Assembly: GCF_905475395.1 (NCBI RefSeq)
Contig: NC_058338.1
Location: 95,589,435 to 95,653,434, forward strand
Source of the DNA: Chrysoperla carnea
Taxonomy: Eukaryota; Arthropoda; Insecta; Neuroptera; Chrysopidae
Direction of reading: 5' to 3'
DNA: 64,000 nt
Position numbers and translations under genes: made by a program. Below the pieces are notes generated by a model. That model had not been told where the DNA came from and searched no databases. It worked only from the letters and a program-made list of their open reading frames with translations. Below, piece after piece: positions 1 through 64,000 of the stretch. How positions within the stretch are numbered: position 1 is the stretch's first letter; each line of letters begins with the position of its first letter.

Positions 1-297
1 TGATTTGTGGTCGAAATACAAATTTCTTGAATTCCTTGCTTCTGTGTATATGAATTAATACCACAAATTACACTGGTCAACAAAATTTGTTTTTTGTTTT
101 TTGTCACATTGATGCGAGAGACATTTCTTATAGTTTTTGAGGATGCTGAATTCGAATTCAAATTCAGAATTTCTCTAATACGTAATGTTTTCAAAATATT
201 TTTAGCTAAAAGAGGAAATAATTCATTTTTTTGTTATATTCGAAATTCCGTAACACCACTATATATTTCTTTTTTCATATGAAAATTTGAAAGACTT

Positions 298-1030
298 CTA
301 TGGCACGCCATTTTACTATTTAATGTCCGAAAAAAAATGATCGTAATAATAATACATTATTATTATGTTAACATCATAATAATAATCATTTTCATTATGT
401 ACATAATTTTAATTCAATCATTTTTATTATGTACATAATTTTAATTCAATCATTTTTATTATGTACATAATTTTAATTCATATTAAATAGTAAAACGGCG
501 TGCGCTATATTTCCATTATGTACATAATTTTAATTCAATCATTTTTATTATGTACATAATTTTAATTCTCTATTTCCATTATGTACATAATTTTAATTCA
601 ATCATTTTTATTATGTACATAATTTTAATTCTCTATTTCCATTATGTACATAATTTTAATTCAATCATTTTTTTTTAATCTAATTCAAATAAAATTAACT
701 GATTTATTATTATGTATCATCATAATAATAATACATTTTTATTATGATGATAACATAATAAAAATGTATTATTATTATGTATCATCATAATAATAATACA
801 TTATTATTATGATGATACATAATAATAATACATTTTTATTATGTTATCATCATAATTTTAATTCTCATCTCTCTTTTCTCATCTTATCTTATATCAATCT
901 CTCTTTTACTAGGATTTATTTTACAAAATATAAAATATAAAATATAAAATTTCTGATTGAAAAAAAATAATTAATTAATTTTTTTCTCGATAAAAATTAG
1001 TCTATTAAATAGTAAAATGGCGTGCCATAG
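298..1030. mobile_element. Nested MITE-like element with 27-bp inverted ends
   Basis: The ends form a perfect 27-bp inverted repeat (298-324 and 1004-1030) starting CTATGGCACGCC. ACTT flanks both sides (294-297 and 1031-1034), which fits a short target duplication. A diverged third copy of the terminal sequence lies inside at about 482-508, so the element is composite. The interior is ATT/TAA-rich tandem repeat with no coding frame. Confidence 0.75.
394..675. repeat. 33-bp minisatellite inside the nested MITE
   Basis: Roughly eight imperfect copies of a unit of about 33 bp (TTATGTACATAATTTTAATT plus a CAATCATTTTT part), interrupted at 482-513 by an internal copy of the element's terminal repeat. 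Downstream, 700-850 is made of complementary ATAATAATACATTATTATTA blocks able to fold back. Confidence 0.75.
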
Positions 1031-1502
1031 ACTTCCTTTTCTTTCCCTCTTCCTTTAAAATACTTTTTGAATCATTCCGATATCCATTTTGCTCTTCGAG
1101 AAATCATATCACATTTATTATAGTTAAAATACCTATACATTGTATTACTAATAATATAAATATTTATGTAGGTATAATTAATTAATTCTATACTTATATA
1201 TTTATATATTACCTATTCTATTTCTTGGAAGAAGATTTTGGAAAAATTCAAAAATGCTTTTGAGGGGGGAATTAATGGTATTTTCTGATGACGTAAATAT
1301 TTTCGTGAGGATAAAATATTCAATGGTGAAATATGACCTCGAATTAAGGAGAAAAACAAGTTTTTTTCATGTTAAGGGACGAATTTCTCGATAACGTGAC
1401 GTGCTGAAGCAATTTTGCAATCAGATTCATATTCAGCACGTCAAAAACTTTTCAAAAAGTAAAGTCATGCTTCTGTGACAAAATTTGTGTTGACCAGTGT
1501 TA

Positions 1503-2237
1503 TGAAATAAATAAATATTTCTAATTATAAATAAAGTACCTATAAGTAGTTTAAACTTTTAATATCATAGGATAAATATGATGTACGTACAATGCGGTTA
1601 TTTAGCCCAGGAAAATAAAAAATTTTATGCTTAAAAAATCTGAATGAAGTTTTTTCACCGGGATTGTTCTTGGGATGCAAAAAATTGTCTATAAAAAGAC
1701 CAATGCTAAAACATATGCGCAAAAAAAAAATTCAATGCCAAAGGTCGTGAAAATCAGTTTTAACTACTACACAAACAAGGTTCTGTACAAACTCTGCGTA
1801 AAAGCAAATATTTAACTTAAGAAAAGTTAGAGTAAGTCGCATATCAAATAACTACACGAAAATTACCAAAAATATTTTTGTATTTTAGTTTATTTAATAG
1901 TCGCATAAACAGCATGGTCATGAGCGACTTACAAACAATATTGAATATTTTAAACTACATTATACAACGTGTTCTATAATTGATTGTCGAAACCCGGCTC
2001 ACAAAAATAAGCTCATCAAGAGCACAAAAAAACTTTTTTCCTAATTTGCATCTGAGTTCTAATTTGGGAGATACGGGTATGGCAAAAGTTGATACATTTG
2101 TTCATTCACTGACTATCATTCGATAACCAGTAGACAATGATAATCAGTAGATATTAGTAAATTTCACTTAATAATGGAAGGTATTTTTAAAAAAGTATAA
2201 AAATATTTAATTGGATCTGGTCAAAATATCCCACTTC
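1503..2237. other. Unassigned AT-rich stretch
   Basis: No frame, RNA gene or repeat boundary could be supported here. Short open frames lack codon bias and splice context. Confidence 0.5.
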
Positions 2238-2805
2238 TTATATTTTTATTATATTCTGTGAGATTTTAAATGACTTTAATGTGTTTAGCACTTCCTGAGG
2301 GCTCTTCATGCTTCTCAGGCAACTGGATAAGTCCATTGGAGCAATGTTGAGTGGACAGTCAGTAAGTATGTGGTGTACTCTTAGTTGGGCGTTACATTTT
2401 GGGCACTTGTTGCAAGCCTCGCATGACATTAGGTTGTTATGTGTAATATACGTGTGACCAATTCTTAAGGTTGGGTGATTTCGAAGGTACTTTCCATACA
2501 TTATCTACTTGGTATATTAGTGATTCGAAGCTCATCCAAACTCCATTCCATTTGGTCCATATGTAATCGTTGACTGCGTTTTTAAACTCATCAGGTGTGG
2601 CTTCTTCACTTTTTATAAAGGTACCTTCAGTTAAAGCTTTTTTTGCCGCCAGATCTGCTTCTTCATTGCTTCTTTGGTGTGATGGTAGCCATACTAGTAT
2701 TGTGTGGCATTGACTATCATTTGGTTGCTGAAGCTTGCTTTGAATAGTTATAACTCTGGGGTCTTTGCTAATGTTATTTTTGATAGCATCGAGAGCTGAC
2801 TGAAT
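2238..2805 (-). pseudogene. LINE relic: RNase H and C-terminal part of a Jockey/I-type ORF2
   Basis: Read on the minus strand, about 2720-2510 translates to an RNase H end (WLPSHQRSNEEADLAAKKAL, matching the W-PSH---NE-AD motif). It continues after a frameshift near 2500 into LRIGHTYITHNNLMSCEACN and a cysteine/histidine cluster with HHILTDCP, which is typical of the C-terminus of LINE polyproteins. The reverse transcriptase is absent and the frame is broken, so this is a dead 5'-truncated copy. The clade is uncertain. Confidence 0.75.
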
Positions 2806-3046
2806 CAGAAAAAATTAGGCCTTGTGTACGTAGTTCAAAAATATTTTATAAATTAAATATATTTAAAAAAAAATAAAAATATTTGTTTTAATTTTTATAA
2901 TTTTTTTTTTCAGCCAAATATCTTGAGAACTATTGCTTCTACGGATATTTTTTACAGAACCCTTTTTTATGTAAAATTAAATCACGAACTTATTTTATAT
3001 GTTAAAACTGCTTCAAATTTGATAGTTTAAGAGATATTTGAAGAAA

Positions 3047-3562
3047 AACAAGTGAAAACAAACAATTGACTGAGTTAATTGTTGAAATACCATGCATAGT
3101 CAGTGTTGATTTCTTTATCACATTACATATACCAACATGTGACACATACATAACTGATAATCAAGTATAGTACATATTATAAAATTTCCGCCTAACAAAA
3201 GATGTTTAATTTTTGATAAGGAACATTTTTTACATTTAAACTTTTGTTCTATCTCTAACGGTTTACAAGATGGGTCCTACAGACCCAAGACCCAATTGAA
3301 CTATGATGCTCATTTACGAACTTGACCTCACTTTTTACGTCCTGAGTACGCTGTAAAAATTTCAGCTCGATATCTTTTTTCGTTTTTGAGTTATCGTGTC
3401 CACAGACGGACGGACGTAAAAAGTGAAAGTGACGTAAAAATTAGGTGATTTTATGAACACCTATGACAAAATTTTTTTCCTAGCATCATTATTTTTAAGC
3501 GTTACAAACTTGGGACTAAACTTAATATACTATGTATATTTCATATATACATGGTATAAAAA
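3047..3562 (+). repeat. Dispersed repeat family A, copy 1
   Basis: Begins at AACAAGTGAAAACAAACAAT and ends just after the near-palindrome TACTATGTATATTTCATATA followed by TACATGGTATAAAA. Contains the recognisable block TTATCGTGTCCACAGACGGA. Other copies lie near 15.86, 19.3, 41.05, 61.2 and 61.8 kb. This copy lacks about 45 bp present in the 19.3-kb copy. Non-coding; class not assigned. Confidence 0.75.
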
Positions 3563-4175
3563 TTTCGCGACCTTTAACTTTGAATATTTTTTTGGCATCC
3601 GAGTAAAGTCATTTCTCACATCCAAATAAAGATACTCCCGACGAAAAAACTTCACTTGGATTTTTTAAGCAAATCGACTTTTTTATTTTCTCATTTTTCT
3701 GGACTATATTATAGTTATATAAAAAAATTTTTAATCAAAGATAATTGTCTACAATGTCCACAATGTAAATATTATCTATATATCTATCAACTTATTGATG
3801 ATAAAACCAATCGTAATTTAATTTATACTTTTCTATTTATTTATTTATTTATAAATAAATATATATAAAAAAAAATTATTATTGAGTGTAATAAATGTAC
3901 TCACCATTATACTTACCTACCGTAGCACAAAAAATATTAAGTATAAAGATGTAACCTCATGAAGACACTTATGACGCTGACTTTCAACGTCAAATTAGAG
4001 TTCTATCTAGCTGAAAAAAATAAAGCTTTATCCAGCGTTAAATTTAAAAAATGGGCGACAAAAAAGTTTATTAATATCGAAAGTCGATATCTCGAGATAT
4101 ACGTACTAAGAGTAATTGCTTAATAATGCCAACTATAAAAACTTTTCCATCTATAAAAATTACAATCCCTACCTA
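3563..4175. other. AT-rich intergenic DNA with repeat fragment
   Basis: No gene is visible. The stretch around 3985-4030 (CGTCAAATTAGAGTTCTATC) resembles 34965-35010, so it is a piece of another dispersed repeat. Confidence 0.4.
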
Positions 4176-4652
4176 TCTCTATATATTATAAATGCGAAAG
4201 TAAGCATGTTTGTTTGTTTGTTTGTTTGTTACGCTTTCACGCCAAAACTAGCGAATAGTTTTTAATGAAACTTTACAGTAATATAGCTGATGTATCAGAA
4301 TAACACATGAGATATAATTTATAAAGATATATTAATAAAAAATTTAAGAATTAATTTAATTTGACATTACAATAAATTACAGATTTCTGTAAAAGTAGTC
4401 ATTTGATATTACCTTAAATTACAGATTTTTGTAAAAATAGTCAATATAAAATATTTCATGGCCATCTTTTCTGATATACTCAATGAATAATTACGACAAT
4501 TATACATTTAAAAAATAGAAAACCATACATAATTATATTTTACCTGTGTAAAACAATCCATTATTTCGAGTGTTATAGAAAGGGGATAAGCCAGAGCAAT
4601 CTTTATCAATCTTTACTTTTAAACCCAGCGAAGCGGGTGGGTATCACTCTAG
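4176..4652 (+). mobile_element. Non-autonomous Helitron
   Basis: Starts with TC (TCTCTATATATTATAAATGC) after an A, continues with the common insect Helitron 5' phrase TTACGCTTTCACGCC, and ends with a GC-rich hairpin (ACCCAGCGAAGCGGGTGGGT) a few bases before CTAG, followed by T. This matches the 5'-TC / 3'-hairpin-CTRR, A|T insertion rule of Helitrons. No Rep/helicase is present, so it was mobilised in trans. Confidence 0.75.
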
Positions 4653-4977
4653 TACAATAATATTTTGTGTATATCTGTAATAAAAATTAAAAGAAAATTC
4701 TTCATTTCATTGTTCAAATTATTATTAAATACAAATTTTATTTGTTTATAAAAGTAAATAAATAAATAAATATTAGAAGAATTGTGTTACTTAATTAAAT
4801 TTTAATGAATTAAGAAAATTGTAGCTTTGTAGTTATTAAAGTGGCAAGCTTTTATTGGTCTATACACTTTCTTTTCTGACACTTTATTATTATTATTTAT
4901 GATTTATCTGACACTTTCCGTGTTGATCTTAATCACCGGAATTCGATAATTTTATATTAATTTATTAATTTATTAAT

Positions 4978-5215
4978 TTATTTTTTAATTAAATGACATT
5001 TACCGTGGAAATTTTTTATACACCGGTAATCAATTTTTTTTTTCTTTTTTATTATATAACATGTACCGTGGAAATTTTTATACACCGGTATCAATATTTT
5101 TTTAATTAAATGACATTTACCGTGGAAATTTTTTATACACCGGTAATCAATTTTTTTTTCTTTTTTATTATATAACATGTACCGTGGAAATTTTTATACA
5201 CCGGTATCAATATTT
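4978..5215. repeat. Two-copy tandem repeat of about 117 bp
   Basis: Each unit contains two related halves with the phrase ACCGTGGAAATTTTTATACA followed by CCGGT, giving four occurrences. Flanking pieces at about 4911 and 5233 carry GACACTTTCCG and ATCACCGGA as degenerate members. No coding role is visible. Confidence 0.8.
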
Positions 5216-5546
5216 ATTTATTTTTTATAATATTTGACACTTTCCGGTAGATTTTTTTTTTATCACCGGAAAAAGAAGTTTAATTAATATATTATTTTTT
5301 GTTTTTAGGTAAACAAATTTCATATTTATTTATTTTAGACATTCTTACTTTTAAGGATGTCAGCTATCCTACTCGTGAGTTTTTGATGGTTTTCCACGAT
5401 GTTTAAGGTGAATACCGGGATAGTCTACGAAAAGTCGGCCATCACCGCATTATCTTTTAATATTATTATTATTATTATATATATATATATTTTTTTTTTT
5501 GACGAATTCTATGTATACATTGTATATCGAAAGAGAACGAATAAAA

Positions 5547-5548
<2 letters not shown>
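5216..5548. other. AT-rich flank of the retrotransposon cluster
   Basis: Contains (ATT)n running into (TA)n and T-runs at about 5460-5500, and no supportable gene. Confidence 0.4.

Positions 5549-5579
<31 letters not shown>
5549..5579. repeat. (ATT)n microsatellite at the 3' end of retrotransposon copy 1
   Basis: About ten ATT units abut the 3' end of the first Dong-like element. This is the target sequence expected for the Dong lineage. Confidence 0.9.
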
Positions 5580-8500
5580 GATTTAAATTTGATATTAACG
5601 TATTCATGTCTGCCAAGGAGGGAGAGAGGATACAGGATTTACACCCCAGAGCCTCCCATCTCCTTGAGAGACATAAATCTTCACAAGGCAGCTACGTCTT
5701 TTGAAGAAAGTTCACTGACTTGTGGCCGTGTAGTCTGTACGTCCGTCAGTCCACGCGACGTCTGTTGGTCCGTCTGTTTTCCGAGTCGGTGGTACGTAAG
5801 TCTGTCTAATGTCCTGGTCAAGCAGGCTCCGTCCCTGCACCGCAGCGATGTGGAACCTACTAAAAGAAAAAAAATAGAAAAAGAAGAAAGAAACTTCAAG
5901 GGCTGTTACTTGAAGACAGTCTGATGCGATCTCAATGTACGAAGGGTGCCTATAATGACAGCCTTCTGCATAGAAGAGATAAGGTGACGAAGATGAGACC
6001 TGCAGACCGGAATTTGAGATAGATTCGTCTCGAGAGTTGGACGAATTCCGCCTAGGCAACCGATAATGAGGACAACCATTTTGACTGAGTAGCCAGGGTG
6101 TAGTTGTCGTAGTTCTTGTAAGAGATCAAGATATTTAGTCCGTTTTTGCTCCTCCTTCGTGACTATGTTCGTTTCTGCAGGCGCAGAGAACTCGATGACA
6201 TACATAGTCTTAGATAAGATATCCTGGAGCACTATATCAGGCTTAGTAGCAGAGAGCTGCCTGGTAGTTGGGAACGAGAAATTCCAGAAGATAATGCATT
6301 TCTCGTTCGTGACGACGGACTCGATCTCGCCTGGAGCATATGGTAGGACTGGCGTAGGGTCCACTTCATACTTGTGTCTCAAGAAGTAGTACAGCACGCG
6401 GAGGGCAGCGTTATGGCGATGTATGTAGGTGTTCGTGGCATAAGAAGGACATGCCGAGATGAGGTGCATCAGCGTCTCCGGCTGAGATTTGCACGCTCTG
6501 CACATAGTGGTGGAGACTGCTTGCTTATATACATACTTTTGGTGAGTTAGCGTCGCTATCACACCATCTTGGGCAGCGATGATAAAGCCTTCTGTTTCGG
6601 ACTTGAGTCCAGCTGATCGGAGAAAAGAGAACGTAAGATCAACGGAAAGACTACAGGTGTCTAGATGACGGTAGAACATTCCCTGATGGTCACGATTCCG
6701 ATGATCTTCGAAGAGGGAGCGTATTTCAGCTCGTTTTACAGCTGAACGAAGTCGAGATTTGGAGAGAAGGACCACGTTATCATCAAGATCACAATTAGAC
6801 GGATCAAAAGCAAGGCCCAATTTAGACGCTGCATGTTGTGCTGCAGAGAACAAGAATGCTCCTTTACCCTGTAACTCATGATCGCGCACGAGTTTCATAA
6901 GAGGGTCAGAACTATTTATGACCTGACAAGCTATTCCTAAAACTACCCTATCATGTAGACATTCAACGGATAAGAGACCTCTACCTCCTTGCTGGCGTGG
7001 GAGGTAATTACGCGGTACAGAAGCACGTGAGTGCAAACTACGATTGACGTTCATGAGTTTGCGAGTGCCTCTATCAAGTTCCTTAAGCTCCTCTATTGTC
7101 CATTTGATGGAACCAAAAGAATAGAGAAGGATGGGTATTGCAAGCATATTAGTAGCACGGATCTTATGGATCCCAGACAATTCTGATTGCCAGATTTGTC
7201 GAAGACGGTGCCTATACCTGCCGCGAAGAGCTTCCTTGACAGTAGACACACTTTGAATGTGGTTTTCACCGACACCCAAATATGTGTAGAGCTCTTCTTC
7301 ATCGAGATGTTTCACGATGCTTCCATCTGTGAGCTGCACGTCTGCATCGTAATCAGGGACACGACCCCTCTTACAATGAATGACGGCACATTTATCGAGT
7401 CCGAATTCCATGCCAATAGCCTTCGTGTACTGATGGACAGCTTTGAGAGCTTGAGATAGACTGCTCTCAGAAGAAGCATAAAGTTTCAGGTCATCCATAT
7501 AGAATAGATGAGTTACCTGATGCTTCCTATCTGTCGGGGGACCACAACGGTAACCAGTTTCTTCTCGCAAGCGCAAGGAAAGGGGCATAAGGGAGATGCA
7601 GAATAAAAGCGGGCTAAGGCTGTCGCCTTGATAGACACCACGCTTATACGTTACCAGATCTGTTGAGACAGTACGTTTACCACATCTAATGGTAAATTTG
7701 GTCTTCCACAAAGGTAACAGCTCTTCGATGCATCTGATGATATCGGGGTGAATTTTCAAACATTTGAGCAGCACCAATATGAGTTGGTGAGAGGTAGTGT
7801 CAAATGCTTTCCTATAATCCACCCAGGCCATACTCAGGTCGCGCTGATACTGACGAGCGTCTTGACAGATACATCTGTCAACAAGAAGATTATCTTTGCA
7901 ACCTGATATACCTCGTTTGGAGCCGCGTTGCTCGTATATCATCTGCCAAACCGGTTCTATGGATGTGAGTATGCGTTCATTAAGAATGGAGGTGAACGCT
8001 TTGTACACGGTATTGAGACATGTAATCGGGCGATAATTGCTCGGAACTGAAAGGTCTCCTTTCTTGGGAATCAAAACTGTTCGTCCTTCCGCGAACCACG
8101 TTGGAAAGGTCCCGTACCCAAGGATGTATGAAGTAAAGTGCCTAGCAAGATGTGCGTGTGTGGAAGTTAAACGTTTCCACCAGAAGTTGGACACAGCATC
8201 CATGCCAGGCGCCGAATGATTCTTCTTGCTTTTGAAAGCAAGGGATACTTCATCAGCGGTAATTGATGTTAGGACCGCTTGTTCTGCTAGGCGCGCGTTG
8301 CAGAACCTTTCGAACAGTTTGATTGGTCTTATATTTTTATCTACACTAGTCGACTTTTCATATAAATCACGCCAGTAGCCATCGATTTGCTCTATCGAAG
8401 GTGGATTCTCGACGAGAGAAGGGGGTTTTGCGAATAAACGGGAAGGATTCGATACAAAGATCTTGTTCTCTCGAATACACTTCTCGCGTTTAACTAGCTT

Positions 8501-9935
8501 TTTTCGAGCGAGAGCTAGTGCACGTATCTTTTCAATGTTTCGCTGCTTGATAGTGAGCAGGATACCCTTGTTTAGTGTGTGGTGTTGGTGCCTGAGTTCA
8601 CGCGCGAAGGCTCGCACCTTTGGGGTGAAGGGTTTACCAGCTTTCTGGTACTCTAACACACACTCGATACGTGATACCGTCTGTCGAAGAGGCGTCAACT
8701 TGGAGTCAAGTTGCTCTATACGCTTGCGTGTTTTCTCCTCGGCTGTCTCAGTAGACTTGGGGGCGGGAGAAAGAGCACACATTGCAGCATAGACTGAGCT
8801 ATCGATTTCGAGTAGGCTACTTGTGCGATTTAGATGATCGTCGACGATCTGGTTGATTAAAGCAAGGTCTTGTGCTTTGGCAAACGTTTTGCGATACTTT
8901 GGACGTTTGCGTTTGGAAAGGTCATTATCGGTTATGAACAGGATATTTTGAAACCGTTCTTTAAGCTCTTCCAAACGAGTGTTTGGTGGCTCAGCAGGAA
9001 GGATCGGAGTTTCCTCTACGTTCGCTTCCGTGGTCGAAGTGAGTGGCGTGGCTGTTTCCGCCGTTAACACAGGTAGTGCTGGGATATCTCTGGGTATCAG
9101 AGGCGTAGGTGGTGAAGCCTCTAACACAGGTGGTGGTGGGGTATTTTGACATACCCGATCCTGTGTCTCAGTATCAGATCTCTCACTCTCTAATACTGGC
9201 TCATCCTGAGATATTCCATCCTGTGTCTCAGCAACTAATGTCTCACGTGTAGAATGAACTACACCAGTAGCAGCCGGCTCTATCTCATCACCTTGATTCA
9301 CTTCCGCTTGCGTAGTCCTGCATTGTTTCTTTTGTCCTGTTCGGGGGTTGTCAAATCCGGTTTTTTTGAGACGGGATACTTGATCGCGCAGATGTTGCGA
9401 TTTCATGTGGGAAAGTTCGGGATGCTTTTCGCACCAGAGGGTGTGCATCCTGCCCATATAGCCACGTCTCGATGGTTCACTTGCTTCGTAGCAAGTGAGC
9501 AGGTCAGCCTTAAGTGCCTTCGTCCATTGAAAGCGCTGAAGACGACTGTTTTGTGTGCTCGCTCGACTTTCTTGAGAAGTGCCTTGAGATGGCTCTTCGT
9601 CGTCAGCGGCACGTCTAGTCTCCGGGACTAGCCTGGGATCCAAAGCCAAATTTGATTGCTCTCCCTCATATCCGTGAGAGCTACCCCCTATAGGTAAGGT
9701 AGAAGCGTCACCTGCAGGGGGGCGGGGTTCTGTAGGACTGGGTCGACTACTACCCGCCTGAGGACCGAAAAATCTGCTTCTCAAATTTGACATTTTTGGA
9801 TTTGACTCATTTAGCTCCGCTGAGTCAGCACGGACCCACCTCGTTAGCCCATCACTTTGAGCGGAATTGATGGTTACCGGGTATGGCACGTGTCCTAGTG
9901 TTAGGCTCGGACGTGAGGTTAGGGATTGCCTGCCC
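5580..9935 (-). mobile_element. Dong/R4-clade non-LTR retrotransposon, copy 1, full length
   Basis: A complete element of about 4.36 kb on the minus strand, bounded on both sides by (TTA)n microsatellite. It holds one long frame encoding a DNA-binding N-terminus, reverse transcriptase and a restriction-enzyme-like endonuclease. The 3' untranslated part (5580-5905) contains a run of GTCCGTCTGTC-like imperfect repeats. Dong elements are known to insert into TAA repeats, and both flanks here agree. It is nearly identical to the neighbouring copy, indicating recent activity. Confidence 0.9.
5906..9793 (-). CDS. Dong/R4-type retrotransposon polyprotein (RT plus REL endonuclease), copy 1
   Basis: The single ORF carries out target-primed reverse transcription: an endonuclease nicks the TAA-repeat target and the reverse transcriptase copies the element RNA there. 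Counting from the first in-frame ATG (9793) it has 1295 residues. A Myb/SANT-like DNA-binding segment lies at about 86-145. The RT core is at about 555-800, with GRTVLIPKKGD, the motif A block DYRKAFD, QGDSLSPLLF and the catalytic YMDD at 765-768. A C-X2-C-X7-H-X4-C knuckle sits at 1098-1115, followed by the PD...E...K-type endonuclease from about 1185. There are no stops or frameshifts. The frame stays open upstream of the ATG (a GTG lies at 9889) right into the flanking repeat, so the true start is uncertain. YMDDLKLYA plus the CCHC/REL end supports the R4/Dong clade over R2. Confidence 0.9.
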   Translation of the reverse strand: MSNLRSRFFGPQAGSSRPSPTEPRPPAGDASTLPIGGSSHGYEGEQSNLALDPRLVPETRRAADDEEPSQGTSQESRASTQNSRLQRFQWTKALKADLLTCYEASEPSRRGYMGRMHTLWCEKHPELSHMKSQHLRDQVSRLKKTGFDNPRTGQKKQCRTTQAEVNQGDEIEPAATGVVHSTRETLVAETQDGISQDEPVLESERSDTETQDRVCQNTPPPPVLEASPPTPLIPRDIPALPVLTAETATPLTSTTEANVEETPILPAEPPNTRLEELKERFQNILFITDNDLSKRKRPKYRKTFAKAQDLALINQIVDDHLNRTSSLLEIDSSVYAAMCALSPAPKSTETAEEKTRKRIEQLDSKLTPLRQTVSRIECVLEYQKAGKPFTPKVRAFARELRHQHHTLNKGILLTIKQRNIEKIRALALARKKLVKREKCIRENKIFVSNPSRLFAKPPSLVENPPSIEQIDGYWRDLYEKSTSVDKNIRPIKLFERFCNARLAEQAVLTSITADEVSLAFKSKKNHSAPGMDAVSNFWWKRLTSTHAHLARHFTSYILGYGTFPTWFAEGRTVLIPKKGDLSVPSNYRPITCLNTVYKAFTSILNERILTSIEPVWQMIYEQRGSKRGISGCKDNLLVDRCICQDARQYQRDLSMAWVDYRKAFDTTSHQLILVLLKCLKIHPDIIRCIEELLPLWKTKFTIRCGKRTVSTDLVTYKRGVYQGDSLSPLLFCISLMPLSLRLREETGYRCGPPTDRKHQVTHLFYMDDLKLYASSESSLSQALKAVHQYTKAIGMEFGLDKCAVIHCKRGRVPDYDADVQLTDGSIVKHLDEEELYTYLGVGENHIQSVSTVKEALRGRYRHRLRQIWQSELSGIHKIRATNMLAIPILLYSFGSIKWTIEELKELDRGTRKLMNVNRSLHSRASVPRNYLPRQQGGRGLLSVECLHDRVVLGIACQVINSSDPLMKLVRDHELQGKGAFLFSAAQHAASKLGLAFDPSNCDLDDNVVLLSKSRLRSAVKRAEIRSLFEDHRNRDHQGMFYRHLDTCSLSVDLTFSFLRSAGLKSETEGFIIAAQDGVIATLTHQKYVYKQAVSTTMCRACKSQPETLMHLISACPSYATNTYIHRHNAALRVLYYFLRHKYEVDPTPVLPYAPGEIESVVTNEKCIIFWNFSFPTTRQLSATKPDIVLQDILSKTMYVIEFSAPAETNIVTKEEQKRTKYLDLLQELRQLHPGYSVKMVVLIIGCLGGIRPTLETNLSQIPVCRSHLRHLISSMQKAVIIGTLRTLRSHQTVFK

Positions 9936-9979
<44 letters not shown>
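9936..9979. repeat. (TTA)n microsatellite between the two retrotransposons
   Basis: About 44 bp of uninterrupted TTA repeat is the only DNA between the 5' end of copy 1 and the 3' end of copy 2. Confidence 0.95.
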
Positions 9980-12900
9980 TAAAATTTGAAATTAACGAAT
10001 TCATGCCTGCCAAGGAGGGAGAGAGGATACAGGATTTACACCCCAGAGCGTCCCATCTCCTTGAGAGACATAAATCTTCACAAGGCAGCTGCGTCTTTTG
10101 AAGAAAGTTCATTGACTTGTGGCCGTGTAGTCTGTACGTCCATCAGTCCACGCGACGTCCGTTGGTCCGTCTGTCTTCCGAGTCGGTGGTACGTAAGTCT
10201 GTCTAATGTCCTGGTCAAGCAGGCTCCGTCCCTGCACCGCAGCGATGTGGAACCTACTAAAAGAAATAAAAGAAAAGAAAAAGAAAAAAGAAACTTCAAG
10301 GGCTGTTACTTGAAGACAGTCTGATGCGATCTCAATGTACGAAGGGTGCCTATAATGACAGCCTTCTGCATGGAAGAGATAAGGTGACGAAGATGAGACC
10401 TGCAGACCGGAATTTGAGATAGATTCGTCTCGAGAGTTGGACGAATTCCGCCTAGGCAACCGATAATGAGGACAACCATTTTGACTGAGTAGCCAGGGTG
10501 TAGTTGTCGTAGTTCTTGTAAGAGATCAAGATATTTAGTCCGTTTTTGCTCCTCCTTCGTGACTATGTTCGTTTCTGCAGGCGCAGAGAACTCGATGACG
10601 TACATAGTCTTAGATAAGATATCCTGGAGCACTATATCAGGCTTAGTAGCAGAGAGCTGCCTGGTAGTTGGGAACGAGAAATTCCAGAAGATAATGCATT
10701 TCTCGTTCTTGACGACGGACTCGATCTCGCCTGGAGCATATGGTAGGACTGGCGTAGGGTCCACTTCATACTTGTGTCTCAAGAAGTAGTACAGCACGCG
10801 GAGGGCAGCGTTATGGCGATGTATGTAGGTGTTCGTGGCATAAGAAGGACATGCCGAGATGAGGTGCATCAGCGTCTCCGGCTGAGATTTGCACGCTCTG
10901 CACATAGTGGTGGAGACTGCTTCTTTACATACATACTTTTGGTGAGTTAGCGTCGCTATCACACCATCTTGGGCAGCGATGATAAAGCCTTCTGTTTCTG
11001 ACTTGAGTCCAGCTGATCGCAGAAAAGAGAACGTAAGATCAACGGAAAGACTACAGGTGTCTAGATGACGGTAGAACATTCCCTGATGGTCACGATTCCG
11101 ATGATCTTCGAAGAGGGAGCGTATTTCAGCTCGTTTCACAGCTGAACGAAGTCGAGATTTGGAGAGAAGGACCACGTTATCATCAAGATCACGATTAGAC
11201 GGATCAAAAGCAAGGCCCAATTTAGACGCTGCATGTTGTGCTGCAGAGAACAAGAATGCTCCTTTACCCTGTAACTCATGATCGCGCACGAGTTCCATAA
11301 GAGGGTCTGAACTATTTATGACCTGACAAGCTATTCCTAAAACTACCCTATCATGTAGACATTCAACGGATAGGAGACCTCTACCTCCTTGCTGGCGTGG
11401 GAGGTAATTACGCGGTACAGAAGCACGTGGGTGCAAACTACGATTGACGTTCATGAGTTTGCGAGTGCCTCTGTCAAGTTCCTTAAGCTCCTCTATTGTC
11501 CATTTGATGGAACCAAAAGAATAGAGAAGGATGGGTATTGAAAGCATATTAGTAGCACGGATCTTATGGATCCCAGACAATTCTGATTGCCAGATTTGTC
11601 GAAGACGGTGCCTATACCTGCCGCGAAGAGCTTCCTTGACAGTAGACACACTTTGAATGTGGTTTTCACCGACACCCAAATATGTGTAGAGCTCTTCTTC
11701 ATCGAGATGTTTCACGATGCTTCCATCTGTGAGCTGCACGTCTGCATCGTAATCAGGGACACGACCCCTCTTACAATGAATGACGGCACATTTATCGAGT
11801 CCGAATTCCATGCCAATAGCCTTCGTGTACTGATGGACAGCTTTGAGAGCTTGAGATAGACTGCTCTCAGAAGAAGCATAAAGTTTCAGGTCATCCATAT
11901 AGAATAGATGAGTAACCTGATGCTTCCTATCTGTCGGGGGACCACAACGGTAACCAGTTTCTTCTCGCAAGCGCAAGGAAAGGGGCATAAGGGAGATGCA
12001 GAATAAAAGCGGGCTAAGGCTGTCGCCTTGATAGACACCACGCTTATACGTTACCGGATCTGTTGAGACAGTACGTTTACCACATCTAATGGTAAATTTG
12101 GTCTTCCACAAAGGTAACAGCTCTTCGATGCATCTGATGATATCGGGGTGAATTTTCAAACATTTGAGCAGCACCAATATGAGTTGGTGAGAGGTAGTGT
12201 CAAATGCTTTCCTATAATCCACCCAGGCCATACTCAGGTCGCGTTGATATTGACGGGCGTCTTGACAGATACATCTGTCAACAAGAAGATTATCTTTGCA
12301 ACCTGATATACCTCGTTTGGAGCCGCGTTGCTCGTATATCATCTGCCAAACCGGTTCTATGGTTGTGAGTATGCGTTCATTAAGAATGGAGGTGAACGCT
12401 TTGTACACGGTATTGAGACATGTAATCGGGCGATAATTGCTCGGAACTGAAAGGTCTCCTTTCTTGGGAATCAAAACTGTTCGTCCTTCGGCGAACCACG
12501 TTGGAAAGGTCCCGTACCCAAGGATGTATGACGTAAAGTGCCTAGCAAGATGTGCGTGTGTGGAAGTTAAACGTTTCCACCAGAAGTTAGACACAGCATC
12601 CATGCCAGGTGCCGAATGATTCTTCTTGCCTTTGAAAGCAAGGGATACTTCATCAGCGGTAACAGATGTTAGGACCGCTTGTTCTGTTAGGCGCGCGTTG
12701 CAGAACCTTTCGAACAGTTTGATTGGTCTTATATTTTTATCTACACTAGTCGACTTTTCATATAAATCACGCCAGTAGCCATCGATTTGCTCTATCGAAG
12801 GTGGATTCTCGACGAGAGAAGGGGGTTTTGCAAATAAACGGGAAGGATTCGATACAAAGATCTTGTTCTCTCGAATACACTTCTCGCGTTTAACCAGCTT

Positions 12901-14335
12901 TTTCCGAGCGAGAGCTAGTGCACGTATCCTTTCAATGTTTCGCTGCTTGATAGTGAGCAGGATACCCTTGTTTAGTGTGTGGTGTTGGTGCCTGAGTTCA
13001 CGCGCGAAGGCTCGCACCTTTGGGGTGAAGGGTTTACCAGCTTTCTGGTACTCTAACACACACTCGATACGTGATACCGTCTGTCGAAGAGGGGTCAACT
13101 TGGAGTCAAGTTGCTCTATACGCTTGCGTGTTTTCTCCTCGGCTGTCTCAGTAGACTTGGGGGCAGGAGAAAGAGCACACACTGCAGCATAGACTGAGCT
13201 ATCGATTTCGAGTAGGCTACTTGTGTGATTCAGATGATCGCCGACGATCTGGTTGATTAAAGCAAGGTCTTGTGCTTTGGCAAACGTTTTGCGGTACTTG
13301 GGACGTTTGCGTTTGGAAAGGTCATTATCGGTTTTGAACAGGATATTTTGAAACCGTTCTTTAAGCTCTTCCAAACGAGTGTTTGGTGGCTCAGCAGGAA
13401 GGATCGGAGTTTCCTCTACGTTCGCTTCCGTGGTCGAAGTGAGTGGCGTGGCTGTTTCCGCCGTTAACACAGGTAGTGCTGGGATATCTCTGGGTATCAG
13501 AGGCGTAGGTGGTGAAGCCTCTAACACAAGTGGTGGTGGGGTATTTTGACATACCCGATCCTGTGTCTCAGTATCAGATCTCTCACTCTCTAATACTGGC
13601 TCATCCTGAGATATTCCATCCTGTGTCTCAGCAACTAATGTCTCACGTGTAGAATGAACTACACCAGTAGCAGCCGGCTCTATCTCATCACCTTGATTCA
13701 CTTCCGCTTGCGTAGTCCTGCATTGTTTCTTTTGTCCTGTTCGGGGGTTGTCAAATCCGGTTTTTTTGAGACGGGATACTTGATCGCGCAGATGTTGCGA
13801 TTTCATGTGGGAAAGTTCGGGATGCTTTTCGCACCAGAGGGTGTGCATCCTGCCCATATAGCCACGTCTCGCTGGTTCACTTGCTTCGTAGCAAGTGAGC
13901 AGGTCAGCCTTAAGTGCCTTCGTCCATTGAAAGCGCTGAAGACGACTGTTTTGTGTGCTCGCTCGACTTTCTTGAGAAGTGCCTTGAGATGGCTCTTCGT
14001 CGTCAGCGGCACGTCTAGTCTCCGGGACTAGCCTGGGATCCAAAGCCAAATTTGATTGCTCTCCCTCATATCCGTGAGAGCTACCCCCTATAGGTAAGGT
14101 AGAAGCGTCACCTGCAGGGGGGCGGGGTTCTGTAGGACTGGGTCGACTACTACCCGCCTGAGGACCGAAAAATCTGCTTCTCAAATTTGACATGTTTGGA
14201 TTTGACTCATTTAGCTCCGCTGAGTCAGCACGGACCCACCTCGTTAGCCCATCACTTTGAGCGGAATTGATGGTTACCGGGTATGGCACGTGTCCTAGTG
14301 TCAGGCTCGGACGTGAGGTTAGGGATTGCCTGCCC
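9980..14335 (-). mobile_element. Dong/R4-clade non-LTR retrotransposon, copy 2, full length
   Basis: Second complete element of the same length (about 4.36 kb) and orientation as copy 1, again bounded by TTA microsatellite on both sides. Base differences from copy 1 are few and scattered, such as a small indel in the A-rich part of the 3' UTR near 10270. Confidence 0.9.
10306..14193 (-). CDS. Dong/R4-type retrotransposon polyprotein (RT plus REL endonuclease), copy 2
   Basis: Same architecture and length as copy 1: a Myb-like N-terminal segment, reverse transcriptase with YMDD, a CCHC knuckle and a PD-(D/E)xK-like endonuclease, with no stops. By eye there are only about 20 amino-acid differences over some 1,300 residues (for example NPK/NPN, EPS/EPA, LMK/LME and YVYKQ/YVCKE). 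None falls in the visible catalytic motifs. The first in-frame ATG is at 14193, but as in copy 1 the frame is open further upstream (GTG at 14289) through the element end. Both copies could encode working protein; expression is not shown. Confidence 0.9.
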   Translation of the reverse strand: MSNLRSRFFGPQAGSSRPSPTEPRPPAGDASTLPIGGSSHGYEGEQSNLALDPRLVPETRRAADDEEPSQGTSQESRASTQNSRLQRFQWTKALKADLLTCYEASEPARRGYMGRMHTLWCEKHPELSHMKSQHLRDQVSRLKKTGFDNPRTGQKKQCRTTQAEVNQGDEIEPAATGVVHSTRETLVAETQDGISQDEPVLESERSDTETQDRVCQNTPPPLVLEASPPTPLIPRDIPALPVLTAETATPLTSTTEANVEETPILPAEPPNTRLEELKERFQNILFKTDNDLSKRKRPKYRKTFAKAQDLALINQIVGDHLNHTSSLLEIDSSVYAAVCALSPAPKSTETAEEKTRKRIEQLDSKLTPLRQTVSRIECVLEYQKAGKPFTPKVRAFARELRHQHHTLNKGILLTIKQRNIERIRALALARKKLVKREKCIRENKIFVSNPSRLFAKPPSLVENPPSIEQIDGYWRDLYEKSTSVDKNIRPIKLFERFCNARLTEQAVLTSVTADEVSLAFKGKKNHSAPGMDAVSNFWWKRLTSTHAHLARHFTSYILGYGTFPTWFAEGRTVLIPKKGDLSVPSNYRPITCLNTVYKAFTSILNERILTTIEPVWQMIYEQRGSKRGISGCKDNLLVDRCICQDARQYQRDLSMAWVDYRKAFDTTSHQLILVLLKCLKIHPDIIRCIEELLPLWKTKFTIRCGKRTVSTDPVTYKRGVYQGDSLSPLLFCISLMPLSLRLREETGYRCGPPTDRKHQVTHLFYMDDLKLYASSESSLSQALKAVHQYTKAIGMEFGLDKCAVIHCKRGRVPDYDADVQLTDGSIVKHLDEEELYTYLGVGENHIQSVSTVKEALRGRYRHRLRQIWQSELSGIHKIRATNMLSIPILLYSFGSIKWTIEELKELDRGTRKLMNVNRSLHPRASVPRNYLPRQQGGRGLLSVECLHDRVVLGIACQVINSSDPLMELVRDHELQGKGAFLFSAAQHAASKLGLAFDPSNRDLDDNVVLLSKSRLRSAVKRAEIRSLFEDHRNRDHQGMFYRHLDTCSLSVDLTFSFLRSAGLKSETEGFIIAAQDGVIATLTHQKYVCKEAVSTTMCRACKSQPETLMHLISACPSYATNTYIHRHNAALRVLYYFLRHKYEVDPTPVLPYAPGEIESVVKNEKCIIFWNFSFPTTRQLSATKPDIVLQDILSKTMYVIEFSAPAETNIVTKEEQKRTKYLDLLQELRQLHPGYSVKMVVLIIGCLGGIRPTLETNLSQIPVCRSHLRHLISSMQKAVIIGTLRTLRSHQTVFK

Positions 14336-14394
<59 letters not shown>
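14336..14394. repeat. (TTA)n microsatellite upstream of retrotransposon copy 2
   Basis: About 59 bp of TTA units, the longest of the three tracts flanking the Dong pair. Confidence 0.95.
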
Positions 14395-15605
14395 GGTCTA
14401 TAAACTGTAGTTCCAAAGAATTGCAATCCATGAATAATCCAAAATTCATGATGACCTGAAATTAATGAGCCCCATGATAGTCTCATTCTGGTACACTAGA
14501 GCTGCAGTTCTACGAGTAATGACACTGTAATCTCTGGACTATAACATTCTAACACTAAAATCTTAAATATCTCTGAAAATATTAGATTTCTACAAATAAT
14601 AATCAGGTAATAAATTAGAGAAAAATTTAATTTCTACATCTTTTACAACTATTAAATTTTTCACAATGTTAATTTTAAACTACGTATTCTATATGTGTGT
14701 TTTCTGTGAGCCTAGCCTTTACTTTTGCGAGCTGAAATTGCTTGGTAAAAATTTGGAATAATAAAAATACTTTCAAACAAGAAATATCTACGTAGGTACG
14801 TTTGGTAAGAGGTTTGGTATTTGAAAGGTCAAGCTCGTTAATGAGAAAAATCGATAGATAAACAAGGGGTAGAGGGTTCCCAAAGTACAAAATTTTGAAT
14901 TTTTTCAAAATAAAAAATATTTTTGTATTCATACACTCACACATTTTACTGATGTTTGTATTGTGTTGTCAACATAGAATTTTTTTTAAGTAAAATGTGT
15001 ATTTTTTCTATCTATTAAGAGGGATTTCGCTTAGCTAACGAAGCTTCTACGCTACGAATTTTTTTTATTGATTGTCATTGTATTAGTAATTTCCAAATTT
15101 AGAATTTATATTTTCCTATCTATTTCGTTATATAAATCATTAAAAACGCAATAAATGGTCAAGTCAGGTATGTTCTTTACACCTTAAAACAATTGATTAT
15201 GTTCAAAGATTAGAAAATTTGTCATCGATTAATAATAATAATAATAATATACAAAATATTATCATACGTCAATATTTGATAAAAAATTATATTTTAATTC
15301 TAAAATATTTTGTCAGATGTACACAGTATGAGCTACAAGTCATGTCTACAAGTAAAATTTACAAAATTTAAAAAACCCCCGATAAATTTTTCGAATACAG
15401 AACCATAAACTCGCATTTGAAACGTATTATTCTCCATTAAATTACCTTTTTCCTTAGAGCCTTCTCCAAACTGAACCGATTTTGAGGATCATCGCCTATT
15501 TTTTTGTTGTTCCGGATATGTAACCCTAAACTCGCACTTCAAACATAGCTAAGAACATCCCCATTAAATTACCTTTCAAACCAAACAAAAAATCCAGCAG
15601 CACTC
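14395..15605. other. Intergenic AT-rich DNA with short-repeat fragment
   Basis: No gene is supported. The section 15365-15560 (CCCCGATAAATTTTTCGAA, CTCCATTAAATTACCTTT) resembles 35750-35920 and is a dispersed repeat fragment. Confidence 0.4.
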
Positions 15606-15855
15606 AAAGCGCTGACACTATCAGCGCTTTAAGTGCTGCTTGACTGTCTGTGCAGATACTAATCACATCATCCTTCAAATTGGCCAATTGGAGGTGGTCA
15701 GCACATCTCATGATGGCTACCAGCTCTGCCTGGAATACAGTATTGTAACTGTCCAACTTGATGGATGTGTCATTTGCCCTTCTTGGGCCGCAAAACCCCT
15801 CGCCTACACCTTCTGCGGTTTTGGAGCCTTCTTGAATTGGGTCTTGGATTCATCT
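15606..15855 (-). pseudogene. LINE relic: RNase H domain fragment
   Basis: The minus strand reads GSKTAEGVGEGFCGP, then FQAELVAIMRCADHLQL and ICTDSQAALKALIVSA. These match the DGS-T, the catalytic glutamate (AEL-AI) and the DSQAA-KAL motifs of LINE RNase H domains. Only this piece is present. The + strand translation of the same bases is a shadow. It abuts a family A repeat at 15855. Confidence 0.75.
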
Positions 15856-16110
15856 TGTAAACCGTAGGAGATAGAACAAAAATTTAAATGTAAAAAATGT
15901 TTCTTATAAAAAACAAAACAACTTTTGTTTGATACATTTTTTCGTAATCATCACTGTTTACCCGTGAGGGCGTAAATTAGGCCTAAATTTTATAGTATGT
16001 ATTATATGGGAATATCAGTTATGTATGTGTGACATGTATGTATGTGTAATGTGATAGAGTAATCAATATTGTCTATGCATGGTATTTCGACAGTTATCTC
16101 AGTCAATTAT
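15856..16110 (-). repeat. Dispersed repeat family A, partial copy
   Basis: Reverse-orientation partial copy that includes the TGTTTACCCGTGAGGGCG block and the terminal TCAGTCAATTATTTGTTTT, as in the copies at 41.05 and 61.2 kb. Confidence 0.7.
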
Positions 16111-16470
16111 TTGTTTTGACGCAGACATTAAACTGGGCCAAGGTTTTCAAGCTCATTGAAAAGCTCATTCTACTGCAGACATTCTTTGTTCGAAACATTT
16201 TTTCATAAACCCTACAGCTTAGGCAAAAAACGTACTAGAAAGTTTTGCCCAATATTGTTTTTTCTTATCAAAATTGGTATTTCGTATAGTTGTTTCTGCG
16301 AAATTCTTCGAAAAAATTTTTCCAATAAATCCAATAAAAGTGATTCGTTTTTCTATAAAGACCATTTTAGTTCAAATTGAATGAAAAAAACGCACAAAAA
16401 GCTAGATTGTCCAAACTATTTGGTTTACAAAAAAATGTTTATTTAATAAGAACAACTTTCTAAATTAAAG
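16111..16470 (+). repeat. Dispersed repeat family C, copy 1
   Basis: The sequence from AAGCTCATTGAAAAGCTCAT to CTAAATTAAAGCGTTCATG recurs in inverted orientation at about 22.83-23.31 kb. Non-coding. Confidence 0.7.
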
Positions 16471-16837
16471 CGTTCATGTAATTTTGCATATTTTGAGCTC
16501 GATACATCCTTTGACTTTGTCTTTGAGTCGAGTACTTCAAACAGAAATCCTGATACTTTGATTGCAAGAAGAGGAAAAGTTGGAGAAGAGTTCAGGAAAT
16601 TGTCAAAACCATAAGCGACATTTGCGATGAACACTATATAGAAGTGCGGCAGCCAAGGTTCAATTAATGATTATCTATAGATCGAATTTTGAATCATCGC
16701 TATATTTTATCAAATGTAACTTGCCTGTTTCTCAATAAAATAGAAAATTTTGATGAAAACCCTTACTCCATTTTTTAACTAGAAAATCCAATTTTGCACG
16801 ATGATTTCCATGATATCAGGATCGACGAAATACAACT

Positions 16838-17044
16838 TTGGCAAAACGCATTGCCGGGCGGGGTGTCGAAAATACACTCGAAGTTTTGCCTGTGACAACA
16901 GTGACAAATGAACGCTCCTTTTCAACCTTGCGTCGTCTTAAAACATACCTTAGATCGACAATGTCTGAAGATCAGCTAATCGGTTTAGTCCTCGCTCAAT
17001 ATACATCGCATTTTTGCCTGTACTTCTCAGAATTAACTTATTGA
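16838..17044 (+). pseudogene. hAT transposase C-terminal dimerisation relic
   Basis: Translates to VENTLEVLPVTTVTNERSFS followed by TLRRLKTYLRSTMSEDQLIG, the characteristic C-terminal dimerisation motif of hAT transposases (TNERSFS-LRR-K-YLRSTM). There is no catalytic domain in frame upstream and the preceding DNA is broken, so this is a fragment and not a working gene. Confidence 0.75.
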
Positions 17045-18536
17045 AAAACAGTGACTGAATATCGCATTTTGACCTAATTAAATGTTCTCTTATTTGAAAA
17101 AAGAATTTCTTGTTTTTATTGACTTTATGGCCTAGTATGGCGAACAAAAGTTTTAACCCCTCCCTTAGATAATTCCTACGCACGGGCCTGCCTCAAATAA
17201 ATTTTCGGTCGAAAAAACATTTTGATACAACGAGTCCTAAAAATCACCCATACATCAATTAATTTTTTTTTAAAAAGTTCCTATGCTTTGTTAAGATTAA
17301 AATAACCATATAAAAACAATATGTTATCTTTGTACGCGTGTTGCTGATATAAAATTCTAGAAATACCAGAACAATTTTGAAATAGCAAAAAAAAATTGTA
17401 AAAAGTATATCCGATAATAATTTCAAACACTTAAAAATTGATTAATCTTAATCACGTACACTCATTATCACATTATTTCACTTATAGTCTAGTCGGCAAG
17501 TTCTCTATCGGTGAAATATAGAGATAATCAGCCCTGGACCAAGGATGTAGGCCGGTAGCGAGCTTAACTCGCGCCCGAGTCAAAATACCTTTTAAGCGAC
17601 CCGCTCCTCCCATTCGAAAAACATATAATACTACATGTAAAATACACTCGCAAATTAATAAATAAATAAAGTAAAATAAATAAAGTCATTGGTTCAAGCT
17701 AGACTTTAAATTTGAGGCAAAAAATGTAGTTGAGAAAACAAAACTGTAGTTGACAAAAATCGGAAAATTGGCTAGATATAAATAATAGATTTATCTCTAG
17801 CCAATTATCCGAGCATTTTGCGGCGTCTTCTTACACGTATTCCTGTATCAATAACCCATTTTTCACGAAGAGACTTCGTTTTTTTCTATTGCCTCTTCAC
17901 AGAGCTTGGCTCGAAATTCGGCTTGTTCAGTCGCTAATGATTCACGATCATATCTAACATTTTATTTTATCGGACAAATGAAGAAAGAAGATAATTTATG
18001 TAACCACGCAGCGTAGATACCATAAGGAAGTGTTGACAGACACAGGTCTAATCAACCCTGCCAGTAGAAAAGACGTATATTATTACAGTTTGATTTAGAC
18101 TATTAGTGTACCTTTTTCCTTTTTATTTACGAATTCACATTTATCATATTACACTGACATTCATATATTCAGCAATTTTTTGCTTTTCGAATCATTTGGC
18201 GCCGTTTGTGAGTAACGCTCGGGGTATGATAAACCTGCTTGCCCCTCCCTCGCTACGCCACTGGCTTCTAGAACATTTTTCTAGACATCATTCCAAATCC
18301 ATGAGCTATCATCACACGTGTTTTTATTTTTTACGACCATTATCTCTATATTTCACCAATTTGAGCTTTCCGCGACCAGACTATTACCTAATCTGGTAAT
18401 AAAAGCACACTTCATCATTGTGAAGTATTTCAATATGTATATATATAGAGATGCAATTTTAATTTGGGAAAAAAAATTGAACTACTATTTTGTGAGGGAA
18501 TTTGAATATCATTGTAGTGAAGAAAAATTTTGAAAA
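17045..18536. other. Intergenic region upstream of the cytochrome b5-like gene
   Basis: No gene is supported. A small perfect-stem hairpin lies near 17761-17812 (TTGGCTAGATATAAAT facing its inverse). The presumptive promoter and 5' UTR of the following gene are at the right end, where an in-frame TGA sits just before its ATG. Confidence 0.4.
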
Positions 18537-21500
18537 ATGACCGTGAGTGATGTGAAATTATACTCATTGAAAGAGGTTGCTGAACATAATGGTGAAAATG
18601 GATCTGAAATTTGGATTATTATTAAGGATATGGTTTATAATGTTACACCATATTTAGACGATGTAAGTTTACCAAACAACAGTCGTTAAAATTGTAGAGA
18701 CGCTATAGAAAACAAAAAACACCCTTATAAACTAAAAATTTTGATGATTAAAGTGGTTCGGTTGTTTAAGCAAGTACGGTGAATGTACATTTTTTTTTTG
18801 CAGTAAATGATTCAAAGTACGTTGATAAACACAGTTTTGGGGCCTCTTGCGGGACAAAATTTCTAATTATTTCATTTTAAAATTGTGAATTTAAACACAG
18901 TACCTTACGAAAGAACTCACAATAATGTTAATTGTACAAAATTTAATCAGTGATTGAACTTCAAAAAAATTTTATCATGAAGAAAATTTACCGCAGATTC
19001 TGTTTATGTCAAAAAAATATTACCTTTCGGTGCTTTCCAAAAAGGAAACATAAAAAAACTTTGGTTTTTGAGGCATTTTCGATATTTTTAGAACATTTTT
19101 TTACATTTACATCATACAAATTGCCTAGTTGACTAGTTGACTAGTTACTTGAAAGCCGCACCACTTTAACTTAAAATTTTGAGAAATTTTTATTAAGGAA
19201 GTACGAGCGTCAACGTAATTTTAGACTTGTGTTTGAAATTACTAATTATTTTCAACTTTAATGATGAATTTTGTTTTTGTTCAGAAATATAGAAAATAAT
19301 AATAACAAGTGAAAAAAACAATTGACTGAGTTAATTGTTAACATACCATGCATAGTCAGTGTTGATTTCTTTATCACATAACACATACAAACATGTGACA
19401 CATACATAACTGATAATCAAGTATAGTACATATTATAAAATTCCCGCCTAATTGGCGCCCTAACGGGTAAACAGTGATGTTTACGAAAAAATGTTTCTAA
19501 CAAAAGTTGTTTAATTTTTGATAAGGAACATTTTTTACATTTAAACTTTTGTTCTATCTCTAACGATTTACAAGATGGGTCCTACGGACCCAATTGACCT
19601 ATGATGCTCATTTACGAACTTGACCTCACTTTTTACGTCTTGAGTGCGCTGTAAAAATTTCAGCTCGATATCTTTTTTCGTTTTTGAGTTATCGTGTCCA
19701 CAGACGGACGGACGGACAACCGGAAATGGACTAATTAGGTGATTTTAAGAACACCTATGACAAAATTTTTTTCCTAGTATCATTATTTTTAAGCGTTACA
19801 AACTTGGGACTAAACTTAATATACTATGTATATTTCATACATACATGGTATAAAACTGTTCGATATCTACCTTGGTTTTCGAAATATTGAAAGCTAAATA
19901 ATTAAACAAAATTTTCAATTTTCGATATTTTGAAAATTACTCCAAATATCAAATAATTTTATGCTTACTTTTCGACTTTTATTGTCAAGTTATTACATAA
20001 TTCACCATCAAAATTGAAAATATATATCTTTTTTTAGACTTGTGTCCCCACTACCGTACTACCGTGGCCATGCACCCTTAATTAGTCGGACACAACGGAT
20101 TTTTTTTTGTTTTCAATAATTCATGAAGGTTTTAAAATTAATTTAGATAGTTTTTTTTTTTAATTTCTACCGACTAGCTTTTGAGAAATCTATGAAAACA
20201 TATCATCCATCTACCGTTTTCCCATAAGACCAATTTTAAATATATCTACTTTTAAAGTCATTTATTTATTTAAATAATCGTACATCCTACCCTCTCCCTA
20301 AAATTTTCAGAATTGATTGAGACTTAGTCCAACTTCATATAAAAAAAATCAAGACTTTTAACAATTAAATTTTTTCTAAAGATTGTCTGAAAATTATACA
20401 AGTTTTTCAGAATTCCAATTCATTATATGTAATTTAAAAATATTTTTGAATTTAGCATCCCGGAGGTGGTGACTTAATTACTGAATGGGCGGGAAAGGAC
20501 GCAACCAAAGCATACAATGATTTTGGACATAGTGGAGATGCTGATCGTATGCTGAAAAAATACAAAATTGGAGAACTTATTGATGTAAGTTTATTTTTAT
20601 ATTTTGGGCCATTTCGCACGAGTCGAGCTAGTTCTATTAATTTAAAGAAGAAACTTACTTAAATCATTTTAGGATGGTAATAGTTTTAATATAATTTAGA
20701 TTTATAATTAAAAATTAAAAATTAAATTTTTCTCAAAATTTATTCAAAAGACTATATTTAGATGCAAAAGTACCTTTTATCCGGTAATAATAAAAAAAAA
20801 TTTTTTTTAGTCATATTTGTCTTCATCATATTCGCCTTTAAACCCAAATATTTCATTTTCTTCTTCAATTTTTTTAATTTTTTTTAACTTTTGAGTCACT
20901 TTTTTTTTAATTTATGCTTGCTTTTGTTTCCACGTAAGGTGATTTTGGAATTATAAGTTGCAAATTTTCACCGGAAAACTGCTTGCTCCTTTTTTTGACT
21001 TTTTACTCAAGTTATCTTAATCTCTATCCTTATCTTAGTCTTAAAAGAAAAGGCGCAAGTTCGCGCAAGATTTTTTTTCATAAACATGTTATAGAATATT
21101 GAAACTTTGCCCTGTTACAAAAAATTTTACGGGGCAAAAAGAGGCACATAAACAAAAAGCTTTGAGTTTGATAAATGTAATGAAAAAAAGTTACTTTTTT
21201 AACAGTAAATATGAATCAAAAATATTTAATTATAATAATAGAAACATTAACAATAAATACTAATAAATAAAGCACAAACCTTCGTCTTCAATGTAAAAAA
21301 AAGTCCTTACTTAATTGCACTAACAAAAGTAAACGTAAATTGAATGACATGGTAAATCGAGATCAACAACAATAATTTTTTTCAATAATTTTCTACTAAA
21401 ATTTTTTTTTCATTTATATAGGAAGATCGAAAATCAAAGAAAAAGACAAAAATACAAAAACCAGCAAAAGATGAGAAGCCGAAAGATGAAAAACCAAAAA

Positions 21501-21649
21501 TTATTGAAAAACAACCAAATAATACAACAAATTCAATGAATTCATCAGCCACAGCGAAAGCAAAAGCAAAAGAAGCAGAAGCATCGGCTGGATTCGAAAA
21601 AGATCGAGGTTTCGTTTATTATGTGACTTGTGGTTGTTTATCATCCTAG
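18537..21649 (+). CDS. Cytochrome b5-like heme protein, 3 exons
   Basis: A small electron carrier that should bind one b-type heme. Exons are 18537-18662, 20456-20584 and 21422-21649, with GT/AG introns and phase 0 junctions, giving 160 residues. The b5 core spans about 5-85 (YSLKEVAEHNG, VYNVTPYLDDHPGGGDLI, DFGHSGDADRM). The axial histidines are H43 (HPGG) and H67 (FGHS), 24 apart as in canonical b5. The in-frame TGA two codons before the ATG supports the start. After the core comes a lysine-rich, low-complexity tail (KKTKIQKPAKDEKPKDEKP) ending FVYYVTCGCLSS, in place of the usual hydrophobic membrane anchor. It may therefore be soluble, or attached through its terminal cysteines. Intron 1 holds two nested transposons. 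The specific orthologue is not assigned. Confidence 0.88.
19201..20360. mobile_element. Repeat family B element, interrupted by family A
   Basis: Starts with GTACGAGCG, the same terminus as the better copy at 39142-39693. It is split at about 19302 by a family A insertion and resumes at about 19858 (CGATATCTACCTTGGTTTTC). It contains the block GTGTCCCCACTACCGT shared with the other copy. The right end is eroded. It lies in intron 1 of the cytochrome b5-like gene. Confidence 0.7.
19303..19857 (+). repeat. Dispersed repeat family A, near-complete copy
   Basis: Runs from AACAAGTGAAAAAAACAATT to TACATGGTATAAAA and retains the CTAACGGGTAAACAGTGATG block lost from copy 1. Being inserted within family B, it is the younger of the two. 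Confidence 0.75.
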
Positions 21650-21967
21650 CATAAATAATTTTTCGAAAATATTTTCGATATAAGAAATTTCGTGATAAAA
21701 TTCGATTGACTTTCTAATATTTATTGGGATTAAATTACCAAATTGATATTTTCTTATCGTTTAAAGTTTTTAATGGTCTTTTATCCAGTAAATTTATTAG
21801 ATAGAAGAGAATGTTATATATGAGGACACAAGTGGCATCTAGTGAACAGGAGTCAATACTACTGAGAAAGCACGGAATGTTTAGGTTAGACCAAAGGGGG
21901 TAGATAAATTATTTTAATCACCTCTCTTTGAATTAAGATGCAAACAGACTTTCCAATAAGATTGCAA

Positions 21968-22568
21968 GTACGGAAACCTGAATGGCTCACAAGCAATTTA
22001 TGAGAAAGTGGCGCTACACTAGTTTATTTTTTAAATGTGTACTACCCACAAGTATAAAACTAGCGTTTATAAAGCCACTAGTTCATTTTCAACAAATGCA
22101 CTTGTGACTTGTGGAATTATGGAAACGAACCTTTTTGAAGATGTCGGTATTTTGTCATGTGCAGATTTCTAATTATAACGTCAAAATAAACATTTAATAA
22201 TACTTTTAAAGGTTAGAAATTAGAAATGTTGAGATGCAAAAGAAAAACATCAACAATTAAAACATTATATTTTTTAAATAATACTAAAGAAAATTTTGAA
22301 CTAACTACATAAGACAAATTATAAACATTACCATTATTATTATTAAATCCGGACATATAATTATTAATAATTTCAGACAGTTTCGGTAGTGTCTAATTAA
22401 AGGATAATCATCACCGACTGACATCTTCTAAAAGGTTCGTTTCCAAATGCCACAAGTTACAAGTACACTTGTTGAAAGTGGATTAGTGATTTTTTTAAAA
22501 GTTGGTTTTATACTTGGTAGTATTATAAATTCTCATAAATTGATTGTGAGCCATTCAGGCTTCCGTAC
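21968..22568. mobile_element. MITE with long inverted terminal repeats
   Basis: The left arm (21968 to about 22150) and right arm (about 22415-22568) are inverted copies. Both carry GTACGGAA-CCTGAATGGCTC at the outside and GGAAACGAACCTTTT-GAAGA at the inside. The middle (22305-22375) matches 25365-25440, linking it to a second, more degenerate element there. It lies 320 bp after the cytochrome b5-like stop codon, possibly within that gene's 3' UTR. Confidence 0.75.
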
Positions 22569-22685
22569 ATAAGCCCTTATTATATTTTTTTTTTTTACAA
22601 AATATATTTTGTAAGAATTTATTTTGTGGAATTATGAATGAAAATAATTATTTTTTATATTTTATAATGTAAACATTAATATTTG

Positions 22686-22692
22686 AAATAAA
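22686..22692 (+). terminator. Candidate polyadenylation signal of the cytochrome b5-like gene
   Basis: An AATAAA hexamer (GAAATAAAG) lies about 1.04 kb after the stop. An earlier one occurs inside the MITE near 22185. No AATAAA was seen between the stop and the MITE. Confidence 0.35.
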
Positions 22693-22829
22693 GAAAATAT
22701 TTATGTAATTTTTTTAATTTATGGATTTTTTTTTACTGTCTTAAATGATCCTACAAAAAATAATGGCTGAAATCGAATTTGATCTTTCCAGTTTTCAGGT
22801 TTCATTAAAACCTAACTCTGATTCATAAC

Positions 22830-23310
22830 TGATAAACATTAGATGAGCTCTTTAAATTAGAAAGTTGTTTTTCATAAAGATGCAAAGATTTTTGTTTGAA
22901 ACATTTTTTTTCTAAACCGAATAGTTTAGACAGTAATTGACAGCAAAAATCTAGCTTTTTGTGCATTTGTTCATTCAATTTGAATAAAATGATCTTTATA
23001 GAAAAACAAACCACTTTTATTGGATTTATTCGAAATTTTTTTTTTTTGTAGAGTGTCTATATTTCGTAGAAATAATTATACGAAATCACAATTTTGATAC
23101 GAAAAAAGAATTTTGGGTAAAACTTTCTAGTCCGTTTTTTGCCTAAACTGTACGGTTTGTGAAAAAATGTTTCGAACAAAGAATGTTACTTTTTTAATAA
23201 ATAACAACTTTCTATTTTAAAGTGTTCATTTATCGATTACCAGTTATTCAGTAGAATGAGCTTTTCATTGAGCTTGAAAACCTAGGTCAGGTTTAATGTC
23301 TGCGTAAGAT
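22830..23310 (-). repeat. Dispersed repeat family C, copy 2 (inverted)
   Basis: Inverse of 16111-16470: it includes AGAATGAGCTTTTCATTGAG and GAAAAAATGTTTCGAACAAA. Some internal sequence is duplicated relative to copy 1. Confidence 0.65.
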
Positions 23311-24753
23311 TTGCGCCTACACACCCAACATTTTTCGCCTGAAGCATTTTTATCGATAAAAGTTATTTTTCGCGTTTCAAGCATATGTCAACGTAAAAAA
23401 ACAGGCTGTGTGACTGAATAATTTACTTTATTTTTATTTATAGGCAATTTTATTACAGATATGAAATACAAATTACATAATGAACAAAATTAAATCTTAA
23501 TATTATTTCTCTAGCCTGTTTTTTTCGTATTTTTCATCATAAGCCACCACGATAAGCTTGAAAATGAGGGGAAATTCATGGAATTTGATAAAGAAATAAG
23601 GAAGATCTTGCATGAGCAGGAAAAAAAACTGACTGCCGAAATAATATATAAGATTTTTATAAATTTTACTAGCCACTCTCATAAATAAAACGTTTAATTC
23701 TAATTTCAAATAATTAAAAGAAAAAAAAGGAAAAGGGTAAAAGTAAATTTGAGAGAAAAGCATTTACCATTAATAATCTAAAAAAATTGTGGGAAAAAGT
23801 TGTCTGAATAATATGTAACTAGAAATTTAAATACCTAGTATAAGATATTTACTAAAAAATTTAATTAAGCCTGCATTTATATGAACCGTTTAAGGATTAT
23901 GAAGTACTTTTGCATCGAAATATAGCTAAGTTATATCTAAAAACATAAGCTCTTCCTCTTTACACCCAATAGATTTTCAATAAGCAATTGTGTATATAAT
24001 AGTCTATTATTACTATTAATGTCTAATTAAGTTATATATATAGGCAAAGTTATTATCATCGATAACTGTAGGTTTCTGAATTACCATAAATTATTTCTTC
24101 ATCATTTATGTAATTATATTGCCTATATCCATAAAAAAAATTAAAAATAGAGGCAAGTTATTACATTAATAATACAAACAGTGTGTGAAGACATTATAGA
24201 TAGAAGAAGTTATAAATATTTTCACTAAAGACGCTAAGAACGTTTCTGCAAGCAACGAATAGTATATTGAAATCAGTAAAGTTTAAAACTCCTACAACGT
24301 TTTCAAGTTTGAAACAACAAAATGAAATCAATGATGAAAATTAAAAGATATTTAGAAGAAAAAACCTAGCCATACCTACATAATTAAACATTCAATTTTC
24401 ATTTATTCCATATTTGACCTACAATCCCTAGTCCTTCTCAGTATCCTACAAACAACAACAACAAAAAAAAAGGTTGTACCTATCTTGTAATATGTTGCTA
24501 TATAAATCCTTAAATCGGTACGTGCTTTGTTATTAATATTAGAGCTCTCAATTATTATTACTGATATGTGTTTTTCGTGGTAGAATCATGACATAACATT
24601 CCTTTACTCTTACCCCCACTCTATTCATCATTACTCCTACTATTCACAAGATGGTTACCAAAAATGTTATACACATACAACCATTGCATTTTTTTATGCC
24701 ATCTGCATGCCTTTATAATAAATAATAATACTATTGCATATAAATATTAAACT
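23311..24753. other. Intergenic AT-rich DNA
   Basis: No gene, RNA or clear repeat boundary was found. Small open frames here show no domain or splice context. Confidence 0.4.
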
Positions 24754-24766
24754 ACGATTACACCGT

Positions 24767-25050
24767 GTCGCCCTATTAGCTCAATTGGTTAAGGTGAAAC
24801 CAATTCCGTCCACGGTAAGCTTAGGGTAGCGAGTTCGATTCCCGCCGTCTCAACAAAATTAATTTAATTAATAGTTGTGATGGGCTGGTGTAGTGCATTG
24901 TATGCAAGAAGGAGGTGCACTCAGCCTCTGAAATTGAGCAGCTGATAAATGAAATTATCAGCGGGAAGGTGGTAAAACACATATATGGTATCACAATGGG
25001 CTCCATAGCCTAAGTGTGTCCTTCATGGACAGCCAATATAATCTAACCAA
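24767..25050 (+). mobile_element. tRNA-derived SINE with 13-bp target duplications
   Basis: The head has a pol III A-box-like TTAGCTCAATTGGTTAAGG and a B-box-like GAGTTCGATTCCC, as in tRNA-derived SINEs. A unique body follows, and the tail ends in AATATAATCTAACC. The 13-bp direct repeat ACGATTACACCGT flanks it exactly (24754-24766 and 25051-25063). The tail, from TCACAATGGGCTCC through GGACAGCCA, resembles the 3' ends of the LINE relics at 51.6 and 55.4 kb. It is not a functional tRNA gene because the tRNA-like fold is interrupted. Confidence 0.85.
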
Positions 25051-25063
25051 ACGATTACACCGT

Positions 25064-25707
25064 ATTTATACCTTAGATCATGTATTACTAGATAGGCCCA
25101 ACGTGTATGAAGTATGTACAATTTCGCTTCACAGAGGAGATTAACAACTCAATAACCAAACAGTTGACAGAGAAACACATTACCAGTGTTAAAGTTCTAA
25201 AAAATGGTTAGATATTGTTTTATTTACAAGGAATATTGAAAAGTAGACATGTCTCACAAGTTAAAAAAAAGATCCTCTAGATGGCAGGATATATTTGCAC
25301 CCCCCCCCCTAGTGTTGCCATCTAGCGTATCTTTTTTTATCTTCTGAGTGAAAAGGCTAATTAAAGCATTATACATAAGACAAATTATAAACATTATCAT
25401 ATTATCATTAAATCTGGACATACAACAATTAATAATTCCAGGCCTTTTTCCTCTGAAGATTAAAAAAATATTCCCCAGCGGGGTACAAATTTATCCTGCC
25501 ATCTAGAGGATATTTTTTTAATCTTCAGAGGAAAAAGGCTAATTATTAAATAATATTTATTTAATGGCAATTATTATGTTGTAAATACGCGCCAGGATAC
25601 TATATTGTATATTAATACATGCGCATTAATAATCATGCTCTCGCATTTATTAACATTACCACTCTCAATCTTCTTTGAGAATTAGTTCTCACTCTGTTGT
25701 CAATTCA
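25064..25707 (-). repeat. Dispersed repeat family D, copy 1 (left part), with MITE fragment
   Basis: About 25070-25170 and 25550-25707 are the inverse of segments in 27545-28040 (for example CTCTCAATCTTCTTTGAGAA and TAATACATGCGCATTAATAA). Between them, 25265-25540 holds an inverted pair (ATCCTCTAGATGGCAGGATA facing its inverse) related to the MITE at 21968. The right part resumes after the Helitron at 26662. Confidence 0.6.
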
Positions 25708-26661
25708 TCTTAATATATATATTTCTTGTGTGTGTTTGTATGTGACTGAACTCCTCCTAGACGGCTGGACCGATTTCGATGAAATTTTTTGTGTGAGTTC
25801 AAGGGGATTGGAGAATGGTTTAGATTTACAATTTGGTCCAGTACAACTGTTTTTGAGGGCTCCGTACCAAAAAAATGAAATTTCATTAAATGGTGGGAGC
25901 GCATATAAATGATATCACATTATATTACAACTTACTATGTGTACTATGTATTTTTTATTGTCAATAGGCATTTTTTAGAGCCATATGCGAGCGCAGCGAG
26001 CTCTATGTGTACTATGTATTTTTTATTGTCAATAGGCATTTATTAGAGCCATATGCGAGCGCAGCGAGCTCCACTGCCGAAGGCCAGGCCAAAGGTCGAA
26101 GCTCAGGCCGGTCCAATAAATGGGAGTTAAATTGGGGTTTAGCGGGACGTGAGCGGCATTTATTAGAGCCATATGCGAGCGCAGCGAGCTCCACTGCCGA
26201 AGGCCAGGCCAAAGGTCGAAGCTCAGGCCGGTCCAATAAATGGGAGTTAAATTGGGGTTTAGCGGGATGAGTGTAGCGGGACGTGAGCGGCATTTATTAG
26301 AGCCATATGCGAGCGCAGCGAGCTCCACTGCCGAAGGCCAGGCCAAAGGTCGAAGCTCAGGCCGGTCCAATAAATGGGAGTTAAATTGGGGTTTAGCGGG
26401 ATGAGTGTAGCGGGACGTGAGCGGCATTTATTAGAGCCATATGCGAGCGCAGCGAGCTCCACTGCCGAAGGCCAGGCCAAAGGTCGAAGCTCAGGCCGGT
26501 CCAATAAATGGGAGTTAAATTGGGGTTTAGCGGGATGAGTGTAGCGGGACGTGAGCGGGAATGGGAGTTAAATTGGGGTGTAGCGGGATGAGTGTAGCGG
26601 GACGTGAGCGGGACGAGTGAGCGGGACGTGTGTACAGGACAACGTCTGTCGGGCCCGCTAG
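25708..26661 (+). mobile_element. Non-autonomous Helitron carrying a GC-rich minisatellite
   Basis: Starts TCTTAATATATATATTTCTT after an A, with the insect repeat phrase GACGGCTGGACCGATTTCGA close behind. It ends ACGTCTGTCGGGCCCGCTAG followed by T, a recognised Helitron-type 3' terminus with CTAG. The host sequence is family D, and related uninterrupted copies at 27.55 and 41.7 kb show the empty site. No Rep/helicase is present. Confidence 0.75.
26033..26620 (+). repeat. GC-rich minisatellite, unit of about 118-133 bp
   Basis: About four nearly identical units, each starting GGCATTTATTAGAGCCATAT, then CGAGCGCAGCGAGCTCCACT, and ending with GTTTAGCGGGATGAGTGTAG; the first lacks the last segment. 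A truncated lead-in unit sits at 25970-26010 and short GAGCGGGA repeats follow. The near-identity of units suggests recent amplification. Open frames through it are an effect of the repeat and are not genes. Confidence 0.9.
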
Positions 26662-26710
26662 TATTAGTATATTTTCAAAGGTTTATACTATGTGTAGAAT
26701 ATGTAAAATA

Positions 26711-27083
26711 TAGATATAGACTGTCAGATAGTGACAGAAAAAAGCAACAAATTTTTTTAATTCCGCAAATGATAGGCAGCATATATACAGCCATAAGCAA
26801 CAGAAAAGGTATAACATGCATAACGTATTTAATATGCATAATTAAATATTAACTTTAACATAAATTTTTGTCTGCCAATAAATTTTTAGTGTATTGAACA
26901 GCCTTGCCTTTTATTCAAGTGAGTGGCAGACTTTAAAAAATTGCTCTGTTTTTTTTTTTCAAACAAACATGTTATTTAATACATTTTTCTGTCGTTTGTG
27001 ATTGTAAATATGTATTCTATCATTCGCAGATTGTAAGAAATTGTTTATTTTTTTGCTGTCACTATCTGACAGTCTATATCGTA
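26711..27083. mobile_element. MITE with inverted arms of about 110 bp
   Basis: The left arm begins GATATAGACTGTCAGATAGT and the right arm is its inverse, ending at about 27083. Similarity extends through AATGATAG and CGACAGAAAA-GTAT for about 110 bp each side. No coding capacity. Confidence 0.7.
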
Positions 27084-27544
27084 TCGTAATGATTAAAAAA
27101 CGTAACAGTTTTAGTGAACCTCTCTGCAAACTAAAAAACAATATACTTTCCAGTTAGTTAGAATAATAAGCTATTGGTATATTCTGTAGAAGTTCACCAA
27201 GAATTGTAAGTTATAGAAGTGGTTTTACAACGAATTAAGTAACTTAGGTACGATGATGATAATAACTAAGTTCATGGTATAAATGCTTGAATTGCAGAAA
27301 AACATGCATTATCTTTATGATATTTTTCTATACGTACATCCATACTTAAAATATTATTATCATGTCGTTCTATTTAATTGTCATATGTCATCTTTCTAAT
27401 AGTCATCTTTTACATTTCAATGAACTGTATGAAATAAAATTTTGAAAATTCTATGGTACATCCTATGGACACTGCGTCATATTTTTATGCCATCTTTTTT
27501 TTTGACATATATTTAGATACATGAAGTTGAGTGTCCATGTGTAG

Positions 27545-28045
27545 TGTTCGCTTTCAAAATATACTCACTAGAATTGACAACAGAGTGAGAACCACCTCTC
27601 AAAGAAGATTGAGAAGAATAATAAATGCGAGAGCATGATTATTAATGCGCATGTCTTAATATACAATATAATATCTTGGAGCGTATTTACAACATAATAA
27701 TTGCCATTTAATAAATATTATTTAATAATTAAAGTTTACTAACCTATAATACATGTCCACTTAAAAATATTCTTTGCAAATAAAACAATATTTAACCATT
27801 TTCTTAGAACTTGAACACAGAATTAATTAAACAAACAGTAACTATTGAATCAGCTAATTTCCGTCAATACGATCATGCGCATTGAATTCCATTCTCTTTT
27901 ATTGTGTTTCTCTATCAGCTGTTTAAATATTTTATTGTTGTTTTTGCTAATCTTCTCTGTGATGCAAAAATGTACATACTTGGTACCAAAGCTTGGTACA
28001 CGTTGGGCCTATCTAGCAATAGATGATCTAAGAGTGTCCATAGTG
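27545..28045 (+). repeat. Dispersed repeat family D, copy 2 (uninterrupted)
   Basis: Contains GAATTGACAACAGAGTGAGA and GAGCATGATTATTAATGCGC, the inverse of the Helitron-bearing copy at 25.1-26.7 kb, and is related to 41.7-42.08 kb. It ends near GATGATCTAAGAGTGTCCAT. Confidence 0.65.
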
Positions 28046-28117
28046 CATCCATCAAATGTATCTATGAACTATATACATTGTACATAGTTCATAAACTATA
28101 TACATTGTACATTGTTC

Positions 28118-28493
28118 ATAGACCTTTTCTTTTTAAAAAGTGATTACTTTTTGTTTCGGGCAGTAGTCAAAAAATCATAGGCATGGAAAAAGGACTGACT
28201 GTTCCTATCTACCTGTACAGTAAATAAAAGCAGCAATTTATAATAAGAGAGACAAATCTATTTGTGACCAGTTGATCGTTTTCCATGCCTTTTCCATGCC
28301 TATGCTACAGAGGACTACAGAATAGAGAAAGGTATAGACCTTTTCATTTTAATTACGATTTATTATTGTTTCAGACAGAGAGTAATAAGTTGGTCAAAAG
28401 TATAAGATATTTATTATTCATTTTATCACATTAGTTTTTTTTACAAACTGTCCGAAACAAAAGGTAATCACTTTTTAAAATGAAAAAGTCTAT
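28118..28493. mobile_element. MITE with inverted ends of about 45 bp ending in TTGTTTCGG-CA
   Basis: The left end ATAGACCTTTTCTTTTTAAA through GTGATTACTTTTTGTTTCGG is mirrored at 28448-28493. A related inverted pair (TTGTTTCGGGCAGTTTT and TGTCCGAAACAAAAGCAAG) occurs at the right edge of the window. Confidence 0.7.
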
Positions 28494-29448
28494 TGGCTAC
28501 GATTCTTGGAGGATATTGCTTGGTCCAAATATTCTTTTGTATCTTTATCCAACTTATGACTGCCTCCCTGAAAGAGTGGCAGAGAAAATGTACCAAATTG
28601 TAGTTGTATACCTATAATAATTTTTTTCGTATACTGGTACATAAAGGTTTTTTCAATAAAGTAACTTTAAACGATTTGAAAAAAAAAATGTTAGTTTTTA
28701 TTATAAAAAATTAAATGATTAGTTTGCATCTGTAAAAGTTAACGAACTATGTACTTTGACATGTAATCAAAGAACAAATAGTATCTTACAAAATGACGTT
28801 ATACATATTTACCAGGTATATAAATTCAATCATTATACAATTAGAATAATGTGACAAGAGCTTGTTATTTTTAGATTGAAACAATAAAGCTTTCGACGAA
28901 CGAATAAAGTGGGCTGTTTGCTTACTAATTCGAACAGGTATAGAAAAATATTATAATATCTTATTTTGGCAACTGAGCAGAATACCACCTCAGTGTGAGC
29001 GTTAATTATCTAATAAACGAAACGCGACCATTTTCTACTTACAATAATCTTTTTCTTAAATTTTCGTAAAAATTTCATTTTTGAAACCACTCTAAAATAT
29101 TACAAACCTTTACAAGATACCACTATTCGTTGTGTGCGTAGTCATGGTAGGGACAATAAAATCGATGCCAGCGCTTCCAGTAAAAATGTTGGCGTTAAAG
29201 GAGGCTGTTGTGAAAATAAGAAATCAAATTACACAAATATTATTTTTTAAATGTAAATTATCATAATTATTTATTTAAATTTGTAAGACAATAATATTAA
29301 ATTTTCAATATAAGTCATAAATACAATCCATACAATTATATATGCATCCATACAATTCTATAATTAAAGTAATGTATCGTTGCCATAGAAACGCCTCCAA
29401 TAAAGCTCACACCCGGTGCGAATAGTTCTATTTACAGTTTTCATATCA
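28494..29448. other. Intergenic DNA upstream of RBM22
   Basis: No gene is supported. The section contains the distal upstream region of RBM22. Confidence 0.4.
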
Positions 29449-29512
29449 GATACTGCCATCTGTTTTATTTATTATGAACTAAAAGGCTAGTGACTTCTGA
29501 ACGCACCCAATT
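29449..29512. repeat. Inverted repeat, left arm, upstream of RBM22
   Basis: About 60 bp (GATACTGCCATCTGTTTTAT through TTCTGAACGCACC) is the inverse of 30405-30463 in RBM22 intron 3. The two arms bracket exons 1-3. Confidence 0.7.
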
Positions 29513-29648
29513 AATATTCGCTCTCTATGTCTTGTCCGAGTTGACAAATCCTTTTTGCTGTAGTGTATACGATTAGCTGTCATTCTTTTTTCGAAAATAT
29601 TAAATTTTCAAGGTTTTTAGTCTTATTTTTCTAAAATAAGAACATGTA

Positions 29649-31755
29649 ATGGCGACTTCAAAAACTACAAATACATATAATCGACAAAATTGGGAAGATG
29701 CTGTAAGTTTACTGTTAAAAATTAACTATAACCTAATTTATATACAAGTCATGAATATTACCCTTGAATATTTCAGGAATTCCCAATTTTATGCCAAACA
29801 TGTTTGGGAGATAATCCATATATACGTATGGTAAGTTCGCGCCATCCCTTTTTCTATAAACCATTTTTACTAAGAATTTTCGTGTTTTAGATGAAAGAAA
29901 AATATGGAAAAGAATGTAAAATATGTTCCCGACCTTTTACGGTATTTCGTTGGTGTCCAGGTGTTCGTATGCGTTTTAAAAAGACTGAAATATGTCAAAC
30001 ATGTAGTCGTCTGAAGAATGTGTGTCAAACATGTTTATTAGATTTAGAATATGGTTTACCAATTCAAGTACGAGATGCAGCACTCAAAATTAAGGATGAT
30101 CTGCCTCGTAGTGATGTCAATAAGGAATATTATATTCAAAATATGGATAATGAGGTAAAGTTTTATGTTTTTTGAATTTGGAGAATTTTATACCCATAAA
30201 ACGCCAAACAATTGGCGCAAATGTTGGAAATTTTAGAATCTCGAAAATGTAATAAGGTTTTGTGTGGATTTTCAGGCGATACCATAAAAAATACCCGACT
30301 AACCGCCGTTTTTACTATTACTGGGTCAAAGTTACTCTATATATCGATTTTTATCAAAATCCAAATCATAAAGTTATTTGTGATTATTTGGAATAAAAAT
30401 TAGGTGCGTTCAGAATTCAGTGGCCTTTTAGTTCATAATAAATACAACAGATGGCAGTATTTGATATATTAAAACTAGCTTGAAAAAGTAAAACCTTTCA
30501 TAATAAGATTTATCCTTTAGGTAAATTTCACCCGAAGCTATTTCCCTGATCGATTGCTGTCAATTTCTTAAAAAACATTTGTGTAGTGGTATAATTAACT
30601 GAAGTTTCGTAATTTTTCCTAGAAAATCTCAAAACCTAGTGGTATTTCGACTAATTTGACTCCACTAAAAACAATTTTTATAATTTGCAGTTAAGTAAAA
30701 ATGATTCAGCTTCTGGAATTGTGGGTGGAAAAGCGGAAACAACAAATGATATGTTAATGCGATTAGCACGTACAACGCCTTATTATAAACGTAATCGACC
30801 TCATGTTTGTTCATTTTGGGTGAAAGGTGAATGTCGACGTGGTGAAGAATGCCCCTATCGACATGAACGTCCAACAGATCCTGACGATCCGTTAGCCGAT
30901 CAAAATATACGTGATCGTTATTATGGTGTCAATGATCCCGTTGCGGATAAATTATTAAGGCGAGCGGCTGCGTTACCTGCATTACCACCGCCAGAGGATA
31001 AAAGTATTACAACTTTGTATATCGGTAATGTTGGAGATCTTACCGAACAAGATTTACGGTAAGCTCTTGTAAATTTAGAGTATAGGAATCCTAAAACTTT
31101 TAATCCGCCAATTTTCAAACAGCATTAATTGATTGTTTTTCTTGGTTACAGTGATTATTTTTATCAATACGGAGAAATTCGGACAGTGTCATTAGTGCCA
31201 CGCCAACAATGTGCATTTATTCAATACACAACACGAAGTGCCGCTGAATTAGCTGCCGAAAAAACATTTAACAAACTTGTAATCGGCGGTCGACGATTAG
31301 CAATCAAATGGGGCCGTTCACAAGGCAGACAAGCCACTGGGGGAATGATTGCTCAAGGTGGTATTGGAACATTTGAACCACTTGAACCGGTACCAGGATT
31401 ACCTGGAGCATTACCCGTACCACCACCAGAATTATCGCATAACTTCTTCAATTTAGAACCAGGTCACATTCCATTACCAAATGTACCGCCTCCGCCATCG
31501 TTAATGGTACCGCACTTATTTGGACCTCCACCGTCTTTCTTCTTTAATCCAGCTGCAGCTGCTATGTCGGCCGCTGCTATTGGAGCTCCACCATCAGTAC
31601 CGCCTGGAACTGAACAGTTTGTTGCACCCGCAGCCGCCGCTAGTTCATCCGTAGCACCAAGTACGCTACCGAAACCTGCGACCACTACTGTTCATTATCC
31701 AAGTCAAGATCCGTCTAGACTTGGTGCAACACAAACTAAAGTTGATAGGGATTAA
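29649..31755 (+). CDS. RBM22: Pre-mRNA-splicing factor RBM22, 5 exons
   Basis: A nuclear spliceosome component (Cwc2/Slt11-like) that contacts U6 and pre-mRNA near the catalytic centre. Exons are 29649-29702, 29777-29830, 29891-30154, 30691-31058 and 31152-31755, with GT/AG introns, giving 447 residues (human RBM22 is about 420). The N-terminal cysteine-rich zinc-binding part is at about 19-100 ([44 protein letters not shown]). A CCCH finger lies at 164-182 (C-X7-C-X5-C-X3-H). One RRM lies at about 232-305, with RNP2 LYIGNV and RNP1 QCAFIQYT. A proline/alanine-rich low-complexity tail follows. All expected domains are present in order and no defects were seen. It converges on SDHAF2. Confidence 0.96.
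30405..30463. repeat. Inverted repeat, right arm, in RBM22 intron 3
   Basis: Mirror of 29449-29512 (AGGTGCGTTCAGAATTCAGT through CAACAGATGGCAGTATTTGA). If the transcript begins upstream of the left arm, the two could pair in the pre-mRNA. Confidence 0.7.
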
Positions 31756-32169
31756 GTTTTTATTCATATTTTACTTTGTTCTTTTTTTTTTTGATAAAAT
31801 GAAAGAAAGTTATCAAATGTCATTCTGTGTTCTTTTTTTTTTTATTTCCTTTACACTTTACGGGTCCCTTAATCCTTCAAATTGTTCATATTTCGTATGA
31901 CAATCATTACTCTTATGATAATCCGAGAATATTTTTAAAATCTCTGCGCCGCGATTGTAACAAGATGAACCTTTAATTAGGTCAGCCAGCTCATAGTGGA
32001 ATTAAACAAGATATGCTCTTGCGCAGGTAGATGTAAAGTGGAGGCATTCTCTTTAAGTAAATTTTCTCAATTTTCTTAATCGAGAATCAATTTTCTTTAA
32101 TTAAAAAATTCTTTAAAAAACTTGGTTAATTTGGGTCAATTTCAAGAAAGAAAATATTCCGTAAAATCA

Positions 32170-32187
32170 AATAAATACTGCTTTATT
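32170..32187. terminator. Overlapping candidate polyadenylation signals of RBM22 (+) and SDHAF2 (-)
   Basis: AATAAA on the plus strand at 32170-32175 lies about 415 nt after the RBM22 stop. AATAAA on the minus strand at 32182-32187 lies about 72 nt after the SDHAF2 stop. The two convergent transcripts would end within or across the same few bases. Confidence 0.45.
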
Positions 32188-32258
32188 GTTTTTTACTAAA
32201 TTTTACATTTTTAATAACAGATTATCTGTTTTTTCTATACAGATTATTTGTTGGTTTT

Positions 32259-33972
32259 CTAAGAAAGATCTGGTTGTCTTTTAGGGGAAATTTGTGCAAA
32301 ACTTTTCACATGCTCTTTTAATAAATTCATTATTTCACTTTCAAATTCTTTTGGTGTCTCTTTTGCATCAGTCGCCCAATAATATATTTCCCAATCGTTC
32401 GATGGTTGATTAATCAATCTTTAAATGAAAAAAACGATAATTCAGTAAAAAAACGAAAGTAAGCTTACTATAAGATTATCAGTCTCATCAAGTTAGGTGA
32501 AATTTATTGAAGTTTTGGAGGTAGCAATGCCAAGGCACCTATGCCAAGGTTTAGCTTTTTGGAATAAAAATTTTTATATGCGCAGAAAAAAGAAAGACAA
32601 CTCGAAAACTAGACATTTTAGATCAGTTCAAATTTAGCGGGCATAAAATTTCCGATGGATTTGTTTACAAAAAACTTTTTCTTATCTTTCATATTTTCTG
32701 AAAAATCCATATCTATGTACAATTTTCCGTGTTTTTGTGTAGTTTTTTAAATTTTACTTAAAAATTGTGCATTTTAGGAACAAAATTCTTTGAATAAAAG
32801 TTGTTAAGCATAAAATTTTCAATCGATCTGTTTAATTTGATTATTCTCAATCTTTAGTATTTTCGGAAAAATCGATATTTAAATAAAATTTTCCGCTGTT
32901 TTTTAGAATTTATTCAAAAAAATGCATTTTATGGAAAAAACACTCCAGACAAAAGTTGTAGAACGTAAAATTTTCAATCGATTTGTAAATACAGTTTTTT
33001 TTCCAGTCTTTAATTTTCACCACCAGAGAGCGGAAAATAAATATAAGTATGTATGCCTTGTATATATTTGTTTAAACATCAATTTTTCTGAAAATGCAAA
33101 GGTTTGGGAACAATTAAACTATACAGATCGGTTGGAAGTATTTTTAACCTAAAATGCAGTTTTTAAGAAAAATTAAAAAGAAAAAGGTATACAAAAAAAA
33201 AAAACACGGAATTTGTACATTGATGTGGATTTTTCAGAAAATATGGAAGAAAAACAAAGTTTATATACACAAATCGATCGAAAATTTTACGTCCGATAAC
33301 TTTGGACTGATCTTTTTTCTCTAAATTGCATAGTTTACGAGTAAATGGCAAAAATTTTTGAAAAATCGTTGATTTTTTCGAGACCTCCATTTCTTTTTTC
33401 TGCGAAAATGAAAGTTTTTAATCTACAGGTAAAATCTAACTTGATGGGACTATATTACATAACTTAAATACTTACTTATCGTAAACAATAACCTGGTCTT
33501 CGGTCATTGATTTTAGGTACTTGTCAGCAAAAGTACTCAACAGTAATCCATTTTCCAACATTCCTCTTTTACGTGATTGATACAGCAATCTAAAAAAAAA
33601 AATAGAAAATTTAATTTAACTTATAGACAAGGGATGCAATAATAAATTTAAGATAAGCCGAATTAATTATAAAAATGAATACAAACCTAGCCTTTTTTGT
33701 TGCCAAAGGCTCATCAGAACGTGGTATATAAGGAGGAATTATAATTGATGGATCATCGTCACGATCAATTATTCTGTCATCAGTACAATTCACGCTTGTT
33801 GTGACAATTTGTCGTAAACAATTTCGATAAAATTGATCCTAAAAATTGTGTATTTAATTAATATCCAAAAAGAGGATGCTTATATTTGAAAAACATTCAA
33901 ATTACTTACATTTCTCATTCGTAGACAAGAAGATGATGATCTTAAAATATTTAATAATTTTAAATTCGACAT
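32259..33972 (-). CDS. SDHAF2: Succinate dehydrogenase assembly factor 2, mitochondrial, 4 exons
   Basis: Matrix protein needed for covalent attachment of FAD to the flavoprotein subunit of succinate dehydrogenase (complex II). Minus-strand exons in transcript order are 33972-33910, 33838-33687, 33589-33476 and 32418-32259, giving 162 residues. The first 35 or so residues are Arg/Ser/Leu-rich with almost no acidic residues, like a mitochondrial presequence. The core reads [20 protein letters not shown], then [20 protein letters not shown], matching the conserved SDH5/SdhE signature (RGM-E and DWDIY-WATG-like motifs). Length fits the family. Intron 3 (32419-33475) contains a transposon-like repeat at 32481-33451. 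Upstream, POLR3C is transcribed divergently about 1.36 kb away. Confidence 0.93.
32481..33451. mobile_element. Repeat family E element in SDHAF2 intron
   Basis: Ends are 16-bp near-perfect inverted repeats (AGTCTCATCAAGTTAG and its inverse with one mismatch). The interior is built from repeated modules containing AAAATGCATTTTA-GGAAAA, GTTGTAGAACGTAAAATTTT and CAATCGAT. The same modules fill 58.5-59.5 kb. Confidence 0.65.
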
Positions 33973-35331
33973 GTTTGTTATTATGTAATTAGTTTGTAAA
34001 TAAATAGCAATTCACGAATATTTTTGACATTTGAAGTTAGGTTTAACTTGACAACAAAAAAATATTCAGGTCCGTATTAAAACAATTTAAGATCAATGCT
34101 AAACATACATCTATCACAAAATATAAAACTGTTAGCATTAAACGCTTGAAATGGATGTGGGCAGAACACGTTGCCAGATTATAAGACGATCGATGGACGT
34201 TAAAAAGTTCTGTATGGACATTTTAGCAACACAAGGAATTGAGGGAGTAAAACATAGAAGAGAAAGGATCAGTATAACAATCTGCGAAAATTTTTAAGGG
34301 AGGCTTATGCCCAAAAATTACTCTTTATTATTGTTATGATCATATTGACTGTAATAATCAACGAGGTATGAGAGCTGGCTACGTTTTCGAGAGTTTATTT
34401 TTGGATGATTTCAAGTATTTCTTTCCTTATTGAAATAAGTAAGAGGTGAAGTATATACAGATCTTGCATCTCAGAGCCGTTTGGGTTAATTAACGATAGA
34501 TTCGCGCTAGTAAAGCAACCAAATTTCTGTTGGGCAAGTTAAAATTACGTTCTTTAAATATAAAGCTAAATCATTTTAAAATTAAAACCATATTAAAATG
34601 ATTTAAATAAGTTTTTTTTTTATTATTAGATAAATATCTCGCATGGTATTAGCGACGGTAAAAGTATCTGATAATTATAATTGATATTGCTAAAAGAACA
34701 CAATAAAATAATTGGATACAAATTTTCTTAAACAGTCTTGATAATAACTTTTTCGTGACGTTTCTATCTACTAGCTGTGATACTAAACCTTTTTGTTGTC
34801 GGAGAAGTCTTATAAAAACAACAAAGGACAAAGGTTCACAGCTCCAGTTCAGAATAAGATTAATTCAGCGAGACTAGACTATAATTTATCACTCGGAGCA
34901 TGAGATTTAGCAAAGTTGGATTTTTATAGATCATGAGGCTTAAGATGCACTCATTCAGATGGAGCGTCAAATTAAGGTTCCATCTAGCTGGAAAAATAGA
35001 CTAAACCGTCCACGTAACCTAATTTGACACTCAAACTCAGCGCCAATCGTCAGCATGAAAACACACCTTTATGCCAACAAGCCCGCAATCATTCCCACAT
35101 TTTGACAAACGTTTAATTCAAACCTAAAATACTTTTTGAATAATTTTAGGACACCATTACACATTGATAGTTTTTAGGGATTGAAGATGCAATTCTAAAA
35201 GCCCCACCCCTGTCTACGTGCTTATCAATTAATGGTAAGCAATCTAAATTTAGTAGAGTCGTCTCTGAAAGTAGACCGGCATGAATCTGTGTGGCGGCGT
35301 GTTTATTTTGTAGAAATAACCTATAAAAAAA
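33973..35331. other. Divergent intergenic region between SDHAF2 and POLR3C
   Basis: Should hold both promoters. It contains a LINE relic at 34138-34320, a repeat fragment at 34940-35060, and no other supportable gene. Confidence 0.45.
34138..34320 (+). pseudogene. LINE ORF2 C-terminal relic
   Basis: The plus strand reads RLKWMWAEHVARL, then a stop, then DDRWT. This is the LKW-WAGHV-RM-DDRW motif from the C-terminus of RTE-like LINE polyproteins. The trailing GGGAGGCTTATGCCCAAAAA resembles their usual 3' end. Stops and indels show it is dead. Confidence 0.65.
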
Positions 35332-38300
35332 ATGTCCACACAATTGGGTACATTAATTTCTTGTATTTTAGCCGAATATTTTGGTGAAACAATTGAAAAA
35401 ATTGGATCATTCTTGTACACATGGGGTCCAAATCCTTTAGCTTTAATATCCAAAAATACGAGTGTACCAATTGAAAAAGTTAGTATGATAGTATTCCTTT
35501 ATCCTTGATGAAATAAATCATTTCTACTTTAAAATAATTTCTATTTCCAGACGAAAATATCATTATGTTTTTTAATTAAATACGGTCTTGTTAACTTTGA
35601 ACCAGGACGAACACCTAGTACAGCCAATTATTATTTAATTCATGAAAAATTATTGCATTTATTGAGATATTCGAGGTAAGTACAAAATAGACGGAATTTA
35701 CGTTCGTTTTAGAAACTTTCAAATTATTTTTGTTTATGAAATTTACAAATTTTAAAAAACTCCCGACAAATGCGGTTTATTTAATTGTAGCCCTCTCCAA
35801 ACTAATCCAATTTTCTGGAAACATATCTGAAAATACTCTCCATTTAATTACCTTTCAAAAAAAATCGGTTCATCCGCTTAGGATCTACGGTTCCCAGACT
35901 GACTGTCAAACGTATAACACCCCTCTTTTATGATTGGGAGCTTAAAATGAAAGTATAAATGCTGTATATTAAGCATTTTGAGCCTAAAAGCTAAAATATT
36001 AACCGTGACCGTTATTTTTAGGGTACGTAGGCAGTTAAAGAAAATTGTCATCATCTGTTCGCGGGGTCTCGCGTGTGGCTTGGCACCCATTAATGCGCAG
36101 TGTATCTATTACTTATCCTATTACTTATTGCCTAAACTATCAGAATCCAAGATTATAATTTCGGGCTAAAATTAGTGCTTCAACTTACGAACACAATTTT
36201 AATCCGAGGCAACAGCGGCGACCCCCATTCATGTGCCGCGATCAAAAAAATACATTAAATTTCACCCATAAAAAAATTAAATATAATTAAAATCCGTCAA
36301 TTGTTATCACTTAATTTGAAAGGAGACAATTCTTCGTCTCAAAACTTTTCTAGGGGACATTAGAACGAGGTATTAAAAAATGGGACAGCTTCGTTAAAAA
36401 CGGGACGAACGATACATTAAATATTTCCCATACTTCGAGAAAGTAATTTCCATGAAAGAGAAGACAAGCTTAGATTTTTTGACAGTAGACAAGGCAATTT
36501 GTTGGGGCCCCTAGACGATGTGAAAATCAGACAGTGTCTTGTTTCTTTTAGTCTTCGTAAATCAACCGAGCGCCTCCTTGTGCGTCGCACTTTAAAAAAT
36601 TATTTTTTAGTCTTCATAAATCAACTTGGTGCGCGGTCTTTCTCTTAAAAATTTGCCTCTTATCCTTTTTCTTTCAGTCGTCGTAAAACAATTAGGTGCC
36701 TTCTTGCGCGGAGTCCTTTTCAAAAAAAAATTGTATTTTTAACCTTCGTAAATCAACTTGTCGACTCTTCTCATAAAAATTTGTTTCTCCCTTTTTTCTT
36801 TTAGTCTTCGTAAACCAACTTTGCGCCCCCTTCTGTGTGGCCTTTTTCACAAAAATTTATTTTTTAGTCTTCGTAAAACAACTCAGCACCCCTTCTCATA
36901 TAAATTTATATTTTTGTCTTTTAATCCGCCTAATGGTTAATCCGTCACTGTTTTTGGGGTATAATTTGAATTTGGGTTAAAATTTTAGGTATATTGCAAT
37001 TATAAAAAAGAAATATGGTAACATAGCCGAAGTAACTCTCGAAAATATTCTCTGTCATGGTATTGTTCGAGCATCGGATACAATTTTAGCGATTGCAAAG
37101 CGATTACAACAGCAGAACGATGAAGAAGAAACTGTCGATTTATCACGATTACGTGATATGTTTTTTACATTTATCGCAAATCAATACATAATGCGTGTAC
37201 CTTCCCCGATTTCGGATAATGAAAAAATACCAACACTGAAAATCTCTGAGCGTGATTTATATTTAGCGCCTGAGATTGATATTAAACTATTATCGGAAAT
37301 ATTTAATGAAACAAATGCTGAGAATAAAAAAGAACATACGAATGATAAGGATGTTTATTGGCGGATAAATTTTGATCGATTTCATCAAGATTTCCGTGAT
37401 GCTACACTTATATCGGCCGTTAAACGACGTACAGATGAAAATGGCGGTGAATTAATGGCGATTTTATTGAAATTAATGTATATACGAACGGAACCATGGG
37501 CGGATATTTCGAATCCGATACCGGTCAGTGAAATTAAGGATGTTTTACGAAATCAAAATACAAATCCAAATTTATTGCTGTATTTGGATCAATACTTAAC
37601 TATAATTGGTAAGATTATTGTTTTTTTTTCGTTTTAAAATATAATATACCGAAATAACTCGGTCGAAACAACTCCGGTTAAATTACTCAGTAAAACAACG
37701 ACTCAATACAAAAAGAATTCCCGCAAAAGTTTCTTAGTTTGGATACAGACATTGGGTTGGGAAAATCATTTGAGACCCCATTAAAGGCATGACACACCCG
37801 TGGATCAGAGAGAGAACGAAATCACAGGGTACTGCAAGGGCAAGGGGATGTTGTTTTTATACCGAATTTTTGTGATCAGAGTTGTTTTGGCAACGAGTTG
37901 CTTCTATCAGAGTGTTTGTTAATGACCGAATTGTTTGAGCCAGAGTTATTAAATATCGACTATTCATTACGTTTCCCAATTTTTGGGGATATGCTTAGTT
38001 CTGGGTCCATCATGCCATTGAACAACAAATTTCTGAGATTTTGACTGAAGAAATTCCTCCGGGATCATCCCTTGAATTTGATTTTAGTCGTTTTTTAAAT
38101 TTAGAGTATTTTTGATCCTAAAAATACAAAAGTCGAATTCAATTAACGATTGTATCTACAGTTTTTGAGTTCAGGGTCTTCTTAAACATATTGAGCGGCA
38201 GGGTGCGTGCATGAGGGAGCGGGTTTTTTTTTTGTCTTCGTGAAGGAACTTGTTACGACCTTTCCTCCTTGTGGCGTACTTTTATACAAATTTGTATTTT

Positions 38301-40552
38301 CATCCCTGTTTTTTTCAGTCTTTGTAAGCATAAGTAAGTATAACATGGTAAGCTAGCGCCCTCAAAGCCCCGCACCCGGTTGCCACACACCCCTTGTACT
38401 CCCGATTATAGACGTGCCTGTTTGAGTTAAGGGCCTAATTTCGAGTTGAATATCTGTTTTTGGGTCCTAATTATTCTAAATAAGTCTAAAGAGTCTAAAA
38501 TTTGGTTTCTTTTGCGATTAAACGATAAAAAAAATTGATAGAATCGAAAAAATCACAAACAAAAATTTTGAAATTTGGCATCGAAATTTTTCAGAAAATG
38601 ATCCATGTAAATTTCTAATGAAAATTGGTGAAACTGGTGGCGGTCAATATGTGATTAATTTAAAAGAAACATTCATACAACTGGCATGGGCCACCGTTGA
38701 AAATATAATCGCTGAAAAATATGGCTCACATGCGGCACGAATATTTCGTTTAGTACGTTCGAAAAAATTTATCGAAGCCGATCATATACCACAGCTTTCA
38801 ATGATGCAAATTAAAGATGCGAAACGTTTAACGTATTTACTGCTCGAAGAGAATTTATTACAGATGCGTGAATTACGTAAAGTACAAACGAATAATTCGG
38901 GACCAATTAAAACATTTATATTATTTCATATAAATTTTGATCAAGTTGCTCGAATGATTTTGGATATTAGCTATAAATGTATGTATAATTTAAAAGTACG
39001 ACGAAAACATTTTGTGACAATTAATAAACCGATTATCGATAAGAAACATCGAGCGGACGCTATCGAATTGGATTTAAAATCGAAAGTTCCTGAAGATGAA
39101 TTGGAGGAAATTGTAAGTTTCATCTTATTATTTTTAATTATGTACGAGCGCCAGAGCAATTTTGAATAAAAGCCTTGAATTTTTTTTATATGAAGTTAAA
39201 CTAAGTCTAAATCAATTCTGAAAATTTAAGGGGGGTTGCCTTGATTATTTAAATGTTTTCATAGATTTCTCCAAAATCAGTCGGTGGAAATTAAAAAAAA
39301 AAAAAACTATTTAAATTAAAGTTAAAACCTTAATAAATTATTGAAAACAAAAAACCCGTGGTATCCGACTATTTAAGGATGCATGAGCACGGTAGTGGGG
39401 ACACAAATTTAAAAAAAAATATTTTTTCAATTTGATGGTGAGTTATGTTATAACTTGACGATATAAGATGAAAAGTAAGAATAAAATTTTTCGATATCTG
39501 GATTAATTTTCAAAATATTGAACATTTTCTTTAATTATTTAGCTATCGATATTTCGTAAACCAAGACCGATATCGAAAAATTTTATTCTTATTTTTCGTC
39601 TACATTCATGAAACTATAACAAAATTCATCCAAGTTGAAAATAAAGTACAAATATTTTCAAGCACGAGTCTAAAGTTGCTTTGGCGCTCGTACTACCTTA
39701 AATTGTTGCAAGTTTAAAAAAAAAATCGACCGTAATTAAGAAATAGAGGATTTTCCAAAATTAGCGCAAGAAGTTTAATAATAATTAGAGGAAAATCGCA
39801 AATGGGTCCCTAGCACCTAGACCAAGGGGTCGCCTGTACCCTCCTTGAGAACAAACTATCATCCGAAGACCAAGAGTCTCCGGGTAAGACATGTTATTTT
39901 AAGCAGCAATATAGGATTCTGCCGAGACCAGACGCCATGTAGAAAACTCACAGCTTCTCCACCAGGATTTATGGATGCATGGTTTCGCGCCCAAATATTG
40001 TTAACTTGACTCCCTGCAGGTGCAAATAACAGGTATGGAGGTTTCCTAAATAAAGGTTTCCTCCAAGTTTAATGAAGGTGCTAGGGACCCATTTGCGGTA
40101 TCCTTCTTATGTATTATTATTGCTATTTGATGAAGCTAAATCAATATTTCCAACTTAGTTTGCAGGAAAATTGCGAGCTACCAAACCTTAATTATTTTTT
40201 GAACCTTACTCGACAGTGAAAACACGTTGTTTTTTCGTGTAGCCCTCCATTATTAAAAATGCTTAACTCTCAGCTCGCACGCTGTCTTTGCTTTTCATTA
40301 CCAACATTTAACCTTAAAAATGACGGGCGTAGCATTCAATTTTTGCGTTAATTTTGGGATACCTTATGCTATATAATTTGTTAAAATTTGTATTTTTTTG
40401 AATTTTAGTTATCGGAGTTAATAACACCTGCTGAAAGAGATATTTTAGGAAAAATTGGTACAACGATTAAAAAACTAAATGCATCGGCGCTCAATTTAGA
40501 TGATACTATTTTTTTGTTACAGTTGTATATGTTGTACACAGCCAAAGAATAA
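35332..40552 (+). CDS. POLR3C: DNA-directed RNA polymerase III subunit RPC3, 5 exons
   Basis: Nuclear subunit of the RPC3/RPC6/RPC7 subcomplex that helps RNA polymerase III open promoters and initiate tRNA and 5S transcription. Exons are 35332-35478, 35551-35675, 36989-37608, 38595-39112 and 40409-40552. All phases match, giving 517 residues (human about 534). Family-matching stretches include AEYFGETIEKIG near the N-terminus (winged-helix region), VYWRINFDRFHQDFRDATLI, LDQYLTIIENDPCKFL, GGGQYVINL and ARIFRLVRSKKFIEADHIPQ. A C-terminal helix runs to LDDTIFLLQLYMLYTAKE. No defect was seen. Introns 2-4 are loaded with repeats: a 73-bp minisatellite and two inverted-repeat elements. Confidence 0.96.
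36535..36920 (+). repeat. Degenerate minisatellite of about 73 bp in POLR3C intron 2
   Basis: About five to six units with the core TTTTTAGTCTTCGTAAATCA then ACTTGG-GC-CCTTCT and CACAAAAATTTATTTTT. A lone related unit occurs in intron 3 at about 38227-38300. Confidence 0.75.
39142..39693. mobile_element. Repeat family B element in POLR3C intron 4
   Basis: The ends form a 22-bp inverted repeat (GTACGAGCGCCAGAGCAATT and its inverse). The interior contains repeated inverse pairs such as AAAATTTTTCGATATC. It starts only 30 bp after the exon 4 splice donor. Related copies are at 19201-20360 (interrupted) and 43575-43820 (partial). Confidence 0.75.
39797..40097. mobile_element. Small MITE in POLR3C intron 4
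   Basis: Inverted ends CGCAAATGGGTCCCTAGCAC and its mirror enclose about 300 bp. A single related end, GGTGCTATGGACCCATTTTT, occurs at about 48868. Confidence 0.65.
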
Positions 40553-40727
40553 AATTTTTTTACCATAAATTTAATCCGACTTTAATTTGCCCATCACTTT
40601 TTCTCATTAAAAGATGCTTTTTATGGAAATGGGATTTATAATTTAGGCTGAGATTTTTATATAAAAAAAAAAAAATCGTCTGGTTTTTTTAATGCGATAA
40701 TAAGGAGAAAATAGTCCTATAAAATTA

Positions 40728-40733
40728 AATAAA
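40728..40733 (+). terminator. Candidate polyadenylation signal of POLR3C
   Basis: An AATAAA hexamer 176 nt after the stop codon. Confidence 0.45.
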
Positions 40734-42168
40734 ACATCATGGTAATAAAGAAAAAATTAATGCATCTTTGAAATTTTCCACGTTTGCTTATTAGGTTTAT
40801 TAGGATGTAAACACTGCGTAAAAAAAGTCTACCATTATTTTTGTTTAGGGGGGAGGGTATGTTAATCAATTTTTACAAATTACAATAAAACTATGCATTA
40901 AATTAAAAAAAATTAATTAAATAGTATTTGAACTGAAATATTTGTGCACATTTGCGTTTTTTTTCTACTTTCTAGCTTTAAAATTGACCGAGATATGTCA
41001 ATTTTAATATGGAATTTTTTTGCTCATTCAATCAAATGAAAAAGTATCCATCTTGTAAACCGTTAGAGATACAACAAGATTAAATGTAAAAGTTATTCTT
41101 TATAAAAAATTTAGCAACTTTTGTTTGAAACATTTTTTCGTTAACATCACTGTTAACCCGTGAGGGTGCAAATTAGGCGTAAATTGTATAGTATGTATTA
41201 TATGGGGATATAAGTTATGTATGTGACATGTATGTATGTTTAATGTGATAGAGTAATCAACACTGTATATGTATGGTATTTCAACAATTAACTCAGTCAA
41301 CTGTTTATTTCCACTTGTTTTTTTTTTAATTTAAATTTTCAGAATTGATTTAGACTTACAATTAGTCCAACTTCAAATTTTTTATAAGGAACATTTCATT
41401 TGAATCATTCTTTCGTAAACATTACTATTTACCCGTGAGGACGCAACTTAGGAAAGAACTTGGGTGTCCATTTTCTTCAAAACTATAAAAAAAAAGTGTG
41501 TTGATTTGTTTTAAGTTAACTTCAACTATTGGTTTTGAAAACATTCTAGAAAAACAAAAAAAAATTCAGAAAATACTCGCGAAGATTTGAGATTTTGCCA
41601 GGCAGATTGGACTAGTTAAGAGTTTTGACTGTAACATATATATTTATCTATTAAAATAACCAAAGAGATTATATAAATTTATTTCATCTCTATGGTAATA
41701 TCAGAACTTTTGAAAATACACTACTGGAATTGTTAACAGAGAGAGAATCACGTCTCAAAGTAGATTGACAAGGATAATAAATACCGAAGCATGGTCATAA
41801 TACGCATGTTTTAATATACAACATAATATCCTGGCGCGTATTTAAAATAAGATTATACCACTTTTAAATAAAATTAAAACAGTATATTTTGTACAAATTA
41901 CCATTTTACCATTTAAAAAATTTTTTTTCATAGAATTAACACACTATTATACTCGTTTGAACGTTAAAACAAAATAAATTTTTATGTGCAGTTGTGATGT
42001 AGCTGATTCTCCGTCAGCTGTTTGAATATTGTATTTTTGCATACTTAGTATACGCTGGGCTCATCTATTTAAAAATATATATGATCTAAGATCAGAACGA
42101 AGCCTGACGTGTTAATTAAAAAGTTTCAATTTTATGTTTGTGAAATTAATTAATAAAAACTTAACAAA
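40734..42168. other. Intergenic region before the C2H2 gene, with two repeats
   Basis: Holds a family A partial copy in reverse orientation (about 41052-41322) and a family D copy (about 41700-42080; GGAATTGTTAACAGAGAGAG, the Helitron empty site). The promoter of the following gene must lie close to the family D copy. Confidence 0.55.
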
Positions 42169-43221
42169 ATGGCAAATAATTCATTTAATAATATAAATAA
42201 TTATTTTTTAATCAAAGAAGAAAATATTAAATTTGAAAATAAGTTACATACATCAGAATTAATTATAAAAAATGAAACATTAAATGAATGTAAAGTTACA
42301 ATGGAAGTTGGACGAATTAAAAAAGAAATATCAGAAAATGAAGAAGACGAATACTGCAATGATATTAATAGTGAAAGTGTTATAAGTGTTAAACATGAAC
42401 CTCTTGTTGAAAATGATAAACAATTGTGTACAATTAATTACGAAAATATTAAACTTGAAAATGAATTACATACAGAAGTGATTATTAAAGATGAAATTTT
42501 AAATGAAAATTCTATTTTAGAATCACATGGGAATCATGCTGGAAGTACAAACCAATCATTTTTGTGTGATATTTGTAATAAAACATTTACCAAAAAACAT
42601 CATTTAGTTAGACATAAACAGATTCATAGTGGTGAAAAACCATTTTCTTGTGATATTTGTAATAAAAGTTTTAGTGATCAACAAAATTTAGTTGCACATA
42701 AACGAATTCATAGTGGAGAAAAACCATTTTCGTGTGATTTTTGTAACAAAAGATTTACTCAACAAGGTGCTTTAGTTTCACATAAACGTATTCACAGTGG
42801 TGAAAAACCATTTTCATGTGATATTTGTAATAAAATATTTGCTCAAAGTAGTAATTTAAATAAACATAAACGAATTCATAGTGGTGAAAAACCGTTTCCA
42901 TGTGATTTTTGTAATAAAACATTTACTCATCGAAGTTCTTTGATTGTACATATGCGGCTTCATAGTGGGGAAAAACCATTTTCATGTGATATGTGTAATA
43001 AAACATTTACTCAACGCACTTCTTTGATTGTACATAAACGGATTCATAGCGGAGAACAATCACTATTTTGTGATATTTGTTATAAAACATTTTCCACATC
43101 ATCTAGTTTAGTTGCACATAAACGAATTCATAGCGGAGAAAAACCATTTGCATGTGAAGTTTGTAATAAAACATTTACTCAGAAAAGTAATTTAGTTACA
43201 CATAAACGAATTCATAGTTGA
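42169..43221 (+). CDS. C2H2 zinc-finger protein, eight fingers, single exon
   Basis: Probable nuclear DNA-binding protein of 350 residues. The first 130 or so residues are Asn/Glu/Ile-rich and contain a rough internal duplication (IKFENKLHTSELIIKNETLN versus IKLENELHTEVIIKDEILNE); no ZAD, BTB or KRAB domain was seen. Eight C-X2-C-X12-H-X3-H fingers follow in tandem, mostly joined by the HSGEKPF linker; the seventh has HSGEQSLF instead. Fingers are highly alike, suggesting recent duplication. The stop replaces what would be the Gly of another SGEK linker, and the frame downstream still reads EKSFSC, so a ninth finger has probably been lost. There is no intron. A specific orthologue is not assigned. 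Confidence 0.88.
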   Translation: MANNSFNNINNYFLIKEENIKFENKLHTSELIIKNETLNECKVTMEVGRIKKEISENEEDEYCNDINSESVISVKHEPLVENDKQLCTINYENIKLENELHTEVIIKDEILNENSILESHGNHAGSTNQSFLCDICNKTFTKKHHLVRHKQIHSGEKPFSCDICNKSFSDQQNLVAHKRIHSGEKPFSCDFCNKRFTQQGALVSHKRIHSGEKPFSCDICNKIFAQSSNLNKHKRIHSGEKPFPCDFCNKTFTHRSSLIVHMRLHSGEKPFSCDMCNKTFTQRTSLIVHKRIHSGEQSLFCDICYKTFSTSSSLVAHKRIHSGEKPFACEVCNKTFTQKSNLVTHKRIHS

Positions 43222-43482
43222 GAAAAATCATTTTCATGCACCGTAAATGTGCTAAAAATAAAAAAATAGTAAACCAACTTTTGTGATATAACTTTCTTCT
43301 CAGTTTGACAAAACTAAAAGGTAAAAAAAGTTCGAATCAGACAGTTAATCTTGGGACACCTTTATAATATTATTTTATATAAAAACTTTAATAAGAAAAT
43401 AAGAATCTCTGTTAATTTGTCTTATGAAAATGTACAATATGATTTTTCATGCAAATTAAAATTTTTTTTTTTGTTATAAACA

Positions 43483-43488
43483 AATAAA
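43483..43488 (+). terminator. Candidate polyadenylation signal of the C2H2 gene
   Basis: An AATAAA hexamer about 260 nt after the stop. Confidence 0.4.
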
Positions 43489-43574
43489 AATGGATATAAA
43501 TTTTAAATTTTGTTTTAATATTTTAAATTTTCTATCCTACCCATATCTTTTCAAATTTAAAAATAGATATTTTC

Positions 43575-43820
43575 AATTTTGATGATAAATTTATATTATT
43601 ACTTGACGATATAAGACGAAAAGTAAGAATTTGATTTTTCGATATCTGGCTTAATTTTCAAAATATTGAAAATTGAAAATTTTGTTTAGTTATTTAGCTT
43701 TCGATATTTCGAAAATCAAGACACATCGAAAAATTTTATTCTTATTTTTCGTCTACATTCATGAAGTTATAACAAAATTCATCATCAAAGTTGAAAATAA
43801 GATAAAAATAATTTCAACCC
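43575..43820 (+). repeat. Repeat family B, partial copy
   Basis: Matches the interior of 39142-39693 (TTGACGATATAAGACGAAAA, TTATTTTTCGTCTACATTCA) but lacks both terminal repeats. Confidence 0.65.
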
Positions 43821-44151
43821 TTAATCTACCCTGCTCTTACATCCCTTATATGGACGGTGACACCATAGACAACTAATTATAATATAGATAGGAAACTTGA
43901 ACTGTTTTTACCATGTGAGTTCCAAAAACTTATCACTCTGTTCAACAGATTTCACTACTGTAGATCAAGTTCTTAATTTATACAGTATAGGCAATGAATA
44001 TTACAAAAACGTTGTATGTATCACATAAACTTTCTAAATTTCTACAATCATTTTGATCATAGTTGCCTGGTCAAATTTGACAGACTAATACAAAAATTTA
44101 TCTGAAATAGTGTCAAATAAAATATTAATTAAAAATTAAATAAATATTAGG

Positions 44152-45461
44152 ATGGTTTTTCATTGTTGTGTGAAAGGTTGTGTAAAAACACAGAAGGATA
44201 TTAGTTTACATGTGATTCCTAAGAATTTTGAGGTAAGTACAAAAATTGTTAACTTGGATAGCAATATTCTTGAAAGACTTAATTTTTCAGAAGTTTAAAA
44301 ATTGGACAATAGCGATTGGTCGAACGGACATCAAATACTCGAAACGTGAAAACTATCGTGTCTGCGATTTACATTTCGCCGACGAAATGAAACTCCAGAC
44401 TTCAACAGGAAAATTGCGAACTAACTTAAAGCCTAATGCTTTTCCTAGCCTCCACTTAAGTAGTAAGTTAAAATCCTTATGTAACTAACGTATGTTTAAT
44501 TTATTATTGTATGTAGGTCTTATAGAGGAACCACGAATGTAGACACAATTTGATTATAAGGTAATTTTTATTTATTTTAGGTTCACAATTTTTACATGCA
44601 GAGACCTCGAACATAAATTTGAACAAAACTGTATCAAAACGACCTGGTGAGTGGATTTAATTGTTAGATACTAACAATTATAATTTAAAAAGTAAATATA
44701 AAAATATAGTAATGAGAATAAAAATAAAACCTAAAGAGATATTAAATATTCATTAATGAATTTTTTAACTTGTTATGTCTACTGAATAAATCGCCATGAA
44801 ACACAAGTTTATTTCCTTAAACGCTTGGAAAATTTAGCTTTTATTAGCGTTTATTTTAAAGGAGAACTTTTGATAGCGAACCACCATCCAATTCTGTATG
44901 ATTTTTCATGAGAAGGCATATTTTGCTCATTTACAACCTGTTTGGATTCAATTATACTTTATTAAATCACAAAAAATGGAATTGTTATTGAAATTTAGGA
45001 GCTTTTGTACTTTTTCACTATTTGATAACTAAAATCATAATATTATGTATATAAAACATGAGTTTTTTAATTGTTGTTCAAAAAATTTTTAATTAATTTT
45101 TTAATTAATAAATGATCTCAATTTTTAGGATCGCCTATTGCTTCTACGAGTCGAAAGATTATGGCCATAAATATCGAAGAAGAACAAATTCGACCTGCGT
45201 TTCAAATAGGTTTGTTGCCAACCTTGTTTCTTTTTTTTCTATTTTATCAAAAATCTATATTTTATTTTCATAGATTTGAAGAAAAAAATGTATTTACTAA
45301 AAGAAGGAAATGTGAGAAGGGTGAAAGAACTATCGAAAACAGCAAGAAAATATTACCATATTGCGAAAGATATGTTAAAACTTGCTCGAAAGTTGAAAGA
45401 TAAAAATGAAACATATCTTAAAAGATTGGAAAATGCAAACACGGATGCAAACATTTATTAG
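44152..45461 (+). CDS. THAP-domain zinc-finger protein, 5 exons
   Basis: Probable nuclear sequence-specific DNA-binding protein with a C2CH THAP finger. Exons are 44152-44232, 44291-44462, 44581-44646, 45129-45209 and 45274-45461, with GT/AG introns and matching phases, giving 195 residues. The zinc ligands are C5, C10, C52 and H55 (VCDLHF); W32 and the AFP element (NAFPSLHL) of the THAP signature are present. A short linker follows, then a lysine/leucine-rich predicted helix or coiled coil at about 135-190 (KELSKTARKYYHIAKDMLKL). There is no transposase domain, so this is not a P-element. Which THAP paralogue it is cannot be told. It sits 0.9 kb downstream of the C2H2 gene on the same strand. 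Confidence 0.88.
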
Positions 45462-45679
45462 TTTTAATTTTAGTTGTAAGAAACACGATTTAAAATTTTT
45501 ATTTGTAAATAGAATGTTTTTATTTTATACAAGGGTGTGGGTTCGGAATGTAAATAATATTTTGAGGGGAATAGATTTAAGATTTGCTACTGATAGGATA
45601 AAAAAATTAGCTTTACGTAAATATAAGAAATATAAAATTAGACATAAAAGTATAAACAAAAATAAAAGATTAGTTGTTT

Positions 45680-45685
45680 AATAAA
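45680..45685 (+). terminator. Candidate polyadenylation signal of the THAP gene
   Basis: An AATAAA hexamer about 220 nt after the stop; another lies at 45661-45666. Confidence 0.4.
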
Positions 45686-45737
45686 TTTATTTTATAATTT
45701 AAAAGCGTGTTTTTTTCTTTAAAATATTTAATTATTT

Positions 45738-45848
45738 TTTGTTTTACTGTTTTAAGCACATGATTTGGAAAAAAGATATTTGATAGCATTTCAAATAAAA
45801 ATTTGATACCAAAACATGTTCTAAAACAGTAAAACAAAAAAAAAGTAA
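45738..45848. repeat. Small foldback repeat
   Basis: TTTTTTGTTTTACTGTTTTA then AGCACATGATTTGG is mirrored near 45813-45848, with arms of about 33 bp. Confidence 0.6.
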
Positions 45849-46164
45849 AAATTTAAATTGTATTTAGATTTGGCATTGAGTATTTTAAAAAAGGCGGTCA
45901 ATTGATTGAAGCGCTGTCTGGTGAACAGAGTGAGAACTAAATCTCAAGTTTCCTTGGTGATGATAGAGATGCCTATCTATAGTATAATATAAATATTTAT
46001 TATCTATGGGTGACACTTAGTTTTTTTCTTTTCTAATTCATTGCTAATATGTTTACTTTCTATTAAAAAGTTTTTTTTAATTTGTTTTCATTCATTCCAA
46101 ATGAAAATTATCAAAAACTTCCAAAATATGTCGTTTTTTGAGATTCCTCCATATAGTGGAGAGC

Positions 46165-48440
46165 CGTTAGATTTATACCTCGGAATCCAGGGATAGTCAA
46201 TGAATTCTTATAAAAACTGTGCGACCGCATTGTTTAAAGCTTACTTAAAGAAGTTAAAAACAAAAATTTGTGCGATCTTGTCCAGGGGATGGGAGACACC
46301 CCTTATCGGGGGTTGTAAAATTTTTGCTCAAAATGACAACGGGAATCGGTATAGGAATGAATTCTAAGCGAAAAGTGTCATTGAAACTTATTTCGAAAAG
46401 TCAATACTTTCCGAGTTATTGGCGATTGAAATTCGGAGTATTTAACGTCAAATAATAGAAAAATTTGATATTTTTTGAAAAAAGTATATCGTACAATTTT
46501 TAAAGTACAATAAAAAAGTTTCAAGTCATTTGCATAAAAATTGACGGAGTTATGATGAAATCAAAGTTTATAGGACCTTTCTTTTTATGTTTTATTCAGT
46601 ACAAAAACTGATCAATTTACCACGGGAACTAAAATTTATGATTGCCGCTTTCCAATTTTAACTTTCAATTTTTAACTTTATTTAAGTACTGGCAGCAGGG
46701 TCAAAAAGTTCTAGCAGTTTCGGAAATTTTTTTTTTGAAATAATGTAACTTAAATGCAAAAAATTTTTTCGAAAAATACAAAAAAAAATTGTCTTTATCG
46801 TTAAATAGCTTGAAAAATAATAAAGTTACAGAAAAAACTTTCGGGGGAAAAAGTTAAGCTTTATTTCAGCAAAATACTTTACCTTCTAAACTTTTTTTTG
46901 TAACTTTATTTGTTTTCCAGTTATTTAACAATAACGACATTTTTTTTACTTTTCGAATTTTTTTTTGCATTTAATTGCAATAATTCAAAAAATATTTATC
47001 CGAAACTGCTAGAACTTCTTGAATCTGTTGTCAGTACTTAAATAAAGTAAATAGGAAAGTGACAAAGCATTAATTTTAGTTATTAAAGTATATCATTCAC
47101 TTTTTAAACTACTATAAAAAACCTTGAAAATGAAAAACGTTTCAAGTCTCAAAGTTTTTTGTTTTTTTGTTTTTGTTTTTGTTTTTTTTTTTTTATTCAT
47201 TACGAAAACAGATGTATCTACCACGGGAGATGAAATTAATGCTTGCCGCTTTGCAATTTATTTAATTTTGGTACTGAAAACATGTTAAAAAATTCTAGCG
47301 ATTTAATATTTATAATTTTTGAAATATTACAATTTAAAAGCAAAAAGAAAATTTTCGGAAAAAAAACCAAAAATATCTTTATCGTTAAATAACTCAAAAA
47401 ATAATAAACTTACAACAAAAATTTAGAGGACAAAAATTGGGCTCTTTTTTCGCAAAATATTTTATCTTCCAGACTTTTTTTGTAACTTTAATATTTTTTT
47501 TGTTATTTAACGATAAAGACATTTATTGTTACTTTTTTCGATAAATTTTTTTCTTTTAAGTTGCAATATTTAACAAAATATAGATCCGAAACTGCTAGAA
47601 CTGTTTGAGCATGTTGCCAGTACCTAAATAAAGTAAATTGAAAAGCGGCAAGCATTAATTTTAGTTCCCGTGGTAAATTCATCAGTCTTTGTGCTGAATA
47701 TAAGATACAAGGAAAGGTACGAAAAATTTTGTTTTCATTATAACTCCGTCAATTTTCATGCAAATGACTTGAATATAAATATTATCGAAGATAATAAATG
47801 AGAACTCTAGGATATGTCGAAATAAATTTCGATTTTTGCCCCAATTTCCTAGATCAGTTTTTTGTATTTTTAAAATACGTATTTTCGACTACCATGTAGT
47901 CATCATCAGTATAAGAATTAGCTAGTGAATGTTACTCTTTGCTAATTCTTACTGATGATGACTACGTGGTAGTCGAAAATACGTATTTTAAAAATACAAA
48001 AAACTGATCTAGGAAATTGGGGCAAAAATCGAAATTTAAATGACTTGAAAATTTTTCCATTTTTATGATTTTTTATAGTACTTGAAAAAGTGTACCATGT
48101 ACTTTCTTCAAAAAAATTCAAATTTTCAGTTAAGTATTTGCCGTTAAATACTTCGAATTTCAATTGCCCATAATTCGGAAAGTATTTACTTTTTGAAATA
48201 TACTTAAATGACTTTTTTTGCTTAGAATTTATCCTTCTATCGATTCCCGTTGTCATTTTTAACAAAAACTTCTACACCCCTAAGCAGGGGTATACCCCAC
48301 CCCCTGGACAAGATCGCACAAATTTTTGTTTTTAACTTTTTTAAGTAAGCTTTAAACAATGCATTCGAACAGTTTTTATAAAGATTCATTGACTGTCCTT
48401 GGATTCCGAGCTTTTTACACATTTATACCTTACGGATCTC
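46165..48440. repeat. Complex foldback repeat with four inverted modules
   Basis: The outer arms (46165-46600 and about 47740-48440) are inverted copies; both contain CTTACTTAAA-AAGTTAAAAAC-like and GATCTTGTCCAGGGG-like stretches. Between them, a module carrying ACCACGGGAACTAAAATT, TTCTAGCAGTTTCGG and TCTTTATCGTTAAATA occurs four times in alternating orientation: about 46590-46850 (+), 46850-47110 (-), 47206-47455 (+) and 47455-47735 (-). A single strand could fold into two adjacent hairpins within a larger stem. No transposase frame is visible. Confidence 0.75.
47774..48049. mobile_element. Hairpin insertion with 12-bp target duplication and 98-bp arms
   Basis: The direct repeat AAATGACTTGAA flanks it (47762-47773 and 48038-48049). 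Inside, 47825-47922 and 47941-48037 are inverted copies differing at very few positions, with an 18-nt loop. It is inserted in the right arm of the large foldback repeat, whose left arm lacks it. Confidence 0.8.
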
Positions 48441-49151
48441 TGTTAATAAGAGCCAATGTATTTTATATAGATTTTTAATGACTTTTTTCTTAAAAATGTG
48501 CATGGATACCTAAGCTGAAATTTTAACCACATATTCTTTGAGTAAAAGACTACCTAAAAACAAATTTTGAGCCTTTAAATCAAACATTGTTGTCATGCTC
48601 ATACATCCTTAAACTTACCCATTATGTATTTATTTTGTTTACTCACCTTTTTTCAATAAACTTACCTATAAATGAATAATTGTACTAATATTTTGGTAAA
48701 AATGTAGGTTCTGTATGATATTCCTGAAATCGATGTAAAGGATATAAGTATAACATTGAATAATAATAATTAAACCAGAAAAATTGATAAAAAAAAGAAA
48801 TAACTTCATCTGACGTTTCGCCTTCAGGTGACAGGTTGATATCGAAGAGGATCTCTTTTTAGGTGCTATGGACCCATTTTTGTTTATGTATTATTATAAG
48901 GTCCCCTATAAGAGAAAGTTGTCAGACATGAATTTGATAACATTTCAGGATGCTAGAGTAACAGGCATAGATTTTGTAAGGAAAATAGCGGGCTTTCATC
49001 TAGTAAAAGATAATGTTTATTATTAGGAATGTTTTTATTTAAATTTGAGATAAAAGAAATAAAATGATATAAAAATGAACATGAAAATAAATTTAAATAC
49101 ACATTATTTTAACTCTTAACATTATCTCGATAACTCTAGTGGGTATATATA

Positions 49152-49195
<44 letters not shown>

Positions 49196-51600
49196 TTCAC
49201 ATAATTATTAATTCATATTTTAATATAATTAATAACTTGCGCATGCACATAATTTTTTATTTATTTATAAATTCAAAATATATATTAAAAATTAACAAAT
49301 GTGAAAAATAAATATAAAAAAAAAATATCTGAAAAATATATTTAGCAATTTATACAGGGTGTAATAGTATTTGATGTAGAAGGAGATAACAATAATAGCT
49401 CTGCCTACAATATCAAATCCTGTTACATCTTGTATATTAAAGACGCTTGTGTTCTCTGCTGAAAAAAAAAAAAATAACCAAAAAAATATATAATATTTAA
49501 AAAATTGCACTCACAGATATATTAATTTTTTAAGCGATGATAAAAAAAAAGCTTTTGTTAAAATAGGAGACACTGTAACGGATAAAAAACGCGAGATTTG
49601 AATTCCGCCTCCGACGAGCAGAAAATAGTATACACACCACGGGAGCAAGTAAAGAATGTCTCAGATCTCATGTTTATTGTCGCCCGAGGTGGTGCCGTTT
49701 AGTAAAAGGGTTACCTTAACGGTTATTTAAGCTATTTGGCTGTGATATTTATGACATAATTATGAAAAATATTGAGATATAATTAGCACTAAATCCTTAA
49801 GGATCATTAAAAAAAAAAACTAAAACCACAGTGTGATAGAAAGCATTTGAATTGTTAAAAATAATCAAAAAAGCCAACATTGAACACACCAAAAAATTAC
49901 AAGATATCAAAAAAACTCTCTTAAAAAGTCAAAATTATCTTCATGGGTTTTCGTTTATTCAATCAACATCTTTGGCGTCCAACTTCTACATGTTGGTTGA
50001 TTAAATGAAAATGCACATCGAAATACTGAACATGAAAATCCTGGAATATGTAAATAAAATTCCCTAAGAGACAATAGGCCTTTGTTCTAAATTTTTTTTA
50101 TTGCCTCAATCGACATTCGTTTTTAAGCCAAAAACATCGTGTGAAATCAATTTTTTGATAATATCAAAAACTACGAAAATCGATTTAAATGTAGAAATAG
50201 AAGATAAAATAGCACGTGATGACGTCATAACTCTACATCAGAACAAAGGCCAATTCTAACTAGATATAATTCGATCCGATAGATATCAATTTGCAAATGA
50301 TTTATGGGACACTTCATGAACTTAAAAAATTGTGTAATCTTAAATGATATTTTCTTCTTAAAATAAAAACACCAGTGTTTTAAAGCGGCCGGGTTGTCGC
50401 ATTTTAGAGCAATTTCGCTAGGTAAAATCGTTTTCCATTTTGTTTTCAGTTCGATTCGAAGAATACACAATAAATTTTGCAAACGAATCAAATGTAAAAA
50501 ATCATTTTCGTTTCTTAACAGCAAATCAATATCATGAAATATTTCTTGAAGAACGAAAATTTGGAGGGCGTTTAAAACCTCCTTTCAGATTAACCAGGAG
50601 GGTTAACAAACCTATAAGTTTTAAGAAATGGTATTTTTTTTCCGTCCCGTCAAACTGAAAACATAATGGCTGATAACACTTAGCTTAATAATAAACGCTT
50701 AATTATATTTTCTAAAAATATTACTTCTTAAGCTTATACAACTAGAAAAATGAGAAGGAGAGGGGTGGGAAGGGGTTATACTTCATTTAATATTTATATA
50801 CAATAATTTTTTTTTTTAAGAAACTTAACAAGGTAATTTCCTAATTAAAAACGAAAACATGAGCGTAATAAATTAAATACGAAATTTTGATAATATTAGT
50901 AGAATTCAATCTGGGAAAAAAACATGGCATCATTCGTAGAATAAATAGGAAAATTATATTAAATATTAAGGTTGTTATGAAGAAAATGCTATTTAATGAC
51001 AAACTTTCCAAAAATTGACAGTCAATTATTCACATAATATAAGAAAAGTCTATCGAAAATATAAAATCATTTTTGTTCTTGGTTTTCGTGAAAAACGATG
51101 TTAAAGTTACCTAGTTAAAGACGAGGATTATTAAGCTGTATTACAGAGAGACCCAGAAATGTCAGCTTCACTCTAAAACCACCAAAGTATTTAATAAAGA
51201 CCTATAAATAACTGAACCCATTTACAAAACATTCATGTTTTTAGTTTTCGAGATAATTAACAAAAATTATCATAAAATGTATGAAATTTAATATAATTAT
51301 ATTACGCTTGGCAATGTTGCACATGTGTTGAAGGTATGTGATTATATTGCTAAAAAATAATTTTATTAAATAACGATATAATTATAATTTTTTATTAAAT
51401 TTAAATATAAAATAATTCAATAAAAATAAAAATAAACATAATTGTAAATTTCATTAAATTAAAATTTCTTTAAATAGTTTTTTTGGAGTTATGTTGTCAT
51501 GAACTGATCGTTAAATATCAACATAAACATTTCAGTGTTGTTAGGCTTTATTACGTCATAATTGTAACTTTTTTTTAAAATACATAAAAAGATAATTTTA
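48441..51600. other. Intergenic region with simple repeats and small foldbacks
   Basis: Contains a pure (AT)n tract at about 49150-49191, a small foldback at 49354-49438 (TACAGGGTGTAATAGTATTT mirrored), another at about 49942-50014 (TTTCGTTTATTCAATCAACA mirrored), and the doubtful exon at 50440-50658. No confident gene. Confidence 0.5.
50440..50658 (+). CDS. Possible isolated exon of an unknown gene
   Basis: A 72-residue open frame with coding-like composition (for example RFEEYTINFANES, FLTANQYHEIFLEERKFGGR). A splice-acceptor-like TTTTGTTTTCAG lies at its start, so the apparent ATG may be internal to an intron/exon boundary. I recognise no domain and found no partner exon. It may equally be a chance frame or a repeat fragment. 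Confidence 0.2.
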   Translation: MFSVRFEEYTINFANESNVKNHFRFLTANQYHEIFLEERKFGGRLKPPFRLTRRVNKPISFKKWYFFSVPSN

Positions 51601-51935
51601 ATTATGAGTGGCTGTCCTAGGGTGGTACACACTTAGAACATAGGGTCCGTTGTGATACCGAAAAAGGATTGGCTCAGCAAAAGTGCTTTGACTTCAACGG
51701 ACTTCAGGTTGGAGAGATCGTCAAAGAAAGGCTGGCTCAAGTGAGTCCACCTCCCCGTGGCAAGAGCTGGGCAGTGACAGAGAAGATGAGACATAATTTC
51801 TCCCTCCTCCTCACTGTGAAATGTAGTAGTCATGATACACTGTCAGATCCAGGACTCAGTCGTTCAACGTGCCTGCCAGTGTCCTGTAGTAGTCGCAATA
51901 ATTTTGCTAATAGAGGCCCTTGGAAGTGATATAAG
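51601..51935 (-). pseudogene. LINE 3' end relic, copy 1
   Basis: The minus strand reads FHSEEEGEIMSHLLCHCPAL and then RWTHLSQPFFDDLSNLKSVE, the C-terminal zinc-knuckle region (H-LC-C-A) of a Jockey-type LINE ORF2. It is followed by a 3' UTR ending in AGGACAGCCACTC. A related copy lies at 55425-55745. Severely 5'-truncated. Confidence 0.7.
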
Positions 51936-52189
51936 ATTTTCGGAATGCCTAACAAAACCAATTTTAACATGTTAAAAAAACCAATAAAAATAACTTTGAT
52001 ATCGCTTGTAACGGCTATCGGATATAATGACCATAATTATAAGTTATCTATTAAGTGTCATATTTCACACAAAAGATTCGATGGGTAATTTTCTTGCAGA
52101 GTAAAAGAAGGAAAAAAGGTATTTTAGTTACGCTCATGAAAAAAAAGGTACAAAGAAACAAACAAAAAAAATCACCACCTAGCTAAAAT

Positions 52190-55100
52190 TTACTGATCCT
52201 CTGGTATTTGAAGTCGATGTTTATGTAAAATGACAACATTATTTTTACTTGATGCATTGTGACGTAAAGTGCTGCCATTGTCAACGTCGTCATCACTGGA
52301 ACCAGTTACTAGTGATGATGCCGATGACAATGGCCATAATGCATCTTTATACTTTTCATGTTGTTGTATATGATTAGCGGTGTCATGATCAAGTTGTGTA
52401 GATGATATTGGACTTGTCGGTGGATAACCGTCCAATGATAGTTCCTCCAACGGCGGTAGATGCGGTTCTAAACGCATCTTTTTACTTGGTGATGGTGATG
52501 ATGAATAGTTTTCTGAATGGAATGTGATTAAATCCTCCATGTTTAGATCATCATCGATACCTTCATCTGCTAAAAGAAGGAAATGATATTTGTTTAGTTT
52601 TACCTAAAGTTTTTTCATTTTAATTAATCATCAAATTTCCTAGATTTTTTTTAGAAATTCATCCGAAAATTTGGTTTATTTGACTATGACATAAATATAC
52701 TGTGCCCCGCAAAAAAGTGGCGTACTTACGAAAAATTTTTAATTTGCTCGAAATTTGAAACAAAAAATGATTGGATTTGAATGAAATATACAGGGTAACC
52801 GATTTTAATCGATGAACATAAATATCTTCTAAAATACTTACACTACAAAAAAATGTAGTGTAAGATTTAAGTAGGACATCATATTCTAGCGTCAGATTTG
52901 ATCTATGTCTTCTGTACCCTTTAATAATTAACTCAGATTCGTATCAGTAGGAGATAGAATAACACTTTAAATTAGAAAGTTGAACCCCATAGAAAAAGTA
53001 ACATTTTTTTATTTAAAACATTTTTTCGAAAATATTTAGTTTTCCTTACTTTTAGCATTACTCAGAAACAACGACGTGGACGGTTCTTTGAGAGACAAGG
53101 GGACCTACGTTAACCAAGTACCCCAAAGGAAACAGAACCTACTACGTCCATGTCGTTATTTCTGAGTAATGCCAAAAGTAAGGTAAAACAAGTATAAAGC
53201 TCTATACATAGTGCCTTTTTTAAGTTGACATACGCTTGAAACTCAATAAATTTAATCGAGGAAATATTTCAAACAAAAATGTTAGTTTCAAGGGCACATA
53301 TCTTATATCCCTGTATATTTGAAAGCTTAAATTAAAAAATCACAAATAAAGTAATAAAACATACCTGGTTTAAAGAGTAACGCACGTTTACCAATATACT
53401 CTTCAACTTTATTCTCAAAGTGATCAACGTCTGATAACGCTGTCGATGAATCATCACCACGTTTTAATGATGGTACTGCAATCAATGCTAACGATAAAAG
53501 TAACACCATTAAACATGTGGCTGGCTGTGCTTTGTTATTATTTAGTCCACCAGCACCACCAAGTGCACCTGCAGAGGATCCATTAAATGCTGTTGAGGCT
53601 CCTTGCGTTGACGATGAATTATTTAGATGATTACCACCAATCTTTCTCGATACTAAGGCTTGTAATCGTCGTAATTGTGATACCAATGTTTGATTTTGTG
53701 TTTGTAATACTTTTATACGTTTTAATAATGTTTGATTCTCTTCGGTGCATTGTTTTACTCTATAAAAAAACAACAAAAACACATCATGTGAGAGAGTTCT
53801 GAAATATGAACGTTACGTTTTCTTATAGACACAGGGACATCTTTAGCCTTTTGGAGGTCCTGAACATATATATTCGTAATCAGCGACCTTGAAAACCCCC
53901 TAGTATCAACTTTCAGCGACCTTGAAAACCCCCAAGTAATTTAAGTTTGAGAGCGTTAATTTGTGGAAGTTATTAACATTAATTAAACACATTTTATTTG
54001 CTTAAAATCCACTTTATTTAAAAAAATTTGTCTATCTCTTGTCTAAAGTGGATTTTAAGCAAATAAAATGTGTTTAATTAACCCCGAGTAATTATTTTAG
54101 ATACATTTTATAACAATTTAGAGATTACTCTGGGGATGAAGAAAACAACCAGGTCGTTTCTTATTTAATTTTTTGATAACTCTGTATTGTTTTAATTACG
54201 AGTAGGTAAACTATTACAGAAAACGGAGATACTATCGTAAACTATATAAAAGTTCAAGTAACAATTTTACATGCACTTTCGGGAATAGTGTCCTATTTTT
54301 TAAACCAGGGGCTAAAAACTTCAGACCCCAATCAACTCTTCTATTTTTCCCCACTTATTTATGATAGTTTTTTATCTAAATTTCTTGAAAGCACCTAATT
54401 AGCACTCAATTTCAATGCTTAATTTATACTTGATTAAGCATTCGTCCAAGTTTTAGAGAGACCTGATTTTAAAATCCGTTGTTTTGAAGGCTTTCGTCTA
54501 ATTTTATTTCCTTAACATTCATTATTTTATTGTTATTTTCATTGCGTGCTAGCATCATCATATAATGCTACTACCAACGCATCTTTAAGTATTGAGCTGC
54601 GGTTTCTGACTGTTACCTAATTAGCATCTAAAAGCTACCAAAATAGACATTTTTTAAATGCGATTTCCGTTCTTTGCGTCGAGAGCGTAACAGAGCTCAT
54701 AAGTTTGGGGCTTGAGACTTCGAAAATCGCATTACAAATCAATTAATTGGTCATTGAATCGTAAAATTAATCACTAGAATGGAATGGCAGCTGCAAATAA
54801 TGTTTGTTTTGAGGACAGATCGGAGCCCCCTCAATCGCGAAGCCCTGGGTTTGTGCTCAGTGAAAAAAAAAAAGGCATGTAAATGATAATTTGAATATCA
54901 TCTTCAATGAATACACATCAATTATAAGTTTACCGTGCATATATCGCAAGGAAGTATTCAAAAGATATTCTTAACGATCGAACTTACCTGTCTTCAAGAC
55001 CATCAACATATTCCTTCTTACGTTTCCTAGAATCTTGAGCACTGATTTTATTACGGATTTTTCGTCGTATACGTTTCAATTCACGTTCTTCATGTTTTGT

Positions 55101-58100
55101 TAATGGATAACTTGTTGGTAAACTAATACCCTCTTTAGCCAATAAACGTTGTTCCTCCGTAGTTAATTGTAAACGTGGATAAGAGCCTTGTTGTGATACG
55201 TCCATCATATTATTGTTACCAATATTCACATTCGATGTATCTGAATTACTTCCATCAAACATATCTTCATCACTTGTCGATGTTGTCATATCGATAGTTT
55301 CATCGTTCGATGTTGGTTCCTCTACTAAAAATAATCATTTATTTTTATTTGTAAACTTAACGTCTATCTTTAATCAGGGTGACGATTGATTTGGTCTTAT
55401 GAAATTCCCTGACTTTTTCTTAGGTTAGGTTAGAGTGGCTGTCTTGAGAGGAGGGGCATACATAGATCCAAGGATCCGTTGTGAAACCGAAAAAGAGTTG
55501 GATCATCTCTGGCCACTATTACATGAATAATTTGGAGCTACTTTAGAACAGCAGAACTGGTTTGACGTCAACAGACTTTAGTTCGGAGAGGTCGTCAAAG
55601 AAAAGCTGGCTCAAGTGGGTCCATCTCCTCATGGTAAGAGCTGAATAGTAATAGAGAAGATGAGACATCGTTTCTCTTTTATCCCCACTAACAGCTCGTG
55701 GAATAATCGTGGTACACTGCCATACCCAGGATAAATTATGGATAAACATAACTAAGTTATTGTAAAAATTTGATTTTTTGTAATTTTGTAGTTATTTAGT
55801 CATACTTTGATCTGAGGGGATTCATTTTGCTTGCTAACCCCCTCAATTGTCAGCGGCGGTCCATCAATTTTTGAAAACAAACAGGTATAGGCCCATTTTT
55901 ATTATTAATAGAAATTCGAAAAAAATATACATAATACATAAAAAGTGCTTCCTTTATATACTATTATTATCTCCACCAACCCCACCGTTTTCGAGAAAAA
56001 AATTTGTCAAATTAAAAATTTAAATTTCCTTTAATTAGAGAACGGATAAAGATACAGGGTCGAGGCTTGGTTCAAAATACCTGTTTTTTAATTATATTCA
56101 ACTTTCCCATTTAATTTTATCAGCGAAAATCAAAAGTTTTCCCAAAAAACCGCTTTTTTTTCAAAAATTTTCAAAAAACCCTCCAAAAAAAATCGTTCTG
56201 GGACAAAAGTTTTGTAAGTGTAACTCAAAAAAGTTTCATTCCTAATTAAGGTACTGAACTATGAAGCGCTTCAATACACAAAAATGAATTCTCATTGAGA
56301 AGAATTATTATCAAAATGATGAAAATTCTGTAGCCACAATTCCAGGAATGCTCCAAATAAAGCCACTGTGAAAAGATTATTGAGAATATTTGAGCAAACT
56401 GGGTCTGTAAATGATGTGAAAACTGAAACACGCGTTCCTCTTTGTCGTTCGACGGAAAATATCGCAGTAGTTTGACTTTAACAAACTCTAAATTGGCGTA
56501 CTAACCTGCTTGTGTAAAAATAATATTATTATTTTTAATTGAAATCTTCTTCGAATGTTGTAACAAATTTGCCGATGTCAATTTAATATTTCGTTTATTG
56601 TTTGATGATGATGTATTGATTATTTTGATTGTCCGTAGATCTTTAACCGATACTGGTAACAATATTGAACGTGGATGATGATGTGAACTTCCATTTCCAT
56701 TAGCTGTTGTAGATTGTGGCATAGCTTGAACTCGTATCACTTTCCCAGATAGTTTTGTTGGTAAATTTTTTTGATTTAAAATCGTTACGGTTTGTAACGA
56801 TTTATTATTTATGAAAGATGTACGCTGCTGTTGAGATGTATTTTTAAATGATAAATTCGTTGGTTGAACTGTAAATTAACAAACAATTGTTTAAATATCC
56901 TGTTTCGAGTGTCATTCGAATAAACATGATATTAAGGTAGCTACACAAACTAGATAAGTTTACATGATCAATGTTTTTGTATAAGCAACCTTGAACGTAT
57001 GTAGGATGCAATTTTGTGAGACAGATATTCTGGTCAAGTTTAGAGCTGTCACACCGAGATATTTCGAGAGTAGAACTCAAAACGAACAATATTTAAAAAA
57101 ATTAGTAAATCCGCGGTAAGAGTAAAATGTTATTGTCTTTATATATTAAAAATCGATGAGACCTTTCTGCCACGATAAGAGCTGTCACACCAACTTTTAG
57201 TGAAATTAAATTTAAATTTGCAATAAAATGGTCTATTACAAATTAATTTCCATGAAAGTGCAAAATACTTATAATTATTTACAATATAAAAAATATTTCT
57301 GCCAGGCTCCCCGCCTGATGTATCTCATTTAATCTTTTTGTTACAGATCTAGGCACCTCTCAAAGTAATATAGGAATACGTTTTTTTTCTAGACCTATTA
57401 AGACAACAATTCAAAGATCCTAGAGTTTAACAATTTCGAAAAACTTACTTATAATTGGTGTCGTATTTTGTGTTTCATTTGTTGTATAAACCATTTCAGT
57501 GTCATCTGCCTTCAAGTCCGCCGGTGATGATTCACCTTCATAGTATGTAGTAGAATAAATGGGAGATGATTGAATACCAGCTTCAGAAATTGATGGACCG
57601 GGCGAACTCATTGTTGAGCTTAAGATTTCGTCATCGTCGCCAACATGAAATTGTTCCTCAAATTCACTATAAAATTTGATTTAAAAAAAATACATTTAGT
57701 TTTTCATTTTCATCAAGAAATTATTTATATTTAACAGTTATTTCAGTGGTGTCAAGATTGTGCTGTGCCTTCAATTTTCCCTTACGAAAATATTCATAAT
57801 CAGGTACTTTTCTTTAACATGAACTGCAAGCTTCAAAATTGATTATTCCCTGCGAACGATATTCAAACATGATAACTGGACAATCGAAATCCAGAGTTCG
57901 TTATGTTTGGGGAGCAGTCATGAATAACTCGATATTTTAATAACTCTGGTAAACACAACTCGGTGCGGATAGTAACTCCTAGTTGTAAACGACTCTGAGT
58001 CGACCATGCCATAAATGGGGTCGAGTTAGCACGGCTCTGCGGGTTTTTTGGTTAACCCTGTGATTGCGTTAATTCACTGACCCACGTGGGAGTCGTTTTT

Positions 58101-60275
58101 GTAATGAGTTGTTTTGACCAGAGTTATTTTGGTAAGTAACCGATATTCAAACAAGAAAATTCAAAAATTATCATGTCCGTTGCTCACGAAAACAGATCAT
58201 TCCTTAAAAATGGACATCTCGGAGCTTGCCCAAGTGCGCTTCAAATTTCTACCCGTTGAATGACAAATTGTACGCTTAACTATAAACTTATTACTTACAA
58301 ATCATGATTTTCGCCACTGCTTAAACCACTATCAGAACATGAATTTGGAGATGGATCCAAAACACCTTCCAATTGTCCACCGTCATTTAAAATAGAATCC
58401 AATATTTCATCAGGATTGGATGGCCAAACGTCATTCTGAAAGAAGCTCATTAATTAATCTTCTAATTAAGATAAATAAATATTTGCTCGGACCAAACATG
58501 GGCTGACAATTTTCAAATGCGTAGAACAAAAAAGGGTGATTTCGGAAAATTTGTTTGCAATTTATTAGAAAACTATGCATTTAAGAGAAAAAAATAGGCC
58601 AGCTCAAAGTTATCGAGCGTAAAATTTCCGATTTTTGTATAAACTTTTCCTTATCTTTCATATTTTCTGCAAAATCTACATCAATGTATACTTTTCCGTG
58701 TTTTTGGTGGTTTTTCTAATTTTTCTTAAAAGCTGTGTATTTTAGGGAAAAAACACTTTGAATAAAAGTTGTTAAGCATAAAATTTCCAACCGATCTGTA
58801 TATTTTGATTGTTTCCAATCAAAAATTTTTCCACATTTTTTTGCAATTTACTCGAAAGCTATGCATTTTAGAGAAAAAATAAGTCAGCCCAAAGTTATCG
58901 GGCGTAAAATTTAAATAAATATATACGAGACATACTTTATTTCCTATGTTTGTTTTCCGCCCTCTAGGGGTGAAAATTACAAGTCGGAAAAAAGTATATA
59001 TACATATCGATTGAAAATTTTACGCATTACAACTTTGGATCGGAGTTTTTCCCTAAAATGCATAGTTTTTGAATAAATTCTAAAAAACGCGGAAAATTTT
59101 ATTTAAATATTAATTTTTCCGAAAATAGGAAATTCCTCCTCTCGGAAAAATTTACATAAAATTTTCCGCGTTTTTTAGAATTTATTCAAAAACTATGCAT
59201 TTTAGGGAAAAAACTCTGATCCAAAGTTGTAGTGCGTAAAATTTTCAATCGATATGTATATATACTTTTTTCCGACTTATAATCTTCACCACTAGAGGGC
59301 GGAAAACAAACATAAGAAATAAAGTATGTCTCGTATATAAATTTTACGCCCGATAACTTTGGACTGACTTAAAACGTTAAAAAATTTTCCATAATCAGCC
59401 TTTTTAGCTGCACATATGAAAAAATTTTTATTCTACAGGCAAAAATCTAAAAGTTGTTGTACCCAAAACTTCAGTGAATTTCGCCTAACTTGGTGCGGCT
59501 AATCGTAAAAAATTCTATTTGTTTATTTACGGCGATGCCTCTTCTACTTATCAAATGAACTCGATTTTGGAATTTTTTGAGGTCTTTTTCCCACTGAATA
59601 TTCCAAAAATTATAATTGATAATTTTGAAGTATATTGCTAAATTCCAAAAAATCGGTACAATCGAATAAAATCATAAAAAGTTCGTGTAAGATAATCATA
59701 ATAATGCCCGGCCAGTCATATTTCTGGTTTTTCCGAGTGACGTTACAAGAGGAATTTCCAATAATATGCACACAAAAAATTTATTTATATAGTTTAGGGG
59801 GTTATGAACTTTATTTCCTTGCGATTTATAAAAATATCCCTAATTATTGGAAAAATGCATTCGAAAATATTTATAAACAATATCAAATATGTTTTTGCAA
59901 TATTGCATGATGCAACGTATATGCAAGCAATTTTTTTCTACGTCTTAGATCGATAACTTTTATAGTATTACGATTTTTTAGAAGAAATAAGCTTAAAATT
60001 AATAAAGTATATATAAAAACTTGAAATTCTTAGAAAAATTTCAACGAAATATGTTTCTAGTACATGGAAAATTACTACGGGAAAAAAAATATGTTGACAC
60101 GTCAACTGATTTACGTATGACTTACAATATTAAAATTATCCTCGGAATTCGTGTAAGCGAATCCAGGTATATCCAAATCAATTTCATTCTTAATATTATT
60201 AAGAACACCGTGATCCTTTAAATCGTCGCGTTGGAGTAAGAAATCCATCATGCCAATATCTAATGGTGCTGTCAT
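52190..60275 (-). CDS. CREB3-family ER membrane-bound bZIP transcription factor, 7 exons
   Basis: An ER-anchored transcription factor, activated in this family when Golgi site-1/site-2 proteases release its cytosolic bZIP half. Minus-strand exons in transcript order are 60275-60126, 58435-58299, 57666-57449, 56868-56506, 55324-54988, 53759-53365 and 52569-52190. All phases fit, giving 659 residues. The acidic N-terminal activation region includes DEILDSIL and [11 protein letters not shown]. The basic region is at about 370-401 ([20 protein letters not shown]) and the leucine zipper at about 402-437. A hydrophobic membrane segment is at about 482-498, preceding a lumenal tail. RALL at 527-530 matches the site-1 protease RxLL-type motif. 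The basic-region/zipper sequence and downstream membrane span fit CREB3L3/CREB3L4/CREB3 better than ATF6; the exact paralogue is not assigned. Confidence 0.93.
53040..53190. mobile_element. Foldback MITE in CREB3-like intron 6
   Basis: TTCCTTACTTTTAGCATTAC then TCAGAAACAACGACGTGGAC is mirrored at about 53135-53190. Arms are about 50 bp with an imperfect loop. Confidence 0.65.
53979..54081. repeat. Perfect 38-bp inverted repeat in CREB3-like intron 5
   Basis: 53979-54016 (starting TTAATTAAACACATTTTATT) is exactly mirrored at 54044-54081, with a 27-nt loop. Just upstream, a block of about 30 bp, CAGCGACCTTGAAAACCCCC, is directly duplicated at 53881 and 53911. Confidence 0.8.
55425..55745 (-). 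pseudogene. LINE 3' end relic, copy 2, in CREB3-like intron 4
   Basis: Same C-terminal LINE fragment as at 51601-51935 ([39 protein letters not shown]), with its second cysteine lost. The 3' tail ends GACAGCCACTCTAACCTAAC. Same strand as the host gene. Confidence 0.7.
58497..59505. mobile_element. Repeat family E element in CREB3-like intron 1, with large inverted repeat
   Basis: Built from the same modules as 32481-33451. Its right half is a foldback: about 58905-59105 and 59150-59345 are inverted copies (CATACTTTATTTCCTATGTT, CCGCCCTCTAGGGGTGAAAA), with the centre near 59125. Boundaries are approximate. Confidence 0.65.
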
Positions 60276-60711
60276 ATTTGTTGCAATATTTGTTTTAGGA
60301 ATTTGATAAATTCCAAAATGTTGTTTATTAATTCCTTATCTCTCCTATCACCTTTGTTTAAAATGTTCGATTTAAATTAATAGAAAATTGGTCAACATGT
60401 TTATTACATTTGTTTGGACATTTTTAATATAAATATTATCAAAATATGTGTCACAATTTATTATTTTTGTTTGAAATCATTCACAAGTTGTCTTCACTTT
60501 TATTATTTCAACGTGTAAGTTATTACGTCATACACAGTGATACCACTCTAGCGATGTAAATTGTTACTCAAATCTTTTTACATTTACACAAATTCCCTAA
60601 AATTATTTGGAGTGCGTTCCTCAAGATCTAAATCCTGAAAATGAAATGCTTTATTCATTAAACAAACACACTGTTACAAATACAAATAAAAACAAGTGAA
60701 AACAAACAATA
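60276..60711 (-). promoter_or_regulatory. Upstream region of the CREB3-like gene with CRE-like site
   Basis: About 260 bp upstream of the ATG, TTACGTCA (60533-60540; TGACGTAA on the gene's strand) is a CRE-type half-consensus of the kind bound by CREB/CREB3 factors. Use of this site and the transcription start are inferences. Confidence 0.3.
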
Positions 60712-61218
60712 GGGTATTATCGTTAGTCAAAAATAAATAATGAAATTTGAAAAAAGTTAAAATTTATGTTAAAATATACTTAAATATTCTGATTTCGAGT
60801 CATTAAAGCACATTTTTCTTTTAAAATATTAAAATTAAAAATCGTAATTTTAAACTGTATATCACGTGACCTAAAATGCGGGCAAGCCTTTCTGTGATGT
60901 CATAGCGGTATGAGTCATAGACCATCAGTTAGTTCATTGTAGACAGTTGGGTATAATATATACATAGATGAGTATTTATATTATAATCAGATGTCTATGA
61001 ATATATCTGTCAAAATTATTTGTGTTATTTCGTATATTGATACCCATATTACGTCATCAAATTGGATGCCCGCGTTTTTGACAGTTTAAAAAAGGTTTAA
61101 AATTAATTTAAGTTTTTGGCAAGAAAGCGTGTGTATTTTTCCGAAATAAATTTTTGGTGGCTTTTTATTAGCAAAATCAACATTTTGAAGTACTATTTCA
61201 AAAATAGTGGAATACCCA
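60712..61218. mobile_element. Putative small DNA element next to family A
   Basis: Ends GGGTATTA...GGAATACCC are short inverted repeats. A 20-bp family A terminus (AACAAGTGAAAACAAACAAT) lies immediately left and a full reverse family A copy immediately right. The boundary call is tentative. Confidence 0.35.
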
Positions 61219-61772
61219 TTATTTTTATACCATGTATATATGAAATATACATAGTAAGTATATTAAGTTTAGTCCCAAGTTTGTAACGCTTAAAAATAAT
61301 AATGCTAGGAAAAAAATTTTGTCATAGGTGTTCATAAAATCACCTAACTAGTCCATTTCCGGTTGTCCGTTCGTCTGTGGACACGATAACTCAAAAACGA
61401 AAAAAGATATGGAGCTGAAATTTTTATAGCGTGCTGAGAACGTAAAAAGTGAGGTCAAGTTCGTAAATGAGCATCATAGGTCAATTGGGTCTTGGGTCCG
61501 TAGGACCCATCTTGTAAACCGTTAGAGATAGAACAAAATTTTAAATGTAAAAAATGTTCCTTATCAAAAATAAAACAACTTTTGTTTGAAACATTTTTTC
61601 GTAAACATCACTGTTTACCCGTGAGGGCGCCAATTAGGCGGAAATTTTATAATATGTACTATACTTGATTATCAGTTATGTATGTGTTATGTGATAAAGA
61701 AATCAACACTGACTATGCATGGTATTTCAACAATTAACTCAGTCAATTGTTTGTTTTTACTCGTTTTATTTT
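61219..61772 (-). repeat. Dispersed repeat family A, full copy
   Basis: Runs in reverse from TATACCATGTATATATGAAA to TTGTTTGTTTTTACTCG. It has the CCTAATTGGCGCC and TGTTTACCCGTGAGGGCG blocks, so it is one of the most complete copies. Confidence 0.75.
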
Positions 61773-61779
61773 TTATATT

Positions 61780-62058
61780 TAAACTTTTGTTCTATTTCTA
61801 ACGGTTTACTAGATGGGTCCCACGCACCCAAGAACTTGACCTAAGTAGCTCATTTACGAACCCGACCTCACTTTTTATGTTCTGAGAACGCTATAATATT
61901 TCACTTTGAAATCTCTTTTAGTTTTTGAGTTATCGTGTTAACAGACGAACAGACAACCGGAAATGGACTGTTTAGATGATTTTTATCAATATTTTTCAGC
62001 GTTACAAACTTGGGACTAAACTTAGTATACCTTGATATATTTCATATACACATGGTAG
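61780..62058 (+). repeat. Dispersed repeat family A, partial copy in tail-to-tail arrangement
   Basis: From AAACTTTTGTTCTATTTCTA to ACATGGTAGAAAAA, in the opposite orientation to the adjacent full copy. More diverged than the other copies. Confidence 0.65.
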
Positions 62059-62334
62059 AAAAAACTCATGAAAAGCAGAGCTCCATTATCATATCACGTC
62101 ATATTCGCCCCCTCCCCCATTATATATTTCTGATTAAAATATGATAAAATAATAATAAAATTAATAAGCCGGAAAAAAGGGTCGAGCGTTGGAAAAGTAG
62201 GGAAACGCGGCACCGATTTGAATGAAACATTTTGTAACGTGTTTATAGGACCCCAAGGAACATTCAGCCAACTTAACCTAGTCAGAAAGGGGAATAGGGC
62301 CCCAGCGAGGGCTATAAGTCAAAATTTTTTTGAA

Positions 62335-62985
62335 ATGCTTATTTTGGCTTAAAATTGTCTTCTAGGTATTTTTGGTCACTAAATACGAATCTGATGTCAG
62401 ATTAAACAAATTCTGTTACGTATTTCAAAAATAATGCCATTTTGACCCGAAATTTCACTTTATTTGGTATATAAACGGAAAATTAAGTACTTATCAACAT
62501 CGCCCAAACTGTTACCTGGGATATATTTTTAGTCGCTGATTACGAATCTGATGTCAGATAAACAGATTCTGTCACGTATTCCAAAAACCGAGCCATTATT
62601 TGCCAAGAATTTCACTTTTTTGGCACAAAAACTGCAAATTAAGAATTTATCGTCCAAACTGTGCTCTAGGTGCTATTTTTGGTTGCTGATTACGAATCCG
62701 ATGTCAGATAACACGGATTCTGTCACGTCTTACGAAAATCGTGCCATTTTTATCCAGAATTTAATTTTTTTGACACAAAAATGGCAAATTAAGTGTTTAT
62801 CAAAAATGACACAATTTTCGGGAGGCATCATATAGAATCCTGGAACAAAGTTTGGACGACAAATACTTAGTTTCCCGTTTTTGTATTCAAAAAAGTAAAA
62901 TTTTTTGCCAAAAATGGCACAATGTTTGGAAGATGAGCAGAATCCGTTAATCAGATATCGGATTTGGATGTCTACGTCATGCAAA
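62335..62985. repeat. Tandem repeat of about 160 bp, last unit inverted
   Basis: Three direct units around ACGAATCTGATGTCAGAT then CTGTCACGTATT (near 62385, 62545 and 62695), followed by an inverted unit at about 62815-62985 (AAAAATGGCACAATGTTTGG, ATCAGATATCGGATTTGGAT). Open frames through it are incidental. Confidence 0.75.
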
Positions 62986-63825
62986 GAACATACTCTCCAA
63001 GTTTTTCAGGTCTCTGCGATCAGCGATTTGGGATGTGCGTTGATCCGTCAGTCAGTGACTCATTCAGGACAAAGCATTTCATATGTATAGATAATTGTAG
63101 AACTAAACCAAATCAACTTTCGATTTTTTTATGAAAATTATAGATGGCACTATCAAAAAAACAACAATTTGCATATGTTAGAGGATGTTTTGAAAGATTG
63201 GCGTATTTCAGGGAGAGGAGTTGGGGGATTTTTTTCCACCAGTCGAAAGCCGTTTACCATAAAAACTAACCTTTTTTATTGGAATCTTTCCGAAAAAACG
63301 ACAAAATTCGACAGAAATGGAATGCACAAACATTTATAAGTCTAATTTTGCACTACCTTTCAGATTTAATCTATATTTGAACAAATGATTCGAACAAAAA
63401 TTTTTATGTATTGTAGCCTCGTTTCAAATTATTCAGTTCCTTGTGGTAAAACTTCTGAGAGGTCGCAAAATCCGTGTATAAATTCCCCTCACTGCTTAGG
63501 CTATTAAATTTATTTATAATCAAAAATTAATATTAAAAATCAAAATTTATTTGTTTTACAAATTTTAACATTTACATAACACAAAATGTATTTATTACAA
63601 AGTTATTATTTTGTCATATTTGTTTTAATTCAAATTTCTGCAACATTTTCCAACAGCTGCAGCGGTCGATCCTTTTTCAAGCCCTTTACGCTACGGTATG
63701 AACCACAGATTATAGTTTTTAATTTAAAACAGATCTGCAACTCCATGAAATTTTTTTACTATTTTAGTTCTCTTATGGTGCTTTACTCCAGATGGCTCTG
63801 CATGTTATAATCGTGTAGGGCCATC
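62986..63825. other. Intergenic AT-rich DNA
   Basis: Nothing supportable was found. A 74-residue frame at 63586-63810 has no domain or splice context. Confidence 0.4.
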
Positions 63826-63844
63826 TATAGGGCCTTTCATTTAC

Positions 63845-64000
63845 AAAATGATTCTCTCTTGTTTCGGGCAGTTTTCAATCAAGTAAAGACATATATTTTC
63901 TATCCTTGTCAAAAAGCGCTGGTTGGAAAATATAAAATATATTTAACTTATGTTGAATAGTTTTTTGACAAGTGTCCGAAACAAAAGCAAGTCGATGAAA
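63845..64000. mobile_element. Small MITE at the window edge
   Basis: TCTTGTTTCGGGCAGTTTTC is mirrored by GACAAGTGTCCGAAACAAAA near 63968-63990, the same terminal family as 28118-28493. The right boundary may lie outside the window. Confidence 0.6.

What the first reader, a model, noticed from the sequence alone, without database searches (positions are those of the whole stretch)
5549..14394. Tandem pair of intact Dong-type retrotransposons separated only by target microsatellite
Two equal-length (about 4.36 kb) elements lie head to tail, each with a full-length frame, joined by 44 bp of pure TTA and flanked by TTA on both outer sides. About 20 amino-acid differences over some 1,300 residues mean both are young. 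The arrangement suggests either insertion of one element into the TTA tract next to another, or unequal exchange between TTA tracts. Site-specific elements with their own target duplicated at their ends could build arrays this way.
Basis: partly seen in the sequence, partly recalled or inferred. Interest (0 to 1): 0.75.

Follow-up and report, generated by a model that had tools for sequence, protein, structure and literature searches.

The report
Two jumping genes sharing one microsatellite
Two intact-looking copies of a jumping gene that inserts into TAA repeats sit head to tail, most likely because each landed separately in the same TAA stretch, which is an expected result of a picky element with few landing sites rather than a new mechanism.

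Summary
Two non-LTR retrotransposons (4352 and 4356 nt, minus strand) lie head to tail, joined by 44 bp of pure TTA and flanked by TTA. Each has an uninterrupted 1295-aa frame; they differ at 59 nucleotides and 19 residues. Reverse transcriptase, C-terminal CCHC and PD..E motifs, no N-terminal zinc-finger motif and a TAA target fit the R4/Dong group.

The pair does not look like a duplication of one copy: the copies carry different 3'-end subtypes, each shared with unlinked copies; c2 is 11th closest of 21 to c1; dN/dS is 0.22-0.30. Most likely both inserted separately into one (TAA)n tract.

In the same 559-Mb genome there are 147 matches to the 3' end and 71 to the 5' end, and at least 17 neighbour pairs in one TAA tract. 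With 845 pure TAA tracts of 30 bp or more, 12.7 pairs are expected by chance; a modest excess is not excluded. A good example of a known kind.

The parts
5547..5583 (.). TTA tract at the 3' end of copy c1 (outer left flank)
   Evidence: Tandem Repeats Finder; the AAATCATAA ending next to it is a subtype feature shared with other copies
5584..9935 (-). Copy c1, full-length R4/Dong-like non-LTR retrotransposon, A-type 3' end
5906..9793 (-). c1 single ORF, 1295 aa plus stop: RT (residues 575-841), CCHC at 1098, PD..E at 1184
9936..9979 (.). 44 bp of pure TTA between the two copies: 3' flank of c2 and 5' flank of c1
9980..14335 (-). Copy c2, full-length, T-type 3' end
10306..14193 (-). c2 single ORF, 1295 aa plus stop
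14336..14394 (.). 59 bp of pure TTA at the 5' end of c2 (outer right flank)
14395..14805 (.). Right flank without a second match in the assembly
   Evidence: other matches begin at query base 412 or later; 40 of 2258 candidates were scored

Best explanation
Both copies belong to one recently active R4/Dong-like family that inserts by target-primed reverse transcription into (TAA)n tracts. Insertion leaves TAA on both sides, so an occupied tract remains a target. Two elements of different 3'-end subtypes landed separately in the same tract. Because the tract fixes the strand, the result is head to tail. With about 150 copies and some hundreds of long TAA tracts, repeated use of one tract is expected. 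Shown: the two copies are not each other's duplicate, TAA tracts at the ends of many copies, empty versions of a target repeat, recurrence and common orientation. Inferred: the biochemical steps, the order of the two insertions, and whether both landed on one chromosome or were joined by exchange within the tract.
For: (1) c1 has the A-type 3' end (ACGTTAATATC), c2 the T-type (TCGTTAATTTC); each occurs on several chromosomes: A 28, intermediate 26, T (all others) 78 of 132 listed 3' ends. (2) In an alignment of 25 copies c2 ranks 11th of 21 in closeness to c1; C6_13642 is closer, 1.06% against 1.36%. (3) dN/dS 0.22-0.30 by four methods; 19 nonsynonymous codons against 30.7 expected if neutral, a fraction 0.0002 of 5000 simulations as low: most differences arose while the lineages were under selection. 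(4) Neighbouring copies differ in 3' type in 13 of 20 pairs, 8 of 14 without the C3 array; 57% is expected for random partners. (5) 23 of 23 adjacent listed 3' ends closer than 6 kb are on the same strand; this measure cannot see full-length head-to-head pairs, of which the listed ends show one, at C3:2.77 Mb, in a tract that turns from TTA to TAA. (6) Empty copies of one host repeat: L030 has (TAA)17 and L032 (TAA)10 where L020 has TAA-element-TAA with matching flanks. (7) 845 pure TAA tracts of 30 bp or more (210, 297, 338) and 147 3' ends predict 12.7 same-tract pairs, P(17 or more) 0.14; at least 17 seen. On C1, where the tract lists are complete, 2 pairs seen against 1.2-2.1 expected.
Against: Seen from c2, c1 ranks 4th in the list of nearest copies. 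c1 and c2 fall in the same 7-row clade (support 86/98, bootstrap not settled) and share nearly one haplotype at element positions 501-1000: 1 difference in 500, where the mean pair differs by 2.47%. Two unlinked copies share that haplotype too, so a local exchange is not needed, but partial gene conversion cannot be ruled out. The expectation of 12.7 depends on the 30-bp threshold: with 1500 tracts it is 7.2, with 3000 it is 3.6, and 17 pairs would then be a clear excess. Counting every junction in the C3 array and one imperfect tract on C1 gives 24 pairs, P 0.003 under the uniform model. In the C6:13.64-Mb array two neighbours of the full copy are its closest relatives (0.50% and 0.77%), though the third is not (1.54%, rank 4 of 24).
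Confidence: 0.8

Rival explanations
1. Unequal exchange between TAA tracts joined two different insertions that had been on two alleles of this locus, or duplicated one copy that then diverged.
For: Exchange or conversion between neighbours is visible in the C3:1.2472-1.2596-Mb array: two truncated copies share one unusual fold-back 5' junction, and one of them matches a third copy (1.21%) better than its sister (3.91%). TAA tracts at the ends would allow pairing. c1 and c2 are alike at 501-1000.
Against: Duplication of one copy is contradicted by the different 3' subtypes, the 11th-of-21 rank and the low dN/dS. The allele-joining form is not contradicted by any result here.
Confidence: 0.14
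2. Assembly artefact: two haplotypes, or two loci, wrongly joined in tandem at the TTA tract.
For: Pure microsatellites are weak points of assemblies, and reads could not be inspected.
Against: No second match of the first 411 bp of the right flank among the scored candidates; the outer flanks do not repeat each other apart from a dispersed repeat; the same arrangement recurs at many loci, including junctions with 5'-truncated copies.
Confidence: 0.04
3. Local preference: new copies insert beside existing ones more often than tract number alone predicts, for example because the RNA-protein complex acts near its source. (Compatible with the best explanation, not exclusive.)
For: 17-24 same-tract pairs against 12.7 expected; close relatives with different truncation points next to each other in the C6:13.64-Mb array.
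Against: Regional concentration of copies (45 of 71 5' ends on C6) raises the expectation; neighbour types are mixed as in random pairs; for this pair closer relatives of c1 lie on other chromosomes.
Confidence: 0.15

Closest known systems
Dong of Bombyx mori and the R4/Dong clade
   Same: TAA-repeat target, precise 5' junction with TAA, RT and C-terminal endonuclease. PMC3774820 (passages) used a TAA/Dong junction construct; PMC7998251 (passages) reports (TAA)n targets and a Myb-like N-terminal domain without zinc fingers.
   Different: PMC3774820 reports an HDV-like self-cleaving ribozyme at the Dong 5' end; none was found here by Rfam or by my own scan, which had no power. No R4/Dong reference sequence was available for a tree.
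Utopia-1_NVit in U2 snRNA genes
   Same: Site-specific non-LTR element with a restriction-like endonuclease, stated to be 'occasionally inserted in tandem in U2 genes' (PMC4640811, passages).
   Different: Different lineage (close to NeSL) and target; the target there is a gene, not a microsatellite.
R2
   Same: Best solved-structure relatives of the ORF by sequence (E 1.1e-29); CCHC and PD..D/E endonuclease layout (motif level, partly recalled).
   Different: R2 targets 28S rDNA (PMC3774820 passages) and has Zn-finger motifs with its Myb domain (PMC7998251 passage); none matched here.
MoTeR and FoTeR telomere-associated elements
   Same: Restriction-like-endonuclease elements; [quoted passage not shown]
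   Different: Fungal; endonuclease compared there with SLACS and CRE elements; FoTeRs are described as subtelomeric.

Membership tests
[quoted passage not shown]
   PF00078 E 4.4e-26 and 1.1e-26; R2 and L1 chains in PDB, E 1.1e-29 to 1.1e-14
[quoted passage not shown]
   Motif level only: CRACKSQPETLMHLISAC at 1098 and KPD-X14-E at 1184 in both copies. The motif consensus is partly recalled; no fold was obtained.
[quoted passage not shown]
   71 places match AATAATAA plus the first 14 nt of the element with up to 2 mismatches, reversed-pattern control 0; empty repeat copies L030 and L032. Exceptions among fetched full-length copies: L014 has no TAA tract on its 5' side, L013 an interrupted one.
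[quoted passage not shown]
   No C2H2-type motif in residues 1-340 (regular expression). A single-sequence model gives four helices at 76-145; block pLDDT is 77-91 for residues 91-150 and 49-68 for 71-90.
[quoted passage not shown]
   No ribozyme family among Rfam matches up to E 5; none in a home-made topology scan that also gave no hit in c1, c2 or, as far as its printout tells, a usable control, and was not tried on a known ribozyme.
[quoted passage not shown]
   No R4, Dong, NeSL, CRE or HERO reference sequences were on hand.
R2 clade | 28S rDNA target and N-terminal zinc finger | tested here: not met
   TAA target; no zinc-finger motif

The most novel reading that the evidence does not exclude
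Occupied TAA tracts act as self-renewing landing pads with a local preference: the family builds directional arrays, mostly towards one end of each chromosome, by repeated insertion beside existing copies followed by unequal exchange, so that a dispersed microsatellite-specific element turns into a satellite-like array.
Probability: 0.2. Interest if true: 0.5.

Novelty: new member of a known kind. Interest (0 to 1): 0.36.

Why it matters
It gives a countable case of how target specificity shapes genome structure: few targets, plus a target that survives each insertion, yield same-strand tandem copies without any special mechanism. The C3 array shows a next step, exchange between neighbours. 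My literature searches, judged from their listings, showed no paper on tandem Dong copies in TAA tracts; the library lacks most subscription journals, so this is not proof that none exists.

Tried and rejected
Relatives in viral contigs: no match. Rfam: only matches below the gathering score. HDV-like ribozyme scan: no hit in c1 or c2; since the observed score was 0, all 200 shuffles 'reached' it and the test says nothing. A mutation in the tract at the c1 3' end was first suspected; it turned out to be the A-type 3' end shared by other copies. Duplication of one copy by unequal exchange was rejected for this pair. A special tandem mechanism is not needed at a 30-bp tract threshold, but the comparison is sensitive to that threshold. 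The organism was not identified.

Limits of the counts: the DNA search scored 38 of 397 candidates. The copies in the tree are among the best-scoring ones, 20 full-length and 5 truncated, so intactness (19 of 20) is biased upward. 132 of 147 3' ends had listed positions. The subtype count labels as T every end not listed as A or intermediate. Tract lists were cut at 100 rows, so only C1 could be treated completely; its rows (48, 75 and 99) were counted by eye. One search used 34 tracts for the dense zone of C1; on recount it is 33 for 138.27-139.77 Mb, used. The count of at least 17 pairs is the union of 13 with a gap of 67 bp or less, one more, and three with truncated copies; a few of these tracts are slightly imperfect. 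On checking, my confidence in the best explanation was lowered from 0.83 to 0.80 because c1 ranks 4th from the side of c2, and the exchange rival raised from 0.12 to 0.14.
Full report
What is there. Two elements lie head to tail on the minus strand, c1 at 9935->5584 and c2 at 14335->9980, with TTA tracts of 37, 44 and 59 bp at 5547-5583, 9936-9979 and 14336-14394. They differ by 59 substitutions (39 transitions) and 4 gap columns, the gaps outside the coding frame. Each has a 1295-aa frame from ATG to stop; 19 residues differ and 26 codons differ silently. No other copy was found in the window.

What it is. Pfam finds a reverse transcriptase at residues 575-841. The closest solved chains by sequence are R2 proteins, E 1.1e-29. 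Motif scans find FYMDD at 764, a CCHC at 1098, KPD-X14-E at 1184 and EEQKRTKYLDL at 1214 in both copies, and no zinc-finger motif in the first 340 residues. A single-sequence model of the first 181 residues has four helices at 76-145. With the TAA target this fits R4/Dong as described in PMC7998251 and PMC3774820 (passages seen). Placement in an RT tree could not be tested.

Where it lies. The window is C2:95589435-95653434 of a 559.5-Mb assembly with 337 contigs. The first 411 bp of the right flank had no second match there (40 of 2258 candidates scored).

Are the two copies duplicates of each other? Probably not. In an alignment of 25 copies, c2 is 11th of 21 in closeness to c1 (1.36%; the closest comparable copy is C6_13642 at 1.06%), and the mean over full-length pairs is 1.46%. 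c1 has the A-type 3' end and c2 the T-type, both found on several chromosomes. dN/dS is 0.22 (NG86), 0.30 (YN00), 0.22 (LWL85) and 0.29 (ML); neutral placement of the same 45 coding substitutions gives 30.7 nonsynonymous codons on average, and 19 or fewer in a fraction 0.0002 of 5000 runs. Against this, c1 is the 4th nearest copy in the list for c2, the two share a 7-row clade (support 86/98, bootstrap not settled), and they are nearly identical at element positions 501-1000, a haplotype that two unlinked copies share as well. The family is mosaic.

How common is it? The 5' end after TAA is matched 71 times with up to 2 mismatches, reversed control 0; the 3' end 147 times, reversed control 1. 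An exact 3'-end/TAA/5'-end junction occurs 11 times. Among listed positions, 17 3' ends lie within 200 bp upstream of a 5' end, 13 of them at 67 bp or less. Adding the C6:2754268 junction and three junctions with 5'-truncated copies gives at least 17 same-tract pairs; counting the other junctions of the C3 array and an imperfect tract at C1:138287 kb gives 24. The 23 pairs of adjacent listed 3' ends under 6 kb are all on the same strand. That measure cannot see full-length head-to-head pairs; a check of all listed ends finds one, at C3:2.77 Mb, in a tract that turns from TTA to TAA, so the tract strand appears to set the orientation. Neighbours differ in 3' type in 13 of 20 pairs, 8 of 14 outside the C3 array; 57% is expected for random partners.

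Is that more than chance? TAA tracts of at least 30 pure bases number 210 + 297 + 338 = 845. Random use by 147 copies gives 12.7 same-tract pairs; 17 or more has probability 0.14, 24 or more 0.003. With 1500 tracts the expectation falls to 7.2 and with 3000 to 3.6. On C1, with 222 tracts and 24 listed copies, 1.2 to 2.1 pairs are expected and 2 are seen (C1:138.287 and C1:138.438 Mb). The uniform model ignores that copies are concentrated in some regions, which raises the expectation. So repeated use of a limited target set can explain most of it, and a modest local preference is not excluded.

Target. Six fetched copies (L011, L012, L020, L021, L022, L027) sit in one host repeat with 5' flanks 97-100% identical. 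Of four tract sites read without the element, L030 has (TAA)17 and L032 (TAA)10 between the flanks seen at both sides of the filled site L020; L031 shares only the left flank and L029 neither flank. These are other copies of the repeat, not alleles. Insertion is thus inside the tract. Among fetched full-length copies L014 has no TAA tract on its 5' side and L013 an interrupted one.

Exchange does occur in a larger array. At C3:1.2472-1.2596 Mb about eight copies follow one another: truncated at 4053, 3525, 4233, then 5'-complete, then truncated at 3525, 2457, 4234, then 5'-complete. The middles of the two 5'-complete copies were not read; the distances from their 5' ends to the next listed 3' end are 4311 and 3676 bp, so the last one is shortened or ends in another copy. 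The two 3525 copies share one fold-back 5' junction, so they most likely descend from one insertion, yet one of them matches the 2457 copy (1.21%) better than its sister (3.91%). That points to unequal exchange or conversion between neighbours.

Position. The 71 matched 5' ends lie at C1 131.8-139.3 of 140.0 Mb, C2 89.7-95.6 of 100.7, C3 0.8-2.8 of 94.1, C4 4.7 of 77.5, C5 69.1-76.1 of 76.4, C6 0.5-17.3 of 38.6, and one on C223; C6 holds 45 of 71 with 6.9% of the assembly. Of 132 listed 3' ends 98 lie in these spans. The spans were drawn from the 5' ends themselves, so this is a description, not a test; one full-length copy (L014, C1:129.6 Mb) lies just outside.

Verdict. A sound observation, best explained by high target specificity and few targets. 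Tandem insertion of a site-specific non-LTR element is already in print for Utopia in U2 genes (PMC4640811, passage seen).

Noticed in passing
G000 C3:1247200-1259625 (L035, L036): Head-to-tail array of about eight copies in which two truncated copies share a fold-back 5' junction; points to unequal exchange or conversion between neighbours.
   Followed up: partly
G000 C6:13634200-13649400 (L009, L010): Four-copy head-to-tail array, three copies 5'-truncated at different points; one also lacks its last ~206 nt and runs straight into TAA. Two neighbours are the closest relatives of the full copy, the third is not.
   Followed up: partly
G000 C6:0.5-17.3 Mb and one end of C1-C5: The 71 matched 5' ends lie towards one end of each chromosome, 45 of them on the small C6; 34 of 132 listed 3' ends lie outside these spans.
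   Followed up: partly
G000 C1:138.27-139.77 Mb: 33 of the 222 long TAA tracts of C1 and 11 of its 24 listed copies lie in 1.5 Mb; some tracts belong to a host repeat that is a frequent target (L011, L012, L020, L021, L022, L027; empty L030 and L032).
   Followed up: partly
L016 593, L010 8127, L027 2966: Unusual 5' ends: a short internal segment repeated several times, or a roughly 20-nt duplicate of the copy's own first bases.
   Followed up: no
window 3052-3277 and 15837-16120: Inverted repeat arms around the locus are members of a dispersed repeat with further copies near 19300, 41050 and 61220, not part of the element.
   Followed up: partly
window 4981-5220 and 26035-26558: Tandem repeats of 116 bp (98% match) and 134 bp.
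   Followed up: no
window 30655-31755, 36981-39169, 42157-43221, 52190-53812: ORFs that look like RBM22-type, RNA polymerase III subunit, C2H2 zinc-finger and CREB3-type bZIP genes; names recalled by eye from the translations, not searched.
   Followed up: no
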